The notes beneath the pieces were generated by a model. The model searched no databases. It worked only from the letters and a program-made list of their open reading frames with translations, and was not told the DNA's origin. Made by a program: the position numbers and the translations under genes. A DNA stretch of 64,000 nt, from the IMG/VR virus record IMGVR_UViG_3300025707_000655, positions 1 through 64,000 of that record; one strand, written 5' to 3'. The DNA is from a virus. Each line of letters opens with the position of its first letter. The stretch's first letter is position 1. Below are positions 1-64,000 of the stretch, one piece after another.

Positions 1-2
1 CA

Positions 3-680
3 GAAGAAGTTTCAAGTCTATCTGAGGAAGGTGAAGTTTCTATAAATATAGAAGACGAAGACAAGTTCATCGACGTTTTAGGGACAAAGGATCAAAAAGA
101 AGACGAAGATGACGGAGAGGATCCTGATTTTAAAAAGTTCAGTATGCCGGACAGAGACCAAGCTGGAGCTTTGGCCGCATATGAAACAATCAACAAGATC
201 GACACTCAAATTGGAAAAGCCTATAAATTGGCTTCTGGGAACTATACAAATGAAAAAGATCGTGAGATATTTTATGACTACCTCATAACAAATTTAAAAC
301 TTCACTTCGATGTGTTTGAAGATGCGATGACCCCTGAAATCGAGGAACCTACTACTCCTGAATACGAAAAAGCTAAGGGTGATCTAGAATCGCCTGTTAT
401 AGACCAAGAAGCACCTTTAGAGGAACTGTTAGATGACAACCCAGTCATTGAAACTTGGGGCGATCAAGCTTTTAATCTATTGGTTAAAGAGGAGGTGGGT
501 GAGGGCGACGAAGAAATACTAGCGGTCTTAGCCAGAAATTTAGAAGTAAACCCAGAGGAAGAAACAGAAGTGTTTGCAAAATCATTATCTAGTGAACTCC
601 GAAAGCTAAACCCTAACTACACACCTATTACACCAGAAATTGCAGCAGTTGTCAAGAACATATTGAGCCAAAATAAATAA
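3..680 (+). CDS. Acidic protein of unknown function (5' end outside window)
   Basis: The frame is open from the first bases of the window, so the gene starts upstream; an ATG at 144 is internal. About 225 residues are visible. The visible N-terminal 45 residues are very rich in Asp and Glu, the middle is rich in Pro, Thr and Glu, and the C-terminal ~90 residues look like a helical globular domain. I see no signal peptide, membrane segment or catalytic motif. It lies just upstream of the proposed internal head proteins, so a head or scaffold-related role is possible, but that rests on position only. The family is not recognised. Confidence 0.8.
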   Translation, partial: EEVSSLSEEGEVSINIEDEDKFIDVLGTKDQKEDEDDGEDPDFKKFSMPDRDQAGALAAYETINKIDTQIGKAYKLASGNYTNEKDREIFYDYLITNLKLHFDVFEDAMTPEIEEPTTPEYEKAKGDLESPVIDQEAPLEELLDDNPVIETWGDQAFNLLVKEEVGEGDEEILAVLARNLEVNPEEETEVFAKSLSSELRKLNPNYTPITPEIAAVVKNILSQNK

Positions 681-690
681 AAAAATAAGT

Positions 691-719
691 TTGACTAGTA
701 TCTAAAAGTATGATATTAA
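691..719 (+). promoter_or_regulatory. Candidate sigma70-type promoter
   Basis: TTGACT at 691-696 and TATTAA at 714-719 are separated by exactly 17 bases in the AT-rich gap between two genes. The distance to the ATG at 744 leaves room for a short leader. This is host-type, not the T4 late type (TATAAATA). It suggests that a new transcription unit starts with the small HTH-like gene. Confidence 0.5.
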
Positions 720-743
720 TTAATTTATTAAAAGTAATAAGTT

Positions 744-1073
744 ATGAATCTTGGAAAAAACCACTACTATAGTATATCAAAGAAGTTACTAAAAGAGAAG
801 GTAACTAATGAACAATTTGAATCTATATTAAACTCTCTTACATTAGAACAAATAATAGCTTTAAAGTTAGAGCTATCTTCTAGAATAGTTAAAGGAAAGT
901 TGTTTGGTTTTCCTATTTTTAAAACTATTGATTATATTATAAAAGATTCTTTAGTAAAATTTTCTCTATCTGCAACAAAGTCTCAAAAAGAAGCAGCAGC
1001 TATGCTAGGTATAACTGTTAAAGATCTTCGCTTATTTTGTAAAAAATACAACTCAGAACAAGATTTAGAGTAG
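744..1073 (+). CDS. Small HTH-like protein, putative regulator
   Basis: This is a 109-residue basic protein. The first two thirds are helical and hydrophobic (residues about 25-75). The C-terminal part, about residues 76-105, reads like a helix-turn-helix: an Ala-rich helix (QKEAAAMLGI) followed by a second helix ending in Lys and Tyr. The AAxxLGI pattern is typical of Fis- and NtrC-type DNA-binding helices. It follows a good sigma70-type promoter and precedes the internal-protein run, so a DNA-binding or transcriptional role is plausible but inferred. No Shine-Dalgarno sequence is obvious before the ATG. Confidence 0.75.
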   Translation: MNLGKNHYYSISKKLLKEKVTNEQFESILNSLTLEQIIALKLELSSRIVKGKLFGFPIFKTIDYIIKDSLVKFSLSATKSQKEAAAMLGITVKDLRLFCKKYNSEQDLE

Positions 1074-1104
1074 GAAAAGCTATTTTTTCGTACTACATAC
1101 TAGT

Positions 1105-1518
1105 ATGAAAAAGATATTTGAGCACTGGACTAAATTCATAAACGAAGCAGATATTGACCCTAGGGCCTTTGATTTATCAGGTCTTAACCAATCTATGTAC
1201 AACAAAAAGTATCCAGGATATTTAGAAAAGTTAAATAAGTTAAATTTAACTCTTCAGCACTACCAAGATTTTTCAAAAGAATATGATAAGAAAAAACCAG
1301 GAAGCGTAGTGCCTCTAGACAAGTTTGTCGACAATATTGAAAAAATCAAACAAATGTACCCAGAGGTGTTTGGTGATCAGCAAAAGTTCTCCTCTGCCCG
1401 TGCAAAACAAAGAGTGGAAAAGATGTATAATGCTTTATATCAAATGCAGGATCAATTGGTTGGTGGCAAGTACGAAAAAGCACTTGCGTCACTCAACGAC
1501 CTACTGAGGAGTCTATAA
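1105..1518 (+). CDS. Putative internal head protein with capsid-targeting N-terminus
   Basis: The 137-residue protein begins with a short amphipathic segment, M1-K-K-I-F-E-H-W-T-K-F-I-N-E14, ending in I-N-E. T4 internal proteins IPI-IPIII carry a similar N-terminal capsid-targeting sequence that the gp21 prohead protease removes after (L/I)-x-E. Two other genes in this run (1520 and 2925) have the same pattern with Glu at exactly residue 14. The predicted mature protein (about 15-137) is helical, basic and Lys/Tyr-rich, with no enzymatic motif that I recognise. The start ATG overlaps the 12-base palindrome CATACTAGTATG at 1096-1107. The packaged-protein role is inference from the N-terminus. 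Confidence 0.75.
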   Translation: MKKIFEHWTKFINEADIDPRAFDLSGLNQSMYNKKYPGYLEKLNKLNLTLQHYQDFSKEYDKKKPGSVVPLDKFVDNIEKIKQMYPEVFGDQQKFSSARAKQRVEKMYNALYQMQDQLVGGKYEKALASLNDLLRSL

Positions 1519-1519
1519 A

Positions 1520-2248
1520 ATGAAGCTCATAATGGAAAATTGGAAAAAGTTTTTGAATGAATCTGACTACAGTTCAACGCCAGCACAACTATCCACGAAA
1601 GATAAAAAACAGGCAGAGGAAGCGATAAAGCAACTCATAGCACTACAGTTAGGTGCCGACGCTGCAGCAGCAGACGCAGATAGCGAACTTGCAGAGAGGC
1701 AAGGTGAAATAGAGGAGACACGTCGGTCACGATCGCGCAGGAAAGAAAGAATTCAGCGTACAAAAGAGATTAAAAAACTGGCAGGCTTAAATGGTATCAA
1801 GCTAACAGACTTCACTCCAGAACAGAATGAGTTGTATAAACAGACAAAATTATCACTTACAAGAAAAGAAAAAGAAGAACAAGACGTGATGGCATCGACA
1901 GTCGCGCATAACCTATCCAAAGGCGACCTGTTGCAAAACCCAATTGCTAAAAAGATCTTAGATAAACTACCAGATATAGTAAAAACAGGATTACTGGCTG
2001 CGGCAGGTGATGATTGTCTACAAAGTGGTGCAATAACTCTAACATGTTTGGTGCAAGGATACGGCCAAAATTTTGGAATGCTAGAAGAGGAAGATGGAAG
2101 TAGACTAGCCGAAAAGAAAAAGAAAAAGAAAAAAGATGATCGTTGTACCAGAATAGCGAAAAGAAAGTATGATGTATGGCCATCTGCTTATGCTTCAGGT
2201 GCTGTAGTGAGATGTCGCCAAGGCAAGATCTGGAAGGGTGAGAAATGA
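1520..2248 (+). CDS. Putative internal head protein with polylysine / Cys-pair tail
   Basis: This 242-residue protein starts two bases after the preceding gene ends. Residues 1-14 match the capsid-targeting pattern (K-L-I-M-E-N-W-K-K-F-L-N-E14). The middle is an Ala- and Gln-rich helical region followed by an Arg/Glu-rich coiled segment. Near the end a second (L/I)-x-E site, L-A-E198, is followed directly by seven Lys, then a 35-residue basic module with Cys209 and Cys232 and the phrase VWPSAYASG. I recall similar VWPSAYASG modules in other aquatic phage and large-virus proteins, but cannot verify this here. Cleavage at E14 and E198 would release a strongly basic 44-residue peptide, suited to binding DNA. 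Confidence 0.75.
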   Translation: MKLIMENWKKFLNESDYSSTPAQLSTKDKKQAEEAIKQLIALQLGADAAAADADSELAERQGEIEETRRSRSRRKERIQRTKEIKKLAGLNGIKLTDFTPEQNELYKQTKLSLTRKEKEEQDVMASTVAHNLSKGDLLQNPIAKKILDKLPDIVKTGLLAAAGDDCLQSGAITLTCLVQGYGQNFGMLEEEDGSRLAEKKKKKKKDDRCTRIAKRKYDVWPSAYASGAVVRCRQGKIWKGEK

Positions 2249-2928
2249 CCAATAAAGAACTTTTAAATATTATTGAAGAAGAGTTACAGGGATTCTTGAA
2301 TGAACGCTGTCAGAAGGGTTACAAAACTCATTCAACCACTAAAACAAAAAAGATGTACGGTAAGACATACAGAAACTGTGTAAAAGCTGATGAAGGTAAA
2401 GTTTCGTTATCAGAAATTGTCGAAGAAGATTTTAAAATCGATCCAAACATACATAGCGGAGTGAAACAATTAGAAAAGATAAAACTTTTCACTATGCACA
2501 GAGACGCAGCAGTCAATCGAATGAAGGCAGTTCTTGCCGCCACAAACGACGAAAGAACATCTGACTTTATGAACAGTATGATCAGGCAACTTATGACTAG
2601 GAGCGAACCAGGGACCAGATTCTCTAAACCTCACTTAAGCGAAAAACAATTATCTGCCTTAGAGAGAGTCGAGAACCGATTGGGTATTCAAGTACCACCT
2701 GAACAGGCGGATCTACCAACACGAGAGGAGGTTGGTGAAGCATCCGACTATTACCATAATGTTATTCAACATCAACGTAATGCTGAGATGTTAGCAAAAA
2801 GAAATAACAAGGAGATAGATGAAATTATCGACGAAGAGATTGACCTCTACCTCAATGAGAAGAAGAGAAAAGAAGATCCCAACCCAAATCGCAGGGGTAA
2901 AGCGAAAAACGTAAAACAAAAGAAATGA
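2245..2928 (+). CDS. Putative internal head polyprotein with basic Cys-pair module
   Basis: The 227-residue protein overlaps its neighbour by an ATGA. Its N-terminus differs from the other members but still ends in F-L-N-E20. Directly after that lies a basic module with Cys22 and Cys45, the same C-x22-C spacing as the module in the preceding gene, closed by L-S-E57. The middle (58-205) is helical. L-N-E205 precedes a basic 22-residue C-terminal tail with about half Lys/Arg. If the prohead protease cuts at these three sites, the gene yields two basic peptides and one central domain. Chance (L/I)-x-E matches are expected in a protein this long, so the exact cut set is uncertain. Confidence 0.7.
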   Translation: MTNKELLNIIEEELQGFLNERCQKGYKTHSTTKTKKMYGKTYRNCVKADEGKVSLSEIVEEDFKIDPNIHSGVKQLEKIKLFTMHRDAAVNRMKAVLAATNDERTSDFMNSMIRQLMTRSEPGTRFSKPHLSEKQLSALERVENRLGIQVPPEQADLPTREEVGEASDYYHNVIQHQRNAEMLAKRNNKEIDEIIDEEIDLYLNEKKRKEDPNPNRRGKAKNVKQKK

Positions 2929-3521
2929 AACTTATAATAGAAAATTGGAGACGGTATCTAAGCGAATCTAGATTTAAGGGATTCGAAAGAGAACTTAAAA
3001 GTAAAGTATTTCCTCATTTACCAGATTTTGTATTTAATGATATGTACGGTCATGAAGGGACAAAAGATTATGCTATTGATAGGTCTGAAGATATTAATAA
3101 AATAGGATTAGAGAAGTTTTTTAAAACAGATGAGTTTGCGAGAAGCGTTTACGATAGATACAATTTAAATTGGGCCAAAAAACCTGTTATCTTGAAATTA
3201 CAGTGGGAAGATATAGAACCAGAAGAAAGGAAGTTTTTAATGGATAAGCATTTGGGATTAAATCCAAACTTTCCTATGGACAAGTATAGAGAAAAAATTC
3301 AGCGTATTATCGATACTCTCCCAGGATTGGGTAGTGGCGATCACGAACCTGTTATAGTTAAAATGGAAGGCGATAAAGTTGTAGATATCTTGGGCGGCCG
3401 CCACAGAGTTTTTGCTGCTTTTCTTAAAAATAGTGAAACTGACAACACTGGAGAGATTAAATTTAATCCAACAAAAATTAAAGCATATGTTGGAAGGCAG
3501 GGAAAAAACAATGAAGATTAG
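2925..3521 (+). CDS. Capsid-targeted ParB/sulfiredoxin-like domain protein
   Basis: This 198-residue protein starts with the capsid-targeting pattern M1-K-L-I-I-E-N-W-R-R-Y-L-S-E14. The C-terminal third resembles the ParB N-terminal/sulfiredoxin fold: a hydrophobic strand with EPVIVKMEG, then I-L-G-G157-R-H-R161 followed by a helix and a final strand ending in KAYVG. The G-x-H-R loop is the nucleotide-binding signature of that family, whose members include CTPases, nucleases and other nucleotide-using enzymes. A packaged and injected enzyme, by analogy with T4 Alt, would fit. The fold call is moderate and the activity unknown. Confidence 0.7.
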   Translation: MKLIIENWRRYLSESRFKGFERELKSKVFPHLPDFVFNDMYGHEGTKDYAIDRSEDINKIGLEKFFKTDEFARSVYDRYNLNWAKKPVILKLQWEDIEPEERKFLMDKHLGLNPNFPMDKYREKIQRIIDTLPGLGSGDHEPVIVKMEGDKVVDILGGRHRVFAAFLKNSETDNTGEIKFNPTKIKAYVGRQGKNNED

Positions 3522-3624
3522 AAAGTCTAACCCAAAGGCGAGAAAAAGCTTTAGAGCAAGGCACAACTGCAAGAACCCAGGCCCCAAGACCAAGGCAAGA
3601 TACTGGTCTTGTAGGAAGTGGTAA
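3511..3624 (+). CDS. Very small basic Cys-pair protein
   Basis: The ATG at 3511 lies inside the end of the preceding gene (11-base overlap) and is preceded by GGCAGGG. The 37-residue product has about 14 Lys/Arg, no acidic residue, and a C-terminal module with Cys20 and Cys34 plus aromatics (RYWSCRKW). It is the third basic Cys-pair module within 2 kb. Unlike the other two it is free-standing and lacks the targeting segment. It could bind nucleic acid or packaged DNA. Function unknown; reality is supported by coding overlap, ribosome site and motif. Confidence 0.65.
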   Translation: MKIRKSNPKARKSFRARHNCKNPGPKTKARYWSCRKW

Positions 3625-3627
3625 CAG

Positions 3628-4728
3628 ATGGCTAGAAGTAAAATTGATGTAAATCAGATTGGCTGGTCTGAAGCTATTGACTCCTCAATCAAGGTCAACG
3701 CAGAAGAAAAAATAAACAAAAAAGCAATAAGTTTAGATGGAACTAACGATCACGTATTAGTATCAGATCAGGATGATTTTAGTTTTACAAATGGATCAAA
3801 CGATCTTCCTTTTTCTTTGTCGCTGTGGGTTTACGTGGGAGATATCTCTTCTGATGACGGACCTTTTATATCAAAAGCAAACTTTACAACTGGAGGTAAC
3901 GAGTTTATCTTCAAACACGCTAATGGTAAACTACAGTTCTTCTTGTATGATAACATTTCTTCTGCTGCTGGTGATTCAATAAGAACACAAGCGCCTTCAG
4001 CAACCTTATCTGATGCAACTTGGCATCACGTAGTTGCAACTTACAGTGGCAACGGTTCTCAAACAGGTATAAAAGTATATACTGACGGATCTCAAACTAC
4101 TTCCACTCAGAGCGCAAATGGTAGTTATTCTAGACTTAGAAACACATCTACTCCTGTTGTAATCGGCGCTACGCAAGACTTAGCAAATGCTAATAGGGTC
4201 TTTGAAGATAGAATTGCAGATTGTGTAGTTTTTAATAAAGAATTGTCATCAGCAGAAGTTGCAGAAATCTACAACTCTGGAAATGTTATGAATGTGCGCA
4301 ACCACTCTGCCTTTGCAAATGTTGTTTCTTGGTGGAAAATGGGAGATGACCAGGATGTTGAGGGATCAAATGGTATAAGAGATTACGTTTCAGGTTATCA
4401 CGGAACATTAACTAATGGTGCTGCAATTATTGATCAGACAGAGATCCCTAGTGATACTTTGGATTCTTTGAACACTAATGCTTCTGGTAGTTTGGGCATA
4501 GGAATCAAGATTCCCGAAGAGGCCTTACACGTATACGGAAATACAAAGCTAGAAGGGCCACTTATCTTGAAAGAAAGAACATATGATCCAGACAACCCCG
4601 AAGAAGGAAGTTCTGTTATTTGGATGTCAAGTGGTCAGGGCTCTGGCGACGATGGAGATGTTATGATCAAGATTACGTCAGCCGGTGCTACCAAAACAGT
4701 GACTTTGGTAGATTTTAGCGCCTCATAA
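3628..4728 (+). CDS. LamG-domain tail fibre-like / adhesin protein
   Basis: The 366-residue protein has a concanavalin/LamG-type beta-sandwich at about residues 30-240. Markers are an N-terminal SLDGTNDHV-type strand, the central TWHHVVATYSG motif near residue 130, and the DCVVFNKELSSAEVAEIYN helix near 197-215 that closes such domains. The C-terminal part has a fibre-like LGIG...ALHVYG segment near 290-305 and a Gly/Ser/Asp-rich end. LamG folds bind carbohydrates or proteins, so a surface-exposed virion adhesin is likely. The giant gene at 49871-62806 carries two more LamG domains. It sits apart from the main tail operon. Confidence 0.75.
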   Translation: MARSKIDVNQIGWSEAIDSSIKVNAEEKINKKAISLDGTNDHVLVSDQDDFSFTNGSNDLPFSLSLWVYVGDISSDDGPFISKANFTTGGNEFIFKHANGKLQFFLYDNISSAAGDSIRTQAPSATLSDATWHHVVATYSGNGSQTGIKVYTDGSQTTSTQSANGSYSRLRNTSTPVVIGATQDLANANRVFEDRIADCVVFNKELSSAEVAEIYNSGNVMNVRNHSAFANVVSWWKMGDDQDVEGSNGIRDYVSGYHGTLTNGAAIIDQTEIPSDTLDSLNTNASGSLGIGIKIPEEALHVYGNTKLEGPLILKERTYDPDNPEEGSSVIWMSSGQGSGDDGDVMIKITSAGATKTVTLVDFSAS

Positions 4729-4770
4729 AATAGATAGACTTCTGCATTAGAATGTGATACTGTGCTTTCT

Positions 4771-5373
4771 ATGATCAGGATAATTAAAAAGATTCCCAAA
4801 AAAGTGACAATTGCTTGCTCCGGCGGTATCGACTCGATGGTCTTTACTAGCTTCTTGCTCCAAGGGAAGAAAGACATAGAATTAGCTTATTTTAATCACG
4901 ACACCGCTTTTGCGAGAAAGTCTGAAGACTTTGTAAAGGGGTATGCCGAAAAGAACAAACTAAAATTGCACGTCGGTAGAGTTGTGGGTAGAAAAGAGAA
5001 GCGCTCCCTAGAAGAGTTCTGGAGAGATGAGAGGTATGGTTTCCTCCAGAAATTAGACAGCGACTTTATTATCACCTGTCATCACCTGGACGATTGCGTT
5101 GAGACTTGGCTGATGTCTGCATTTCACGGTCAAACAAAGCTGATCCCGTTTCAAAGAAATACCAATATTTTTAGGCCCTTCCTGATGACCAGTAAGACAG
5201 CGATAAAGCAGTACGCTAGAAACAAAGACGTCAAGTGGACAGAAGACCCATCAAATCAACTAACCAACTTTATGAGAAACAGGGTGCGCCACAAAATCAT
5301 CCCACAAGTACTTAAAGTAAATCCAGGAATAAGAACTACGATAAGAAAGAAATTGATTGAAACATATTTGTAA
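4771..5373 (+). CDS. tilS: Minimal tRNA(Ile)-lysidine synthetase (TilS)
   Basis: TilS uses ATP to attach lysine to C34 of tRNA-Ile2 (anticodon CAU), switching it from reading AUG to AUA. The protein (about 200 residues) has the PP-loop S17-G-G-I-D-S22, the YFNHD strand, the HHLDDCVETWLM motif and the late WTEDPSNQ...RNRVRHKIIP segment, all in TilS order. It is essentially only the N-terminal catalytic domain, lacking the C-terminal extensions of the E. coli enzyme. I chose the ATG at 4771; a GTG at 4762 is also in frame. No clear Shine-Dalgarno is present, but a weak extended -10 (TGTGATACT, 4753-4761) may give an almost leaderless message. The tRNA gene follows 24 bases downstream. Confidence 0.88.
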   Translation: MIRIIKKIPKKVTIACSGGIDSMVFTSFLLQGKKDIELAYFNHDTAFARKSEDFVKGYAEKNKLKLHVGRVVGRKEKRSLEEFWRDERYGFLQKLDSDFIITCHHLDDCVETWLMSAFHGQTKLIPFQRNTNIFRPFLMTSKTAIKQYARNKDVKWTEDPSNQLTNFMRNRVRHKIIPQVLKVNPGIRTTIRKKLIETYL

Positions 5374-5386
5374 TGTGTGCTATGGT
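5357..5386 (+). promoter_or_regulatory. Candidate promoter for the tRNA gene
   Basis: TTGAAA (5357-5362), an 18-base spacer, and TATGGT (5381-5386) with an extended -10 TG at 5378-5379 lie across the end of tilS. Transcription would start near 5393, just before the tRNA at 5398. The TATGGT box is a poor -10, so support comes from the -35, the TG and the position. Confidence 0.45.
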
Positions 5387-5397
5387 ATTAGTCATTC

Positions 5398-5471
5398 GGG
5401 CCTATAGCTCAATCGGTTAGAGCATCTGTCTCATAAACAGAAGGTTTCTGGTTCAAATCCAGGTGGGCCCA
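5398..5471 (+). tRNA. tRNA with anticodon CAU, probably tRNA-Ile2 (AUA-reading)
   Basis: A complete cloverleaf folds from this 74-base stretch: 7-bp acceptor stem with one G-U pair, 4-bp D stem (GCUC/GAGC), 5-bp anticodon stem with loop CUCAUAA, and T arm with loop UUCAAAU. The discriminator base is A and no CCA is encoded. G1-C72 excludes a standard initiator. Positions 4 and 5 are C, paired with G69 and G68, which are acceptor-stem features TilS uses to tell tRNA-Ile2 from elongator tRNA-Met. With tilS immediately upstream, Ile2 is the better call than Met. Confidence 0.9.
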
Positions 5472-5492
5472 CAAACTAAAAGGGAGAAAAAA

Positions 5493-6023
5493 ATGAAGAA
5501 AGTTATTTTAACACTATTGACACTTGCATTGATTGTGCCATCACTAGCTATCGCACGCGATACATCCGATGAGGCTGGTAAATGGACCAAGCGTTCGGGA
5601 ATTAGATTCGGGTATGTTTACGCCAATAAGGCACACAAACCAAACTCGGAAGGTAAAGAATCGGAACTCCAAAGTCCGCATATGTTTACAATGGGACTGG
5701 AGTTACAACAGACGATGCCAGGCGGCGACTGGTTAGACGTGTTGTTTATTCAGAACTTGAGTCTGTCTGGGTTGGATCAGAGCGTTGTTTCACCATCCGT
5801 GCGTGCTTTGATCGGGTTTGAGATTGACAAGTCTTTACAGATCGCTGTAGGTCCAAATTTATCATTCCACGATCCATCAGGGGAGGATAAATTCATTCAC
5901 CTGATCGGCGCAGTCGGATACACTATGAATGCTGGTATGTTCAGCGTACCAGTACACTTTAGTTTCGTACCCGACGTCAATGACTATTGGGCGACTGCAA
6001 TCACTACTGGCGTAAACTGGTAA
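5493..6023 (+). CDS. Exported outer-membrane beta-barrel-like protein
   Basis: The ATG at 5493 follows AGGGAG with good spacing; an in-frame GTG at 5463 lies inside the tRNA and is rejected. The 176-residue product has a clear Sec signal peptide (residues 1-21, K2-K3, Leu-rich core, cleavage after A19-I-A21). The mature part alternates polar and hydrophobic residues with Gly and aromatics, as in small outer-membrane barrels, and ends in Trp, close to the C-terminal aromatic typical of barrel proteins. A phage-encoded barrel in the host outer membrane could act in superinfection exclusion or lysis; both are inference. Confidence 0.75.
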   Translation: MKKVILTLLTLALIVPSLAIARDTSDEAGKWTKRSGIRFGYVYANKAHKPNSEGKESELQSPHMFTMGLELQQTMPGGDWLDVLFIQNLSLSGLDQSVVSPSVRALIGFEIDKSLQIAVGPNLSFHDPSGEDKFIHLIGAVGYTMNAGMFSVPVHFSFVPDVNDYWATAITTGVNW

Positions 6024-6052
6024 AATACAAACATAAAAAAAGGAGTACGTTC

Positions 6053-6685
6053 GTGAGAGATCAATACTGGGGTTCTGAAAAGGAGAAAGAGGAAGTCACA
6101 AAGAAGGTGACATCACCGATGGATCTGGAGTTATCTGATAACGCTGACTTTAATCAAGTTGATCATTCTGGAAATAGGATTTATTTTTATTCTGGCGTGT
6201 CTCGCCCAAAAGTTTTAAAAATGAATAAGCTGATTTTCAACCTGAACTACAACTTATTGCCAAAGAGCCATTTTTACGATTGTGGAAAGCCTGTTATCAA
6301 GCTTCACATTAACAGTTACGGAGGGTCGGTTTTTGCAGGCCTTTCTGCTGTTGATCATATTATAAATTCTGAATTGCCTATACACAGTGTGGTTGACGGC
6401 TGCGCAGCATCTGCCGCAACTTTAATGTCGATAGTAGCTGATAAAAGGTATATTCAAAAGAACGCTTGTATGCTAGTTCATCAGCTTTCTGGTGTGATGT
6501 GGGGCAAGTACGCTGCGATGAGGGATGATATGGAAAATTCTAAAATGCTTATGAAGAAGATCAAGAACATTTATAGAGAGTACACTAAGATCCCTGAACA
6601 TAAAATGAATGACATCCTGAAACACGATTTGTGGTGGGATGCCGAAAAGTGTCTTGAGTATGGATTAGTCGACGAGATTATTTGA
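6053..6685 (+). CDS. clpP: ClpP-like serine protease
   Basis: I place the start at the GTG at 6053, which has AAGGAG upstream. The 210-residue protein has the ClpP fold signature. The IKLHINSYGGSVFAGLSA segment precedes the nucleophile Ser120 in GCAASAATL, the general-base His143 sits in MLVHQLSG, and an Asp (192 or 196) precedes the CLEYGLVDEI terminus. Spacing between Ser and His is close to that in E. coli ClpP. It could pair with host ClpX/ClpA or process phage head proteins; the (L/I)-x-E sites nearby would classically be cut by a gp21-type protease, which is not in this window. The N-terminal 35 residues are acidic and family-atypical. Confidence 0.85.
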   Translation: MRDQYWGSEKEKEEVTKKVTSPMDLELSDNADFNQVDHSGNRIYFYSGVSRPKVLKMNKLIFNLNYNLLPKSHFYDCGKPVIKLHINSYGGSVFAGLSAVDHIINSELPIHSVVDGCAASAATLMSIVADKRYIQKNACMLVHQLSGVMWGKYAAMRDDMENSKMLMKKIKNIYREYTKIPEHKMNDILKHDLWWDAEKCLEYGLVDEII

Positions 6686-6689
6686 CGCG

Positions 6690-6878
6690 ATGCCTATTTA
6701 TCGTTACAGGTGCAAAACCTGCGAAGCTGAGTTTTTCAAGATTCATTCTTACAAACAGAAGCTTGTATTACTTGAATCTGAATGCGCTGAGTGTGGAGAA
6801 AAAGAAATATTTGAACAGATTTCTCCATCCTCGTTTCGCTTAAAAGGGGGCGGTTGGGAGAAAGATGGCTACAAGTGA
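6690..6878 (+). CDS. FmdB-type zinc-ribbon protein
   Basis: The 62-residue protein begins MPIYRYRC and carries two CxxC knuckles (CKTC and CAEC), the pattern of FmdB-family zinc ribbons. The C-terminus has SPSSFRLKGGGWEKDGYK, also typical of that family, whose F-[KR]-x-x-G-x-G-W end is common. FmdB proteins are thought to be regulatory or chaperone-like, but the function is not established. A second FmdB-like protein lies at 34873-35127. It starts five bases after the ClpP-like gene. Confidence 0.8.
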   Translation: MPIYRYRCKTCEAEFFKIHSYKQKLVLLESECAECGEKEIFEQISPSSFRLKGGGWEKDGYK

Positions 6879-7188
6879 AAGATCAATAACAAGTAAAGAA
6901 TCTTTAGAATTCTTAAAAAGTGTCCTTGCCGGATTCGATCATCTAGGTGCCAACCTGGAGAATCACAAGAAAGCGCTCAGAACGCAGGACACCTACCAAT
7001 TTACCATAGATAAATTGTCAAATACAATAATCGAAAGAATTAAAACCTGGTCAAGTTACAACATAAAAGATGTGTACTATCACCCCTTGGTAGCCCCACA
7101 GGGTTATGGGATATCTCTCAGGTACAGAATTTACGTCGTTTACGGTAAAGTAAAGATAGGCAAGAAGAAGGAGGCGGTTAAAAAATGA
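6865..7188 (+). CDS. Conserved-looking small protein, function unknown
   Basis: This gene overlaps the zinc-ribbon gene by 14 bases and has GGGAGAAAG just before the ATG. The 107-residue product is helical in its first 60 residues, then has a probable beta-hairpin region (RYRIYVVYGKVKIG) and a Lys-rich tail. No signal peptide or catalytic motif is visible. Confidence 0.7.
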   Translation: MATSERSITSKESLEFLKSVLAGFDHLGANLENHKKALRTQDTYQFTIDKLSNTIIERIKTWSSYNIKDVYYHPLVAPQGYGISLRYRIYVVYGKVKIGKKKEAVKK

Positions 7189-7355
7189 TGAAGAAAAGTA
7201 GAAACAAAATTTATTTGTTGAGGGTTGAGATTGAAGAGATCAACAAATCTGTCGATACGGCTAAGCGAGCCAAGAAGTTCGCCTTCGCCCGCCGTTTGGA
7301 AATGATGAAAGATAAAAAAGAGGGCCTATTAACTAGTTGGCTTTCTAACGCATAA
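7185..7355 (+). CDS. Small basic protein (56 aa), unknown
   Basis: The ATG at 7185 overlaps the preceding stop codon and has a strong AAGGAGG (7168-7174). The 56-residue product is Lys/Arg-rich and helical, with a likely coiled-coil centre (RVEIEEINKSVDTAKRAKKF). Its last 11 bases overlap the end of the convergent minus-strand gene. Too short to classify; ribosome site and tiling support it. Confidence 0.6.
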   Translation: MMKKSRNKIYLLRVEIEEINKSVDTAKRAKKFAFARRLEMMKDKKEGLLTSWLSNA

Positions 7356-8085
7356 CCTTGAGTTGTAGGAGCGTGTCGAATATGAATTTTCTGGTTAATG
7401 AATAGGTGGAAATTAGAGTCACGCTGTTAAAAGCAGGGTGCGTCGCAAACAATATCCCAATCAGTTCCATCCTCTCGTTTAAGATACCGCTACCGGAAGA
7501 ACCCCCAGTCGCCCTTATAGTTACAATCGAGAAATCCCTTTCAAATCTGTCCCCACTGTAGAGCCCCTCTAGTATTGGTACTGCTGGCGGGTGAAATATC
7601 CCGACCGGTGCGGACAGGGCGTATACCCTTTCACCAACTTCAGGTGCAGACATCGAGAACTTTACACCAGGTATCATAAAATCCTTGACCAAAATAGAGC
7701 ACATATCTGGATCTTTATATATACTCTTTATTATTTTACCCACCTTTGACCTTCCCCTGTAGTTGTAGACTTCTATCTCAACTTTGTATCCTTGCACATC
7801 CGGGGGCAAGCTTGCGCTGTCAACTTCACACAGATGTCCTGCGGTCAGAATAACAGAAGAGTTTCCTATGTTACCTATGGAGATTCCCGACGCTGTTGAT
7901 CCGTGGTTCTCAACAGTGCAAATACTTTGTGAATCAATCGACGCGCACCTTTGTAATTTTACCGTGGCTTTTATAAACACAAATGATTCTATTGGTGCTC
8001 TTCGCCCTGATTCTCTAACCCAAGAAGGCGAGGCACAAGATGCAATAAAAAAATAAAATATTAAAATTGAAAAAAAGTTGTTCAT
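7345..8085 (-). CDS. Trypsin-like serine protease lipoprotein
   Basis: This is the only minus-strand gene. The start at 8085 is preceded by GAGAGGGA; a start at 8097 would lack such a site. The 246-residue product has a lipoprotein signal (hydrophobic 4-16, lipobox I-A-S-C17), so it should be lipid-anchored in the envelope. The chymotrypsin-fold triad is visible: His84 in LTAGHLC, Asp125 or Asp127 in KDPDMCSILV, and Ser197 in GGSSGSG. Cysteines at 47, 56, 86 and 129 may form disulfides, fitting an extracytoplasmic enzyme. Opposite orientation implies separate expression. Possible roles are receptor or phage-protein processing, or exclusion of other phages. Confidence 0.82.
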   Translation of the reverse strand: MNNFFSILIFYFFIASCASPSWVRESGRRAPIESFVFIKATVKLQRCASIDSQSICTVENHGSTASGISIGNIGNSSVILTAGHLCEVDSASLPPDVQGYKVEIEVYNYRGRSKVGKIIKSIYKDPDMCSILVKDFMIPGVKFSMSAPEVGERVYALSAPVGIFHPPAVPILEGLYSGDRFERDFSIVTIRATGGSSGSGILNERMELIGILFATHPAFNSVTLISTYSLTRKFIFDTLLQLKVMR

Positions 8086-8145
8086 ATTCCCTCTCATATA
8101 ATAAATATATGTTGAAAGAATATATTTTTAAAAAGGAGCACTTTA

Positions 8146-8340
8146 ATGCTTTATTCACTAATGCCTTTTGTCTTGGTTCTGTTTAACGGATTATCACAAA
8201 CAACAGAAGCAGGGCACAAGAAGCCCACCGAAAGCCTCAGCGAGAAACAATTCAACTACAGTGTTAAAAAATACAAAATTAACAACGTTGAATATTCAAG
8301 AGTACCAACTAAATGGAAAAAAGAGACCGCAACCGACTAA
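8146..8340 (+). CDS. Small exported or membrane protein, unknown
   Basis: AAGGAG lies seven bases before the ATG. The 64-residue product has a hydrophobic segment at about 2-16 that could be a signal peptide or membrane anchor, then a basic, Lys/Tyr-rich hydrophilic part. It is divergent from the lipoprotein protease gene, separated by about 60 AT-rich bases that must hold at least the minus-strand promoter. Pairing with the envelope protease is possible but unproven. Confidence 0.6.
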   Translation: MLYSLMPFVLVLFNGLSQTTEAGHKKPTESLSEKQFNYSVKKYKINNVEYSRVPTKWKKETATD

Positions 8341-8367
8341 TTACTATAATTGAAAGAGAGTTTTGTT

Positions 8368-9690
8368 TTGGCTAAAAAAATATACGTACTAGACACAAAT
8401 GTTTACCTCAGTGATGCGAATTCGATAGAATCGTTCAACGCGAATGATATAGTCATTCCTCTAAAAGTTTTAGATGAGATTGACAAACACAAAAAGCGTC
8501 AAGATCCGGTCGGCTCGCACGCTAGAAACATAATAAGAAAATTAGACAAACTAAGGGAGTCTGGCAACCTAAGCAACGGTGTTAGGGTCGCTAAGGGTAA
8601 GGGCCTCGTATGGGTAAAATCTTTTGATTCGTCCGTACTGCCAAGCGATTTAGAGCTGGCAAATCCAGACAATCAGATAATTGCAACCGCGCTTACAGAG
8701 AAGAACCGAAACCCTGACACCAAGGTTATTTTAGTTTCTCGGGATATCAATATGAGAGTCAAATGCGATTCTCTAGATATCTTGTGTGAGGACTATAACG
8801 CAGAACAAGTTGTGGAAGACATAAGTGGTCTTTATACTGGCACGACCGAGCATTTGGTCGACGACCAGATTATAGATTCTGTCTACAATGACGAAGAAAT
8901 ATATTTAGACGAGCAGGAAATAAAGCTTGGCAACAATCAGTTTGTGATGTTGGTATCAAATTTTAATGAAAAAAAGTCTGCACTAGTAAGATTTTTGGAT
9001 TACACGAGACCTGTGAAGAAGGTCGAAAACTTAAAGAGGAAGATTTGGGGATTGAAGCCAAGAAACAAAGAGCAAACATTTGCTCTAGATCTCTTGATGG
9101 ACCCGACCGTCCCAGTTGTTACGTTGATCGGAAAAGCAGGGTCTGGAAAGACTTTGTTGGCGCTAGCTGCAGCACTACAGCAAACTTTTGGAGAAACGGC
9201 CAATGACAGGATATACAACAGAATAGTTGTAACCAAGCCTGTTGAGCCAGTAGGTAAAGATATTGGGTTTTTGCCAGGAACTAGAGATGAAAAAATGCTA
9301 CCTTGGCTGGCACCGATACAAGATAATTTACAATTTCTTTTTGGGAATGATAAGATGACTTTAGATATGCACATTGATGAGGGTAGAATAGAGGTCGAGG
9401 CTATGACTTACATAAGGGGTAGATCCATATGCAACTCGTTCATAATCATAGACGAAGCTCAGAATATGAACAGACACGAAATCAAGACAGTTCTTACGAG
9501 AGTTGGCGAAGGCACCAAGATAGTCCTAACTGGAGACATAGAGCAGATAGATAATATTTACATAGATTCTACAAACAATGGTTTGTCATATCTCGTAGAA
9601 AAGTTTAAAGACCAAGAAATAGCGGGGCACGTTACACTACTAAAGGGAGAAAGATCCAAAGTAGCATCAGTCTCAGCTAGAATACTATAA
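8368..9690 (+). CDS. phoH: PIN-PhoH family ATPase
   Basis: I use the TTG at 8368, preceded by AAAGAGAG; an upstream TTG at 8350 has no such site. The 440-residue protein has an N-terminal PIN nuclease domain (about 1-150, opening with YVLDTNVYLSD and further Asp residues typical of PIN active sites). A PhoH ATPase domain follows (about 220-440) with Walker A GKAGSGKT at 255-262 and Walker B IIIDEAQN at about 359-366. PIN-PhoH proteins are RNA helicase/nuclease fusions in bacteria, and PhoH genes are frequent in marine phages. Use in RNA turnover or stress metabolism is inference. It is of normal length for the fusion. Confidence 0.9.
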   Translation: MAKKIYVLDTNVYLSDANSIESFNANDIVIPLKVLDEIDKHKKRQDPVGSHARNIIRKLDKLRESGNLSNGVRVAKGKGLVWVKSFDSSVLPSDLELANPDNQIIATALTEKNRNPDTKVILVSRDINMRVKCDSLDILCEDYNAEQVVEDISGLYTGTTEHLVDDQIIDSVYNDEEIYLDEQEIKLGNNQFVMLVSNFNEKKSALVRFLDYTRPVKKVENLKRKIWGLKPRNKEQTFALDLLMDPTVPVVTLIGKAGSGKTLLALAAALQQTFGETANDRIYNRIVVTKPVEPVGKDIGFLPGTRDEKMLPWLAPIQDNLQFLFGNDKMTLDMHIDEGRIEVEAMTYIRGRSICNSFIIIDEAQNMNRHEIKTVLTRVGEGTKIVLTGDIEQIDNIYIDSTNNGLSYLVEKFKDQEIAGHVTLLKGERSKVASVSARIL

Positions 9691-9704
9691 AAGAAAGGCA
9701 CAGT

Positions 9705-10031
9705 ATGAAAATCACGTATAATGAGGAAAATGGAAACGAAGATCTTAAGGTCGTAGTTAATGAGGACGGAGAAATGAAGTCTTGGTTAGTTGATTACGTC
9801 GGCGAAAAAAACAATCCAGAAGGAGACGCTGTGACGCTGGAAATGATAGTCGATACTATGGCTGAAGAGTTTCCTGAGTTTTTGTTTGCAGTTGCAGAAG
9901 AGAACTTTATTCGAGGCTACAAGCAGGCCATAACAGACACTCGATCCTGGGACGCCACAAGTGAAAAAGAAGATGAGGAATTCTGCGGCAACCCTGACTT
10001 ACCGCAACTATCAAACCCAGATGTCGAATAG
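9705..10031 (+). CDS. Acidic protein of unknown function
   Basis: The 108-residue acidic protein has AGAAAGG before its ATG. The N-terminal half looks like beta strands, and the second half contains a helical EMIVDTMAEEFPEFLFAVAEENFIRGY segment, then an acidic, Pro-containing end. No motif recognised. It overlaps the following metalloprotease by 11 bases. Confidence 0.7.
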   Translation: MKITYNEENGNEDLKVVVNEDGEMKSWLVDYVGEKNNPEGDAVTLEMIVDTMAEEFPEFLFAVAEENFIRGYKQAITDTRSWDATSEKEDEEFCGNPDLPQLSNPDVE

Positions 10032-10716
10032 AGAGTACATAAAAGAATCCAGCAAGAAGTTTAAGAAATCTTTTAAAGAAAAAAGCCTGGGAAACATACA
10101 GGTTATAATAAAAGACGAACTTCCAGACAACTTGAATATCGATAGGGTTCTGTTTCGTGTCGGTTCGACAATACCTGTTAGGTTCCTAGACAACATAGAC
10201 TACATTTTTGTTGGAGACTTCGACGTCTTTAAGGAGAGGAGCGTAAACGCTCTGTATATGGAGGGTGCTATATACGTTACAAACAAGCAGGAAGATGAGG
10301 GGGATATGGCGGACGATATAATACACGAAATCGCCCACTCAGTAGAGGAGGAACAGTTCCTATCTATATATTCCGATGGAATCCTGGAGGTTGAGTTTTT
10401 AGGCAAGAGGGAAAGGTTGTTTCACCTGCTTGACACAGAGGGGTTGGTTGATTTAAATTATCAAGATTTTAAGAACCCGGAATATTCAAACAACTTTGAC
10501 AATCTCTTGTATTTTGACATTGGGTATTCGTACCTGTCATCAGTATCGATGAACTTGTTTTACTCACCTTACGCGATAACGTCACTCAGAGAGTACTTCG
10601 CAAACGGCTTCGAGGCTTTCTATCATCACAAAGACCACGACAAGATAAACAGAATTAGCCCGGTCTTATTTAAAAAATTACAAGAACTTCACCAAGAGGA
10701 GAATAAGGATGTTTAG
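10021..10716 (+). CDS. Zinc metalloprotease-like protein (HExxH, lethal-factor-like)
   Basis: I place the start at the ATG at 10021; an in-frame ATG at 9961 would overlap the upstream gene by 71 bases. The 231-residue protein has H102-E-I-A-H106 in an amphipathic helix, and a downstream TSLREYFANGFEAFY helix with Glu191 as the likely third zinc ligand. HExxH plus E-Y/F-F-A-x-x-F is the arrangement of the anthrax lethal-factor-like catalytic domain (gluzincin type). There is no signal peptide, so it should act in the cytoplasm or be packaged. The substrate is unknown. Confidence 0.75.
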   Translation: MSNREYIKESSKKFKKSFKEKSLGNIQVIIKDELPDNLNIDRVLFRVGSTIPVRFLDNIDYIFVGDFDVFKERSVNALYMEGAIYVTNKQEDEGDMADDIIHEIAHSVEEEQFLSIYSDGILEVEFLGKRERLFHLLDTEGLVDLNYQDFKNPEYSNNFDNLLYFDIGYSYLSSVSMNLFYSPYAITSLREYFANGFEAFYHHKDHDKINRISPVLFKKLQELHQEENKDV

Positions 10717-11158
10717 AGATATTAAGATTATAGAAGACTCTGAAACCAGAGTGGTTGTTAGAGCGAGGATCGAAAGACGCAGAATGGCCAAAGACCCTTA
10801 TATCACGGCTAGTGCTGATAACCTAAGAGCAGAGCTGTTGAAAGAGAGACCAGAGCTAGACTTTTCATCGTTCAAATGCTCAAAACAAAATGTCTTGTGC
10901 AACTACACTGAACCACCACTTCTCGAAACGGACTTTGTTTTTGAAAAGCCTCGTCCGAAGAAAACCCCCGTAACAAAAGTCAAAAGAGTCTTGACCGAGA
11001 CACAAAAGACTGATATAGTTCAAGTTGAGTCTGAAAATGGCACCACGCCTGCACCAGCGCCGGCTTCACCGCCTGCACCAACAACAAGAAAGAGAAGTCG
11101 TGTCTCAACAAAAAAACAACAAGAAAATAAGCTTCTCGGAACTCAAAATTTGGAATGA
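10709..11158 (+). CDS. Protein of unknown function with Pro/Ala-rich basic tail
   Basis: The ATG lies inside the end of the protease gene, with GAGGA upstream. Residues 1-70 form a compact basic domain with two Cys. About 85-149 is low-complexity: Lys/Pro-rich, then a Pro-Ala stretch and a basic end. The tail overlaps the N-terminus of the nuclease gene (11100) in another frame for about 59 bases, which may explain its unusual composition. Confidence 0.65.
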   Translation: MFRDIKIIEDSETRVVVRARIERRRMAKDPYITASADNLRAELLKERPELDFSSFKCSKQNVLCNYTEPPLLETDFVFEKPRPKKTPVTKVKRVLTETQKTDIVQVESENGTTPAPAPASPPAPTTRKRSRVSTKKQQENKLLGTQNLE

Positions 11159-11885
11159 TTGTGCGTTCAAACATAAACTGTCTTATCTAGACAAAATCAG
11201 TGGTTTCGCCGGCAATGAATACACGGCATTTGGAAAGGCGGTACACACCGTCTGCGAGAGCCTGGTTTTAGACCAGACGATAGACACTCAAGCAGAGTTT
11301 AAGAAAAACTTTGTAAACGAAATAAAATCCCTACCAAACTTCGAATCAATAAACAAGAAACTAGTTGTAGATATGAGCAACCAGGCCAAAGACCTTTTTG
11401 ATTTTATTGTACCAGAGTTGCGGGAATACTTTGGAGAATATGAAGTTTTTAAAATAGAAGAACCGCTATTCGAAGAAATCATAGAATTCAACACTGATTA
11501 CAACTTTAAGGGCTTTGTGGATTTAATTCTGAAAACAAAAGATGGAAAGTACCACGTAATAGATTGGAAGACTTGCTCTTGGGGCTGGAGAACAGATAAG
11601 AAAAGCGACTCTATGACATCCTATCAATTAAGTTTGTATAAAAATTATTTTTCGAATAAGTACAGCATCGACCCCAACGATGTGAGGACTCATTTTGCCC
11701 TGCTGAAAAGGACCGCCAAGGGCAAGAAAGTTGAAATTTTTGAAGTCACAAATGGGAAGAAACGAGTGTCAAATGCTGTGGAACTTTTAAACAAGGCAAT
11801 TACGAACATTAATAATAAAAATTATATAAAAAATAGGTTATCATGTGGTTATTGTGAGTTCCACAAAACCAGTCACTGCACTTAA
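11100..11885 (+). CDS. PD-(D/E)XK nuclease with Cas4/AddB-like cysteines
   Basis: I start at the GTG at 11100 (AGAGAAG upstream); an ATG at 11025 would add a low-complexity extension read over the previous gene. The 261-residue protein opens with the RecB-type SFSELKIWNDCAFKHKL. It then has a conserved His in FGKAVHTVCE, the Asp of GFVDLIL and the D-x-K of HVIDWKT, the classic PD-(D/E)XK active site. Cys in the N-terminal NDC motif plus C-terminal C-x2-C-x7-C gives four cysteines arranged as in Cas4 and AddB, which bind a [4Fe-4S] cluster. A role in DNA repair, recombination or host DNA breakdown is likely. Confidence 0.85.
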   Translation: MSQQKNNKKISFSELKIWNDCAFKHKLSYLDKISGFAGNEYTAFGKAVHTVCESLVLDQTIDTQAEFKKNFVNEIKSLPNFESINKKLVVDMSNQAKDLFDFIVPELREYFGEYEVFKIEEPLFEEIIEFNTDYNFKGFVDLILKTKDGKYHVIDWKTCSWGWRTDKKSDSMTSYQLSLYKNYFSNKYSIDPNDVRTHFALLKRTAKGKKVEIFEVTNGKKRVSNAVELLNKAITNINNKNYIKNRLSCGYCEFHKTSHCT

Positions 11886-11897
11886 GGAAAACAAAAT

Positions 11898-13160
11898 ATG
11901 GACAAAATGAAGATTCTTGTACTAGCTGATAGTCCCCTGGCACCCTCTGGTGTGGCAGGGCAGACTAGGTATATGATTGAAGGATTGCTTAAGACGGGAA
12001 AATATCAATTTGTCTGTATGGGTGGTGCAATTAGGCACCCAGATTATACGCCTATCAGAGTTGAAGAATATGGAGATGACTGGATAATATACCCAGTTGA
12101 TGGTTATGGGAATCAGGACCAACTGAGATCTTTCGTTCAGAACTTTAAACCGGATATTGTATGGATTATGACAGACCCTAGATTTTGGGGCTGGTTGTGG
12201 GATATTGAGAACGAAATAAGGTCAGTAGCATCCCTGGTTTATTATCACGTTTGGGACAACTTTCCGCATCCGAAGTTTAACAGGCAATACTACCTGTCCA
12301 ATGATATGATCGCAACCATAAGTAAGGTCACGGACGAAATTGTTAGGACTGTAGCGCCAGAAGTCGATTGTGTCCGCATACCACACACAGTAAACACAGA
12401 TATTTTTACAAAGATACCAGAAAAAGAAGCACAAGAGTTTATAAATGCGAACGAAACCTTTTTGGACGAGAACGGTGACAAGAAGTTTATATTCTTTTGG
12501 AATAATAGAAACGCTAGAAGAAAAATGTCTGGCTCGGTTCTGTGGTGGTTCGCCGAGTGGGCCAAGAAGATTGGCGAAGACAAAGTTTTGTTTATTATGC
12601 ACACAGAACCGAACGATTCAAACGGGCAAGATCTTAATGCAATAATTCACGAACTAAACGCCGAAAATGACGTCGTATTGTCCGTACAAAAGGTCGGTAT
12701 GCCTGAACTGTCCGTATTGTACAACGTTGCAGACTGCACAGTAAACATTTCCGATGCAGAAGGTTTTGGGCTAGGCACCTTGGAGTCTTTAGCTACAGAG
12801 ACACCAATAATCGTAAATATGACAGGTGGTATGCAAGAACAGGTCACTGACGGCAACGAGTGGTTTGGTATTGGAATAGAGCCCGCCTCGAAAGCGATCA
12901 TAGGCTCTCAGGATGTTCCGTACATCTATGAGGACAGGGTTTCTAAAGAAGATTTTACAGCGGCACTGGATAAGATGTACAACACCTCGAAAGAAGACAG
13001 AGAAGAGCTTGGCAAGAAGGGCCGTCAGCACGTTTTAAATAATTACGGTTTCGACTCCTATGTAAGCCAGTGGGACCAGGAATTGACAAGAGTTTTCGAA
13101 AGCAAGGGGTCTTGGTCGAATAGAAAGCACAAAAGTTGGGAGTTTTTGAAGGTATTATGA
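11898..13160 (+). CDS. Glycosyltransferase, GT-B (GT4-like)
   Basis: This 420-residue protein has AAGGAAAA before its ATG. The N-terminal Rossmann-like half starts MKILVLADSPLAPSGVAGQTRY, with the substrate loop typical of GT4 enzymes. The C-terminal half has a nucleotide-sugar site, NISDAEGFGLGTLESLATETPII, in which E-x7-E is the family donor-binding motif, and the preceding strand VADCTV. It would transfer a sugar from a nucleotide donor to a glycan or lipid acceptor in the cytoplasm. It is the first gene of a 22.8-kb glycan region. Specificity cannot be read. Confidence 0.85.
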   Translation: MDKMKILVLADSPLAPSGVAGQTRYMIEGLLKTGKYQFVCMGGAIRHPDYTPIRVEEYGDDWIIYPVDGYGNQDQLRSFVQNFKPDIVWIMTDPRFWGWLWDIENEIRSVASLVYYHVWDNFPHPKFNRQYYLSNDMIATISKVTDEIVRTVAPEVDCVRIPHTVNTDIFTKIPEKEAQEFINANETFLDENGDKKFIFFWNNRNARRKMSGSVLWWFAEWAKKIGEDKVLFIMHTEPNDSNGQDLNAIIHELNAENDVVLSVQKVGMPELSVLYNVADCTVNISDAEGFGLGTLESLATETPIIVNMTGGMQEQVTDGNEWFGIGIEPASKAIIGSQDVPYIYEDRVSKEDFTAALDKMYNTSKEDREELGKKGRQHVLNNYGFDSYVSQWDQELTRVFESKGSWSNRKHKSWEFLKVL

Positions 13161-15247
13161 GATATAAAATTTTATTAGAAGGTCCAGTCCTCACTCAGTC
13201 GGGATACGGAGAACACGCACGTCTCGTGCTGAGATCTTTGAGGGACCGAGAAGATGTCCTGGACATATATGTTAGTCCTTTAAACTGGGGCTCCACAAAT
13301 TGGATTTTGGGCAACAAAGAGGAGAGAAATTGGATCGACTCCTTGGTTAATAAGGAATATGACCCGAAAGATGCTAATTTTTTCGATATACACGTCCACG
13401 TAGGAATTCCAAACGAATTTCAGAGAAAAGGTAAGTATGCGGTTCACGTCACTGCTGGAATCGAGACTACCAAGGTCGCAAAGAAGTGGATTGAAAATTC
13501 ACATCAGATGGATGCAATAGTTGTTCCTTCTGAGTTCGCTAAATGGGCTTTTGAAAACACAAAGCATCCTTTCGATGTTGAAGGCGGCGGCGTACAGGAA
13601 GTAGCCTGCGGTGCCCCCGTCAAAGTAGTTCCGTACCCGCATAGGACACTGGAACTAGACCCAGAGTTCGATATAGAATTGAAAGATGACTTTAATTTTC
13701 TTATTGTAGCTCAGTGGTCGATTAGGAAGAACCTTGAAAACACGATAAGGTGGTTTGCTGAAGAGTTTAAGGACCAGGAGGTAGGACTTGTAATCAAAAC
13801 TAGTCTTGCAAAGAATTCTGTAATGGATCGATTAAACACTATCAGGAAGCTGAACGAACTAATCGATGATGTTGGCGAAGGGTGTCTGTGTAGTATATAC
13901 CTCTTGCACGGCAACATGAGTAAGAAGGAATTGAATTCCCTTTATCAGCATCCAAAGATCAAAGCTCTGGTGAGTGCTACTCACGGGGAAGGTTACGGTT
14001 TGCCGCTATTTGAAGCGTCTTACAACGGCTTACCTGTGGTTGCACCTGGTTGGAGCGGTCACTTGGATTTTCTGTATGGGCCAATTAAAGGAAAAAATGG
14101 GAAGGTCAGGAAGAAACCTTTATTCGCAAGAGTCGATTACGTCTTGGCACCAGTCCAAAAAGAGGCTGTCTGGAGCGACATAATCATCGCAAGCAGTATG
14201 TGGTGTTTCCCCAACAAGGTTGATTTCAAAAAGAAGCTAAGAGCGATGCATCAAAACAATGGTATGTATAAGTCTTGGGCCAAGATCCTAAAAGACAACA
14301 TCTTAAAGAACCATAGTGAAGAAGCGATAAAGAAAAGAATGGTGGAGGCAGTGCTGCCGAGCAACTTGGTACACGAGCCGGATTACATCTTTGTTAGTGA
14401 TATGTTTGCAGGTCAGTATTCTGGCGGGGCAGAGTTGAGCTTACAGACAGTTATGCAAAGCTCCCCCAGCAAACACGTAGGTGCTGTAAACTCGGAACTG
14501 TTAAACGAAGATATATTTAAAATGCACAAAAGCAAAAAGTGGATTTTTGGAAACACATCTAGAATGTCTGCGGAATCATTTGAGTTGGTTAAGAAGTATG
14601 ATATACAGTATTCATTTTTAGAGTTTGACTATAAGTTCTGCAAGCATAGAAACCCAGCATTGTATGAAATGGTAGAGGGAGAAGCCTGCAAATATGAGTC
14701 TACAGACCAAGGCAAAATGATGCTGGAATTCTGTAACAATGCTTCTGCTGTATTCTTTATGTCGGAAAAGCAAATGGCAATACATAAGGCTTCATTGCCA
14801 GATATCAGGAGTGATAATTTTCACGTATTGTCCTCTCTTTTTGATAAAGATTTCTTTAGATATGTTGATTTACTTAGAGACAAGTACAAAAACAAGAAAA
14901 AGACAAAATGGCTCGTTATGGGCTCAACCTCCTGGGTGAAGGGTGTACAAGAATCGGAAGATTGGTGTATCCAAAACAGTCTAGAGTACGAGGTAGTGGA
15001 TGGCCTTAAGCCAGAAGAGTTCCTTGAAAAATTGGCACAAGCTAAAGGCCTGTGTTTTAAGCCTGGAGGGTTAGACACCTGCCCGAGACTCGTGATTGAA
15101 GCGAAGCTTCTTGGCTGTGAATTAGAACTCAATGATAACGTTCAGCACGCAACCGAGTCTTGGTTCGAGTCGACCGCCCCAAATAGTATTGTGGAGCATT
15201 TATTGTCTAGACCTGCATTTTTCTGGGAGAATGCATTTGAAGAGTAA
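13157..15247 (+). CDS. Two-domain glycosyltransferase fusion
   Basis: The ATG at 13157 overlaps the upstream TGA and has GAAGG before it; an in-frame TTG at 13136 is less likely. The product is 696 residues. The N-terminal ~400 residues are a GT-B enzyme with EGYGLPLFEASYNGLPVVAP as the donor-binding segment. From about residue 410 a second GT-like Rossmann unit begins (DYIFVSDMFAGQYSGGAELS). It ends with a degenerate donor segment containing GGLDTCPRLVIEAKLLGCEL, again with the E of GT-B enzymes. Two catalytic units in one chain suggest sequential sugar additions. Confidence 0.8.
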   Translation: MRYKILLEGPVLTQSGYGEHARLVLRSLRDREDVLDIYVSPLNWGSTNWILGNKEERNWIDSLVNKEYDPKDANFFDIHVHVGIPNEFQRKGKYAVHVTAGIETTKVAKKWIENSHQMDAIVVPSEFAKWAFENTKHPFDVEGGGVQEVACGAPVKVVPYPHRTLELDPEFDIELKDDFNFLIVAQWSIRKNLENTIRWFAEEFKDQEVGLVIKTSLAKNSVMDRLNTIRKLNELIDDVGEGCLCSIYLLHGNMSKKELNSLYQHPKIKALVSATHGEGYGLPLFEASYNGLPVVAPGWSGHLDFLYGPIKGKNGKVRKKPLFARVDYVLAPVQKEAVWSDIIIASSMWCFPNKVDFKKKLRAMHQNNGMYKSWAKILKDNILKNHSEEAIKKRMVEAVLPSNLVHEPDYIFVSDMFAGQYSGGAELSLQTVMQSSPSKHVGAVNSELLNEDIFKMHKSKKWIFGNTSRMSAESFELVKKYDIQYSFLEFDYKFCKHRNPALYEMVEGEACKYESTDQGKMMLEFCNNASAVFFMSEKQMAIHKASLPDIRSDNFHVLSSLFDKDFFRYVDLLRDKYKNKKKTKWLVMGSTSWVKGVQESEDWCIQNSLEYEVVDGLKPEEFLEKLAQAKGLCFKPGGLDTCPRLVIEAKLLGCELELNDNVQHATESWFESTAPNSIVEHLLSRPAFFWENAFEE

Positions 15248-16001
15248 ACACTTTACTATAATTATATTGTCTTACAACAATGAGCGCTGGGCAGAGAAGA
15301 ACGTGAACTCTGCGATAAACCAAGCCTACGACAATTATGATTTGGTATACATCGACGATGCTTCGACTGACAACACTAAAAATATTGTTGACAAGTGCTT
15401 AAAATCTTGGGACTCGAAAAAGGGTATTCTCAAATATTACAACAATTCTGAAAACTTAAGAGCGCTCCCGAATCTATACACCGCAGTGGATTGCGCCAAA
15501 CCGGGCTCAATTATTGTAGCTCTTGATGGCGACGATTGGTTGGCGAACAAGAACGTACTGTCAGAACTGAATTCTGTATACCAAGATGAAAGCGTTTGGA
15601 TAACTGCAGGATCCTACCTTGAGAGTGTGGGCGGCAGGATAGTTAGGCCAAGCATACCAAAAGACTACTGGGATAAAAACATTAGACAACAACATTGGTC
15701 CTTCTCTCATTTGAGAACATTTAAAAGAGAGTTGTTTATGTCAATCCAAAAACAGGATTTTCTGGATGAAGACGGTGACTTTTTTAAATTTACTTGGGAT
15801 AGGGTTATAATGTATCCGATGATCGAGATGTCCGGTAAAGAACACTTCATCGCTATCGGAAAGGTGATGTATATATACAACAAAGAAAATCCCATATCCG
15901 TTGACAAGGTTCACAGAAGTGAACAGCTTAGGATAGAGAGTGTCCTCGTGTCGAAGCAACCCTATGATAAACTGAGAGTATTGCAGATTGAAGAACTATA
16001 A
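15231..16001 (+). CDS. Glycosyltransferase family 2
   Basis: The ATG at 15231 (GGGAGA upstream) overlaps the end of the previous gene by 17 bases; an in-frame ATG at 15132 lies deep inside it. The 256-residue product is a GT-A fold: FTIIILSYNNERWAEKNVNSAI, then YIDDASTDNT with the first Asp pair, and the metal-binding IVALDGDDW (DxDD type). Residues after 130 form an acceptor region with W/Y-rich sequence. An inverting transferase using a nucleotide-diphosphate sugar is the family role. Confidence 0.85.
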   Translation: MHLKSKHFTIIILSYNNERWAEKNVNSAINQAYDNYDLVYIDDASTDNTKNIVDKCLKSWDSKKGILKYYNNSENLRALPNLYTAVDCAKPGSIIVALDGDDWLANKNVLSELNSVYQDESVWITAGSYLESVGGRIVRPSIPKDYWDKNIRQQHWSFSHLRTFKRELFMSIQKQDFLDEDGDFFKFTWDRVIMYPMIEMSGKEHFIAIGKVMYIYNKENPISVDKVHRSEQLRIESVLVSKQPYDKLRVLQIEEL

Positions 16002-16947
16002 TATATTAATGTGCGCCAAACCAGGCGGCGATCGTGGCCCTGGCCTAACTTTCAGTCACCACGTTGATGCACTGAGCAAGCACAAGAATATTTCTGTTGA
16101 TGAATTGTGGGACATTGGACAAATAGGTGTTCAAGGATTACAGAGGTATGATGTTTTTTGGTTTTATGCAAAGGGTTTTGATCCAAATCTTTATAATCAA
16201 CTAAAGCACCATTGCCCAGACAAAAAGTTTGTTTTTGGCCCAAACGTTCTTTTGGATTATCCAGATTATGGCCCACACGACCAATGGGACAAGTGGTTCG
16301 TTGAGAATGTAGAATTTGATCTGTACATCGATCAGGTTCAGTTTTATAACGACCACGTAAAAAAGTTCTTGAGGAAAGACCTTGTTCACAAAGCTGACTA
16401 TTTAGACAAGTGCGTCACTTTCGATATAGACCCATCCCTTATAGAAAACAAGAACATCAAGTATGATTGCCTTATTTATTCCAAGAAGAGGAGATACGAC
16501 GACAATTATCTGGAATTTCACGATGATCTTATTGATATGTTGGAAGACAACGATATTTCGTTTACCAGAGTTCACTATGGCGAGTATAAGAGGGAAGAGT
16601 ACTTTGATAAACTCTTGCAATCAAAATGTTGCATAAATCTAAGTCTTGATGAATGTCCTGGCATCGCAACGTACGAAGCGATGTTCTTAGACGTTCCAAT
16701 TATCGGATCTCCTCATAATACGCCAAGCATCTTCGACCAAAGGTTTTGGGTACACGGGACGGATAGAATGACGGATCTCTATCTAAAGAGGAACGAGGGG
16801 TCTGCCAAAGAGTATTTTAACAAAATTAAAAGCTTTTTAGACGGTACTCTAAACATTGAAGAATCGCCGAGAGAATACATACTTAGGCACGCTGGTTATA
16901 AGAGGTATGCGGCCGACGCCTACACTCTTTTGAATAAATATTGTTGA
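15988..16947 (+). CDS. Glycosyltransferase, GT-B like
   Basis: A TTG at 15988 gives 319 residues; an ATG at 16009 is the alternative. The sequence begins YNILMCAKPGGDRGPGLTF, with a second Rossmann-like half from about 150 (KYDCLIYSKKRRYDDNY). The donor-site-like segment ECPGIATYEAMFLDVPIIG (about 220-240) keeps the E of GT-B enzymes and matches the glycogen-synthase-type fold. Specificity is unknown. Confidence 0.7.
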   Translation: MKNYNILMCAKPGGDRGPGLTFSHHVDALSKHKNISVDELWDIGQIGVQGLQRYDVFWFYAKGFDPNLYNQLKHHCPDKKFVFGPNVLLDYPDYGPHDQWDKWFVENVEFDLYIDQVQFYNDHVKKFLRKDLVHKADYLDKCVTFDIDPSLIENKNIKYDCLIYSKKRRYDDNYLEFHDDLIDMLEDNDISFTRVHYGEYKREEYFDKLLQSKCCINLSLDECPGIATYEAMFLDVPIIGSPHNTPSIFDQRFWVHGTDRMTDLYLKRNEGSAKEYFNKIKSFLDGTLNIEESPREYILRHAGYKRYAADAYTLLNKYC

Positions 16948-16956
16948 GGTTTTACT

Positions 16957-17790
16957 ATGGGTCTTGGAGGCTATTTGGCTTGGACAGCCGTCGCTAGAGA
17001 AGTTAAGAAAAAGATTGACGAAGATATAAAAATATTGCCTTGCGAGGGTGACGGCAAAAACATAACAAAGTTTGTCAGAAGCCCAGTATTCGAAAACAAC
17101 CCGTATATCGCAAAAACGGACGAAAAGTCTAGACTGTTTCCTCTGTTTCTAAACAATCCGCAAGCAAACTATTGCAAAACCGATACCCCACTGATGGCCC
17201 ACCACAGGTATGACAAGCATATGATCGCGCAGATGTGTGAATTTTATGGAATTGAGAGCCCTGAGCTAAAGTGTGAAATGTATTTCACTAATTATGAAAG
17301 AGACAAGGTGAAAAATCTCGTATCTGATCTTGGCGTCTTTATTACTATCGAGCCCGTATCTAAAACAAATTACACTCCGAATAGAGAATACCCCTTTGCT
17401 AAATGGCAGAAGGTTGTAAATGATCTTTCAAGAGATGTGACTATGGTACAGCTTGGGGCACCTGCATCGAGACTTCTGAACAATGTCACAGATTTCAGAG
17501 GCAAGACGAGCTTCAGGGAAGCTGCCCTGGTCATCGGAGAATCAAAGGCTTTTCTAAGCTCTGAAGGTGGGCTAGTTCACGCTGCCACCACAGTAGACAC
17601 GACTTCGGTCGTTGTCATAACCGGATATCAGCACCCTGATATGGTCGCATACCCTCAGAATGTAAATATCAATCTTGGCAAGCACGGCCCTTGTGGCTTG
17701 AAAGTGAAGTGTGATGAGTGTTTTTCAGAAGTAATGAATCATAATTATTCAGAAATTATTACTAAAACGAGAAAACTTATCAGCATATGA
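16957..17790 (+). CDS. Glycosyltransferase family 9-like (heptosyltransferase type)
   Basis: This 277-residue protein starts GLGGYLAWTAVAREVKKK, like the GLGDxLxxTAVxRxL opening of GT9 enzymes. The C-terminal half has the donor-site region FREAALVIGESKAFLSSEGGLVHAATTVDT, the counterpart of the heptosyltransferase S-x-D-x-G-x-x-H-x-A segment with Glu in place of the usual Asp. The next two genes would make a heptose donor, so a heptosyltransferase role is supported by context. It is shorter than typical GT9 proteins (about 340). Confidence 0.75.
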   Translation: MGLGGYLAWTAVAREVKKKIDEDIKILPCEGDGKNITKFVRSPVFENNPYIAKTDEKSRLFPLFLNNPQANYCKTDTPLMAHHRYDKHMIAQMCEFYGIESPELKCEMYFTNYERDKVKNLVSDLGVFITIEPVSKTNYTPNREYPFAKWQKVVNDLSRDVTMVQLGAPASRLLNNVTDFRGKTSFREAALVIGESKAFLSSEGGLVHAATTVDTTSVVVITGYQHPDMVAYPQNVNINLGKHGPCGLKVKCDECFSEVMNHNYSEIITKTRKLISI

Positions 17791-18179
17791 AGACAGTGTT
17801 CACTAATGGGTGTTTTGACGTGCTTCACAGGGGCCATATCGAGCTTCTGAGGCACTGTAAGTCTCTGGGGTATGTCGTGGTAGGGTTAAACTCTGACAGC
17901 AGCATACGGCGTTTAAAAGGCGAAAATAGACCATTCAATAATCAAAAAGATCGAAAGTTTCTTTTAGAGTCTTGTAAGTATGTTGACGAGGTAATACTTT
18001 TTAGCGAGGATACACCATTAAACTTGATTAATCAAGTAAAACCCGATATACTTGTGAAAGGTGGAGATTACAAGAAGGAGGATGTCGTTGGCTACGCAGA
18101 GGTAGGGACGACAATTATTTTTAATTATGTTGAAGGATATTCATCAACTAAAGCAATCAAAAATTTTGGTGGTAGGTGA
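17787..18179 (+). CDS. HldE C-terminal-type nucleotidyltransferase (heptose 1-phosphate)
   Basis: The 130-residue protein has the cytidylyltransferase-like signature NGCFDVLHRGHIELL (HxGH motif), VVGLNSDSSIRRLKG, PDILVKGGDY and a C-terminal EGYSSTKAI that corresponds to the STT-K loop of RfaE2/HldC. These enzymes join heptose 1-phosphate to a nucleotide, forming ADP- or CDP-type heptose. In E. coli this domain is fused C-terminally to the kinase as HldE; here it is separate and comes before the kinase gene, which it overlaps by 53 bases. Glycerol-3-phosphate cytidylyltransferase is a weaker alternative. Confidence 0.8.
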   Translation: MKTVFTNGCFDVLHRGHIELLRHCKSLGYVVVGLNSDSSIRRLKGENRPFNNQKDRKFLLESCKYVDEVILFSEDTPLNLINQVKPDILVKGGDYKKEDVVGYAEVGTTIIFNYVEGYSSTKAIKNFGGR

Positions 18180-18930
18180 CTCCTGCATTGATGTCTACAA
18201 TTACGGCACTTGCGATAGAATAAGCCCTGAAGCACCAGTACCTATACTGAAGATCGAAAAATCAGAATCCAAGCCTGGGATGGCACTAAACGTAGCCACG
18301 AACTTAAATAGTTTGGGCAACGAAACCACCATAATCACGAATCTAGAAGAGATAAGAAAGGAGAGGTACGTTTGCAGTAGGAATATGCAGCATATCCTCC
18401 GAGTCGACAGGGGGGAGAGTGAAAAGATAGAACCTCTAAGGATAAATTCAGGATTCGATGCGTTCGATGACCGAGTTGGCAGTCTGGAAGACTACGATTG
18501 TTTGGTTATATCCGACTATAACAAAGGTTTTCTACCCAGCAGTGCTTGTAGGGATCTAGTCGATTTGGCCAGACACTACAACAAGCCGATATTTGTTGAC
18601 ACGAAAAAGACGGATCTAACTTGTTTCGAAGGTTGCGTGATAAAACTAAACCAGTCAGAATATGAAAAGATCACTAAGTACCCTACTAACTGTGAAATGG
18701 TGACGACCTTGGGCGCAATGGGCGCAATGTACAGGGACGATATATATTCTACGGTCAAAACAGAAGTTTTTGACGTCTGCGGCGCAGGAGACACTTTTTT
18801 GTCTGCCTTCGTGACGCACTATATGTCTTTCTCTAGCATCTCAACTGCGATTGATTTTGCGAACAAAGTCGCAGCCATCTCTGTACAAAAGTTTGGAAAC
18901 TATGCACCAAGCCTGGGGGAAGTGTCGTGA
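18127..18930 (+). CDS. HldE N-terminal-type heptose 7-phosphate kinase (PfkB family)
   Basis: This 267-residue protein has the PfkB/ribokinase fold. SKILVVGDSCIDVYNYG, RISPEAPVPILK and PGMALNVATNL match the start of RfaE1 kinases. The second signature, DVCGAGDTFLSAF, has the catalytic Asp of GAGD. The start at 18127 lies 53 bases inside the previous gene with no strong ribosome site, but the first beta strand begins at about residue 12, so no later start works. It phosphorylates heptose 7-phosphate in the ADP-heptose route. The chain is shorter than E. coli HldE's kinase part (about 320). Confidence 0.8.
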   Translation: MLKDIHQLKQSKILVVGDSCIDVYNYGTCDRISPEAPVPILKIEKSESKPGMALNVATNLNSLGNETTIITNLEEIRKERYVCSRNMQHILRVDRGESEKIEPLRINSGFDAFDDRVGSLEDYDCLVISDYNKGFLPSSACRDLVDLARHYNKPIFVDTKKTDLTCFEGCVIKLNQSEYEKITKYPTNCEMVTTLGAMGAMYRDDIYSTVKTEVFDVCGAGDTFLSAFVTHYMSFSSISTAIDFANKVAAISVQKFGNYAPSLGEVS

Positions 18931-19247
18931 AGTACGTTTTTGATATTGATGGTACAATTTGTACTACCACTGAGGGTGACTATTCCAAGGCATCGCCGTA
19001 CGAAAGAAGAATACGACACATCAACGATCTTTTTGAACGGGGAAACGAAATAGTTTTCTATACCGCCAGGGGTATGGGCAGAACAAAAGATGATCCAGTC
19101 ACGGCGACAAAACTTTTTTATGATTTCACCAGAGAGCAGTTAAATTCTTGGGGTGTTAAATATCACAGCTTGTTTCTTGGCAAACCATCTGGAGATATTT
19201 ACATAGATGATAAGGGGGTAAATCACGATGCCTACTTCAGTGAGTGA
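18927..19247 (+). CDS. HAD-superfamily hydrolase
   Basis: The GTG at 18927 has GGGGGAAG upstream. The 106-residue protein has DIDGT at residues 5-9 (nucleophile Asp), YTARG as motif II, Lys in LGKPSGD and the IYIDDKG motif IV, so all HAD catalytic elements are present without a cap domain. Context suggests sugar-phosphate dephosphorylation, for instance the GmhB step, but it is shorter than GmhB and resembles small capsule-locus HAD proteins. Confidence 0.75.
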   Translation: MKYVFDIDGTICTTTEGDYSKASPYERRIRHINDLFERGNEIVFYTARGMGRTKDDPVTATKLFYDFTREQLNSWGVKYHSLFLGKPSGDIYIDDKGVNHDAYFSE

Positions 19248-19605
19248 TACGCACATACAAGATATCAAATTCGTAAAAAAAGGCTGGGGTTTCGAAAAAT
19301 GGATAGTGAACAAATCCGAATATTGCGGCAAATTGTTATACTTTGAAATTGGTAAGAGATGCTCTTGGCATTATCACGTAAAAAAAGATGAAGTCTTCTA
19401 CTTACAATCTGGAAAAATGTTGATAAAATATTCCGAAGAAGATGATATAAACAATGCTGAAGAGTTAACACTATTACCTGGACAAGCTTTTCACGTATAT
19501 AGGGGTCTTAGACACCAAATGTATGCGATAGAAGATAGCGAATTGTTTGAATTCTCTACGGAACATTTTGACGAAGACTCACACAGAGTGATAAAGGGAG
19601 ATTAG
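19228..19605 (+). CDS. Cupin-fold protein (sugar isomerase/epimerase-like)
   Basis: A 125-residue single-domain cupin. The first cupin motif is visible as CSWHYHVKKDEVFYLQSGKM, with two His and a Glu as metal ligands, and the second as LLPGQAFHVYRGLRHQMYAIEDSELFEFST. Such small cupins in polysaccharide loci are usually sugar-phosphate isomerases or mannose-6-phosphate isomerase-like proteins. It overlaps the HAD gene by 20 bases. Confidence 0.75.
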   Translation: MPTSVSDTHIQDIKFVKKGWGFEKWIVNKSEYCGKLLYFEIGKRCSWHYHVKKDEVFYLQSGKMLIKYSEEDDINNAEELTLLPGQAFHVYRGLRHQMYAIEDSELFEFSTEHFDEDSHRVIKGD

Positions 19606-21225
19606 ATGAAGATTGCAAGCGCCTGGTCAGGTCACGACTGCTCTTTTTGTATTTTGGATGGTGGACGACCTGTAATCCACGCAGAATATGAAAGATACAT
19701 TAGGGAGAAAGAGCCTGCCGGTGACGGTGTGCAATTTATGTTTGACGAAATGGGCGACGTTAGCGACGTCAAGCACTTTATTACAAACTTTTCTTTCAAA
19801 AAACTGAAGCAACACCCGGATTCTCTAAGCAAACTAGAGGGCATCATCGCAGATAACGGCGGAAAGATGCACGTAATAAGTCACCATCAAGCCCACGCGG
19901 CGAATGCTTTCTATTCCAGCAACTTCGATAAGGCCCTGATATTCACTATGGACGGCGGCGGAATGGAAGACGAGAATGGTTCAATCACCGCATTTACTGT
20001 CTGGGAAGGTGAGGGGAACAAGATAAAGCCGATAAAAGTGTTTCCTATCAGCCAAGTTAACATCGGCGGCGTTTGGACCCGCGTAACTAGATATGTTTTT
20101 GGAATGCAGTCTGGATGGCCAACGGGCCATCAGGCTGGAACAGTTATGGCGATGGCCGCTATGGGAGATAAGCATAAGTACTTTTTCGACTTCTACAATA
20201 TGCTTGAGAGAGACTCACAGGCCGCTTCTTATAAACCATCCGGTCAACCACGAGGCGCAAATGTAGGCACAGACCCTCGTCATCCATATCTCGGCAAGTG
20301 GACAGACCTTGCCAATTCAAGCGAGCAGGAGAAGTTTGATTTGGCTGCTGGGCTTCAAGCCGCAACGGAAAGGTATCTGCACTCCTTGTTGTCCGAGTTC
20401 GTAGACCAGCACCAGTGCGATAATATATGTTTTGCAGGCGGCGTCTCACTCAACTCAGTTGTTATGGGCAAATGCCTTGAGTGGTTTGCTGACCAAAGTT
20501 TATACGTAACCCCCACACCACACGATGGTGGCTTAACCATCGGCGCAGCCCAGTTTTTGTGGCATTCTATCTTGGACAATCCGAGAATAACTTGGGAAGA
20601 TAATTACACTCCATACCTTGGTGCTGACCACAAGAGTAAAATTTTGCCAACTATCGAGACGATGAAAGATAAGATCGAGACTTCTCAGTCGAGTGTCTCA
20701 GAGGTTGTAGATCTTCTTGACGATCAAAAAATCGTGGCAGTCTATGGAGGTGGTTCGGAGTCCGGCCGCCGTGCACTTGGCAACAGGAGCATTCTTGCTG
20801 ACCCGAGAAGCAAAAAGATGAAGGATATTATAAACGAAAAGGTGAAACACCGCCAATGGTTCCGACCTTTTGCTCCCTCGATTCTTAGAAGCGAAGTCTC
20901 CAAGTGGTTCGAGAGAGAGGAAGACAGCCCATATATGAGCTTTGTTATAAAATTCAAGGAAGAAGTCAGAGACAAGGTTCCTGCTGTGGTTCATTTTGAT
21001 GGCTCAGCAAGACTCCAGACAGTGACCAAGAATGATAACGAGTGGTATTTCGACCTTTTGACGAAGTGGCACGAAAAAAGTGGTGTCCCCGTCCTTTTGA
21101 ACACGAGCTTCAACGACAGAGAACCCATCTGCGAAACACCAGAGCACGCGATAAGTTGCTTCCTAGGTACAGAAATAGATTATTTATATTTTTATGATCT
21201 CGATTTGTTAGTGAGGAGAAAATAA
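19606..21225 (+). CDS. Carbamoyltransferase, NodU/CmcH family
   Basis: A full-length 539-residue member. The N-terminal half shows VISHHQAHAANAFYSS and FTMDGGG with the conserved His residues of the Kae1-like domain. The C-terminal YrdC-like half has GGGSESGRRALGNRSILADPR, RQWFRPFAPSI and VLLNTSFNDREPICETP. These enzymes transfer a carbamoyl group from carbamoyl phosphate through carbamoyl-AMP to a sugar hydroxyl. Acceptor glycan is presumably that made by neighbouring genes. No truncation. Confidence 0.9.
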   Translation: MKIASAWSGHDCSFCILDGGRPVIHAEYERYIREKEPAGDGVQFMFDEMGDVSDVKHFITNFSFKKLKQHPDSLSKLEGIIADNGGKMHVISHHQAHAANAFYSSNFDKALIFTMDGGGMEDENGSITAFTVWEGEGNKIKPIKVFPISQVNIGGVWTRVTRYVFGMQSGWPTGHQAGTVMAMAAMGDKHKYFFDFYNMLERDSQAASYKPSGQPRGANVGTDPRHPYLGKWTDLANSSEQEKFDLAAGLQAATERYLHSLLSEFVDQHQCDNICFAGGVSLNSVVMGKCLEWFADQSLYVTPTPHDGGLTIGAAQFLWHSILDNPRITWEDNYTPYLGADHKSKILPTIETMKDKIETSQSSVSEVVDLLDDQKIVAVYGGGSESGRRALGNRSILADPRSKKMKDIINEKVKHRQWFRPFAPSILRSEVSKWFEREEDSPYMSFVIKFKEEVRDKVPAVVHFDGSARLQTVTKNDNEWYFDLLTKWHEKSGVPVLLNTSFNDREPICETPEHAISCFLGTEIDYLYFYDLDLLVRRK

Positions 21226-22173
21226 GTGAAGATTTTGGTGACAGGCGTCCAAGGCGTCATTGGTAGTAAATTGGAGGAGATACTAAAAATCCGAGGACAT
21301 AAAGTTTTTGGTGTTGACTTGTTTCATACAGATAGAAAATACGGCCATGGTATGGGAAAAATCAAGGATGACGATTACTTCCGATGTGACATTGGAGAGT
21401 ACAGGCAAATACAAGAGGTTATTGAGTATGTTAAGCCTGATCTGGTCTACAACTGTGCCGCAGAATTTGGTCGCTGGAACGGTGAACATTTTTATGAAAA
21501 AGTTTGGAAATCCAATGTCATTGGAATGAAAAATATAATTAGATTGCAAGAGAAGCTTGGGTTTAAATTGGTCCACTGTTCTTCGTCAGAGGTTTACGGC
21601 GACTATGAGGGTGTTATGTATGAAGACGTGCTTGAGAAAACCCCTATTCCTCAAATGAACGACTATGCTATGAGTAAGAGGGTCAACGAGATGCAGGCAT
21701 TCAATTCTCGACAACAATTCAGTACAGAGACTGTCCTAGTCAGGTTTTTTAATACCTACGGTCCTGGAGAATGGTATCATCCGTTCAGAAGTGTCAACTG
21801 CCTGTTTACATACGACCTGCTGACCGGCAAGCCAATTACCGTGTATAAAGGCCATTCTAGAACGAGCACATACATATACGACAGTGTTAGAACGCTCGCC
21901 AATATAGCTGACAATTTTATTGATGGGGAGGTTTATAATATTGCTTCTAAATCAGAACACACAATCGAGCATCTTGCTGAGTTACTGGTCAAATTCACAC
22001 AAGCGGATCCAAACCTCGTCACCTATAAGGCGCATAGCGAGATCTTGACAACCAAGCACAAACTGGTGGATAATTCAAAATCGGTAAGAGATTTAGATCA
22101 CAAAGATACAGTATCACTGGAAGAAGGTGTTTGGGAAACAGTGCAATGGATGAAAGAGCATTATAGATTATGA
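21226..22173 (+). CDS. NAD-dependent sugar epimerase/dehydratase (SDR)
   Basis: The GTG at 21226 follows AGGAG. The 315-residue protein has the NAD-binding GVQGVIG at about 7-13, DLVYNCAAEFG with the NAA-type motif, SSSEVYG as the catalytic Ser region, and the Y-x3-K in DYAMSKR. It is an extended SDR, of the UDP-glucose 4-epimerase/GDP-mannose dehydratase type. It acts on a nucleotide-activated sugar; which one is not decidable. Confidence 0.85.
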   Translation: MKILVTGVQGVIGSKLEEILKIRGHKVFGVDLFHTDRKYGHGMGKIKDDDYFRCDIGEYRQIQEVIEYVKPDLVYNCAAEFGRWNGEHFYEKVWKSNVIGMKNIIRLQEKLGFKLVHCSSSEVYGDYEGVMYEDVLEKTPIPQMNDYAMSKRVNEMQAFNSRQQFSTETVLVRFFNTYGPGEWYHPFRSVNCLFTYDLLTGKPITVYKGHSRTSTYIYDSVRTLANIADNFIDGEVYNIASKSEHTIEHLAELLVKFTQADPNLVTYKAHSEILTTKHKLVDNSKSVRDLDHKDTVSLEEGVWETVQWMKEHYRL

Positions 22174-22727
22174 TTTGGAATGAAATACTTTGTCTTGGTG
22201 ATTCGATCACATATGGCGCGAGAGACGAGTTCGGGAGGTCCCCAACTATAGAACTATCCAGGATATTGACTGGACACACTGGCGAACACTACATATGCCA
22301 TAACTACGGCATCAGTGGTGAGACCAGTGTAGACCTCCTTAAAAGAACTTGGGGGGCTTGTAAGTCCCACAAAGATTCAAAAATAGCCCTAATACTTATT
22401 GGTACAAACGACACTCAAAAAAACACACCCAGTGAAGTCTATGAAGACAATTTAAGACAGATCATCAATATGTGCAAGATCCACGGAATGCATGTTATGG
22501 TTGGAACCCTTCCAAGACTAGGCTTCACACCCTTGTATTATAAGAACACTGACAAAATAGAGGTTTACAATTCTGTTATACACAAATTGAGTGTGGAAAT
22601 GGGCTTTTCCGTTTGTGATATGTCTGGTGTAGAGGTGGACTACATTGACAATGTTCACTTTACTAACAAAGGTCACAAGGAGATAGCGAGAAGATGGGCA
22701 AGCAAGATACTGTCAGGCCAGACTTAA
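22170..22727 (+). CDS. SGNH/GDSL hydrolase (esterase)
   Basis: The ATG overlaps the upstream TGA. The 185-residue protein has block I CLGDSITYG (nucleophile Ser), the Gly of NYGISGETS, block III GTNDTQ and block V DNVHFTNKGH with the catalytic Asp and His. No signal peptide, so it works in the cytoplasm, probably as a sugar O-acetyl esterase or acyltransferase trimming the glycan. Normal length for the family. Confidence 0.82.
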   Translation: MIWNEILCLGDSITYGARDEFGRSPTIELSRILTGHTGEHYICHNYGISGETSVDLLKRTWGACKSHKDSKIALILIGTNDTQKNTPSEVYEDNLRQIINMCKIHGMHVMVGTLPRLGFTPLYYKNTDKIEVYNSVIHKLSVEMGFSVCDMSGVEVDYIDNVHFTNKGHKEIARRWASKILSGQT

Positions 22728-23659
22728 GGGTAGTTGTTGTCGGCTGCACACCATTAGCCAGAAAAGTAATAAATTGTTTAGAGGGTATATGCGAGATTGC
22801 TGGCGTCATAGGCCTAGATGAATCTAAGGGGAGGTCTAAATCAAATTACGACAGCCTTGGAGACTTTGAATCTAAATACAGAATGCTGTGGACTGGTGAT
22901 ATAAACTCCGAACAAGAATGGATTAAAGGGACTGACTGTGATTTGATCATACAGTGCGGATGGTCCCAAATTTTCAAACAAAGCATACTAGACATTCCCA
23001 AAAGGTATTGTCTTGGAATACACCCCTCGCCATTACCCGCCGGCCGAGGCGCAGCCATAATGAATTGGAAAATAATTGAAAGTAACGGTTGTGAATTTGA
23101 GTGGGGTAATAGTCTTTTTGTTATGGAATCAAAGACTGACACTGGCGATATTGTTGACTTTGAGCCGTTTGTTATAAGGTCGAGAGACGACATAAGAACC
23201 GCCTACCATAAGGTTGATGAGACAGCTATAAAGATGATAAAGAGGACGATCCCAAGAATAGCTTCAAATTCGGAGGTGCTAAACCACCAGGACGAAAGTG
23301 GGGCCACAAGATATTATAAAAGAACGCCAAAAGATGGTATAGTGGATCTAAGCTGGCAAGCTACAAAGATCTCAGATTACGTTAGAGGGTTGACACATCC
23401 ATATCCTGGAGCCTTTGTTCCTCTGGAATTTGGCGATTTGAGATTGTGGACGATTAGTACCACAAGGTGTGCCACCAGTTTCGAACCGGGTACAATCGTC
23501 AGGACGGACTTTAACGGGGTTGTGGTCAAGACTGGTTGGTTTTCTGCAATAGTTTTGCACAGGGTAGGCTTTGAAGGTCAAGAATACTGGGCAGACGAAT
23601 TGTTCAAGAAGTTAGGTTTAAAAGATGGTGATAACTTGATCGCAAGGGGGGTAATATAA
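22694..23659 (+). CDS. Formyltransferase-like protein (sugar N-formylation)
   Basis: A 321-residue protein starting 34 bases before the SGNH gene ends; the first strand begins near residue 12, so a later start is unlikely. The formyl-transferase core has LGIHPSPLPAGRGAAIMNW, with the catalytic His, and KTDTGDIVDFE with the catalytic Asp. The Asn of the classic N-x-H motif is Gly here, as I recall for some sugar-related relatives. From about 200 a C-terminal part is like Fmt and ArnA OB-fold regions. It probably formylates an amino sugar using formyl-tetrahydrofolate; tRNA formylation is less likely in this context. Confidence 0.75.
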   Translation: MGKQDTVRPDLRVVVVGCTPLARKVINCLEGICEIAGVIGLDESKGRSKSNYDSLGDFESKYRMLWTGDINSEQEWIKGTDCDLIIQCGWSQIFKQSILDIPKRYCLGIHPSPLPAGRGAAIMNWKIIESNGCEFEWGNSLFVMESKTDTGDIVDFEPFVIRSRDDIRTAYHKVDETAIKMIKRTIPRIASNSEVLNHQDESGATRYYKRTPKDGIVDLSWQATKISDYVRGLTHPYPGAFVPLEFGDLRLWTISTTRCATSFEPGTIVRTDFNGVVVKTGWFSAIVLHRVGFEGQEYWADELFKKLGLKDGDNLIARGVI

Positions 23660-24339
23660 TGGCATACTGGGGTTATTTCGATGTTATCAAAGTGTTTCTA
23701 AGAGATATAGAAAATCCAAGGGTCCTGGAAGTTGGAGTGGACAAAGGGCAGATGCTTTTACCCTTGTTGAACTGGTTGTCTATCAATAAAGATAAATTTC
23801 ACCTTGTGGGAAATGACATTATTACACGCGACGAGCTTCTTGTTCAATTGGAATTGATGAAAAATAGTACGACAGCCGAGCAATCGTTTGATTTTTATCG
23901 TATGTCGAGTCTGGAGTATTTGCCGAATATGACATCCGAGCTGCGAGATATGGGTGCGACTAACGGGTATTTCCACCTGATGCTTATCGATGGGGATCAT
24001 AATTACTATACTGTAAAGAGAGAGCTTGAACAAATCAACGATCTTCTTTTGCAAGGAGGTATTGTTATATTCGATGATTATGACGGTAGGTGGTCTGAAA
24101 AAGACGAGTACTTTGCAGACTTTGAAGAATACAAAGACAATCCTGATGCAACAAAAAGAATCGAAACCGAGTCTGAAAAAAAAGGTGTTAAACCTGCAGT
24201 TGATGAGTTTTTAAGAGAGAACAAGGACTGGAGCGCAGCGAAATACAAACCACTGTCCGACCACGAGCCAATTATTATATACAGAAATCAAGAATATCCA
24301 AATCTCTTAAATGGAGAATTTGTAGGAGTAAAAATATGA
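23659..24339 (+). CDS. Class I methyltransferase (Methyltransf_24-like)
   Basis: The 226-residue protein has the SAM-binding Gly loop VLEVGVDKGQ, an acidic strand LVGNDI, and LIDGDHNYYTVKREL followed by GGIVIFDDYDGRW. These match O-methyltransferases of the Methyltransf_24 type found in glycan and antibiotic clusters. It likely O-methylates a sugar. It shares ATGA overlaps with both neighbours. Confidence 0.8.
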   Translation: MAYWGYFDVIKVFLRDIENPRVLEVGVDKGQMLLPLLNWLSINKDKFHLVGNDIITRDELLVQLELMKNSTTAEQSFDFYRMSSLEYLPNMTSELRDMGATNGYFHLMLIDGDHNYYTVKRELEQINDLLLQGGIVIFDDYDGRWSEKDEYFADFEEYKDNPDATKRIETESEKKGVKPAVDEFLRENKDWSAAKYKPLSDHEPIIIYRNQEYPNLLNGEFVGVKI

Positions 24340-25265
24340 GTCAACCTAAAGTGTCATTTGGTTTTGTCAATTGCAATAGGCTACACTACTTGAGAAGTTG
24401 TGTGGAATCTTTTCTTTTATGTACAGAAGATTACAAAAACAAAGAAATATTGGTCGTAGACAATGCTTCGACGGAAGATGGTACAGACGAATACTTAGAA
24501 GAATTGAGGGATCGAGGCTTTAAAGTATATAAACAAAAAGAAAGAGACCCTTCGAACGAATATGCTAGGGCGTTAAATATCTTGGCAGAGAACTCCACTG
24601 GAGACTATGTCGCTATGATACCCGCAGACGTACAGTTTGTCATTCGCGGCGGTTGGCTGAATGAATACGTTGAGTTCTTTCAAAAATTTGATGATACGAC
24701 TGGCTGTGTTTCTTTCGACGCCCAAAGGACAGTAAGAAATCAGTCTGGAGTGTTTTCAAACATCCTAGGTGATGATTTCAAGTTCACTTATCATTACAAT
24801 CGCCCCCCAGTTATGGGAGCAATGAATTGTATGATTTCGAAAGAAACACTACAGCAGATGGCTCCGTGGTCGACCAACAACGACTCGCACGAAGGTGGCC
24901 AAGATTCTGAGACAAAAATGCTTAAAAAGATGCAAGAACTCTTTAAAAGTAAGGGTACTGTAAAGTACTATGCGTCCGGGATGATCCCTGTTTCGATTGG
25001 CATTTTTAATGAGCAAGGCGGGAACGCAAGAGTTAGAGGCGATTTGAGATACGGTGATTACTGGACTCCCCCCAATGACCCAAACGGCGTCCTGTATTAC
25101 GAAATACACGATTATGAAACCTTAGTGGAGGTTCACGAAGATGCAACTGTACCTGTGGGTATAGAGGAGATAGCTATTTCCAACGGCTGGAAACTACCCA
25201 TCGATGACCACGGCCAATGGATAAAGCTTAAGTCCGACCCTAATTTAGTCGGAGCCCAGATTTAA
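24336..25265 (+). CDS. Glycosyltransferase family 2-like
   Basis: A 309-residue GT-A protein: VSFGFVNCNRLHYLRSCVES, then ILVVDNASTEDGTDEYL, and an unusual A-x-V motif, YVAMIPADVQ, in place of the usual DxD. The loss of the second Asp may change metal use or reflect a different donor. The C-terminal 130 residues are rich in Trp, Asp and Gly, typical of an acceptor region. Confidence 0.78.
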   Translation: MSQPKVSFGFVNCNRLHYLRSCVESFLLCTEDYKNKEILVVDNASTEDGTDEYLEELRDRGFKVYKQKERDPSNEYARALNILAENSTGDYVAMIPADVQFVIRGGWLNEYVEFFQKFDDTTGCVSFDAQRTVRNQSGVFSNILGDDFKFTYHYNRPPVMGAMNCMISKETLQQMAPWSTNNDSHEGGQDSETKMLKKMQELFKSKGTVKYYASGMIPVSIGIFNEQGGNARVRGDLRYGDYWTPPNDPNGVLYYEIHDYETLVEVHEDATVPVGIEEIAISNGWKLPIDDHGQWIKLKSDPNLVGAQI

Positions 25266-25266
25266 G

Positions 25267-25344
25267 ATGCTCGAAGCGTTGCGGATTGCAGGTATATTTT
25301 TCGGCTCTTGCTACATTATAGGTTACGTAGCTTACGGAGGCTAA
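25267..25344 (+). CDS. Possible 25-residue membrane peptide
   Basis: Between two glycosyltransferase genes an ATG at 25267 opens a 25-codon frame ending at 25344, with CGGAG upstream. The product (MLEALRIAGIFFGSCYIIGYVAYGG) is one hydrophobic helix. It may be a real small membrane peptide or a translational link that keeps ribosomes moving to the next gene, whose GGAGG lies at its end. Confidence 0.3.
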   Translation: MLEALRIAGIFFGSCYIIGYVAYGG

Positions 25345-25346
25345 CT

Positions 25347-26255
25347 ATGAAGATCTATATAAACAGGCAACCAAAGCAGGGCCCCTGGGGCGGCGGAATA
25401 AAGACCGTCAACAAGTTGGTTAAACAACTTAGCCAAGAAGGCCACACCGTATGTTTCAGGCTTGAGGAAAACATAGATGTTATATTCTGTATTGATCCGC
25501 GACCAAATGATTACGGAGAATGGTATCAACACTTCATAAATTATCGTAACGCCAATCCAAACACAAGAATCATCCAGCGAGTCGGAGATCTTGGCACCCA
25601 CAGTAAGCCGGAGTTGACGAAGTTGGTGGCTCAAACTTTGGAAATATCCGACTTTATGATATTTCCAAGCGAGTGGGCAAGAGACTGGATAGGTTTCAAA
25701 GGGGATAACTGTGAGGTCGTTCACAACGCGCCAATGTCGATATTTTATGCAAACAGACAGCCAGAGCTTGATATATCCAATAGACCGCGCCTCGTGACCC
25801 ACCACTGGTCCAAGAATCCCAAAAAAGGATTTCATTTTTACAGTTTCCTGCAGAATCACATCGACAAGACATTTGAGTTTGACTTTAGATACATCGGCAG
25901 ATTACCAGAAGAAGTGCTGATCAAGAATCACACTGCCCCGATAGCAGCTATAGACCTGTCTTTGGAATTGCCGAAAAGCGAAATATATATCACAGCTAGC
26001 ATCGAGGAAGCGGGCGCGAATCACGTAGTGGAGGCTTTAGGTTGTGGCTTGCCGATCGTTTATCACGACGAAGGTGGTAGCATAAATAATTACTGCAAAG
26101 ATTACGGAGAGTCGTTTAACACTTTCGAAAGCTTGTTGGAATCAGTTAGGCTTGTAGCCTCCTCATATAGTACTTATAAGAATAGGGCTATGTCCTACGA
26201 TAGGAACAACGATGATGTTGTATCCAAGTACCTGGAGGTGATTAATAACATATGA
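25347..26255 (+). CDS. Glycosyltransferase, GT-B (GT4-like)
   Basis: I use the ATG at 25347 with GGAGG upstream, not the ATG at 25308 that runs through the small peptide frame. The 302-residue product begins KIYINRQPKQGPWGGGIKTVNKL, with the Gly-rich acceptor loop of GT4 enzymes, and the donor segment SIEEAGANHVVEALGCGLPIVYHDEGG near 230-255. Length is short for a GT4 (about 350-400). Confidence 0.82.
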   Translation: MKIYINRQPKQGPWGGGIKTVNKLVKQLSQEGHTVCFRLEENIDVIFCIDPRPNDYGEWYQHFINYRNANPNTRIIQRVGDLGTHSKPELTKLVAQTLEISDFMIFPSEWARDWIGFKGDNCEVVHNAPMSIFYANRQPELDISNRPRLVTHHWSKNPKKGFHFYSFLQNHIDKTFEFDFRYIGRLPEEVLIKNHTAPIAAIDLSLELPKSEIYITASIEEAGANHVVEALGCGLPIVYHDEGGSINNYCKDYGESFNTFESLLESVRLVASSYSTYKNRAMSYDRNNDDVVSKYLEVINNI

Positions 26256-26959
26256 AATACAGAGTAAACATAAGCATTGATGACGTTTCTCCGCACCCAA
26301 AAGCGTCAACAAAAGTTTTAAAGATGTGTGAGAAGCTGATTCGGAGATTTCCAAACATAAAGTTTAGTCTGTTTGTTCCGATAGCATATTGGAGAACGAA
26401 GAGACCGGGAGTAATAACACAACACCCGCTGGTGATTTGGAAATACCCAGAATTTTGCGAAGAGATAAAAAATCTTCCAAAAGAAAATTATGAAATTTGC
26501 TACCACGGGTACTATCACGGGATCCCAGGCGAAAACGACAACAACGAGTTTTTAGATATTACGTACGACGAGGCTGTAAAAAGAACTAAAAGTATGAAGA
26601 ATCAAGTGGAGAAGGCAGGATTGTCAGATGTGTTTAAACCAATATTCAGACCACCCGCTTGGCGAATGGGCCCACGAGCCTGGGACGCGCTAAGTGAGCA
26701 GGGAATCGAGTTGTTCGCTGTTTCAGACATAGATTATGCGCTAGAAAGTTATCAAGGGAAAGACAAAGAATACAGGTCGAACTATTCCACTGTGTTCCCA
26801 CCATTCAGAGAACTAGAAATTAAAGAAAGTTGTGGCATAGTTTATCACGCCTGCGAATGGGACAGGAACTATCTCAGCGAGGACCATATGGTGAATCTGT
26901 CAGATTTTTTAGAAAGTCACGAGAATAACATTGATTTTGTTTTTATGGAGAATTTATAA
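26252..26959 (+). CDS. Polysaccharide deacetylase-like protein
   Basis: The 235-residue protein shows the NodB-type motifs: SIDDVSPH with the Asp pair, CYHGYYHG as the His-x3-His metal site, RPPAWRM and the late YHACEW with a His. Members remove N-acetyl groups from sugars. No signal peptide, so the substrate is likely a cytoplasmic intermediate. Family includes DUF2334-like proteins, and activity is inferred. Confidence 0.78.
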   Translation: MKYRVNISIDDVSPHPKASTKVLKMCEKLIRRFPNIKFSLFVPIAYWRTKRPGVITQHPLVIWKYPEFCEEIKNLPKENYEICYHGYYHGIPGENDNNEFLDITYDEAVKRTKSMKNQVEKAGLSDVFKPIFRPPAWRMGPRAWDALSEQGIELFAVSDIDYALESYQGKDKEYRSNYSTVFPPFRELEIKESCGIVYHACEWDRNYLSEDHMVNLSDFLESHENNIDFVFMENL

Positions 26960-27570
26960 TGGGAATGAGCGATAAAGTAGTTATGCCGTTGTACTCGCAG
27001 AAAGTTTCTGAGTACATAAACGAAAATCTAGAAGAGGGTCACAGGATCGCCTGGCTCGGACAACAGGACAGGAATTACACAGAAATGTTCGACGGTATTG
27101 TTTCGAAGACTGACATAGATGGGTTAGAACACCACTTTTATGATATTGACAATGATCAGGGTGGTAATTCTTTTAAATGGGATGTACACGGTCCTTGGAA
27201 TATCGAAGGGTATGACCTGGTTGTGGGGTTAAGAATATTATTTTTATGTAGCTCGGCTAAGATGTTGGTCTCCAACATTAAGCATACCTGCAGTAAAAAT
27301 GACAGGGTTGTATTTGACTTCATGACCGGTAATCCCGAATTAATAGGGGGCAAGACAGTCTTTGTGAAGAAGAACAACAGCAAGACAATATTGCCATTCT
27401 TTCCCGACCTGTATGGAGAAGACTTTGGAGTCCAATCAAACCATCAAGATCAAATTATCACCCAAACCATGCTCACTGACGATGGGATACATTTAGAAAA
27501 CCTGCTGACGTTTCGAGATACAGTTAAACACAGGTTCTACACTTTGGCGGAGTTGAAGATTGAATCTTAA
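26959..27570 (+). CDS. Protein of unknown function, possibly Rossmann-like
   Basis: This 203-residue protein starts on a TAATG overlap. A strand RIAWLGQQD, an acidic turn HFYDIDND and a later GYDLVVGLRIL then VVFDFMTGN resemble the strand order of class I methyltransferases, but the Gly-x-Gly loop is degraded. It may be a diverged methyltransferase of the glycan cluster. Not recognised beyond that. Confidence 0.65.
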   Translation: MGMSDKVVMPLYSQKVSEYINENLEEGHRIAWLGQQDRNYTEMFDGIVSKTDIDGLEHHFYDIDNDQGGNSFKWDVHGPWNIEGYDLVVGLRILFLCSSAKMLVSNIKHTCSKNDRVVFDFMTGNPELIGGKTVFVKKNNSKTILPFFPDLYGEDFGVQSNHQDQIITQTMLTDDGIHLENLLTFRDTVKHRFYTLAELKIES

Positions 27571-28582
27571 TTTCTTACTTCTTGAGATGACTCACCTTAG
27601 ATATTTTGCACCGCTAGTCAAAGCGGGCAACGATATGGGCTTGAAATCAACTTTCTTTGTCGGACCTTCAGGTAAATACAACTGCCCCTTGCGACATAAA
27701 AAAGAATTATCAGCATTCACGTCAGAAAACAGAGTTAGTCTTGGTCATTTTTCGGCAGTCACAGCTTGCGCAGGTGTGTTGTTTTCTAGTGAAAAGACGG
27801 GCATCGACCTGGTTAGGGCAAACGAGGTAGCTAAAAAAGCGGTCCTAACTTATCAAACTGATTTTATTGAAAGTCACCACCTGTATGAGCCTTTTGTTGA
27901 TCATATACTGATGCCAAGCAAAGCAATATCTGAATATTACGGACTTGCTAGTAAAAAGAACCTGTATCTTGGGATTCCAAAATATGACATAAAAATATCA
28001 AAACAGGAAGTCTTGGAGAAGTATAATCTGAGCGACTCGAAAAATGCGCTCATAGTGTGGCCTAAAACGCGAGATGCAAACAATGTAGATGTGGATAACA
28101 TTTTGAACACTGTCAAATCAATGGGTTATACCTTACTTGTAAAAACCAGAGGCAAAGACCCTTTGAACGCCACCGCTATTAAGACACTTAGAGATAACGG
28201 GGATTATTACTTTGAAGACGATTCCTGGCACCCACACACAACACAAGAACTTTTAGAGGTTAGCGACTTTGTTATTAATTTTGGATCAACCACGATAGAA
28301 GAAAGTGTGATGAACGACACCCCAATACTGAATTTTGATGTAAAGCCAGAAGTTAGACACGGGGTTAAGAAACAATACAGGGTGACACACGACTATTTGT
28401 ATAAATATAAGTACTGCATAGAAGCAAATAATTCAAACGTTGACCTACGAGCAGCAATACTTCATCTTACATCGAATGATTTTGCAGATGAGTTTGCAAA
28501 AGCTAGATTAGAACATCTGTTTGATAACAAGAATGTGAGTATGAGAATCATAGAAAGGTTGGTCAAAAATGTCAAAAATTAA
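27560..28582 (+). CDS. GT-B fold protein (glycosyltransferase or 2-epimerase-like)
   Basis: A TTG at 27560 preceded by GCGGAG gives 340 residues. The C-terminal half has ALIVWPKTRDANNVDVDNIL and a donor-like segment DFVINFGSTTIEESVMNDTPILNF, with the S-x-x-E-E of CDP-glycerol transferases and UDP-GlcNAc 2-epimerases. The next unit has sialic-acid-type genes, so an epimerase for ManNAc supply is possible, as is a polymer-extending transferase. I cannot decide between these. Confidence 0.7.
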   Translation: MNLNFLLLEMTHLRYFAPLVKAGNDMGLKSTFFVGPSGKYNCPLRHKKELSAFTSENRVSLGHFSAVTACAGVLFSSEKTGIDLVRANEVAKKAVLTYQTDFIESHHLYEPFVDHILMPSKAISEYYGLASKKNLYLGIPKYDIKISKQEVLEKYNLSDSKNALIVWPKTRDANNVDVDNILNTVKSMGYTLLVKTRGKDPLNATAIKTLRDNGDYYFEDDSWHPHTTQELLEVSDFVINFGSTTIEESVMNDTPILNFDVKPEVRHGVKKQYRVTHDYLYKYKYCIEANNSNVDLRAAILHLTSNDFADEFAKARLEHLFDNKNVSMRIIERLVKNVKN

Positions 28583-28588
28583 TCTAGT

Positions 28589-28618
28589 ATCACTAGTAAC
28601 CTGTTCGGGTGATTTTTT
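28589..28618 (+). terminator. Weak candidate intrinsic terminator
   Basis: An inverted repeat ATCAC (28589-28593) / GTGAT (28609-28613) encloses a shorter ACCT/GGGT possibility and is followed by a T run at 28613-28618. The stem is short, so strength is low, but position between a stop codon and a good promoter supports it. Confidence 0.4.
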
Positions 28619-28620
28619 AC

Positions 28621-28649
28621 TTGACATTAAGATGAATTTAGGGTAGTAT
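28621..28649 (+). promoter_or_regulatory. Strong candidate sigma70-type promoter
   Basis: TTGACA (28621-28626, perfect -35), a 17-base spacer, and TAGTAT (28644-28649). Transcription would begin at about 28656, exactly at the ATG of the next gene, so the message may be leaderless. This is the clearest promoter in the glycan region and starts the sialic-type unit. Confidence 0.65.
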
Positions 28650-28655
28650 TTATAA

Positions 28656-29204
28656 ATGATAATAGCTATTATACCCGCCCGAGGCGGCTCCAAAAGGCTA
28701 CGTAAAAAGAACATTTACCCTATTTGGGGTAAGCCCCTCCTGCACTGGTCTATAAAAGCCGCACTGGACAGCAAGAAGGTAGATGCCGTCTGGGTCACGA
28801 CAGAAGATGATGAGATAGCAGAGGTTGCTGTAGAATCTGGAGCGAACCTGTTCAAAAGAAATCCAAAGTTTTCAGACGACAACACGTACAAAATGGTTGC
28901 GATTAGAAATTGTTTCAACTCTATAGAGTTTAGCGGCAGCGCTGTTGTTTCGCTGCAAGCAAACTCACCAGAGATAACCGGAGACATTTTAGACGAGGCA
29001 ATAGACACGTTCTTTAAATATGACAGAAATGAGCTGATAAGCGTTGACAAGAATCTTATGATGAACGCTGCTTTTAGGATTATGAGGCCCTGGTATGTAA
29101 ACCAGAAAGAGTTGAGTACAAAGACCGGTGTCTTTGTTTGTGATGTGCACGATATACACACCATCGACGACATAAAACTAATAGAAGGGAGAACCCAGAG
29201 ATGA
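28656..29204 (+). CDS. neuA: CMP-sialic acid synthetase-like (NeuA type)
   Basis: The 182-residue protein opens IIAIIPARGGSKRLRKKNI, the CTP-binding signature of NeuA, PseF and LegF enzymes. It continues with WVTTEDDEIAEVAVESGA and SLQANSPEI, counterparts of conserved strands with metal-binding residues. It activates a nonulosonic acid with CMP. It is about 40 residues shorter than usual, missing part of the C-terminal dimer region. It starts directly behind a strong promoter without a Shine-Dalgarno site. Confidence 0.82.
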   Translation: MIIAIIPARGGSKRLRKKNIYPIWGKPLLHWSIKAALDSKKVDAVWVTTEDDEIAEVAVESGANLFKRNPKFSDDNTYKMVAIRNCFNSIEFSGSAVVSLQANSPEITGDILDEAIDTFFKYDRNELISVDKNLMMNAAFRIMRPWYVNQKELSTKTGVFVCDVHDIHTIDDIKLIEGRTQR

Positions 29205-29866
29205 AGCACGGCCTAGATGGGATTAATTTTTTAAAGTTTAGATTTTCTGAAGAAGTTTTATCAGACAAATATTCGGATCGAGAAAAGACTGCAATGCAGA
29301 CTAAAGAGTTGATAGAAATAGAGTCCCTAAACTCAGATTCGATCGTTCTTGATATTGGGGCCAACTACGGCGAAGTAGAGAGGGTTTTGTCGCCCGTTGG
29401 CTGCAAGGTGTATGCTTTTGAACCCCACCCACTGTTCTTTTCTATGCTTGAGAAGAATTATGCAGATAACGACAATATTGTATTGTCTAATTCTGCGATA
29501 TGGAAAACTAACGAGAAAAAGACTTTCTATTTCAAGAGGGCAGCTTCAGCGCTTAACGGCGGAGCTACACTCATGTCTGAAAAAACCAATATAACAGATT
29601 TGAGTTTAAACGTGGAAGTGACCTGCCTGGATGTTTCCGAGCTTATTGCCACCATCGACAAGCCCATAGACGTGTTGAAAATGGACGTAGAGGGCGCGGA
29701 ATATGAGATATTACAAAGATTATATGAATCTGGCGCGTATAAGAACGTTAAATCAATATATTTCGAGGATCATTCGAGAAAAATGCCTAGTAACGTTTTT
29801 CGCCAACTAAAAGCTAACGTGTTAGAAAGTTATAAAAACGAAAACATAAGCTTGTATTGGTGGTAG
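29201..29866 (+). CDS. FkbM-type methyltransferase
   Basis: The 221-residue protein has VLDIGANYGEVERVL as the SAM loop, YAFEPHPLFF and the FkbM-typical LKMDVEGAEYEIL near residues 163-175. FkbM enzymes O-methylate sugars or related hydroxyls. The start overlaps the neuA stop codon (ATGA), with GGGAGAA upstream. Confidence 0.85.
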   Translation: MKHGLDGINFLKFRFSEEVLSDKYSDREKTAMQTKELIEIESLNSDSIVLDIGANYGEVERVLSPVGCKVYAFEPHPLFFSMLEKNYADNDNIVLSNSAIWKTNEKKTFYFKRAASALNGGATLMSEKTNITDLSLNVEVTCLDVSELIATIDKPIDVLKMDVEGAEYEILQRLYESGAYKNVKSIYFEDHSRKMPSNVFRQLKANVLESYKNENISLYWW

Positions 29867-29867
29867 T

Positions 29868-29972
29868 ATGAACATTCCAGTAAAACTGTTTTATAATGCG
29901 GCTCTTGTCAAGTTGAGTCTGAGTTATCAAAAGATGGTCTGTATAATATTACTAATAACAAGGAGTACTTAA
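29868..29972 (+). CDS. Possible 34-residue peptide, unknown
   Basis: In the gap before the neuB-type gene, an ATG at 29868 opens a 34-codon frame ending at 29972, right at the next start. The product is basic with a hydrophobic end (KMVCIILLITRST). The next gene's AAGGAG lies within it. Coding status is uncertain; the ribosome site is weak. Confidence 0.3.
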   Translation: MNIPVKLFYNAALVKLSLSYQKMVCIILLITRST

Positions 29973-30680
29973 TTGGAAATAATAGTCGATTTATGCAATC
30001 AGCACCATGGTTCTTTGTCTGAACTAAAACGAATGGCATTGAATGCTTCTATTTCGGGTGCTGACGTCGTGAAAGTGCAATTGATAGACTCCGAAAAACA
30101 CTTCGGAACAAAAGACAAGAAATATCGAGATGTGACTAAAACACAGTTTTTTGAACTTACAGAGTTCTGTGACCAACACTCAATTGAACTGATGGCGACC
30201 CCTTTCGATTCAGAAAGACTGAAGTGGATACTCGATGCCGGAATCAAAAGGATGAAGATAGCTAGCAGAACAGTCAGAGAAGACAGGTCTCTGTGTGAAT
30301 CCATACTTGGTTTAGACATACCAACGATTATTTCTACAGGTGCCTGCGCCCTTAACGAATTTCCATTTGGGTTTTCGGAGAACATAAGGTACTTGTTCTG
30401 CGTTTCTAAATATCCTACTTATTTAGATGACCCTCTGTTGAAGATTATGCCAAGCAGGTTTTCTGAGAGTGGATACCACGGCTACAGTGACCACGCGATC
30501 GGAATAGTGCCTGCACTCAAGGCCTACTTGAACGGCGCAAAGATATTAGAGAAGCACTACACAAGCAGTATTTTTTCACAGTCAAATAGAGAAAAAGGTC
30601 ACCTTGGGTCTTTCGACTACGAGTCTCTAAAACAATTTAAAGATTTGATCAGACAATTTGATATTATGGAGGCGGTATGA
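29973..30680 (+). CDS. neuB: NeuB-type nonulosonic acid synthase, shortened
   Basis: The TTG at 29973 follows AAGGAG. NeuB condenses PEP with an N-acyl hexosamine such as ManNAc. The 235-residue chain shows DLCNQHHGSL, ADVVKVQLID, LMATPFD, KIAS, STGA, CVSKYPT and GYHGYSDHAIGI, then EKHYT, in NeuB order. It lacks the C-terminal SAF domain (about 60 residues) that closes the active site of the neighbouring subunit in NeuB, and part of the barrel. It may be a simplified synthase. Pseudaminic or legionaminic synthases are alternatives. Confidence 0.82.
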   Translation: MEIIVDLCNQHHGSLSELKRMALNASISGADVVKVQLIDSEKHFGTKDKKYRDVTKTQFFELTEFCDQHSIELMATPFDSERLKWILDAGIKRMKIASRTVREDRSLCESILGLDIPTIISTGACALNEFPFGFSENIRYLFCVSKYPTYLDDPLLKIMPSRFSESGYHGYSDHAIGIVPALKAYLNGAKILEKHYTSSIFSQSNREKGHLGSFDYESLKQFKDLIRQFDIMEAV

Positions 30681-31294
30681 GTCCAAAGGTTTCGATCATC
30701 GTTACAAATTACAATTATGGAAAATATTTACCAAGATGTCTAAGGAGTTGTCTAGATCAACACGGCACCGGCACTGAGGTTATATTGGTTGATGATTGCA
30801 GTACTGATGACAGTCTCTCAAAGATAGAACCCTTCGGAGATCAGATAAAGACATTCAAGACAAACACGAATTCTGGAGTTGCCACAGCAGCAAATTTAGG
30901 AATTTCAAAGGCTCGTGGCCAATTCTTCTTTCGTGTAGATGCGGATGATTACATAAATAAAGATATGTCTTTTATAATGTCTAAATATCTTGAGGCTAAT
31001 CATGACGCTTTTTGCGTCTCTTCCGACTACCTGATAGTCAACAATTTTGAAGATACGATCGACAGGAAATATGCAGAAAAAAACAACATCTCTTGTGGTA
31101 TAATGTACAGAACTGATCTTTTTTTGTCCTCTGGCGGCTACAATGGTAAAATGAGACATAGAGAAGAAGAGGAACTGAGGAAAAGACTGGGAGAAGAATA
31201 CAAAATCCACCACTTGAGGATTCCATTTTATAGGTATAGAATGCACGACTCAAACAAAACAAAAGAACCAGAGTACAAGACTTGGGAGATATAA
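30677..31294 (+). CDS. Glycosyltransferase family 2
   Basis: A compact 205-residue GT-A enzyme: VSIIVTNYNYGKYLPRCLRS, LVDDCSTDDSL and the metal-binding FRVDADDY, then a short acceptor part with REEEELRKRLGEEY (the ED-like catalytic region). Almost only the catalytic core is present. Confidence 0.85.
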   Translation: MSPKVSIIVTNYNYGKYLPRCLRSCLDQHGTGTEVILVDDCSTDDSLSKIEPFGDQIKTFKTNTNSGVATAANLGISKARGQFFFRVDADDYINKDMSFIMSKYLEANHDAFCVSSDYLIVNNFEDTIDRKYAEKNNISCGIMYRTDLFLSSGGYNGKMRHREEEELRKRLGEEYKIHHLRIPFYRYRMHDSNKTKEPEYKTWEI

Positions 31295-31980
31295 TGAGTA
31301 AAAAGATTTTTATCACAGGTTGCGCAAAGTCGGGCACCACACTGTTATTAAGGATGTGTTACGCCTTCAGGGACACTGAGGTCGTTTACAAAGAAGGTTT
31401 TGATGGCCACGAGCTAAGCTTTGAAGAGTTTCTAGAATACAAAAGCAACCAAGACTTCGTTATAGGAAAGAGACACCCACCAGCATTTCTCAGTACGACT
31501 TACCACAAATCCGCTCAATATCAAGCAGCCAAGGTTCTTAAAGACAATATCAGCATAATCAACGTTGTTCGCGACGGTCGAGATGTTATCTTGTCAGATG
31601 GTAACTATGTAAAGCCGGAAAGGTGGATTAGCTGCATCGAGCAAAGGGATAAAGTTTTGTTTGGCAACCTTGTAGATTTGGAAATTTCCTACGAAGACCT
31701 GGTTAGAACACCTAACCAGGTGCAGAAAAAAATAGAGGCCAAGTTTGGATTGAAATCTAAAAGCTCCTTTTCGGAATATCCTGATTATGTAGAGGATTGG
31801 GTTTTTGACTGGAATGTTTCGGTTCTGGCTCGGGCGGGTTTGGGTAACGAAAAGAAGTACGGCAAAAGAAAAGTCAGCGACAAAGCTATTGGCAAAGATT
31901 CGGAAGCCTACAAATCTATCTGTACACCTGAAGAATTACCAGTTTTTGAAAAATATCTAAAGGAATTGGGATATCTATGA
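31294..31980 (+). CDS. Sulfotransferase
   Basis: I start at the ATG at 31294 (overlapping the previous TAA by one base; GGGAG upstream). The 228-residue protein has the PAPS 5'-phosphosulfate loop G9-C-A-K-S-G-T-T16 and the 3'-phosphate loop VVRDGRDVILS, both diagnostic of the sulfotransferase family. It would move sulfate from PAPS to a glycan hydroxyl. APS kinase, which makes PAPS, is encoded 2 kb downstream. Confidence 0.85.
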   Translation: MSKKIFITGCAKSGTTLLLRMCYAFRDTEVVYKEGFDGHELSFEEFLEYKSNQDFVIGKRHPPAFLSTTYHKSAQYQAAKVLKDNISIINVVRDGRDVILSDGNYVKPERWISCIEQRDKVLFGNLVDLEISYEDLVRTPNQVQKKIEAKFGLKSKSSFSEYPDYVEDWVFDWNVSVLARAGLGNEKKYGKRKVSDKAIGKDSEAYKSICTPEELPVFEKYLKELGYL

Positions 31981-32849
31981 GAGCACTAGTCACGGGACAC
32001 CTCGGCTATATTGGTGGAAACTTTGTTAAAAAGTGGGAAGAGCTTGGTCACACCTGGGTCGGATACGATTACAAGAATAATCACGCATTTGACATTTGTA
32101 GCGGTATAAAGGGTATCCACGTTGGGCACGAGGCAAACGCGATAGATGTCGTAGTGCATTTCGCCGCAATACCTAGGGTGGCTTTTAGTGTAGAGTTTCC
32201 CCGTCTAGTTATGGAAAACAATGTAAACTCTACAACTGTTATATTGGATTGGGCAAAAAAGAAAGACATACCAGTAATATACAGTAGTTCATCGTCCGTT
32301 ATAGGGAATGGTGATGGCCCTGCAAGCCCATATGCCCTTTCTAAATATGTTGGTGAGATGGAAACCCTGCTCTACAACAAGCTTTATGGTTTAAAGACTG
32401 TCGCTCTTAGGTATTTCAATGTTTATTCTTACGACCAAGAGGCCAATAGTGAGTATGCTACTGTGGTCTGTAATTGGAAAAAGTTTATAACTGAAGGTAA
32501 AATCCCATTCATCACTGGTGACGGAAAGCAGAGGAGGGACATGACACACGTTGATGACATCGTTTCTGCAAACATCTTTTGTGCCGAGAATATAAGTGAT
32601 AAAAAACTGTGGGGTACGTGGTATGATATTGGTTCTGGTGACAACATAAGTTTACTAGAACTGGCAGACGTTGTTAAGGAATATTTTCCAGAGGTTAAAT
32701 TTAATTTTGTCGAACCAAGAGAAGGCGATGTTATGTATACCGAGGCAGATCTAGGGAAGTTTAAAGCTCTAGGGTGGGTCCCGAAGGTCTCACTCAAGAG
32801 TGGACTTAAAAATGTTTTTGAGAGATTAAAAGAAGATTTGACAAAATAG
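31977..32849 (+). CDS. NAD-dependent sugar epimerase (GalE/WbpP-like SDR)
   Basis: The 290-residue protein has the dinucleotide loop GHLGYIG, VVHFAAIPRV, catalytic SSSSSVIG and Y-x3-K in SPYALSKYVGEME. RYFNVY is the substrate-loop motif of UDP-hexose 4-epimerases. It is about 30-40 residues shorter than GalE. It likely epimerises a UDP-sugar. Confidence 0.85.
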   Translation: MRALVTGHLGYIGGNFVKKWEELGHTWVGYDYKNNHAFDICSGIKGIHVGHEANAIDVVVHFAAIPRVAFSVEFPRLVMENNVNSTTVILDWAKKKDIPVIYSSSSSVIGNGDGPASPYALSKYVGEMETLLYNKLYGLKTVALRYFNVYSYDQEANSEYATVVCNWKKFITEGKIPFITGDGKQRRDMTHVDDIVSANIFCAENISDKKLWGTWYDIGSGDNISLLELADVVKEYFPEVKFNFVEPREGDVMYTEADLGKFKALGWVPKVSLKSGLKNVFERLKEDLTK

Positions 32850-32876
32850 TTTAAATGTCAAAGAAGGGTTAGAGGT

Positions 32877-33737
32877 ATGAAGTTAGGTATTATTGGGAAC
32901 GGCTTTGTTGGGAATGCGATCGCACACGCATTTATTCCGTTTATGGAGGTCAAAGTCTACGACAAAGATCCAGACAAGTGCTCAGGTGACGGCTTTACGC
33001 AAGGCCTTGCAGGGGTGGTTAATGATTCTGATGTGGTGTTCGTCTGCGTCCCAACTCCGATGACAAGTGATGGCTTGATAGACTTGTCTATTGTTGAGAG
33101 TGTATTCGACGATATAAAAAGACTGAAGCACCCAGAGAGCCAAACAGTATTTGTGCTCAAGTCCACAGTTACACCGGGTACAACCCGCAGGCTGACAGAA
33201 AAATACCCAGACATCAATGTTGTTTTCAACCCAGAGTTTTTGACTGAACGCCACGCTAGGTTCGACTTTCTCAACCAGAGCAGAATTATTCTTGGTTCAA
33301 CCGCCGGACAAGGCTCTGCAAAAGTGAAAGAGCTTTATGAAACTAGGTTTAGTTCAAATTATTTTATTGAAACAACGTACGAGACAGCCGAGATGATAAA
33401 GTATTTCAACAATCTCTTTTTTGCTGTCAAGGTTTCTTTTATGAACGAGATGAAGTTAGTAGCTGATAAACTGTTAGATGTCGACTGGGACAAGGCAGTT
33501 GAAGGTTTTGTATCTGACGGCCGCGTTGGGGACTCCCATTTACAAGTACCTGGGCCCGACGGGCGTAGAGGGTTTGGCGGTTCCTGCTTTCCAAAAGATA
33601 TTAATGCATTTATGACTTACGCAGACTCAATCGGAATAAATATGAACGTCCTCAAGGGGGCTTGGAAAACAAATTTAAATGTAAGACCAGAGAAAGACTG
33701 GGAAAAATTAAAAGGAAGGGCAGTTTCAGATGGATAA
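32877..33737 (+). CDS. UDP-glucose/UDP-sugar dehydrogenase, shortened
   Basis: The 286-residue protein has the NAD loop G7-N-G-F-V-G12, VCVPTPMTSDG, LKSTVTPGTT, NPEFLTERHA and the catalytic GGSC237FPKD. The family oxidises UDP-glucose, UDP-GlcNAc or similar to uronic acids. The C-terminal UDP-binding domain of about 100-140 residues is missing; only 49 residues follow the Cys. Either this is a minimal dehydrogenase or the substrate side is supplied by another subunit. Confidence 0.8.
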   Translation: MKLGIIGNGFVGNAIAHAFIPFMEVKVYDKDPDKCSGDGFTQGLAGVVNDSDVVFVCVPTPMTSDGLIDLSIVESVFDDIKRLKHPESQTVFVLKSTVTPGTTRRLTEKYPDINVVFNPEFLTERHARFDFLNQSRIILGSTAGQGSAKVKELYETRFSSNYFIETTYETAEMIKYFNNLFFAVKVSFMNEMKLVADKLLDVDWDKAVEGFVSDGRVGDSHLQVPGPDGRRGFGGSCFPKDINAFMTYADSIGINMNVLKGAWKTNLNVRPEKDWEKLKGRAVSDG

Positions 33738-34131
33738 AAGAGCAATGTTTATAGGCAGATGGCAACCATTTCACAACGGACACAAGTGGCTGATTAATGA
33801 AAAGTTATCTCAAAACAAACCGATCCTCATCGCAGTGAGAGATATACCACCAGATGAAAAAAACCCGTTTACAACCCAGCAGACAGTAGAGATGATCAAA
33901 AAAGTCTACAAAGATAACGATGTTGAAGTTGTTACCATCCCAGACATTGAAAGTGTCAATTGGGGACGCGGCGTTGGGTACCAACTTAACGAGCACGTCC
34001 CTCCGCAGAACATTGGTTTTATATCTGCAACAAGCATACGAGAAGGCGTTAGAATTGGTAACGATTCTTGGAAAGACAATGTAGATTCTTCAATTCATAA
34101 TTTGGTTGTTAAGTATTTAGGGGATATGTGA
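33730..34131 (+). CDS. HIGH-type nucleotidyltransferase (adenylyl/cytidylyl transferase)
   Basis: The 133-residue protein has GRWQPFHNGHKWL with the H-x-G-H phosphate-binding motif, and ISATSIREGV, the counterpart of the I-S-S-T-x-I-R motif of nucleotidyltransferases such as NMNAT. It overlaps its neighbours (8 bases upstream; TGATG-type junction downstream) and is directly followed by APS kinase. A sulfate adenylyltransferase-like role would complete a sulfate-activation path, but the motif set is closest to NMNAT-type enzymes; treat as inference. Confidence 0.78.
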   Translation: MDKRAMFIGRWQPFHNGHKWLINEKLSQNKPILIAVRDIPPDEKNPFTTQQTVEMIKKVYKDNDVEVVTIPDIESVNWGRGVGYQLNEHVPPQNIGFISATSIREGVRIGNDSWKDNVDSSIHNLVVKYLGDM

Positions 34132-34670
34132 TGAGTGGTATTTTTGTTCAAATGACGGGTATGTCCGGCGCTGGGAAATCTACAATGGGATTCAAGGCGG
34201 TTAGTAGGTTAAAAGAGATGGGCCATAATGTAGAAATTATTGATGGCGACGAATATAGAGAAGGTTTGTGCAAGGACCTAGGTTTCTCAAAAGAGGACAG
34301 GAACACAAACATTAGAAGACTATCTTTTGTAGGAAAAGTGTTATCCAGAAACAATGTAATCTGCATCATGTCTGCGATCAATCCATATGACAATGTTCGC
34401 AAAGAGGTTACCCAGCAGAACAGCCTCGCGAGAACGGTGTATGTCGAATGCGATATCGAGAAGCTGATCGAAAGAGACCCGAAAGGACTGTACGCCAAGG
34501 CACTTCTTCCCATCGGCGACCCAAACAGAATAAACAATTTTACGGGAATATCGGACCCTTTCGAAGAACCAAGGAGCCCAGACCTCGTGATCAACACAAT
34601 GAACCAGACAGTAGATGAATCCGTTGACAATTTAGTCAATTTCATTCTGAAAAACATAGGAGAAGACTAA
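34131..34670 (+). CDS. cysC: Adenylylsulfate (APS) kinase
   Basis: The ATG at 34131 is chosen over a GTG at 34128. The 179-residue protein has the P-loop G10-M-S-G-A-G-K-S-T18, IDGDEYREGLCKDLGFSKEDRNTNIRR, the family hallmark that binds APS, and the KGLYAKA lid region. It makes PAPS from APS and ATP. With the sulfotransferase upstream it forms a sulfation module. Complete in length. Confidence 0.9.
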   Translation: MSGIFVQMTGMSGAGKSTMGFKAVSRLKEMGHNVEIIDGDEYREGLCKDLGFSKEDRNTNIRRLSFVGKVLSRNNVICIMSAINPYDNVRKEVTQQNSLARTVYVECDIEKLIERDPKGLYAKALLPIGDPNRINNFTGISDPFEEPRSPDLVINTMNQTVDESVDNLVNFILKNIGED

Positions 34671-34873
34671 TGAAACTTTCAAACCAAGCGCTAGGTGCAG
34701 TCATGATGGCCTTGCAAAAAAGCATCTTATCAGAGACGGACATCGTTCCAATTTTAAAGTCATTCGACTTTTCGGTCTCTGACGACGAAGAGCTTCAAGT
34801 TGTCAACCCACCAACCTTTGAAGTACCCGAAGAGTACCTTTCGGAAACCAAAGCAACCTCGGGTAGTGATTAG
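34670..34873 (+). CDS. Small protein of unknown function
   Basis: The 67-residue protein has a helical, Met/Leu-rich N-terminus (residues 4-20) and an acidic C-terminus rich in Pro, Val and Glu. I recall similar small genes near gp55 in aquatic T4-like phages, but no function is known to me. It overlaps the APS kinase stop by one base. Confidence 0.7.
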   Translation: MKLSNQALGAVMMALQKSILSETDIVPILKSFDFSVSDDEELQVVNPPTFEVPEEYLSETKATSGSD

Positions 34874-35127
34874 TGCCCATTTATACCTATAAGTGTCAAT
34901 GCTGTGAGGGTGTTTTTGAAGCTTTTCACTTAATGAGTGAGGCACTAGAAGTCTGTTCTTTGTGTGAGCAAGTCGATACAATCGAAAAGATTCCATCTAT
35001 GTTGGTTAGTAAACTTACCGTACCTGTTGTGACGGCCAAGGTCGGAGATGTGGTGGAGAACTTTATTAAAGACGCCAAAAGAGAAATTCGACAGGAAAAG
35101 AAAACTATCAAGAAGAAGGAGATGTGA
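34873..35127 (+). CDS. FmdB-type zinc-ribbon protein (second copy)
   Basis: A GTG start overlaps the previous TAG. The 84-residue product begins MPIYTYKCQCC and has CSLC as the second knuckle, so it carries the FmdB zinc-ribbon pattern, and ends in a Lys-rich coiled tail (REIRQEKKTIKKKEM). It is a paralogue of the 62-residue protein at 6690-6878, but with a longer basic tail. Located just before the late sigma gene, a transcription-linked role is possible. Confidence 0.75.
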   Translation: MPIYTYKCQCCEGVFEAFHLMSEALEVCSLCEQVDTIEKIPSMLVSKLTVPVVTAKVGDVVENFIKDAKREIRQEKKTIKKKEM

Positions 35128-35129
35128 CT

Positions 35130-35432
35130 ATGGAGTATCTGTTCTTAGCAGTTTCAATAACTCTTAATATTATTTTGATATACTACGCAGCAAAAGTGGC
35201 CAAGAGGTTAATGATCGCGAGCACTAACACCGATATGTTGAAGGAGACTTTTGAATCTTTCCTAGCGTCGGTGCAGGCTATGCACGAATCAGAGATGTAT
35301 TATGGAGACCAGTCACTTCAGACTCTAATGGAACAAACAAAAGACATAATAGTCGACTTGCAAGAATTTGAAAGCATATTTTCTTTAGAGTCCTTAACGG
35401 AGGAAGAGGAACTTGAAGAAGAGGAAAGCTAA
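35130..35432 (+). CDS. Small single-pass membrane protein
   Basis: I use the ATG at 35130, nine bases after AAGGAG; a GTG at 35124 is closer. The 100-residue product has one membrane helix at about 3-25 (YLFLAVSITLNIILIYYAA), then an amphipathic helical stretch and an acidic Glu-rich end. Function unknown. It overlaps the sigma gene by 20 bases. Confidence 0.65.
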   Translation: MEYLFLAVSITLNIILIYYAAKVAKRLMIASTNTDMLKETFESFLASVQAMHESEMYYGDQSLQTLMEQTKDIIVDLQEFESIFSLESLTEEEELEEEES

Positions 35433-36114
35433 AACTAAAAACCATTATTTCACCAAGGATCACGAAAATGCCATAATCCAATACAATGAGGCAAATGATC
35501 TTTCTACGAGGTCGCAACTCTATATCGAGTTCATCCAACCTGCGTTCAGTGAAATGGTTGAGAAGATCATCTACACTTATAAATTTACTAACCTGCCAAA
35601 CATAGATCCGTTGAAGGAAGAGTGCAAGGTTTGGCTAACTACTGTTCTAGACAAATATAATCCAGACAAAGGCTCCAAGGCGTTTTCTTACTTTTCTGTT
35701 ATAACAAAGCATTGGTTTATTCACAAGATAAAGAAGAACTCAAGCAGAAATAAAAAAGAAATAAGCTATGATGAGGTGATACAAGAGGCGAATCACGAAA
35801 CTCTAATTGAAGACCGTAACTATTATATCGAGAGAAGAGAGCAGCAGGAGTTCTGGCACTCACTCATGACAGAGATCGACAGGTGGGATTCTGTTAATTT
35901 AAAAGAGAACGAGAAAAAAGTAGTAGAGGCTATAAAGATCTTGCTGAATAGTGCTGAACAGATTGAGATATTCAACAAGAAAGCTGTATATCTTTATCTT
36001 AGAGAATTAACAGGGTTGAACACCAAACAAGTCGTTAACAATCTCAATAAACTTAGGGACAAGTATAGAATCTTTAAGACGAGATGGGATCGAGGGGACT
36101 ATGATAGGATATAA
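35413..36114 (+). CDS. 55: Late sigma factor, T4 gp55 family
   Basis: The TTG at 35413 sits within the upstream gene's end (AGGAAGAGGA before it). The 233-residue protein matches T4-like gp55: HYFTKDHENAI, PAFSEMVEKIIYTYKFTNLPNI and the WLTTVLDKYNPDKGSKAFSYFSVITKHWFIHKIKK region, which is sigma region 2 (core binding and -10 recognition). gp55 directs host RNA polymerase to late promoters together with clamp and coactivator. It lies directly before the baseplate and tail block, whose expression it should drive. Confidence 0.85.
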   Translation: MKKRKAKTKNHYFTKDHENAIIQYNEANDLSTRSQLYIEFIQPAFSEMVEKIIYTYKFTNLPNIDPLKEECKVWLTTVLDKYNPDKGSKAFSYFSVITKHWFIHKIKKNSSRNKKEISYDEVIQEANHETLIEDRNYYIERREQQEFWHSLMTEIDRWDSVNLKENEKKVVEAIKILLNSAEQIEIFNKKAVYLYLRELTGLNTKQVVNNLNKLRDKYRIFKTRWDRGDYDRI

Positions 36115-36141
36115 TTTCTATCTTGTCTAATTATTAGTACG

Positions 36142-36441
36142 ATGAATGACTTAGAAACTTTTATAGCAAATTCTATTAAGAATATTAAAGATGATCGCGC
36201 AGCGACCAAGACGCTCTTAACCAATCTTATGAAATATATGATGGTCACTGAAGAGCGTCACGAGAAGGTGGGAATGATAGCGGCCAAATACGTAGAAACC
36301 CTGCAAAGGTCCAACGAGCAGCTTGTTAAGTTGACAGCGATTTTACAAAAGCAGGTATCTAGACACGAAGGTATTACTGATAAGGAGAAGGATGAACTCT
36401 TCGATCTAATACAATTGGACGACGACGAAGCGGAGGATTGA
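36142..36441 (+). CDS. Small helical protein, possible gp33-like coactivator
   Basis: The 99-residue protein has an extended helical region (AATKTLLTNLMKYMMVTEER, then AAKYVETLQRSNEQLVKLTAI), an acidic end (FDLIQLDDDEAED), and no Cys. It follows the gp55-like gene by 27 bases. T4 gp33 is a small late coactivator of similar size with an acidic hydrophobic C-terminus that contacts the clamp. The match is by size, charge and position only. A tail-assembly protein is the alternative. Confidence 0.6.
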   Translation: MNDLETFIANSIKNIKDDRAATKTLLTNLMKYMMVTEERHEKVGMIAAKYVETLQRSNEQLVKLTAILQKQVSRHEGITDKEKDELFDLIQLDDDEAED

Positions 36442-36443
36442 TT

Positions 36444-38117
36444 TTGGCTCTCACTGAAAAAGAGATTGAAGAACTCAAGCTTATAGCCAACCCAGATGCA
36501 GGTCTTTCCGGTAGAAGGTTTAGCACGTTTGACGCCAAATATGGTCTAGATCCCGCACCCGGCCTAGCTAACGGTGTGGATATGTTTTCTTTATTGTTTC
36601 AAGACTTGTCTAGGAACTCTACCCCTTTAAGAATTGATGATGGTGTCACCGGCGAACGTGTTGCCAGAATAATACACGTAGAAAAGAAAGACCCAGCCTC
36701 TTGCCCGGATATAGAGACCATAAACGAACTAAAGGAAATGCTAACAGAGGAACAAAAACAAGAGTTCGAGTCCGGCGACGGACTAGTATACGTATTCTAT
36801 TGTATCCCCGCTGGCGGAACTGCGACCTCTAATGAAATTCCAAGCGCCCTATCATCTGGGGGCTCCCCAAATGAAATAGACTACGCAAAGATAATAAACT
36901 ATCCAAGATTTTACTCCATACTAAATCCTGTTTCTAGTGATTTCGGGGATGTGTTAACTGCCGCCGTCGGCAAAACTGCTCGCGTTGAGTTTCTGGACAG
37001 AGATGAACACAGATACGGTGTCTTCAAAGGATTGGTAGGTGAAACGTCCCAAGGACCAGCCTCTGGTGGAGGAGGGTCAGGTGGTCCAGGAGGACCTAGT
37101 GTACCCTCACCGTCGGGTGCTTTTGTCGGTGGCTCCGCCCGAATCACTCCTGCAACAATGTTCAATATGGAAGACTTCGCTTCTATCGGTCCAATCCCTG
37201 GCTCCAAAAGTTTTAAAACAGATCCGATCCCAGAGGGGATCCCTTTGCCACCTGCATATATAGCTGACGTCAAAAGAGGAGTCAATCCGAAAACTAACAG
37301 ATACTACTTCAAACCATCAAAAGCAAATCGAAAGCCAGAGACGAACAAATTAAGGGCTGATATTGAAGCTCAATTTCAAAAGGCAATGAAGGTACCACGC
37401 GAACTTGGCGTCCCAATTTGTACGTCAGGCGGACTTGTGCAGCGCGGCGGGGGTAGGCCTGGCAGCACTAGTTTGCACACTTTGGGCAGAGCGATTGATT
37501 TTAATACAAATCTATTGATAGAACACAAGGGAAATTATCAAGATAATCAGGTTTTGTACATAGCGTCCCCTGAACCTGGCAATTCTGGTAAATTTAGATT
37601 TTACGCTAGGGCTGGAGTAAGACAAGCTTTTTCAGACTTTTTGAACCCTGGGGCACCTTCCACCCCTGCAGTTCCAAACAAACGTATACTTGCTTGGATT
37701 CCAAGTAATACTCGTGGGGGTCACTACCTGGAGTATGTCGAAGGTCCGTTTGTAGACATGACACACTATTTAGAACTTTACGGGTTTAGCAGAATAGGAT
37801 CCTTAAAAGGCTTCCCAGGAACCAGAAATCCGCTTCAATTTTATGGCGGCGCATTGAGCGAAGGTGGTCGGCTAGTGAAGGGTTACGGTGATCCAAAACA
37901 GCAAGCTGAGTGGTGGCACTACCAGTTTACAAAAGATTTGGTGCGACGAAAATCTAACTTTGCAGACGAGTTTTTAAAAGTTTACGGATTCGGATACACC
38001 AGGAACTACTTCGCTAGCGGAAAAACTATCCAATCTAAGCTTGGCGGAGGACGACGAAGAATGAACAGATCCCTTCAAGAAATGAAGGATGTCATATATG
38101 GAATAAACTTTTTTTGA
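36444..38117 (+). CDS. Tail-hub protein with M15 (D-Ala-D-Ala) peptidase domain
   Basis: I start at the TTG at 36444 (GGAGGA upstream). The 557-residue protein has an N-terminal region with an OB-fold-like patch (ARVEFLDRDEHRYGVFKGLVGE, about 165-200), a Gly/Pro/Ser linker, and an M15 peptidase domain at about 290-520. SLHTLGRAIDF near 342 gives the zinc His and Asp, and AEWWHYQF near 488 supplies the catalytic Glu and third His. T4 gp5 has an OB fold plus lysozyme; here a peptidase takes that place. It likely cuts peptidoglycan cross-links when the tail penetrates. Confidence 0.82.
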   Translation: MALTEKEIEELKLIANPDAGLSGRRFSTFDAKYGLDPAPGLANGVDMFSLLFQDLSRNSTPLRIDDGVTGERVARIIHVEKKDPASCPDIETINELKEMLTEEQKQEFESGDGLVYVFYCIPAGGTATSNEIPSALSSGGSPNEIDYAKIINYPRFYSILNPVSSDFGDVLTAAVGKTARVEFLDRDEHRYGVFKGLVGETSQGPASGGGGSGGPGGPSVPSPSGAFVGGSARITPATMFNMEDFASIGPIPGSKSFKTDPIPEGIPLPPAYIADVKRGVNPKTNRYYFKPSKANRKPETNKLRADIEAQFQKAMKVPRELGVPICTSGGLVQRGGGRPGSTSLHTLGRAIDFNTNLLIEHKGNYQDNQVLYIASPEPGNSGKFRFYARAGVRQAFSDFLNPGAPSTPAVPNKRILAWIPSNTRGGHYLEYVEGPFVDMTHYLELYGFSRIGSLKGFPGTRNPLQFYGGALSEGGRLVKGYGDPKQQAEWWHYQFTKDLVRRKSNFADEFLKVYGFGYTRNYFASGKTIQSKLGGGRRRMNRSLQEMKDVIYGINFF

Positions 38118-38134
38118 GAATGGTGATAAACTAA

Positions 38135-39745
38135 ATGCTTACGGTTAGAGCACACATTGAGAACAACAATTACGAGTCTGTGTTGGTCCGCATCTTGGGG
38201 CGACACACCGGAGCGGTATTTGAGACTTACGAGATACAGAGGAAGCCGTCCGAAGAGACCTTACGCGAGGCCTACGACTGGATAAATTCGAAATACTTGA
38301 ATATCGATATATCAACTCAGGGGTTTTCAGGAAACATAACCAAAAATAAGTTCAACTCCAGCGGGAAATTAAGAGAAAAGAGCACAACATTTAATCCATC
38401 AGCGTCATCTTCAATAGTCACATTCGAAGAATATGTTCAGCAAAACACTCTCTCGGTTGCCTCGCCAGCAGAGATCCGACTATCTCTGCAAGGGTATAAT
38501 GAGTTCATTAAACAATCTGGACTTTCAGGTGTCGCCAACCAGCGTCCTGACACCGAAGAAGAGTGTTCGGATACGGAGACGGTTCAATTGCGGCAGGGGT
38601 TAGATGGATCGATATCTACTATCAGTGGTGTAGAATACTCAACCCGAGCACCGGACACTGCAGACAGCCTGATACCGACAGACATTGAAGCAGATTTAGA
38701 TCTAAACCAAGAGGCGCTGTCCAGACATTCGATAGACTCTACGATTAATGCCACTTATGGCCGTCTTCTCAATCGGGCTACTGGTATATTACCCAGCACT
38801 AAACCCTTGATTGATTTGACCGGTATGCCTGGTTTTTCAAAACAAGGCTCAGTCGGAGCTAAAGACGCTTCTGACGGAAGAAAGGGGGTCGCCGGCGATC
38901 ATATGGCCGAGCCGGTGCCAAATTTCAAACCGTTCAAGGGAGATAAGATAATATCAAATAGCAACAATGCTTCAATAGTATTGACTAGGGACAGGAACTC
39001 TGTATTGACATCTGGTTACGGTGGTAAGGGCAATTCCCAAGCAGCAGCAATAGACATAGTATGCGGTCGAATGTCACCGAGCCCTAGAGCAGTAGACGAC
39101 AAAGACTCACCTCTAGAAGTTTCACCGATGTTTGTGCCTGTGGAAACTGAATATGGTACCCTTGTTGATGCAGCTAGAATATACATTTCTCAAAAGTCTG
39201 ATATCGATTCCTACTTTAATATAGTTGAAGGCACGATTGGAAGTAGCGAGGCGAGATCGGCAGTGGGCATAAAGGCAGATTCAGTGAGGTTGGTGGCCAA
39301 CGAGGGTATAAAACTCGTCACTAAAACGGATAAGATGAATTCGCAGGGTGGTAGAATTAAGAAGATACGCGGCGTCGACATCATAGCAAACAACGATGAC
39401 AAAAACCTCCAGCCAATGACACTTGGCGACAACACTGCAGAATGCATCAACGATCTTGCCAACATCGTTGATTCTTTGGTTGGAGCGCTGCAGACTACTG
39501 TAAATAACGTAGCCCAACTTGACGTAGCGCTGTCCACTCACGTTCACCCTTCTCCGTTTTACGGTGTCCCGACGTTACCATCTCCAAACGGAGGACCACA
39601 GTGCGTCGCATCGCTTATTGAATTTGTAAGTGTGGAGACCTTTTCTAATTCTGCAATGAAATGGAACATAAATTCTTTTAAATGGAAATATTTAAGACAA
39701 GGCTCAGCACGCTCGATAAGGAGTAAATTCAACAACGTAAATTGA
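38135..39745 (+). CDS. Putative baseplate spike-like protein
   Basis: The 536-residue protein has no catalytic motif that I see. Residues about 360-430 hold repeats of short strands (DSVRLVANEGIKLVTKT, GVDIIANNDD), like gp5/VgrG beta-helix needles, followed by a helical stretch and HVHPSPFYGVPTLPSPNGG near 468-487. That HxHP phrase is familiar from phage spike-type proteins. Position next to the M15 hub candidate and ahead of gp25 and gp6 supports a baseplate role. Confidence 0.7.
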   Translation: MLTVRAHIENNNYESVLVRILGRHTGAVFETYEIQRKPSEETLREAYDWINSKYLNIDISTQGFSGNITKNKFNSSGKLREKSTTFNPSASSSIVTFEEYVQQNTLSVASPAEIRLSLQGYNEFIKQSGLSGVANQRPDTEEECSDTETVQLRQGLDGSISTISGVEYSTRAPDTADSLIPTDIEADLDLNQEALSRHSIDSTINATYGRLLNRATGILPSTKPLIDLTGMPGFSKQGSVGAKDASDGRKGVAGDHMAEPVPNFKPFKGDKIISNSNNASIVLTRDRNSVLTSGYGGKGNSQAAAIDIVCGRMSPSPRAVDDKDSPLEVSPMFVPVETEYGTLVDAARIYISQKSDIDSYFNIVEGTIGSSEARSAVGIKADSVRLVANEGIKLVTKTDKMNSQGGRIKKIRGVDIIANNDDKNLQPMTLGDNTAECINDLANIVDSLVGALQTTVNNVAQLDVALSTHVHPSPFYGVPTLPSPNGGPQCVASLIEFVSVETFSNSAMKWNINSFKWKYLRQGSARSIRSKFNNVN

Positions 39746-39759
39746 ATTTTTTGTAGACT

Positions 39760-42700
39760 ATGATTAATAAAAAACTACTAACTCAAAAAGACTTTCTCCT
39801 CGTTTCAGACGTCGGTACGAGTGTAAACTTTCACTTGCCTCTGTCAATGGGAGCCAAAGACACTAATATTTTGGTCCTAAAAAAGTTTCTTGGACTGCCT
39901 GACAGTAATGCCCTGTTTGACGCGGACACGAAAAGCCACCTTATGAGGTGGCAGAGGCAGAACGTTGATACTATAAGTAAGATTGCGGGCTGGTCACCAC
40001 TCGACAACAGCAGTCTAGATACTCCTGCTGAATTTGACTTTGAGCTTGGTTCTCTTGGCCCAGCAACATTTAGCGCAATGTCCGTCGCTGGCCTGAGCCC
40101 CCTAACCTCAGATTTCTTTTACAGTGACCCTCACACTGTAGTCACACTACCATCGGTAACGCTACCAGAGGGGGGGATCACCCTTGCTGACTGTGTTGAT
40201 CCGGTCTTGAGGGAACTGGAATCAGTAACACCAGAAGCGATTCTGGAACCGGACAATATATTAGAAAGCTTGAGACCGTCAGAAGTCGTCAACGAGCCGT
40301 TTAAGGATCCAGATTATTACTACGTTGTTACTTCAATCGGCGTAACTCGAAGCCAGCTCGGCGGCACAAGCATCGAGTCGTACCTTAAGAACAACGGAAC
40401 TGATATCCTTGCTCGCGGCGTAAGGGAAATGTTCAAATATTATAATAAAGAAACCCAGTGGGAAGTAGACTTATCTACAGATGCGGGAAAAGCGTTCTTG
40501 CCCATAATCAAATACCAAAAAAGACCACTAGAGAACACAAGGTGTGTCTTAACTGTCGACGACCTAAACATTCTTGAAACGGTAGGTGCAGATGAGTCGG
40601 GAAAATCCATCAATGTTTTATTTGGCCAAAGCACTGCAGAAGGTGACCAGCCCATCTTTGCAGCCGTAAAAAAAATATACATACCAGAGACTCGCGCAAG
40701 CTCCACCTTTAAAGCGCTTGTTCGTGTTAGAACAGAAATGTTTGACTTAATTCCGCGAGCCCCTATAACAAGCACTACCGCCTTTACTGAACTGGTGGAT
40801 ATAGACGAGGAAATTGCCCCAGTATTGGAAGAGGTTGCGCTTAGGTTAAAGTCACTAGGCTTGGATGTAAGCAATTATGATGAGGACGCTCTAATCCAGA
40901 AGTCTAGAGATGCTCTGGCTGTAAAAAAGTTTCTTAAGAAGTATGAGAGAGAGTTGTCAATGCTGAGACAACAATACGATTTGGGGATAAAATCTGCATC
41001 TGAGTTAGTGGATCTAGAATCTGCGAAGGAAGCCGCAGATTTTGCAAAGAAAAGGATGGACTTCGAGCCTTTTCCGGTGACAATCCCGTACAAGATTTCA
41101 GATATTGAACAGGATGTCAAAGCTGCTATTAAACTGATGAAGTCGTACGACAAACAGGTAAAGTCATTCTCCGAAACCGGAATTAAAATAAAGCCCGAGA
41201 ACTTGTCATTGAACAAGGAGGCCGATCGTTTATCTCGACTTCTTGGTAAACTAAAGAAGTTGGCAAAAGATAACGATTTTATAATAAGCAAGGAAAATTC
41301 TGGAACGTTATTGATATCTTATGAGCCGACCATAAGACCGGGTGAGGGCATAGGGGGATTCGCTGGTGCAAAAATAAAGAAAATCGCACTGGTGTCTTTA
41401 AACGATGTGCCTGGTGTTTTAACATCTGGATTTGAAAGTTTTCTCAACTCTAGTCCGATTACAAACTCTACGACAGTCAGTTACTTAATGCAATTACCAC
41501 TGTTGAAGAAGCAAAGAAATGTTCAATCAAACAACACATCGATCTCTCAAAGCCCCAGTAGTTATGGAAATGCGTCCGCATTCCTGTTGAAACACCATCA
41601 CCCTACGCCGAAGATTGATTTTAATTTAGCAGACGTGGACGTAAGACAGGTGTTGAATAGTCCTATCAACCTTGTTTCCAAATCTTTAAATGTTGATTTA
41701 GACCCTGGGTTTTTAAACGCGAAGAATACGCTTTATAAAAATGCAATTGAAGGTGCCTACTCTGTGACTGACAAACTGAACTACGATATGGACTTCTCAG
41801 ATCTTGGAGAGTTGTTTGCTGAGTTTTTCGATAGGTACGATTTCTGGGCACTGTTTATAGACTATCTTAAAATATTGCCCGACGTGAATGCGGAAGAGGT
41901 TTTGTCGGAATGGGATTTTGATTTTAAAATACCTGAAATACCAAAGCTCCCAACGTTTGATCCAATTAAACTTATCGTTAAGAATCTAGAGGTCGCGATT
42001 TCAGATATACTTACAAGTCTCTTAAGTGGGTTGATCAGGGATATTTTAAAGACGTTATCGAAGAACGCGCCAGATCTTCTTGGAGGTGCCGTTGGAGACA
42101 TAAAGATAAATGATCTCATAAACGGTAAACTATCAAAAGACTTGATGCCTAGCATTTCAAACTCTCAAGTGTACGGGGGCACAGGCCCCAGCGAAGTAGC
42201 GAGAATAACGACGGTTGCAATAAAGTCTTTTGAAAGAGTTGGGGTTCCAACAAATATGCTGGCCAATATCGCTAACATATTTGAAAGCATATCCTTGGCC
42301 TTGACTCCAAACGAGATATCCTCGTTATTAACCGGCAACGCGGACAAAGACACTCTAGGCATAATATTGACTGTAATAAAATCAGATTGCTCAGACCTAA
42401 AGAATTACGTTCAAGATACGGGAGTCGTTCAAGAAATTTTTGAAACTGTTGGTGATTTTGTAAGTGATGACCTTTTAAACAAGATTTCACAAAACCCAGA
42501 CATAGTGTTAGGCGATGTTCGATGTCCAGATGATATCGGCGCTGGCGATATACTTCTTAGAGAAACCTTAGAGTCAGCGAATGCATCTGAGGATGAAATA
42601 TCAAGAGCGCTTGCCGACGCATCTGCAAGAAGGGAGGCGATGAGAGGTTTGCTCAAAAAGAACCCTATGGATGCCCTTGTGGCGGAGTTAGGGCCTCAAA

Positions 42701-45700
42701 GCTTGCCTAACCCATATATGAACGAAAACAGTCTCAAACTGGCGGGATTGGCCTCTAAGGGCGTGTTTGGAAACATAGAGATGGTGTTTGACAACGATCT
42801 ATCTGGATATGTCCCGACATTTTATGAAGCTTCACAAAGACCGCTAAATCCAGATGACCCAGAATATGACCACGTTGGTATGGCACAACACGAGTTTGTA
42901 CGCCGTCAGGTCGAAGAACCAAATCCGGCCGATGATCATTTTACCAAAATTAAAAAACCAGGCGTCATCACTATTGATGATAATGGGAGAGTTACAAATG
43001 TAGAGCCAGCCCCTGACTTAGTTTTCAATTTAGCTGACAAGATTGACTCGGACTTGTTTGAAAAGATAATGCTAATCCCTTCAAAGAACATCAGACAGGA
43101 GGCGAGTATCTTTCCCTCATTTAGGAACTATCTTTTGGAGCCAAAAAACAACTTTGTTGGAATAACCTCTGGACCATATCCAAAGTTTACAGGCATAGAG
43201 TTTACTGGCCTTCTTGAATTAGCGTTCGATCTTGCTGGGACATACGACCTCGAAAAGCAAGGCCCACAATTACAATATAGAATAAACTCTACAACCAAGT
43301 TTCCACAAGATAATTTGGAGCAGTTTACTGATTCAGTTGTGGACAATCGTGTTAAAGATCAATTCAATTGTCAAATAGTAGATCAGTTCTTCGTCCACAC
43401 TCCAGAGGACTGCTTTCAGGTTGATAGACCTGCTCGCGTTTTTGAAAGTGAGTTGAGACAAATGCAGACCTTCAATTATCACGAAGAGATGTCTGAACAA
43501 TTAAGAGACCTCAGATTGTCTGCACCGGATATGCAAAACACTGATACAAAGAAGCTTTTAAGGCCAGAAGCCTTTGCGCAATTTGTAAGGAACTCCCTTG
43601 AGAAAAGCGTGGAAGAATCAAAAATTAACAGGCTATATTTCAGGGACCTGGCGGAGAATAGATACTTTACAGAGCCAATGTTAAAAAACTGGAACACTGA
43701 CTCAATTCTATGGAAAGCGATTTCATACGGAGATACAGATGAATCGAGCTACGAACTTTCTCATTTTACAATGTTGTCTCAAAACTTTATGGACAAGATT
43801 GCCGAAAGCGTCTCGACTTCCAGATACTTTAATGTAGGACAAATAAGCGAATTATCAACAAGAATCTCCGAAAAGTATTTTGAAGATGTAAGGTCTGATA
43901 AGGTTTGTCTTATAAAGAACAAAGATCGCCCAATAGACTTCGAAAAGATAAGACAACAAGCAATGGAAGACTATAAAGATTCGTTAAGTAGGGAAGAAAA
44001 TAATCCAATAAATAGAGACTTCAGCAAACCAGGCCCTCTCGAAGAAAGCTTTTCTGATCAACTAGTATTTTTGTATATCAGAACTTTTGTCATCGAGTTT
44101 ATTTTGAAGGGTATCTTTCTTTTTTCTAGATTTAGACCTTCACAAATTCTAGGTCAGGATTTTATTGTACAGTACCTATATGATTATATGGAGACGACTC
44201 TTGAGAGAGATTTTCAAAACTCTCAACAATATAAGATAAACTTTTATGACAGAGTTAAGAAAATAGCAAATCAATCTGACAATAAGGATGCGTTGGTGTC
44301 GGTTATAGCTAAACTAATGCAAGACGTTCAGCAGGAAGTTATCACAATGGCAGAGGATTTGTTTGAACCAGAGTTCTCATCTTACAAAGAAGAATTCTTT
44401 AGTCAATTAATTGATCAATATGAGTCGAGCAAGAGTGTCTTGTCCCGCTCTCAAATTTTTGGCGATTCCAGACCTAACAGTTTGTACTTGGACTACTCAT
44501 CCTATCCTACCCTAGGTCGGCAAAATCCTCACGGACAATTCAGGGTAGAACAGTATTTTTATGTAAAGCCACCGCAAAATGATCCAAACTATTTGGCAAA
44601 AGCGATTGATGCTCTGTATTATGCTTTGGCGACCGCGAACGGTCAAAGAGACTCGTCCGAAAACAGATACAGGCTTTATGCTAAAAGGCAAGATGGACAA
44701 AGAGATAATAGATTAGTTAATCCAGACTTGCACTTCGCTTTAAGCAGGAGAATGACACTTGGCGAGTATGAACAACTGTTAGAGGTTCTCAACACCCCAG
44801 TCGCACCGGATTTTATAAACAATGAAAGCGGAACAAGTTTTCAAAATGCGCTGCATTATGTTTTGGAAAATACTGTAGTTGGTTTACGATTGATTTACAT
44901 CCCTGGATATGAAACGTTTCAGTTGACCGCCCCTGTGTTTACAAATTTCGACGAATATCAAGGCGACATCGGCATTTTTGGTAGCACGTCTAGCAAAGAG
45001 GTTGTTATTGGCGAAGGGGGTGGGTCTATCCCAATAAACCTGTCTAATTACTCTCAATATTTATCATCTATGAAGCTCGGACCAGTCAGAGTCGATCAAT
45101 TTGAACACTTTGTATTTGAGTTAGCAAAGGTAGAAAACCTTGTTGATTGTATGGGCAATTTTGCCATATACACAAACAGCAGAATACAGCCAAGAGAAAC
45201 AGCGGAGAACGTATTTAATTCATATGAGGACACACTAATAAACTCTTTACTTGGATTGAAAGATGGAAAAATTATAAGCGAAGACTACAATTCCGACGTC
45301 AAAATGTTATTCGAAGAGATTTTCCCACTAAATCGTATGGCTGCACTGTATTTTATAAATGAAGAAAACTTTTTCGATTCAAAACGTGGATTTAGAGACT
45401 TTCTTGGTGGGACTAGAGGGTCGATAAGATCTATGTACAGGATACTGCAAAACAAAAAATCTATAGGTTCTGGCGATGAAGGCCTCATAAGTGGCGATGA
45501 ATATCCTGCTGTGATGAAGGGTAACCAAGGCGCTTCTGGTCCTTTTGGGAACGTAGCGGAAGCACTCTTGGGTGATCTGGTTCCGCAGATAGCAAAGATG
45601 GTGGTAATGGCACCTATAATCGCTATAAAGGGACAGGCAGCACTCGTAGACCCAGCATTCGCTCAGATGAAGAAGATATACGACAGAGACCCCTGTAAGT

Positions 45701-46128
45701 TGAGAGATGGGTTGTCTTGGGGCTCCATAAAGAGTCCTCCATATTTATCTTCAAATTCGAGCAGATCATTCACGTCTGGATATTTAAACACCGATGACAA
45801 TACAGTTGCACCACTGACTTTGGCAGCACCCGTTGATATTTCTTTGTCTGTACTTCAGATAATCAGCGGCATCTTTCCGCCCAATGCAGGCAAAGTCCGA
45901 CGAGGTGTAGCGAGTTTATTAAAGTCGGTGAACCATACAGTAAACTCAGTTTCCCAGAGATCAGGCAATGCGTACGGACCATTTCTCGGTCCAGTTGGAT
46001 TTTTAGCACTTTCGTTACCACACTTACCAGGCGAAGAGCCAGGAAGAAGACAAAAACAAGCAAACTGCACGGTCGAAGGGGCAAACCCGGCAGGACTACC
46101 GGTAGAGATTTGCGAGGAGGAAGAATAA
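39760..46128 (+). CDS. Giant structural protein (2122 aa) with peptidoglycan-binding-like domain
   Basis: The N-terminal 25-110 residues have the repeated shape of PG_binding_1: ILVLKKFLGLPDSNALFDADTKSHLMRWQRQN followed by GSLGPATFSAM. Residues about 350-460 are coiled-coil-like (EEVALRLKSLGLDV to KEAADFAKKRMDF). Segments near 720-800 are amphipathic helices rich in Ile and Leu. About 1920-1990 has hydrophobic stretches and the C-terminus two Cys. No T4 counterpart that I recognise. Lying between hub candidates and gp25, it should be a baseplate or tail-tip component contacting the cell wall. Confidence 0.75.
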   Translation: MINKKLLTQKDFLLVSDVGTSVNFHLPLSMGAKDTNILVLKKFLGLPDSNALFDADTKSHLMRWQRQNVDTISKIAGWSPLDNSSLDTPAEFDFELGSLGPATFSAMSVAGLSPLTSDFFYSDPHTVVTLPSVTLPEGGITLADCVDPVLRELESVTPEAILEPDNILESLRPSEVVNEPFKDPDYYYVVTSIGVTRSQLGGTSIESYLKNNGTDILARGVREMFKYYNKETQWEVDLSTDAGKAFLPIIKYQKRPLENTRCVLTVDDLNILETVGADESGKSINVLFGQSTAEGDQPIFAAVKKIYIPETRASSTFKALVRVRTEMFDLIPRAPITSTTAFTELVDIDEEIAPVLEEVALRLKSLGLDVSNYDEDALIQKSRDALAVKKFLKKYERELSMLRQQYDLGIKSASELVDLESAKEAADFAKKRMDFEPFPVTIPYKISDIEQDVKAAIKLMKSYDKQVKSFSETGIKIKPENLSLNKEADRLSRLLGKLKKLAKDNDFIISKENSGTLLISYEPTIRPGEGIGGFAGAKIKKIALVSLNDVPGVLTSGFESFLNSSPITNSTTVSYLMQLPLLKKQRNVQSNNTSISQSPSSYGNASAFLLKHHHPTPKIDFNLADVDVRQVLNSPINLVSKSLNVDLDPGFLNAKNTLYKNAIEGAYSVTDKLNYDMDFSDLGELFAEFFDRYDFWALFIDYLKILPDVNAEEVLSEWDFDFKIPEIPKLPTFDPIKLIVKNLEVAISDILTSLLSGLIRDILKTLSKNAPDLLGGAVGDIKINDLINGKLSKDLMPSISNSQVYGGTGPSEVARITTVAIKSFERVGVPTNMLANIANIFESISLALTPNEISSLLTGNADKDTLGIILTVIKSDCSDLKNYVQDTGVVQEIFETVGDFVSDDLLNKISQNPDIVLGDVRCPDDIGAGDILLRETLESANASEDEISRALADASARREAMRGLLKKNPMDALVAELGPQSLPNPYMNENSLKLAGLASKGVFGNIEMVFDNDLSGYVPTFYEASQRPLNPDDPEYDHVGMAQHEFVRRQVEEPNPADDHFTKIKKPGVITIDDNGRVTNVEPAPDLVFNLADKIDSDLFEKIMLIPSKNIRQEASIFPSFRNYLLEPKNNFVGITSGPYPKFTGIEFTGLLELAFDLAGTYDLEKQGPQLQYRINSTTKFPQDNLEQFTDSVVDNRVKDQFNCQIVDQFFVHTPEDCFQVDRPARVFESELRQMQTFNYHEEMSEQLRDLRLSAPDMQNTDTKKLLRPEAFAQFVRNSLEKSVEESKINRLYFRDLAENRYFTEPMLKNWNTDSILWKAISYGDTDESSYELSHFTMLSQNFMDKIAESVSTSRYFNVGQISELSTRISEKYFEDVRSDKVCLIKNKDRPIDFEKIRQQAMEDYKDSLSREENNPINRDFSKPGPLEESFSDQLVFLYIRTFVIEFILKGIFLFSRFRPSQILGQDFIVQYLYDYMETTLERDFQNSQQYKINFYDRVKKIANQSDNKDALVSVIAKLMQDVQQEVITMAEDLFEPEFSSYKEEFFSQLIDQYESSKSVLSRSQIFGDSRPNSLYLDYSSYPTLGRQNPHGQFRVEQYFYVKPPQNDPNYLAKAIDALYYALATANGQRDSSENRYRLYAKRQDGQRDNRLVNPDLHFALSRRMTLGEYEQLLEVLNTPVAPDFINNESGTSFQNALHYVLENTVVGLRLIYIPGYETFQLTAPVFTNFDEYQGDIGIFGSTSSKEVVIGEGGGSIPINLSNYSQYLSSMKLGPVRVDQFEHFVFELAKVENLVDCMGNFAIYTNSRIQPRETAENVFNSYEDTLINSLLGLKDGKIISEDYNSDVKMLFEEIFPLNRMAALYFINEENFFDSKRGFRDFLGGTRGSIRSMYRILQNKKSIGSGDEGLISGDEYPAVMKGNQGASGPFGNVAEALLGDLVPQIAKMVVMAPIIAIKGQAALVDPAFAQMKKIYDRDPCKLRDGLSWGSIKSPPYLSSNSSRSFTSGYLNTDDNTVAPLTLAAPVDISLSVLQIISGIFPPNAGKVRRGVASLLKSVNHTVNSVSQRSGNAYGPFLGPVGFLALSLPHLPGEEPGRRQKQANCTVEGANPAGLPVEICEEEE

Positions 46129-46129
46129 T

Positions 46130-46525
46130 ATGCCAGGTATAGCACCAAAACTACCACTTCAACTAGATAAGACTGACGGGTATAGATTAACAAAGACGAT
46201 AAAAGAAACCGTTCAGCAAAATTTGAAGATGATCGTGTTGACATCGCCAGGAGAGAGGGTTATGGACCCAGCCTTTGGCGTAGGCCTGAGAAACTATCTA
46301 TTCAGGAATATAGACGAAGGGCTTTACGGGGATATAAGCGCCAGAATAAGAACTCAAGTAAAAAAGTATTTATCTTTCATCAGGATAGAGGAAATTATGT
46401 TCGAAGGTCCAGACGGAACATTTAGAACTGATGATAGTTTTTTGGGTATTCACGTCACATACACTATTTTGCCAACAGATGATGTCAATACTCTCGCAAT
46501 AAATTTGACTGAAACTATTTATTAG
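46130..46525 (+). CDS. 25: Baseplate wedge protein, gp25-like
   Basis: The 131-residue protein has AGGAGGAAG before its ATG. VLTSPGERVMDPAFGVGLRNYLFRNIDE is the hallmark of gp25/W-type wedge proteins (the T-x-P-G-E-R-x-x-D-P-x-F-G motif). gp25 sits in the inner baseplate and connects to the sheath. Normal length for the family. Confidence 0.92.
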   Translation: MPGIAPKLPLQLDKTDGYRLTKTIKETVQQNLKMIVLTSPGERVMDPAFGVGLRNYLFRNIDEGLYGDISARIRTQVKKYLSFIRIEEIMFEGPDGTFRTDDSFLGIHVTYTILPTDDVNTLAINLTETIY

Positions 46526-46539
46526 AGAGGAAATTTCCT

Positions 46540-48333
46540 ATGGCTAAAAAAATTATTCCCATAAATTACACTGATAGAGATTACAGTTCTATAAGGCAAT
46601 CTCTCTTGCAGCACGCAAAAAGATATTACCCGAACTCTTATAAGGACTTCAATGAGGCCTCGTTCGGTTCGTTGATGATTGACACAGTTGCTTACGTTGG
46701 CGACGTAATGTCGTTCTATTTAGACTATCAGGCAAATGAGAGCTTTCTAGAAACGGCAGCAGAGTATGACAATGTCATAAAACTGTCCAGGGCTATGGGG
46801 TATAAGTTTAGTAAAGCCCCATCCTCTTATGGCGTCTGTCAGTTCTTTTGTTTAGTGCCTGCGATACCGAACACAGCCGAGCCTGACTTAAATTATTTAC
46901 CAGCTATAAAGAAAGGTAGTCAGGTCTCCAGTGACACCGGCGCAGTTTTTACTTTATTGGATGACGTGAGGTTTAGCGTCGCCACAAGTGAATTCGTCGT
47001 GGCCCAAGTTGATGAGACCAACGGCACTCCTACATATTACGCGGTTAAATCCGATGGCCGGGTCGTCTCTGGGGTTACAAAAACCTACACGCAGACTGTG
47101 GGAGCGTTCCAGAGATTCCTAAAAGTTGAAGTACCGGGCGAAAACGTCTCGGAAATATTATCAGTAATTGATTCAGACGGAAACGAATACGCACAAGTGG
47201 ACGACCTGACTCAAGAAATAGTGTATGTTCCGGTTACAAACCCTGGCTTCTCCGCCGACAGGATACCTAATTTATTAAAAACAGTTACAGTACCGAGAAG
47301 ATATACCGTAGAGAACAACAGGTCTTCCACGATCTTGCAGTTCGGCCACGGATCTCCAATTCAAGACTTAAGCGGTTCTGTCGCAGACCCCTCCAGTGTT
47401 GTGTTAAAGAGGCATGCCCGCCCACACATATCTGACGCAACCTTTGATCCGACGAAACTTACATCAAATGACAAACTTGGAGTAGCTCCAGCGAATACGG
47501 TACTGTCAATATCTTACAGAGAAAATACACAAGAGTTTGTCAATGCGTCGGCAGGATCCGTTAAGAACAAGACTTCGATTTTGGCAGAGTTTGATAACCT
47601 GACAATACTAAACAAGTCTGTTCGTGATTATGTAATAAACGGAATAGAGGTCTTGAACGAAGAACCGATAGTGGGAGATGTTAGTTTGCCGACCGTAGAT
47701 GAGGTCAAGATCCGGGCACTGGGTGCATTCTCCTCTCAAAACAGGGCAGTGACAAAACAGGACTACATTAATTTAACTTATGCAATGCCTGGCAACTTCG
47801 GCGCTATCAAGAGATGCACTGTCATTCGCGATGCAGATTCTTTCAAGAGGAACTTGAATCTCTACGTATTGTCGGAGGATACCGAAGGTAAATTAGCAGT
47901 ATCAAACAGAACTTTGAAAAATAACTTAAAAACTTGGCTAAACGGTGCAAGAATGATTAGTGATACAATCGATATCCTTGATCCGTTTATTATAAACTAT
48001 GGAGTCGAGTACAAGATAATTGTCAAAAGAGACCAAAATAAGTTTGACGCATTAAGTGCAGCAAACCTAGAGTTGAAAAATTTGTTTACCGTTAAGAAAG
48101 AAATTGGAGAACCTATATACATCTCCGAGTACTATGAGGCGTTGAAAAGAGTCCCTCAAGTTCTTGATGTTATTTCAATTGATGTTATTAACAAGAACGG
48201 ATACCCCTACTCTGGCGTCTCTTTCAGTGTAGAAAGGAACACCTCCCTGGATGGTAGAGTTATAACTTTGCCCGAAACCCACATATTCGAGTTGAAATAC
48301 CCGAACAGGGACATAAAAGGGACGGTTGTATAA
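46540..48333 (+). CDS. 6: Baseplate wedge protein, gp6-like
   Basis: GAGAGGAAA precedes the ATG. The 597-residue protein opens with PINYTDRDYSSIRQSLL, then FGSLMIDTVAYVGDVMSFYLDYQANESFLETA, which is the conserved N-terminal helical part of gp6/J-type wedge proteins. Later, QNRAVTKQDYINLTYAMPGNFGAIKR corresponds to the C-terminal core domain. gp6 dimers form the continuous baseplate ring. Genes 25 and 6 adjacent is common in T4-like phages. Confidence 0.9.
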   Translation: MAKKIIPINYTDRDYSSIRQSLLQHAKRYYPNSYKDFNEASFGSLMIDTVAYVGDVMSFYLDYQANESFLETAAEYDNVIKLSRAMGYKFSKAPSSYGVCQFFCLVPAIPNTAEPDLNYLPAIKKGSQVSSDTGAVFTLLDDVRFSVATSEFVVAQVDETNGTPTYYAVKSDGRVVSGVTKTYTQTVGAFQRFLKVEVPGENVSEILSVIDSDGNEYAQVDDLTQEIVYVPVTNPGFSADRIPNLLKTVTVPRRYTVENNRSSTILQFGHGSPIQDLSGSVADPSSVVLKRHARPHISDATFDPTKLTSNDKLGVAPANTVLSISYRENTQEFVNASAGSVKNKTSILAEFDNLTILNKSVRDYVINGIEVLNEEPIVGDVSLPTVDEVKIRALGAFSSQNRAVTKQDYINLTYAMPGNFGAIKRCTVIRDADSFKRNLNLYVLSEDTEGKLAVSNRTLKNNLKTWLNGARMISDTIDILDPFIINYGVEYKIIVKRDQNKFDALSAANLELKNLFTVKKEIGEPIYISEYYEALKRVPQVLDVISIDVINKNGYPYSGVSFSVERNTSLDGRVITLPETHIFELKYPNRDIKGTVV

Positions 48334-49871
48334 TGGCGATTAAGAGATTTTTCTGCACTGCGGACAATACAATCACAAATGCCTTCAAGCACGGCCTTAT
48401 AAATAGGGGGACGGGTTCTAATATGGGGGCCTCTGACGTTTTGGAAGTGTTTTCTATTCTCGGCCAGGCATCAACAAGCTCAGTTGAAAAATCGAGAGCG
48501 TTATTAAATTTTCCAGTTTCCGACATCCTTACGAAGAGGAACAGCGGCGACTTGCCGTTGTCTGGGAACGTGAAGTTTTTTCTTAGAGTGTTCAACGCCC
48601 CTCACGGTCAGACCCTTCCAAAGAATTTTGATATGGCTGTATTGCCAATTTCAAAGTCTTGGGACGAAGGCCCTGGGTTGGATATGGAGGGTTACTCTGA
48701 CGAGTTTGCATCAAATTGGATTAAACCAACTCAGGCAACTAGTTGGGTAGCGCAAGGTGGGGACTTTCACGAGGTGGGGTATACTGCTGGAAGAAATCTC
48801 CCACATTACAAACAAACTTTCACAAAAGGGGTAGAAAACCTAAGCGTAAATGTTACTGCGTTAGTCGAAGAATGGCTGGTCGCAGAATCAACAGTAGACC
48901 CAGATCGAGAGAATTACGGCGTGATGCTCAAAATGTCTGGCACGTTCGAAGATGGTTCAAAAAACAGGTCATTTTACACAAAGAAATTCTTTTCTAGATC
49001 GACTGAGTTCTTCTACAAACGGCCTATGATAGAAGCCAGATGGGATGATTCGATTCCCGACGATAGAAACAGTTTTTATCTTAGCAGTTCTTTAATGTCG
49101 GGCGAGGATAACTTGAATACATTGTACTTGTACAACGTTGTGAGGGGTCGACTCAAGAACATACCCGCCCTCGGAGCGAATTCTGGAAGCAATAGTGCAC
49201 ACACATCGATACATTTGCAAGTATTTCCGTCTGGCAACATAAAAAATCAAGTGATCAAGCCTAAAACCCTTCCAATCGGAGGTGGCGTCACCGTCGCCGG
49301 AGCAACTGTAGTCACTGGGGGTTGGGTTTCTACGGGTATATACTCGGCATCTTTTGCTTTCACAGGCTCTGAAAAAGAAATATTTGATGTGTGGAGCAAG
49401 CCAACTAGCGTTGTGCAAGGTGTGCAGCTCGTAACAGGGTCAAACTTCAGGGTAAGGACGCACACAGCGGCAGATTACAACCCAAGCACAAGTTATACAA
49501 CTACGATAACAAATTTAAAGACAGAGTATCAACAGTCCGACAACACTAGAATTAGGTTATTTGTTCGTGAAAAGAATTGGCAGCCGAATATTTATACCGT
49601 CGCATCAAATAACATAGAGGGTTACACGATAGAAAACGGTTACTACAGGATCTTCAGGATTATTGACGATCTTGACATAATACCGTTCGGTACTGGCAGT
49701 GGCCAGCAAACCGACTACACCAAACTCTCTCACGATAAGAATGGAAACTATTTTGATTTAGATTTTTCTAATTTAGAATCTGGTTATTCTTACGGAATTC
49801 AGTTTATGTATGAGACAGATGGCAAGAACACAGTTCAGGATAAAGTTCATAAGTTTAGAGTAGGGAAGTAA
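48333..49871 (+). CDS. Structural protein with DNRLRE-like domain
   Basis: The 512-residue protein follows gp6 on a TAATG overlap. Residues about 30-230 match DNRLRE-type beta domains: a strand with VKFFLRVFNA, PISKSWDEGPGLDMEGY, and NLSVNVTALVEEWLVAESTVDPDRENYGVMLK, where the T-x-L-V-x-x-W and NYG elements recur in that family. The rest is Ser/Thr/Gly-rich beta structure. Probably part of the peripheral baseplate. No T4 homologue known to me. Confidence 0.7.
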   Translation: MAIKRFFCTADNTITNAFKHGLINRGTGSNMGASDVLEVFSILGQASTSSVEKSRALLNFPVSDILTKRNSGDLPLSGNVKFFLRVFNAPHGQTLPKNFDMAVLPISKSWDEGPGLDMEGYSDEFASNWIKPTQATSWVAQGGDFHEVGYTAGRNLPHYKQTFTKGVENLSVNVTALVEEWLVAESTVDPDRENYGVMLKMSGTFEDGSKNRSFYTKKFFSRSTEFFYKRPMIEARWDDSIPDDRNSFYLSSSLMSGEDNLNTLYLYNVVRGRLKNIPALGANSGSNSAHTSIHLQVFPSGNIKNQVIKPKTLPIGGGVTVAGATVVTGGWVSTGIYSASFAFTGSEKEIFDVWSKPTSVVQGVQLVTGSNFRVRTHTAADYNPSTSYTTTITNLKTEYQQSDNTRIRLFVREKNWQPNIYTVASNNIEGYTIENGYYRIFRIIDDLDIIPFGTGSGQQTDYTKLSHDKNGNYFDLDFSNLESGYSYGIQFMYETDGKNTVQDKVHKFRVGK

Positions 49872-52800
49872 TGAGTTTAAATAATTTATTTGATAAAAAT
49901 AAATCAAAACATATCCAAAAGCCCACAAACTCTAACCAACTGTTAGAAGATGTTGAGTCTATTGACTATATCGAAGAATATATTCGCAACAAATATAAGT
50001 ATGAATCTGTTGTAGACTATTCTACTGCATCCAACTTTGCAGTGTACGGCTCCGCAGAAGAGTACTACAAGTCATCTATAGAATCTATTTACCAGAACTA
50101 TCCATACGACGGATCCGCCAAAGAGAAGCTAGAGTGGGTAAACGATTCAAATCCGCTCCAGATTTACCTCTTTGAAAAGGAATATCCAAGAACCAACGGC
50201 TTTGTTAGGTTCAACCCAGGAAGTAGTATATCAACGGTTTCTACTTCAGGTTCGGTCAATAACCATAGAAACCCGACAGTAAAAGAATATATCTCTTTAA
50301 AGGGTGGTCCTCACATCGACAATATCTGGAACACTTCCAGTTACAGGACCTCAAACCTTGAGATAAACGCAAGCAAAGGCAACACTGTAGAGTTCTGGCT
50401 GAAGAAAGACGCTTTCAGTGCGAGCAATCGCAGAGAAGTCTTACTGGACATTTGGTCTTCGTCTTCATTGCCAGATCATCACGAGTATGCGAGATTTACC
50501 ATTGAGCTTGACCAGCAAAACGCTGCTGCTAGTTCTACACCCTTTGTAGTCACCTACAAATCTGGATCCGCAGGTGTTCACCAAGCGGAATTGGGAAGCT
50601 CACACTTAGCGACCAGCGCTTCCGATGGAAAGTGGCATCATTACGCAATCACAGTTCAAAATACAGGTAGCAATCTTTCTTGGGGTGTCTACGTTGACGG
50701 AGCTTTGGATAAAGCGGTTTTGTCTGGTTCGACGGTTGACAAGGTAAATCGAAGACTAGTGGGCACGATCGGCGCTCTTGCAACGGGTAAGGCCGGAAAG
50801 GGCGAAGCTGAAGATCCTCCGTATAACACAGTCGGCAACTCTAACTTGGGATGGGGCAAGCTGTCTGGATCACTAGACGAATTCAGATACTGGAAGACTA
50901 AAAGGTCTCCGAAGGAGATCGCGAGACACTGGTTTACACAAATCAATGGCGGTACTAATACAGACGAAGCAAACTCCAAGTTGGGTGTTTATTATAAATT
51001 CAATGAAGGTGTGTCCTTAACATCGAGCGTGGACAGTTTGGTTTTGGATTACTCTGGCAGGCTTTCTAACGGTATTTTTGTCGGGTATACAGACAGCAAT
51101 AGATCGACTGACTCTGCGATAGTCAAGTCTGGTGTTGCTAGTAGCGAGTTTAAAGATCCTATAATACACACAGAAAACCCACGACTCAACAAGTTCGTGG
51201 ATGAGAAGACTGATGCAGGTCTACAAAGAGACTTGGCAAATTCTAGTTGTCTAATTCATACAATCCCTGCTTGGGTTTTGGAGGAGGACGGTGAGAGAGG
51301 CCAAACAAGAAAACTGTTACAAATAATAGGATCCTATTTCGACGTCCTTCACGCTCAGATTGGACAGCTTCCAAAACTTAAGCATCTAGAATACAACGAT
51401 TATGATGAGGTGAAGCCGTTTCCTTTCATGTCACAAGTACTGGCCTCTCACGGTTTAGATACTACGGAGATGTTTTTAGACGCCACCGCCCTAGAAGTAC
51501 TGGCCGATAAAACAGAAGAGTTCGAGTTCGAGCAAAAGCTTCACGATATAAAGAATTTTATATACAGAAATCTCTACAATTCACTAGTAACAATAAATAA
51601 GTCGAAGGGAACCGAAAAAGCATTCAGAAACATACTGAGGACTCACGGTGTGGACGAAGAGCTTATAAAGCTCAAGGCGTATTCCGATAACGCTACTTAC
51701 GAGTTAAAACCGAACTACGAGGCCGATTCTGTCAAGAAAAGGTATGCAAACTTTCAAGGTGTGAACAAGTCAGCGACAATTTTTCAATACAGCTCAAGTT
51801 TTGGTTTGGATACAACATCTGCAGAGTTGCCAACAAGAGGGTTCATAACCGGATCAACTCTTGGCGACACAGGTTTATCCTTCACTACACAAGCTGAAAT
51901 AATATTTCCCCATTTGTTTCCAGAAAATGACAACACTGGAAGGTATAAGTCTACGCCCATATCGTCGTCCTTGTTTGGGGCACACACGGTTCAACAGGGA
52001 GACTCGACAAGTAACCTTACGTTTAGAGCTTCTGACAAAGACTTTGCCAACTTTGAAATCTTAGCTGCAAAAGAGGAAGAAGACTCAAAGAATGCTAGGT
52101 TTATATTAAAGTCGACCTCTGGGATAATATCTGAACAACAAACCAAAGTATTTAGAGATGTGTACGATGGCGAGAAATGGAACTTTGCCTTTAGAATAGC
52201 TCCATCTGGTAGTTCCTTTGGTAGTTTAATTAGTGGTTCAAATGCTGCGTATACAGTCGAATTGTTTGGTGTAAATGTAGAAGCCGGACAGGTAAAAGAC
52301 AAATTTAAACTATCTCAAGACATAACCAAGGCCCAAGGCGCAGACTTTCATAAGTTCTCTAAAAGAATATTTGTGGGCGCACATAGGAGAAACTTTACAG
52401 GATCAGTCCTACAACAATCAGATGTAAAGATATCTTCAGTACGACATTGGGTAAAGTACTTAGATGATGAGACCATCACAAAGCACGCTGTAGACCCAAA
52501 AAATTATGGAGTAAAAGATCCTTATGAGAGCGCATTCTCTCTGCAGCCGGGTATAGACAATCACATACCGAATATAGAGACTCTCGCGATGAATTGGGAC
52601 TTCGCAATGATTACTGGCTCTACTGCTGGAGGCCAGCTAGTAGTTCAAGATTTCTCTTCTGGTTCAATTGATAAGGTGACGAGCTATGGAGATATAGGTC
52701 AGATAGTAGCGTACAACCATCCAGCTAGAGGTGATTTTTTTGAGGCGAGTTCTACATCCAGCATAGCATTGGAATACGTCCCGGCATACAGACAAAGGGA

Positions 52801-55800
52801 ATTCGAGAACATTGTCTCATCGGACATGATAAGAATTCTCTCGGATGATGACAAGACCTTTACCAGAGGCTCCAGGCCCGTAAACTATGTCTTCTCCTTT
52901 GAAAAGAGTATGTACCAGTCTATCTCACAGGAAATGATCGATCTCTTTTCATCGATAAGAGATTTTGGCAACGTCATAGGGGAGCCTGTAGACAGGTATC
53001 GCCAGACCTATAAACCACTAGACAAACTGAGAGCGTTGTTTTTTCAAAACGTAGAAAACGACCCAGACGTAGAAAAATATATCGAGTTCTATAGGTGGAT
53101 TGACGACTCGTTGTCCACCATTTTGGACCAGTACAAACCAGCTAGTACGACGTTCACTGACGGTATAAAGAATGTTATCGAGTCCCACGCCCTAGAGAGA
53201 AATAAGTATTGGGCTAAATTTCCTACTTTGGAGATGAAGCAGGCTGATCCCGAAGGTAGAATCTTAGGTATAAACGAACTGACATATGACTGGGAGCACG
53301 GTCACGCGCCTCTTCCCTCGACCGTTGGGCCCGTCAGTGCTACAGCTACAATTACCTTTGCTGACGTTGATGGTGGCAGTATTGACGGCGGTGCAATTAC
53401 AATAATATCTACAGATGGAACAAGCAGGGTGTATATCCCAAAGTCTGACGCAACAGCTTCGGATCTACACTTCGACCAGGATAACGGATTTGATGACAAG
53501 GCGGCAGCACTAAAGACAGCTATTGAAAGCGCTGGTGGGCACAATGGAAAAATTACTGTATCCCGAACTGATAATGTTTTAACGCTAACTCAGGCAATCT
53601 CAGGGGACACCGGAAATACTACCATAACAGAAACCGTTACCGACTGCACGGCGGTTAGCTTTACAGGCGGCGCTGACATCTTGCTGGAACAAAGTGAGAA
53701 CTGCCGATGGTGGAAAGACAGGACCAACAGAAAGGCAACAAGAATCTCGACAGGCGATGCTGCCGTCGACGCGCAAAGAGAGACATTAAGAAAGAGGATA
53801 AATACAGTCGCCTCCGGGTCGACTTATACTCTCAGAAGGCTTACAAAACCATACAAACTAGAGGCAGGTATCCAGCACGTTCTTCACGGCGGATCAAACT
53901 TTCACCTGAACAAAAAGTTGGACTTCTTTAAGGGAACGACAAACCCTGGCAGCAACGACTACATAAGAGTTAGTGGATCAGACATTGATGCGGGCCCAGT
54001 TTGTGATGATGTTAATATTCCTAAGTATAGATTGCAGGGCGGACAGGTATTTGAAAAGAAGAAGTTCCGAGGCACTGCTGATATAAGCGACACAAACAGA
54101 GATTTTGATATTGGTACGGTTCTTCCATTCAGCCTTTACAGTAGTTCTATAGACGTTCCGACAGATTATAAGAAAGAGATATACGACAACTTCAAGAAGG
54201 GTGTTGAGATAACAAACCTTCACGATGACGCTTACGGCGATGACAGGGAGATACCAATACAGGGCCCGTTCACCCAGCATCACGTCGGTGGCCACTTCCA
54301 CAGGCACATAGAACTGAACAGAAGCGCAAGTGTTAGTATAGGGAGAAAGTCAAAGGCAGGTACATACAAAACTGGGCTAGACGGGAGATCGGACAGAAGG
54401 GAAGCTTTTTTTATAAGCGCCTCACACAATCAATTGTATGTTTTAAACCCAGATATGGAAGGTTCGAATTTTACTGGGCAGTCCCCATCTCTATTTAAAG
54501 TATCTTTGACTAGTTCGTACGCTGGTCGTTCAAACGTACTGAGAGATCCTCTTGCAAAGAGGCCAGTCAACATTCGAAACATAAAAACATCTACAGCTAG
54601 TTTGAATCTCGGCAACTACCAGCACGACTATCAGATCGTTCTTGGCACTTCTGTTGAGATGTCGAAAGATCACATTGTTGAGAATGAGAAGAAGACTTAT
54701 TCGGTTGATCACTTCCTCTCTCACTCTTCCGATAAGGGTGGGTATGTAGCCACTAACTTCGGACTAACAGAAGAGTTCTCTTCATCCTACTTTTATGGAT
54801 ATAAAGATACAGTGAGACCAGAAAGAGAAGTTAAAAAACATTTAATTACTAGCAGATTTTCATCGCCAGGTGGCCCTGAGACTGCAGGGACAGCCCACGG
54901 CGGCCCTCACATAGACACTGCGACAAATCAGATATCAGCATACAGTTCTCTAAACTACAGGAATCTAACTCAAAGAATGATGTTGGATGTTTTCGCAGCG
55001 GAGAGATCAGAAGCTTTCGGTCATAGGTTTTTAAGTTCTGTAAGCTCTTCGACACCTAGTGCGTCTTACCACAAGACTAACAGAAACCACAGATACGCTG
55101 CGATTTCTAATGGAGGCAGCGACGATATATTTGTAAGGTCTGACAACCTCTTTGTTCAGCATCAGATACCGCAAACTGACCTTGGCTACGCCTGGATTAG
55201 GAATTCGACCATAGAGACTACAGGAAGTTACAGAAGGTTCGAGTCTGATTTTACTGAGCCAGTTGAGTTTGGGACAAGTGCTCAAACATCCTCTTCACCA
55301 CTGTTCTTAAGTGCTAGTGAAGTTGGGTCGTTCAAAACGAATATCAATATGGATTTATTTGGCGCTGCCATTCAGGATGGAGCATTACAATCGTCTCCAC
55401 AATCAAGATTGCTTTTGGCTACGAAACAGATCATCCAAAACGATAAAAATAGATTCATTGATTTCACACCGGTTGACTTTGCTGGCTTGAGAACGATAAT
55501 TTTGGATAATGTTGACAAAGACAGTAATATACTTGGATATGACGCTGCATCAAAAACAACAGTAAATGTTGGAACGAGCCCATCACCAAACAAATTCGAC
55601 CTCAGTGATTTCAATTACATCAATGACGAATTTTTGAATTCGAATCAAACCGTCAACGAAGGTGCATCGACTGTTGACCCATCTGGACAAATGATTGATG
55701 GTCTAACCGGTTCTCAAGGCGCTATTGGATCTCATTTGTTGTTAAATGCTATAATCTCAAACCGAGGCGGGCAATATGGATACCCTTCTTGGAAACAATT

Positions 55801-58800
55801 AAGGGCCGGGCAACATCCGATAGCCACTAGTTTGAGAAGAAATAATATCTACTCTTTCGTTGCAACGGAACTTGAAAGCAATCCTGCAATATTGGAGGCT
55901 TCCGACCCTTCTAAGTACAAGAGAAGAGCAATGGATTCTTTCGCAGTCAGCGCGTACAACTGGCCAGACAGTATAGAATTCTCAAAGAGAACATCCTCTA
56001 GGCGTGTAGACAGCACTCTAACAAGATTTACAGAGTCTGCTTTAACAAATCAAAACATACCGATAAGATTCATAAAGAACTACTCGACAGATGAAAATAA
56101 TAATTTTATTCCAATCCCAGTAGGAAATCCAGACAGGTTATCCACCACGGCAACATCATATACGGATGTGAGTTACGGAAACCTTGTAAGTAACTTCTCC
56201 AATTTAAATTTGAAGAGCTTTTTAAGGCTCGATCAAGAAGTGCACCCGAAGTATTTGCAGTCTTTTAAGGGAATAGAGTCTGTAGCGGACGCGAACTCCA
56301 TCTCCTACAAAGAGGTTCTATTCCCTCAAGAACAGAATGCGTTCCTTAAGAGTACCAGGGAAAGAGAAGATTTCGACACTAATTGGTGGTCACTGAAAAG
56401 ATCCGACAGAGTTAAAACGAAATCATTTAACTCCCAAGGTCAGCTTATAAGAAACTCCTCAAAGTGGCCTCTTGACGCGCAGGAAAACTTTGGAACCTCT
56501 AAAGAAATTAGTTTAGGTGTCGACCATCCAGGTAGGTTTGGAGAAGGTGAGTTAGTTTCTGCGACTGGTTTGTTTAGGGGAATCGAGGGCCACGCCGATT
56601 CTGGTGTTGAAAGCGGCTTCCTCCAGAATACTCAAACATTCCCAAGTGCTTCAGCTACGTATGCTAGAAGGTTTCCTGAGACGCCGAAGGTTTTTAAAAT
56701 ACACATAAAACAGGACGGATTTACTTATGCTGATATGTCAGGCACGCACAATTATTCGGCACCCTTGTACACAATCTCAGAAAGCGCACAATCGTATAGG
56801 GAAAACGAATCAGAGGGGGGCTCAGACGCAGCATACTTTGGACACTCCTTACGCTTGGCAGATGCGACAACTCTGTATGTCGGCGGCTGGTCTGGACCTG
56901 CCTCCGGCACAAACCGGGGCAGGGTTCATAAATTTAACTACACTCCAGACAGCGGAGACACGAGAGCCAATGGTGCCCCTGGTATACCTTGGGTTGAGGA
57001 CTTGGCGTTTGAGCTAACAATGAGCGATGCTCCTAGCCAAACTGGTCCCGCCAACGCAGAGTTTGGCTGGCATATAGACACTCAAGGGGACTATCTTGCT
57101 GTTGGAGCACCCGGTCGCCAGTCGTCATCGGGTCAGGGCTCAACTAACGGAGCCGGTGGTATATACATATATAAGCTCTCTACAGTTAGAAACTCTCAGC
57201 ACGAAGCTCTTATCTTGAAAGGTGAGGCCACAGCACAATCCGTTGGCAAAAACCTTGCACTCGGTAAGGACGGAACTTCTCTAATTTACGGTATGTATAA
57301 GAGCAGTTCCTCGGGCGTGATGACCTCTGGAACTGGTAAAGCCTTTATAGTGTCTAGTGGTGCAGTGGGCGGCTGGCAACAAGAAGCGGAAATTGTTTCA
57401 GATGACCCGAGCACTGGTCAATACTTTGGTAGAGAGGTACGATTCTCAGGTTCATATGTTGCTATTAGTGCCACGGGGCAGTATGTAAAATCAAACAGTT
57501 CAGACCAAATGGTCCAAGGCGGCGTCGTTCATATATATAAGTCGGGCTCAACACCTGTCAACGGATCTACATCGGGTTCCTGGGCACCCGTCTGTGTGTT
57601 TACATCGTCCCACCCAACCCACACTACTGGTCCGAGATTTGGAGCAAACGTTTCGTTTGGACTGGGCAACAAACACGTTGTTATCGGTGAACCTGAAGGT
57701 ATACGAGGCGGCGCAGGCGCTGGAACAGGTTCGGTACAAATTTGGAGATTCAAAGATGATGGAACGAAGGTACACGTTCAGACTATCACCAACCCAGTAA
57801 CCACGGAAAAGAATTACTTTGGGGCATTTGTATCTGCGACTCCAAGCTGGATTTCAATATCTAGACCAGTAAGTGGGAACGACACGGATAACAACGACGC
57901 AGAGGGCAGCAGAGCAGTGCTCCTCTACGAATCTGGATCTACACCCGGTTCGTTCACTTTGTCGCAAACGTTGACTAGGAATCCAAACTTTACTAGCTAC
58001 TATGGCACCAACACTGGTAAATGGGTCGATGCAATCGGAAACATAGGCGGCACAGATGTTGTCAAGAACTCGATGCATATGACTGTAACTTCCGACAATC
58101 TACCAATTGTCATCCACGGCTTGCCAGACGTTGGGGACAGTCCACTGCACGATCACGATGGCAGCCCATTCGGTTATAACAAAGGTGAGTTCAGATCTTG
58201 GTATGCTACAACATCTGCATCACTAAACGTTTTAAGGGAGGCCACATTCTATATGAAGCCTGCTGTCACCGATTTCCGAGCAGAAAGTATAAACTATATA
58301 ACGATTGTACCCCCACACCACCCAGATACTGAGACTAATTTCCCGGACAAGACTTTGGCATATATCAAGCTTTCCGAAAGCGCCACCACGACTGGAAAAG
58401 CAGTTGAGCAAATCGTGGACGGCTTAAACTCTTTCGAAGGAAACGACTCTTTTTCTATGGGGCTTAGGTTTAAGGACGTAGGCAAGGCCACTTTTGATGC
58501 TGACAAAAGAACAATAATATTAGAAATGTTTCAATCTTATCAAAATTCTAGAAAACCATCAGCAAAAGAGTTTGGCAAAAATATTGGCGCTCAGGGCTCA
58601 ATAGGCAACTCTGGTTATTTCACCGACGGAGAAGAATTTGGAATCACCCCGCTCCGCGCCAACATGCCCACAACGATGGACAAAGTATCAAGTTCGCCTA
58701 CACCTTTAGAGGACAGACGACCGGTTGGTGATGCTTATTTCTCTGCATCGATTTCAAACAGCACCTACCTTGCTGGCGCTACAAAATGGACTGCAGGAGA

Positions 58801-61800
58801 CCTGGCGAAAAGATATCCATTTAACTTTAGCGACTACAAGAGTTATGCAGAACAGATAAGATTGATGGGGCAAGATTATTCATTGGTGTCCGAGTATAGA
58901 ATCAGTGAAGAAATGAACAATTACATTGGTACAGATTCAGAAGACCCATTTTTTAATTGTCCGCAAAGAGATTTCTTGACAGTCACCGGCTCCAAAAACG
59001 ATTTTTCAGATAGCTCTAAAGATAAATTTTACGAAGTTTATGGTCACTCTGATTTTATGAAGTATTTTAACGTAGTTCAGGATGAATTAGAAGAGATGGA
59101 TTCTAGGACAAACCCTGCTACCTTTAGTCTGAGTTGCAAGGGGCTGAAGAAATTGCTTCCCTATGAGGGATTCTACCCAGTGCAGAGAATGACTCAATTA
59201 GCAACATTGTTTAGTCAATCTTACGGGCCTGGTTCGCAAGTTATGCAAGAGAATCACGACAACACTAGAACCTCAATGGGTAGTTTTAGAACAGCACTCG
59301 CGCCTTTTTACGCGCCCGGTATCGGATTCAATTCAGTAAAGTCCGGCATTGCCGTTGACTATCCCGTCTTTGTTCCGAAAAAAGACCGACCATTTATGGA
59401 GGTTTGTACAAAGTTTTCAGGCTCTGCTGTAAATAGGGTAGAAATCGGAGACGGATTGGAATGGGCACAAGTCTTTTCTGGCTCTGCAAGGTCAGCAACC
59501 TCTTTAAGCTCGTCTGCGATATCTGTTTCTATGTGGATTTATCCAGACCCTGCATCCTCGACTAAGAGCGAGCTGTCTCAGATTCAGGGAACATTAGTTC
59601 AGTTCGGCGGCAGAGGCAAGGATGGGGAAACAGAGCTAAACAACGGTTTTAATTTTTATATGTCCGGCTCTAATCTCAAGCTTTATGTCCGGGACACGAG
59701 CGGAAAGAAGGCCTACTTCTCGATGGGATCTTCTGGCTCTGCTGCCGCTAAGAGGAGACTCATAGGTGATTCGTGGAACCATGTAGGCGTAACGTTGCCT
59801 CTAGGCAAACTAAAAACTGACGGCTCACGAGAGCCTCCGATATTTTTTATAAACGGGTTGAATTTTACCGGGTCTCAAATAACAGCAGCGTCATCAACGG
59901 GCGCAATGCCGAACTTAAATCAGTTAGACATAGACGGTTACGACAACTGCACAATAGGTAACTCTAGATCTTGGTCAACAGGTTCGTATTCTGGTAGAGA
60001 ATTTGGATCACCAGAAGCGTCCATCGCAGAGGTTTGCATATTTAACAAAAAGCTCGCACCAGCAGATGTGGTGGGTCTGTATGGATCTGGATCAAGATAT
60101 AGAGGCCCGTGGCGTCCAGATATGTGCGTTAGGCCAAGAATGAGAAACAGTTTGGTCGCTTGGTATAGGATGGGCAACGATACTGGAATAATGACCTTAT
60201 CTGGTACAATTTCGGACGATGCAAACAGAACAAATAGAAAGCCAATGTCAAATAAGGCCTGGCTGAACTATTCGAGAAAACACAGAACGTTTAATAATCT
60301 GAGTTATCACAACACCGGTTCGGAGACCCGCACAAACAGTATATCAGACCACGGTTTAGAATACCCTCACGGAACTCAACTTATAGGGAGTTCTGATTAT
60401 TCTTCTTCACTATCCACGGCAAAGTTTAGAGGGTTCTCTGGCGGGTATGGTGTAACACTGTTGTCATCTATTTCATCTCAGCACCAGTTAACAGGTGCGT
60501 TTAAGTACCCATCATATATAACCGGGTCACAGTTTAATGAAACTGCAGATGGTGGCATACCGAGAATAGGTTCTGCATCTTGGGCGAACTTCTTCAACTC
60601 AGATCAAGATCAGACATTAACCACCTGGCAAAGAGGTTCGGGCCAATATGGTATTCAAAGAGTGGAAAGAATTCCTTTCGAAGCTATTGTAGATCCAGCA
60701 AGGTCTTTATTTTCTAACGGTCAAAGAGAGGTCACGGAGGGCCAATTTGATGAAACTCTTGTTCTGTATGAAACAGAGCCACACCCCAGCGCAAGTCTCC
60801 AACCCTGTTCTTTTGTTAGGGTGGTGCCGGAAGCTATGCTTGGCTACAGGACGGCGATTAATTCTGGATTAGACTTCAGGAAAATTTCGGTATCTACGGA
60901 CGACGCCAAAGCCGATGCTGCCGAAGGAGGTTATGCATTCTTTGGGATGCCAAACACTTCTTCTATGATGACATCTAGCTTCAGTTTGACAGCTATGAGG
61001 GCGCTCGGAAAGACTCTCTACTCAGAGGCTGCCAATAACTTTTATGCTGAAACTATGAACTTCTTCTTGGAAAACGGACATTCAACAGTTATAGCCTCTG
61101 AGGACACACCTCAAAGACCAATAGAGTACGGAAAGACCTACAGGATGAAATTAAGAATGTCGAGAAAGTCTGACAGAAAGGATTTCCCAATATACAACCT
61201 ACCCCAGGCTTTCGGGCCACCAGTCGACGCCTCTGCAAAGTTGCAGTCGGGAGAGACCAGCGACTATGGATACGACACGCACTTTGCTCACGGATATAGC
61301 GGTTACACTCCACCGCATTTTGATGCTTACGCGGAAGTTGAATACTCTTTTACTCCAGATGAGGGCGAGAACTATGAAATGAGTAACCCTGGTGCCATTG
61401 AATCAATTTTAACCAGAATTGCAATAGACAACAAGACGACGCCAACTATAAAATACAACAGGTTCATTAAAGCTACAGGTTCAGTTCATAGTAGCTTTTC
61501 TGATGCAAGCCTGCAGAATTACAAAGATAGTGGCTTTTATGGTGCAGCCGGACTGGGCAGTAGGACAATTTACTCTGGGCCTACTGACTCAAGTTTTGCA
61601 ACAGCGGATGTCAACCCGGTAACGTCGTCACTCAACAAGGCAGTTGCGATGCAGATGTCTGCAAGTTTCAGAGGCTTGGGGTTAGATGACGCGGCATTCG
61701 TTAGCACTTTCGAGAACAACGACTCAAGCCGACCCATAATAAGGAAGTCGCTCTCAATACAATCCAAGTGGGAATGTCCAAATATAGACTTTAAGGGAGT

Positions 61801-62806
61801 TGCCACAACAAGAGCTTCGTCTGTTGGTTTATCCGTGCCAAAGGGTATGTGGCATCAAGTGGGTAACATCGACACCCAGTCAACGTTTGTTGAAATACTA
61901 CCACCTAGCAACCCCTCGGATGGCGACTTGTCAGAACTCCTAGGTATGCATTTTAAAGTTGGGGGGCAAAAACTAGATAGCAATGTTAAGCAGAAGGCAA
62001 TCGGAACAATACAAGAAAGAAAGGTCATTTCAGAAGCAGTTATTGCGATACCTTTCCTAGAAACACAAACGGGCACCAAAAAGTTCTTAGAGCTTGGCGA
62101 CGCAACTGTGAAGAGAATATATCAAGAAGTCAAAAACACCCAAGGCTATGAACAATACAGGGAATGGGACTCGGAAATAAAGTCTGGTCTGAGGAGGTCC
62201 GAAATGGAAGACTTGGGGCTCTTTACAAATAGTTTTGTTTCTGGAATGGTCAGAACTATGCTGGAACATGTAATCCCTCCAAGATTTAATTTTCTAAAGT
62301 ACAACGACAGTAGATCTGGAAAGTATATAAAACCATTTATGATGTACACTTTCCCGTTTACTCACACGCTCACGAAAAAGGATTTGGGATTTATTTGGCA
62401 AAACTTGCCGCCTGATATAGCTCTTGACGACTACAACAGGGATGGAGACGAAATCAATCAAGAAGTTAGAAATGCTCACTCTATCAAGGGAACACCAATT
62501 GAGCAATACATTCGTGACGGGAGGATGCAGGAAATTCAGTGGATGGTTTTTAAAGTTAAGAGAAGCGCTGAAAAGAATTACTTTGAAAAGATGGACACAG
62601 ACCGCCTGCCAACTAATCACCCTGAAAGAAGCAGGTCGGAGAAAGACTTATTCAATTACGGGTTTAACTGGCCTTATGATTATTTCTCGCTGGTTGAACT
62701 AATTAAGATTGATGCTAACACAGTATTTGACAAAAGTCGCGCTCAGAGGCTAGAAGGCACAGCCCAGCGCACAGAGGGTCCGAGCATTAGTTTGCTAGAG
62801 GAGTAA
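49871..62806 (+). CDS. Giant tail protein (4311 aa) with LamG and FG-GAP domains
   Basis: One uninterrupted frame. N-terminal LamG domain at about 170-356 (TVEFWLKKDAF, DGKWHHYAITVQN, DEFRYWKT). An immunoglobulin-like insert at about 1154-1269 interrupts a region rich in Tyr and Asp. An FG-GAP propeller-like region runs at about 2315-2700 with at least six repeats (FGHS, FGWH, VGKN, FGRE, FGAN, FGAF). A second LamG lies at about 3217-3395 (ISVSMWIYPDP, GDSWNHVGV, SIAEVCIFNKK). The C-terminus, about 3990-4311, is a conserved-looking region with DALD-like helices. It follows gp6 and the DNRLRE protein where T4 places gp7 and other wedge genes, so a wedge or long adhesin role is likely. Confidence 0.85.
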   Translation: MSLNNLFDKNKSKHIQKPTNSNQLLEDVESIDYIEEYIRNKYKYESVVDYSTASNFAVYGSAEEYYKSSIESIYQNYPYDGSAKEKLEWVNDSNPLQIYLFEKEYPRTNGFVRFNPGSSISTVSTSGSVNNHRNPTVKEYISLKGGPHIDNIWNTSSYRTSNLEINASKGNTVEFWLKKDAFSASNRREVLLDIWSSSSLPDHHEYARFTIELDQQNAAASSTPFVVTYKSGSAGVHQAELGSSHLATSASDGKWHHYAITVQNTGSNLSWGVYVDGALDKAVLSGSTVDKVNRRLVGTIGALATGKAGKGEAEDPPYNTVGNSNLGWGKLSGSLDEFRYWKTKRSPKEIARHWFTQINGGTNTDEANSKLGVYYKFNEGVSLTSSVDSLVLDYSGRLSNGIFVGYTDSNRSTDSAIVKSGVASSEFKDPIIHTENPRLNKFVDEKTDAGLQRDLANSSCLIHTIPAWVLEEDGERGQTRKLLQIIGSYFDVLHAQIGQLPKLKHLEYNDYDEVKPFPFMSQVLASHGLDTTEMFLDATALEVLADKTEEFEFEQKLHDIKNFIYRNLYNSLVTINKSKGTEKAFRNILRTHGVDEELIKLKAYSDNATYELKPNYEADSVKKRYANFQGVNKSATIFQYSSSFGLDTTSAELPTRGFITGSTLGDTGLSFTTQAEIIFPHLFPENDNTGRYKSTPISSSLFGAHTVQQGDSTSNLTFRASDKDFANFEILAAKEEEDSKNARFILKSTSGIISEQQTKVFRDVYDGEKWNFAFRIAPSGSSFGSLISGSNAAYTVELFGVNVEAGQVKDKFKLSQDITKAQGADFHKFSKRIFVGAHRRNFTGSVLQQSDVKISSVRHWVKYLDDETITKHAVDPKNYGVKDPYESAFSLQPGIDNHIPNIETLAMNWDFAMITGSTAGGQLVVQDFSSGSIDKVTSYGDIGQIVAYNHPARGDFFEASSTSSIALEYVPAYRQREFENIVSSDMIRILSDDDKTFTRGSRPVNYVFSFEKSMYQSISQEMIDLFSSIRDFGNVIGEPVDRYRQTYKPLDKLRALFFQNVENDPDVEKYIEFYRWIDDSLSTILDQYKPASTTFTDGIKNVIESHALERNKYWAKFPTLEMKQADPEGRILGINELTYDWEHGHAPLPSTVGPVSATATITFADVDGGSIDGGAITIISTDGTSRVYIPKSDATASDLHFDQDNGFDDKAAALKTAIESAGGHNGKITVSRTDNVLTLTQAISGDTGNTTITETVTDCTAVSFTGGADILLEQSENCRWWKDRTNRKATRISTGDAAVDAQRETLRKRINTVASGSTYTLRRLTKPYKLEAGIQHVLHGGSNFHLNKKLDFFKGTTNPGSNDYIRVSGSDIDAGPVCDDVNIPKYRLQGGQVFEKKKFRGTADISDTNRDFDIGTVLPFSLYSSSIDVPTDYKKEIYDNFKKGVEITNLHDDAYGDDREIPIQGPFTQHHVGGHFHRHIELNRSASVSIGRKSKAGTYKTGLDGRSDRREAFFISASHNQLYVLNPDMEGSNFTGQSPSLFKVSLTSSYAGRSNVLRDPLAKRPVNIRNIKTSTASLNLGNYQHDYQIVLGTSVEMSKDHIVENEKKTYSVDHFLSHSSDKGGYVATNFGLTEEFSSSYFYGYKDTVRPEREVKKHLITSRFSSPGGPETAGTAHGGPHIDTATNQISAYSSLNYRNLTQRMMLDVFAAERSEAFGHRFLSSVSSSTPSASYHKTNRNHRYAAISNGGSDDIFVRSDNLFVQHQIPQTDLGYAWIRNSTIETTGSYRRFESDFTEPVEFGTSAQTSSSPLFLSASEVGSFKTNINMDLFGAAIQDGALQSSPQSRLLLATKQIIQNDKNRFIDFTPVDFAGLRTIILDNVDKDSNILGYDAASKTTVNVGTSPSPNKFDLSDFNYINDEFLNSNQTVNEGASTVDPSGQMIDGLTGSQGAIGSHLLLNAIISNRGGQYGYPSWKQLRAGQHPIATSLRRNNIYSFVATELESNPAILEASDPSKYKRRAMDSFAVSAYNWPDSIEFSKRTSSRRVDSTLTRFTESALTNQNIPIRFIKNYSTDENNNFIPIPVGNPDRLSTTATSYTDVSYGNLVSNFSNLNLKSFLRLDQEVHPKYLQSFKGIESVADANSISYKEVLFPQEQNAFLKSTREREDFDTNWWSLKRSDRVKTKSFNSQGQLIRNSSKWPLDAQENFGTSKEISLGVDHPGRFGEGELVSATGLFRGIEGHADSGVESGFLQNTQTFPSASATYARRFPETPKVFKIHIKQDGFTYADMSGTHNYSAPLYTISESAQSYRENESEGGSDAAYFGHSLRLADATTLYVGGWSGPASGTNRGRVHKFNYTPDSGDTRANGAPGIPWVEDLAFELTMSDAPSQTGPANAEFGWHIDTQGDYLAVGAPGRQSSSGQGSTNGAGGIYIYKLSTVRNSQHEALILKGEATAQSVGKNLALGKDGTSLIYGMYKSSSSGVMTSGTGKAFIVSSGAVGGWQQEAEIVSDDPSTGQYFGREVRFSGSYVAISATGQYVKSNSSDQMVQGGVVHIYKSGSTPVNGSTSGSWAPVCVFTSSHPTHTTGPRFGANVSFGLGNKHVVIGEPEGIRGGAGAGTGSVQIWRFKDDGTKVHVQTITNPVTTEKNYFGAFVSATPSWISISRPVSGNDTDNNDAEGSRAVLLYESGSTPGSFTLSQTLTRNPNFTSYYGTNTGKWVDAIGNIGGTDVVKNSMHMTVTSDNLPIVIHGLPDVGDSPLHDHDGSPFGYNKGEFRSWYATTSASLNVLREATFYMKPAVTDFRAESINYITIVPPHHPDTETNFPDKTLAYIKLSESATTTGKAVEQIVDGLNSFEGNDSFSMGLRFKDVGKATFDADKRTIILEMFQSYQNSRKPSAKEFGKNIGAQGSIGNSGYFTDGEEFGITPLRANMPTTMDKVSSSPTPLEDRRPVGDAYFSASISNSTYLAGATKWTAGDLAKRYPFNFSDYKSYAEQIRLMGQDYSLVSEYRISEEMNNYIGTDSEDPFFNCPQRDFLTVTGSKNDFSDSSKDKFYEVYGHSDFMKYFNVVQDELEEMDSRTNPATFSLSCKGLKKLLPYEGFYPVQRMTQLATLFSQSYGPGSQVMQENHDNTRTSMGSFRTALAPFYAPGIGFNSVKSGIAVDYPVFVPKKDRPFMEVCTKFSGSAVNRVEIGDGLEWAQVFSGSARSATSLSSSAISVSMWIYPDPASSTKSELSQIQGTLVQFGGRGKDGETELNNGFNFYMSGSNLKLYVRDTSGKKAYFSMGSSGSAAAKRRLIGDSWNHVGVTLPLGKLKTDGSREPPIFFINGLNFTGSQITAASSTGAMPNLNQLDIDGYDNCTIGNSRSWSTGSYSGREFGSPEASIAEVCIFNKKLAPADVVGLYGSGSRYRGPWRPDMCVRPRMRNSLVAWYRMGNDTGIMTLSGTISDDANRTNRKPMSNKAWLNYSRKHRTFNNLSYHNTGSETRTNSISDHGLEYPHGTQLIGSSDYSSSLSTAKFRGFSGGYGVTLLSSISSQHQLTGAFKYPSYITGSQFNETADGGIPRIGSASWANFFNSDQDQTLTTWQRGSGQYGIQRVERIPFEAIVDPARSLFSNGQREVTEGQFDETLVLYETEPHPSASLQPCSFVRVVPEAMLGYRTAINSGLDFRKISVSTDDAKADAAEGGYAFFGMPNTSSMMTSSFSLTAMRALGKTLYSEAANNFYAETMNFFLENGHSTVIASEDTPQRPIEYGKTYRMKLRMSRKSDRKDFPIYNLPQAFGPPVDASAKLQSGETSDYGYDTHFAHGYSGYTPPHFDAYAEVEYSFTPDEGENYEMSNPGAIESILTRIAIDNKTTPTIKYNRFIKATGSVHSSFSDASLQNYKDSGFYGAAGLGSRTIYSGPTDSSFATADVNPVTSSLNKAVAMQMSASFRGLGLDDAAFVSTFENNDSSRPIIRKSLSIQSKWECPNIDFKGVATTRASSVGLSVPKGMWHQVGNIDTQSTFVEILPPSNPSDGDLSELLGMHFKVGGQKLDSNVKQKAIGTIQERKVISEAVIAIPFLETQTGTKKFLELGDATVKRIYQEVKNTQGYEQYREWDSEIKSGLRRSEMEDLGLFTNSFVSGMVRTMLEHVIPPRFNFLKYNDSRSGKYIKPFMMYTFPFTHTLTKKDLGFIWQNLPPDIALDDYNRDGDEINQEVRNAHSIKGTPIEQYIRDGRMQEIQWMVFKVKRSAEKNYFEKMDTDRLPTNHPERSRSEKDLFNYGFNWPYDYFSLVELIKIDANTVFDKSRAQRLEGTAQRTEGPSISLLEE
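53330..53680 (+). other. Immunoglobulin-like domain insert inside the giant tail gene
   Basis: About 116 residues between HAPLP and SENCRWWKDR are Ala/Thr/Gly/Asp-rich beta sequence with no aromatic core like that of their surroundings. The insert begins ATITFADVDGG and ends in TAVSFTGG. Repeated elements such as GGSIDGGAITIIS and GKITVSRTDNVLTL suggest a modular Ig-like fold. Confidence 0.5.
56835..57990 (+). other. FG-GAP / integrin-type beta-propeller region
   Basis: Within the giant gene, six repeats of about 60-74 residues begin near 56837, 57059, 57241, 57424, 57637 and 57818. Each runs F/V-G-x2, polar turn, hydrophobic strand (for example YLAVGAP, HVVIGEP), Gly-rich loop, then a strand such as GGIYIYKL or GSVQIWRF. 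This is the FG-GAP pattern of integrin alpha propellers. I infer a seven-blade closure but see six clear blades. Confidence 0.7.
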
Positions 62807-62814
62807 TTTAGTAG

Positions 62815-63879
62815 ATGGCTTTTTTTAACAAAAAAGAAGATGTAATAGATATAGAGCTGACACAATACGGCAGGTACCTACTTTCTAAAGGGAAGCTGAA
62901 GCCAGCGTACTATGCATTTTCTGATGATGAGATAATCTACGACCCATCTTACAACACTACTGGATCTACTGAGTCAAAGCAGGAAACTTTCGAAAGAATA
63001 GTGAGAAAGAATATAAGAACCAAGACCCTCTATGACAGTGACAGTGCAGAAGAAAGGGTGTTGAAGTTAAATGGACATTCTTTTGAAACTAACAAAAGCA
63101 GTGGCCTGGTCACTAGGAGTGGTAAGATAAACAAAATCCCTGTTGATGAGCTTTATGGTAAAGACTATATCGACGACATTGGGATGGAGCCAGAAAAAAG
63201 AAGTTTATTCAGAAACATACTAGGCAAAGCCCAGATCGGAAACCAGAATGTACCAGCGTGGAAGATAGAATCACTAAACAATCAAAAATTTAAATCTCCT
63301 ATATTTCTTAGTTCCTCAAGAGACACTGGCGTTGGTCCATCGTTAAAGACACCCCTCATTGAAATAGACATAGACTATCGTACTTTTACTTACGAGGACA
63401 CGGAAGATTACACCGAAGAAATGCTAGACTCGCAACCCGCTACATCAAGAGACATAACTTTCAAAGACGCCAAGAGAGTGCTGGTAGACGATCAAAAAGT
63501 GCTTCTCGACTTTTTTGAAGAAAACATAGAGCTTCAAAAAGAAAACTTTGATATAGAGTTTTACATTGTAGAAGAGGAAACAGTCGAAACTGAAAACTCA
63601 TCAGGAGTGGTAGTTAGAGAAGAAAAGGAATCGTTGAGAAGGCTCCTGTTTGCACCACCATATGAAAAGTTTAGTGACAAGCAAAAGTACATCGATACTT
63701 ACTTCCACATAGAATTTGATGCAGAAATATCAGAACAAGAATTTGCCGACAAGGGCACTGATGACGTTCTTAGGCCTGGTGATAATTTTGGACCTGCAGG
63801 TTCAGGCGAGAATGAAAATCTTGTAGGTAATCTGTATGACAACTTTCTTCCGACAGAAGACGACGAGGATTGTGACTAA
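62815..63879 (+). CDS. Conserved virion protein of T4-like aquatic phages
   Basis: The 354-residue protein begins FFNKKEDVIDIELTQYGRYLLSKGKLKPAYYAFSDDEI. That opening is one I recall in many aquatic phage tail loci, without function. The middle is acidic and mixed alpha/beta, and the C-terminus very acidic. It starts nine bases after the giant gene. A small tail or baseplate structural role is likely. Confidence 0.78.
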   Translation: MAFFNKKEDVIDIELTQYGRYLLSKGKLKPAYYAFSDDEIIYDPSYNTTGSTESKQETFERIVRKNIRTKTLYDSDSAEERVLKLNGHSFETNKSSGLVTRSGKINKIPVDELYGKDYIDDIGMEPEKRSLFRNILGKAQIGNQNVPAWKIESLNNQKFKSPIFLSSSRDTGVGPSLKTPLIEIDIDYRTFTYEDTEDYTEEMLDSQPATSRDITFKDAKRVLVDDQKVLLDFFEENIELQKENFDIEFYIVEEETVETENSSGVVVREEKESLRRLLFAPPYEKFSDKQKYIDTYFHIEFDAEISEQEFADKGTDDVLRPGDNFGPAGSGENENLVGNLYDNFLPTEDDEDCD

Positions 63880-64000
63880 TGTATGATATTTTAGGTGCGC
63901 TACTTCCAACCATAAATACGAACAGGGTCACGCTTACCACCTCGCCCTCTGGAGATATAAATTTAAGCGTCAACCTTTACTCGGAGGACAAGACGTTTGA
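63879..64000 (+). CDS. Start of a further structural gene (3' end outside window)
   Basis: An ATG at 63879 overlaps the previous TAA (TAATG junction), and the frame stays open to the window end (about 40 codons). Residues read MYDILGALLPTINTNRVTLT, then a beta-type stretch. Too short to classify. Confidence 0.6.
   Translation, partial: MYDILGALLPTINTNRVTLTTSPSGDINLSVNLYSEDKTF

Follow-up and report, generated by a model that had tools for sequence, protein, structure and literature searches.

Four consecutive genes near the start of the DNA that we analysed (the window: positions 1-64000 of an 85,116-base IMG/VR record that is linear and incomplete) encode proteins with short N-terminal segments that are highly likely to be capsid-targeting propeptides and that probably load the four proteins into the phage head for injection. 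The record belongs to a T4-like myophage, which was judged from its relatives to be marine. The four ORFs point in the same direction (1105-1518, 1520-2248, 2245-2928 and 2925-3521) and are tightly spaced or overlap by 4 bases (2245-2248, 2925-2928). The N-terminal segments fall into two classes, denoted W tag and K tag, and the features of the region are the following:

3-680, + strand: 3' part of an ORF for a 444-aa acidic protein (whole in contig G060), preceding the tag cluster
744-1073, + strand: 109-aa ORF, a conserved neighbour of tag clusters in the relatives L054, L056 and L256
1105-1146, + strand: W-type tag of protein 1, MKKIFEHWTKFINE, followed by AD; predicted cut after E14
1105-1518, + strand: tagged protein 1, 137 aa; body all-helical by low-confidence prediction, no known family
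1520-1561, + strand: W-type tag of protein 2, MKLIMENWKKFLNE, followed by SD; predicted cut after E14
1520-2248, + strand: tagged protein 2, 242 aa; phrog_727 match (8e-9), lysine-rich C-terminal WPSAYASG module
2245-2304, + strand: K-type tag of protein 3, MTNKELLNIIEEELQGFLNE, followed by RC; predicted cut after E20
2245-2928, + strand: tagged protein 3, 227 aa; exactly behind the tag starts a cysteine/lysine module, RCQKGYKTH...MYGKTYRNCVK
2925-2966, + strand: W-type tag of protein 4, MKLIIENWRRYLSE, followed by SR; predicted cut after E14
2925-3521, + strand: tagged protein 4, 198 aa; C-terminal half weakly ParB/sulfiredoxin-like, ortholog in the relative G061
3511-3624, + strand: 37-aa ORF, MKIRKSNPKARKSFRARHNCKNPGPKTKARYWSCRKW, overlapping the end of protein 4

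The preliminary description of this region had noted three proteins that start with MKxIxExWxx[FY][IL]xE and carry a glutamate at residue 14, and these are indeed the products of ORFs 1105-1518, 1520-2248 and 2925-3521; the full motif was absent from all other ORFs in the window. It had also grouped with them a fourth protein of which the N-terminal segment ends in FLNE at E20. That ending was found as described, and the segment represents a second class (the K tag) and not a longer W tag. The proteins behind the segments are unrelated, as had been proposed: an all-against-all blastp gave no detectable similarity between the three W-tagged ones, and no match was found among the four in profile-free searches. 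The comparison that had been drawn with T4 is likewise sound, since the internal proteins IpII and IpIII start with MKTYQEFIAEA. For targeting in T4, 10 N-terminal residues of IPIII are enough, and the prohead protease gp21 cleaves behind L/I-X-E (PMC9026906). All four tags in the window end in L/I-x-E. Structure predictions of low confidence for protein 1 (pLDDT 63) and protein 4 (pLDDT 57) both place a helix over the tag that ends at residue 14. The tag of protein 1 is a predicted amphipathic helix with a hydrophobic moment of 0.45 (0.17 when shuffled); the helical moment was not significant for the K tag and for the capsid-targeting sequence (CTS) of T4.

Pfam and PHROGs gave no function for bodies 1 and 4 and no match of any of the four bodies to the internal-protein families IPI-III. 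Proteins 1 and 4 have few relatives: protein 1 was found in this phage only, and protein 4 had no relative among the isolate phages searched. The second half of protein 4 (in the model with pLDDT 57) matched viral folds of ParB/sulfiredoxin proteins (E 0.02-0.05), ParB in the PDB (E 0.26-0.3) and a ParB PHROG (E 0.18), and a comparison with the sequences of solved structures returned weak ribosomal-protein matches only. In protein 2, the WPSAYASG module, which is also found in cyanophages (including gp160 of Synechococcus phage S-CREM2), is preceded by LAE|K (E198), and in protein 3 a second module, EDPNPNRRGKAKNVK, follows LNE205. The 37-aa ORF at 3511-3624 is a stand-alone version of the module SFRARHNC...ARYWSCRKW, which elsewhere closes larger proteins at their C-terminal end, with a W or K tag on several of them.

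To see how widespread the W tag is, a DNA pattern for MKxIxExWxx[FY][ILMF]xE at a start codon was scanned across IMG/VR. It was found in at least 120 stretches, versus 2 for a control in which the W and E codons were exchanged, and thus chance is excluded; the reversed pattern gave no matches in 30 phage records, and the expectation from composition is ~3e-9 per gene start. Among the matches listed there were 119 distinct W-tagged proteins, the bodies of which fell into 64 blastp clusters (the largest recurring one with 18-21 members). In these 119 proteins the information per column is high through residue 14, drops to 1.1 bits at residue 15 and is ~0.4 from residue 16 onwards, and positions that the pattern leaves free are conserved as well (L3 in 96, N7 in 77 and R9 in 61 of the 119 listed). 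Identity at third codon positions within the tags is 0.54, compared with 0.75 at first and second positions, and this far larger variability at third positions implies that selection acts on the peptide. When only residues 1-8 were specified, I, L, M or V stood at position 12 in 136 of 145 proteins and E at position 14 in 130 of 145, the latter count being biased towards E14 because most loci had been fetched with E14 in the pattern. Additional matches in selected records showed the full pattern in 14 of 31 cases, with several others having V12 or the glutamate one place off, and a strict W start occurred in two of 17 records that were fetched by portal similarity. When the bare W and K tags were compared with isolate phages by tblastn (E up to 10), a search in which such short queries are insensitive, no convincing tag emerged. 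Upstream of the tag genes the late-promoter motif TATAAATA was not enriched; the sequence CTATTTA lies within 30 bases upstream of 11% of the W-tagged genes and of 3.6% of the other genes in the same loci.

The K tag has the consensus MKITKSQLKQIIKEEL...LxE and a length of approximately 20-22 residues, and its pattern also occurred in at least 120 IMG/VR stretches. The matches listed comprise 181 K-tagged proteins, of which 169 passed a length filter and formed 135 body clusters. The end of this tag is less sharp: among the matches listed, conservation fades past residue 16, the commonest later residue is E22 (61 of 181), and the first (L/I/V/M)xE triplet ends at residue 21-22 in 84 of 181. 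Protein 3 of the window shares 10 of 20 residues with the K consensus, a score that was reached by none of 20,000 shuffles.

Tags are exchanged between bodies. The WPSAYASG module was found behind W tags in L032, L247, L014 and L016, and behind K-like tags in an isolate, Flavobacterium phage immuto, and in L005, L055, L307, L359 and L075. Of ten GYKTH modules, a second copy of the window gene being counted among the ten, nine start exactly one residue past L/I/V-x-E and the tenth three residues past it; such a coincidence of domain border and protease motif is what a cleaved tag predicts. The bodies behind W tags include SAM lyase (two), M23 peptidase, NT5C, GNAT, DNA methylase, AAA_33 and HAD proteins, and those behind K tags pentapeptide repeats and AAA_33. 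Orthologous NUDIX proteins of two related phages, at L379:9690-10115 (- strand) and L380:3114-3524, have both kept a W-type tag of diverged sequence (MKEILKSWNSLLEQ versus MKLIMKGWRLFVNE).

The tagged genes of this phage extend beyond the window. Contig G060, DNA of the same phage, is 99.94% identical to window positions 1-21868 and reaches 17.5 kb further upstream. Encoded there with W tags are a PAP2 phosphatase (E 2e-9) and proteins of 120, 336 and 135 aa, the last on the opposite strand. Looser variants of the tag precede a NUDIX protein (E 2e-13), a protein of 150 aa and one that is nucleotidyltransferase-like, and a protein of 105 aa has a K-like tag. Head genes directly upstream of the window were considered and ruled out by this contig, in which tagged and metabolic genes occupy that place. 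In the 158 kb relative G061 there are an ortholog of protein 4 and a syntenic island in which other genes are tagged, a W-tagged NUDIX gene among them. The tags of the two protein 4 orthologs differ at five of 14 positions and keep M1, K2, I4, E6, W8, R9, Y11, L12 and E14, and between residues 15 and 45 there are no more than one or two differences (the K27 region and T46 being at the edges). The tag has thus changed more quickly than the adjoining part of the body, which is what a removable leader would be expected to show.

In approximately 30 loci a W-tagged gene was found inside the head operon, near the gene of a gp21-type protease. The order of genes in this operon is: portal, a conserved gene of ~275 aa, a gene of ~180 aa, the W-tagged gene, a gene of ~105 aa, often a K-tagged gene, and the gp21-type protease; in a few loci the W-tagged gene follows the protease instead. 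The interval from portal to protease is taken up in T4 by the core genes 67 and 68, and this is mostly the place of the W-tagged genes too. An S77 protease was found in 18 of the 28 other records with a W tag, including 13 of the 14 longer than 115 kb. The sole record of that length without it shares its exact tag with another record and may represent part of that phage. The protease lies on the strand of the tag gene in all W-tag records that have it, and was also found in 13 of 16 K-tag records and in G061, which carries the ortholog of protein 4. No such protease was detected in the incomplete record to which the window belongs and which breaks off within the portal gene. T4-like phages are numerous among the large marine ones, and therefore the co-occurrence of tag and protease is supportive, not decisive.

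The capsid protein offers a second view on the specificity of this protease. T4 gp23 sheds a propeptide of 65 residues (PMC9026906), and its site LTE65|A aligned, in four relatives, to IVSE|A, LISE|A or LLRE|A. Given this conserved site and the L/I-x-E at the end of the tags, the tags end in a motif that the protease of this clade very probably cuts, and cleavage of the tags themselves is, as judged from sequence, probable. The propeptides of the capsid proteins (N-termini at L369:8946 for T4 gp23, L226:8656 for Syn9, L224:18897 for immuto, L145:16854 and L152:17167) contain a W, followed by 2-5 residues and (L/V)-L-E, which resembles the W tag (ENWRKFLNE). The W tag may mimic the core-binding propeptide of the capsid protein itself.

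A link to virion content is provided by S-CREM2, in which the test covers tags of the T4 type and not W tags. In Table 3 of its virion proteome, ORF160 (gp160) is listed as detected by mass spectrometry (PMC10665884), and this protein carries two modules known from the window, WPSAYASG of protein 2 and GYK of protein 3. When all start codons of S-CREM2 were scanned for the T4-type form [MVL]Kx[FYWL]xx[FYW][ILM]xE, exactly four ORFs had a strict tag, all of them annotated genes: a SAM hydrolase (MKDFDSFLEE), gp13 (MKDLHSFLTE), a kinase (VKRFDAFLTE) and a cytidylyltransferase (MKNFSSFLTE). According to the table of virion proteins all four were detected (PMC10665884), versus 52 of 219 ORFs overall (hypergeometric p = 0.003), and with a looser form this holds for five of six (p = 0.003); both p values are indicative only, because the pattern, though close to the T4 sequence, was shaped after the N-termini had been seen. 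Carry-over of abundant proteins is mentioned as possible by the authors (PMC10665884).

We infer the following sequence of packaging, docking, cleavage and injection for this clade. A short amphipathic tag (14 residues for W, ~20-22 for K) would dock the newly made protein onto the scaffold core during prohead assembly, and the gp21-type S77 prohead protease would then cut after (L/I)-x-E, upon which the tag leaves. The mature body would stay in the head with the DNA and be ejected into the next host, so that the bodies would form an exchangeable, fast-turning set of cargo; for some tagged genes in the head operon the body would act in the core instead. The address tag that had been proposed earlier is borne out by its N-terminal position and fixed length, by the unrelated bodies directly behind it, by its being swappable, by its presence in the head operons of relatives and by the protease motif at its end, and an interchangeable capsid-targeting tag is the best supported reading.

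Three other readings of the shared N-termini were weighed against it. Tagged proteins could be core or assembly factors of the prohead that, like T4 gp67 and gp68, are processed and largely removed and not delivered. W- and K-tagged genes do fill the place of genes 67 and 68 between portal and protease in most of the ~30 loci, and some tagged families of the head operon recur (up to the cluster of 18-21 members among the matches listed), so that some of these proteins may be core components rather than injected effectors. As an explanation for the tags as a whole it is nevertheless unlikely, for the tagged genes are for the most part very varied, and among their products are enzymes without an evident role in assembly (PAP2, NUDIX, SAM lyase, DNA methylase, GNAT, NT5C), and enzymes of this kind are documented for the S-CREM2 virion in the protein table of PMC10665884.

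That the tag routes its protein elsewhere, for instance to the host membrane, RNA polymerase, the tail or a replication compartment, would fit the helix predicted over it, as short amphipathic helices serve generically as localisation signals. The protease motif at its end, the body modules that begin exactly there and the clustering of tagged genes with head genes in relatives make such a destination very improbable. The position of the tags at the 5' end of mosaic, fast-changing genes could finally suggest recombination footprints or recently duplicated leaders with no function of the peptide, but third codon positions are diverse while M1, K2, I4, E6, W8, F/Y11, L/I12 and E14 persist, and the tags of the protein 4 orthologs keep all key residues despite their five differences, next to a near-identical start of the body, which leaves this explanation with a negligible chance.

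Among the known systems, the CTS of T4 (IPI, IPII, IPIII) is the closest: it too is a short, interchangeable N-terminal MK... peptide with an (L/I)-x-E end, found on diverse bodies and served by a gp21-type protease. The W tag has only MK...F/Y-[IL]-x-E in common with MKTYQEFIAE|A, with no sequence homology; at 14 residues it is about one helical turn longer and has an invariant tryptophan, and the K tag of 20-22 residues is separate. The W-tag and portal-relative loci gave no instance of the strict 10-residue form of the T4 CTS. The range of W and K cargo is also far wider than that of T4, comprising enzymes and small Cys/Lys-rich modules. The best supported analogy is that the W and K tags work like the T4 CTS and differ from it in sequence: a longer tag containing tryptophan and a second class make this a variant of the CTS and not the same sequence. 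The likeness to T4 gp67 and gp68 lies in the gene position between portal and protease in relatives, whereas W-tagged genes also occur far from the head genes and with enzyme domains. The S-CREM2 proteins resemble those of the window in that the SAM hydrolase, an APH/ChoK-like kinase, the cytidylyltransferase and gp160 were detected by mass spectrometry, with T4-type tags on the three enzymes and on gp13, and modules shared by gp160; S-CREM2 differs in not using W and K tags, and a shared N-terminal tag is not mentioned in the sections of PMC10665884 consulted. In phiKZ and SPN3US head proteins lose N-terminal propeptides to a related prohead protease, several of these proteins are ejected, and SPN3US has two paralogs with 15 identical N-terminal residues; in contrast to the W and K tags, several of those propeptides exceed 100 residues and the motifs are A-x-E or S-x-E (PMC5694885).

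It has been stated for T4 that the CTS may be a general packaging route for various proteins in T4-like phages (PMC9026906), and hence the conceptual novelty of the present tags is limited. In the literature searched we found no description of the two tag classes, of their scale in uncultured phages or of their cargo range; six W-tag strings were absent from it, and no virion proteomics was found there for any W-tagged phage. Only a minority of the phage proteins that enter the cell with the DNA are known, and this applies especially to phages of the sea that are uncultured. A tag recognizable in the sequence is a search tool, by which any protein that carries a W, K or T4-type tag becomes a candidate delivered effector, and the W and K tags would add a new peptide with which proteins can be targeted to the phage head.

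The Lys/Cys-rich modules GYKTH, WPSAYASG, EDPNPN and DWF are strung together in single proteins (window 2245-2928 and 1520-2248, S-CREM2 gp160 at L385:48343-49236 and Syn9 gp114 at L123:5143-6474), often with L/I-x-E between them. An L/I/V-x-E lies within 15 residues of 24 of 44 module starts, where 2,000 random placements gave a mean of 13.8 and a maximum of 24, and this lends moderate support to the idea that such proteins could be polyproteins. A wider proposal seems to us possible, though less likely than not: the interchangeable dialects of the tag (W, K and T4 type) might constitute a general head-loading code of marine T4-like phages, by which a vast range of proteins would be delivered, anti-restriction and nucleotide enzymes among them, and some cargos would be polyproteins of small Lys/Cys-rich modules that the prohead protease cuts at L/I-x-E sites inside the head.

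Downstream of the tag cluster, the window contains a TilS-like ORF (4762-5373, by eye), a tRNA-Met (5398-5472) and a ClpP-like ORF (5987-6685, by eye). Positions 11898-34670 hold a long run of sugar and surface-glycan genes (recognized by eye from the translations) that is unusual in amount for a phage and includes: glycosyltransferases, a carbamoyltransferase, sugar epimerases/dehydrogenases, cytidylyltransferases and a NeuB-like synthase. Two very large ORFs, of 4311 aa (49871-62806) and 2122 aa (39760-46128), probably lie in the tail/baseplate region.
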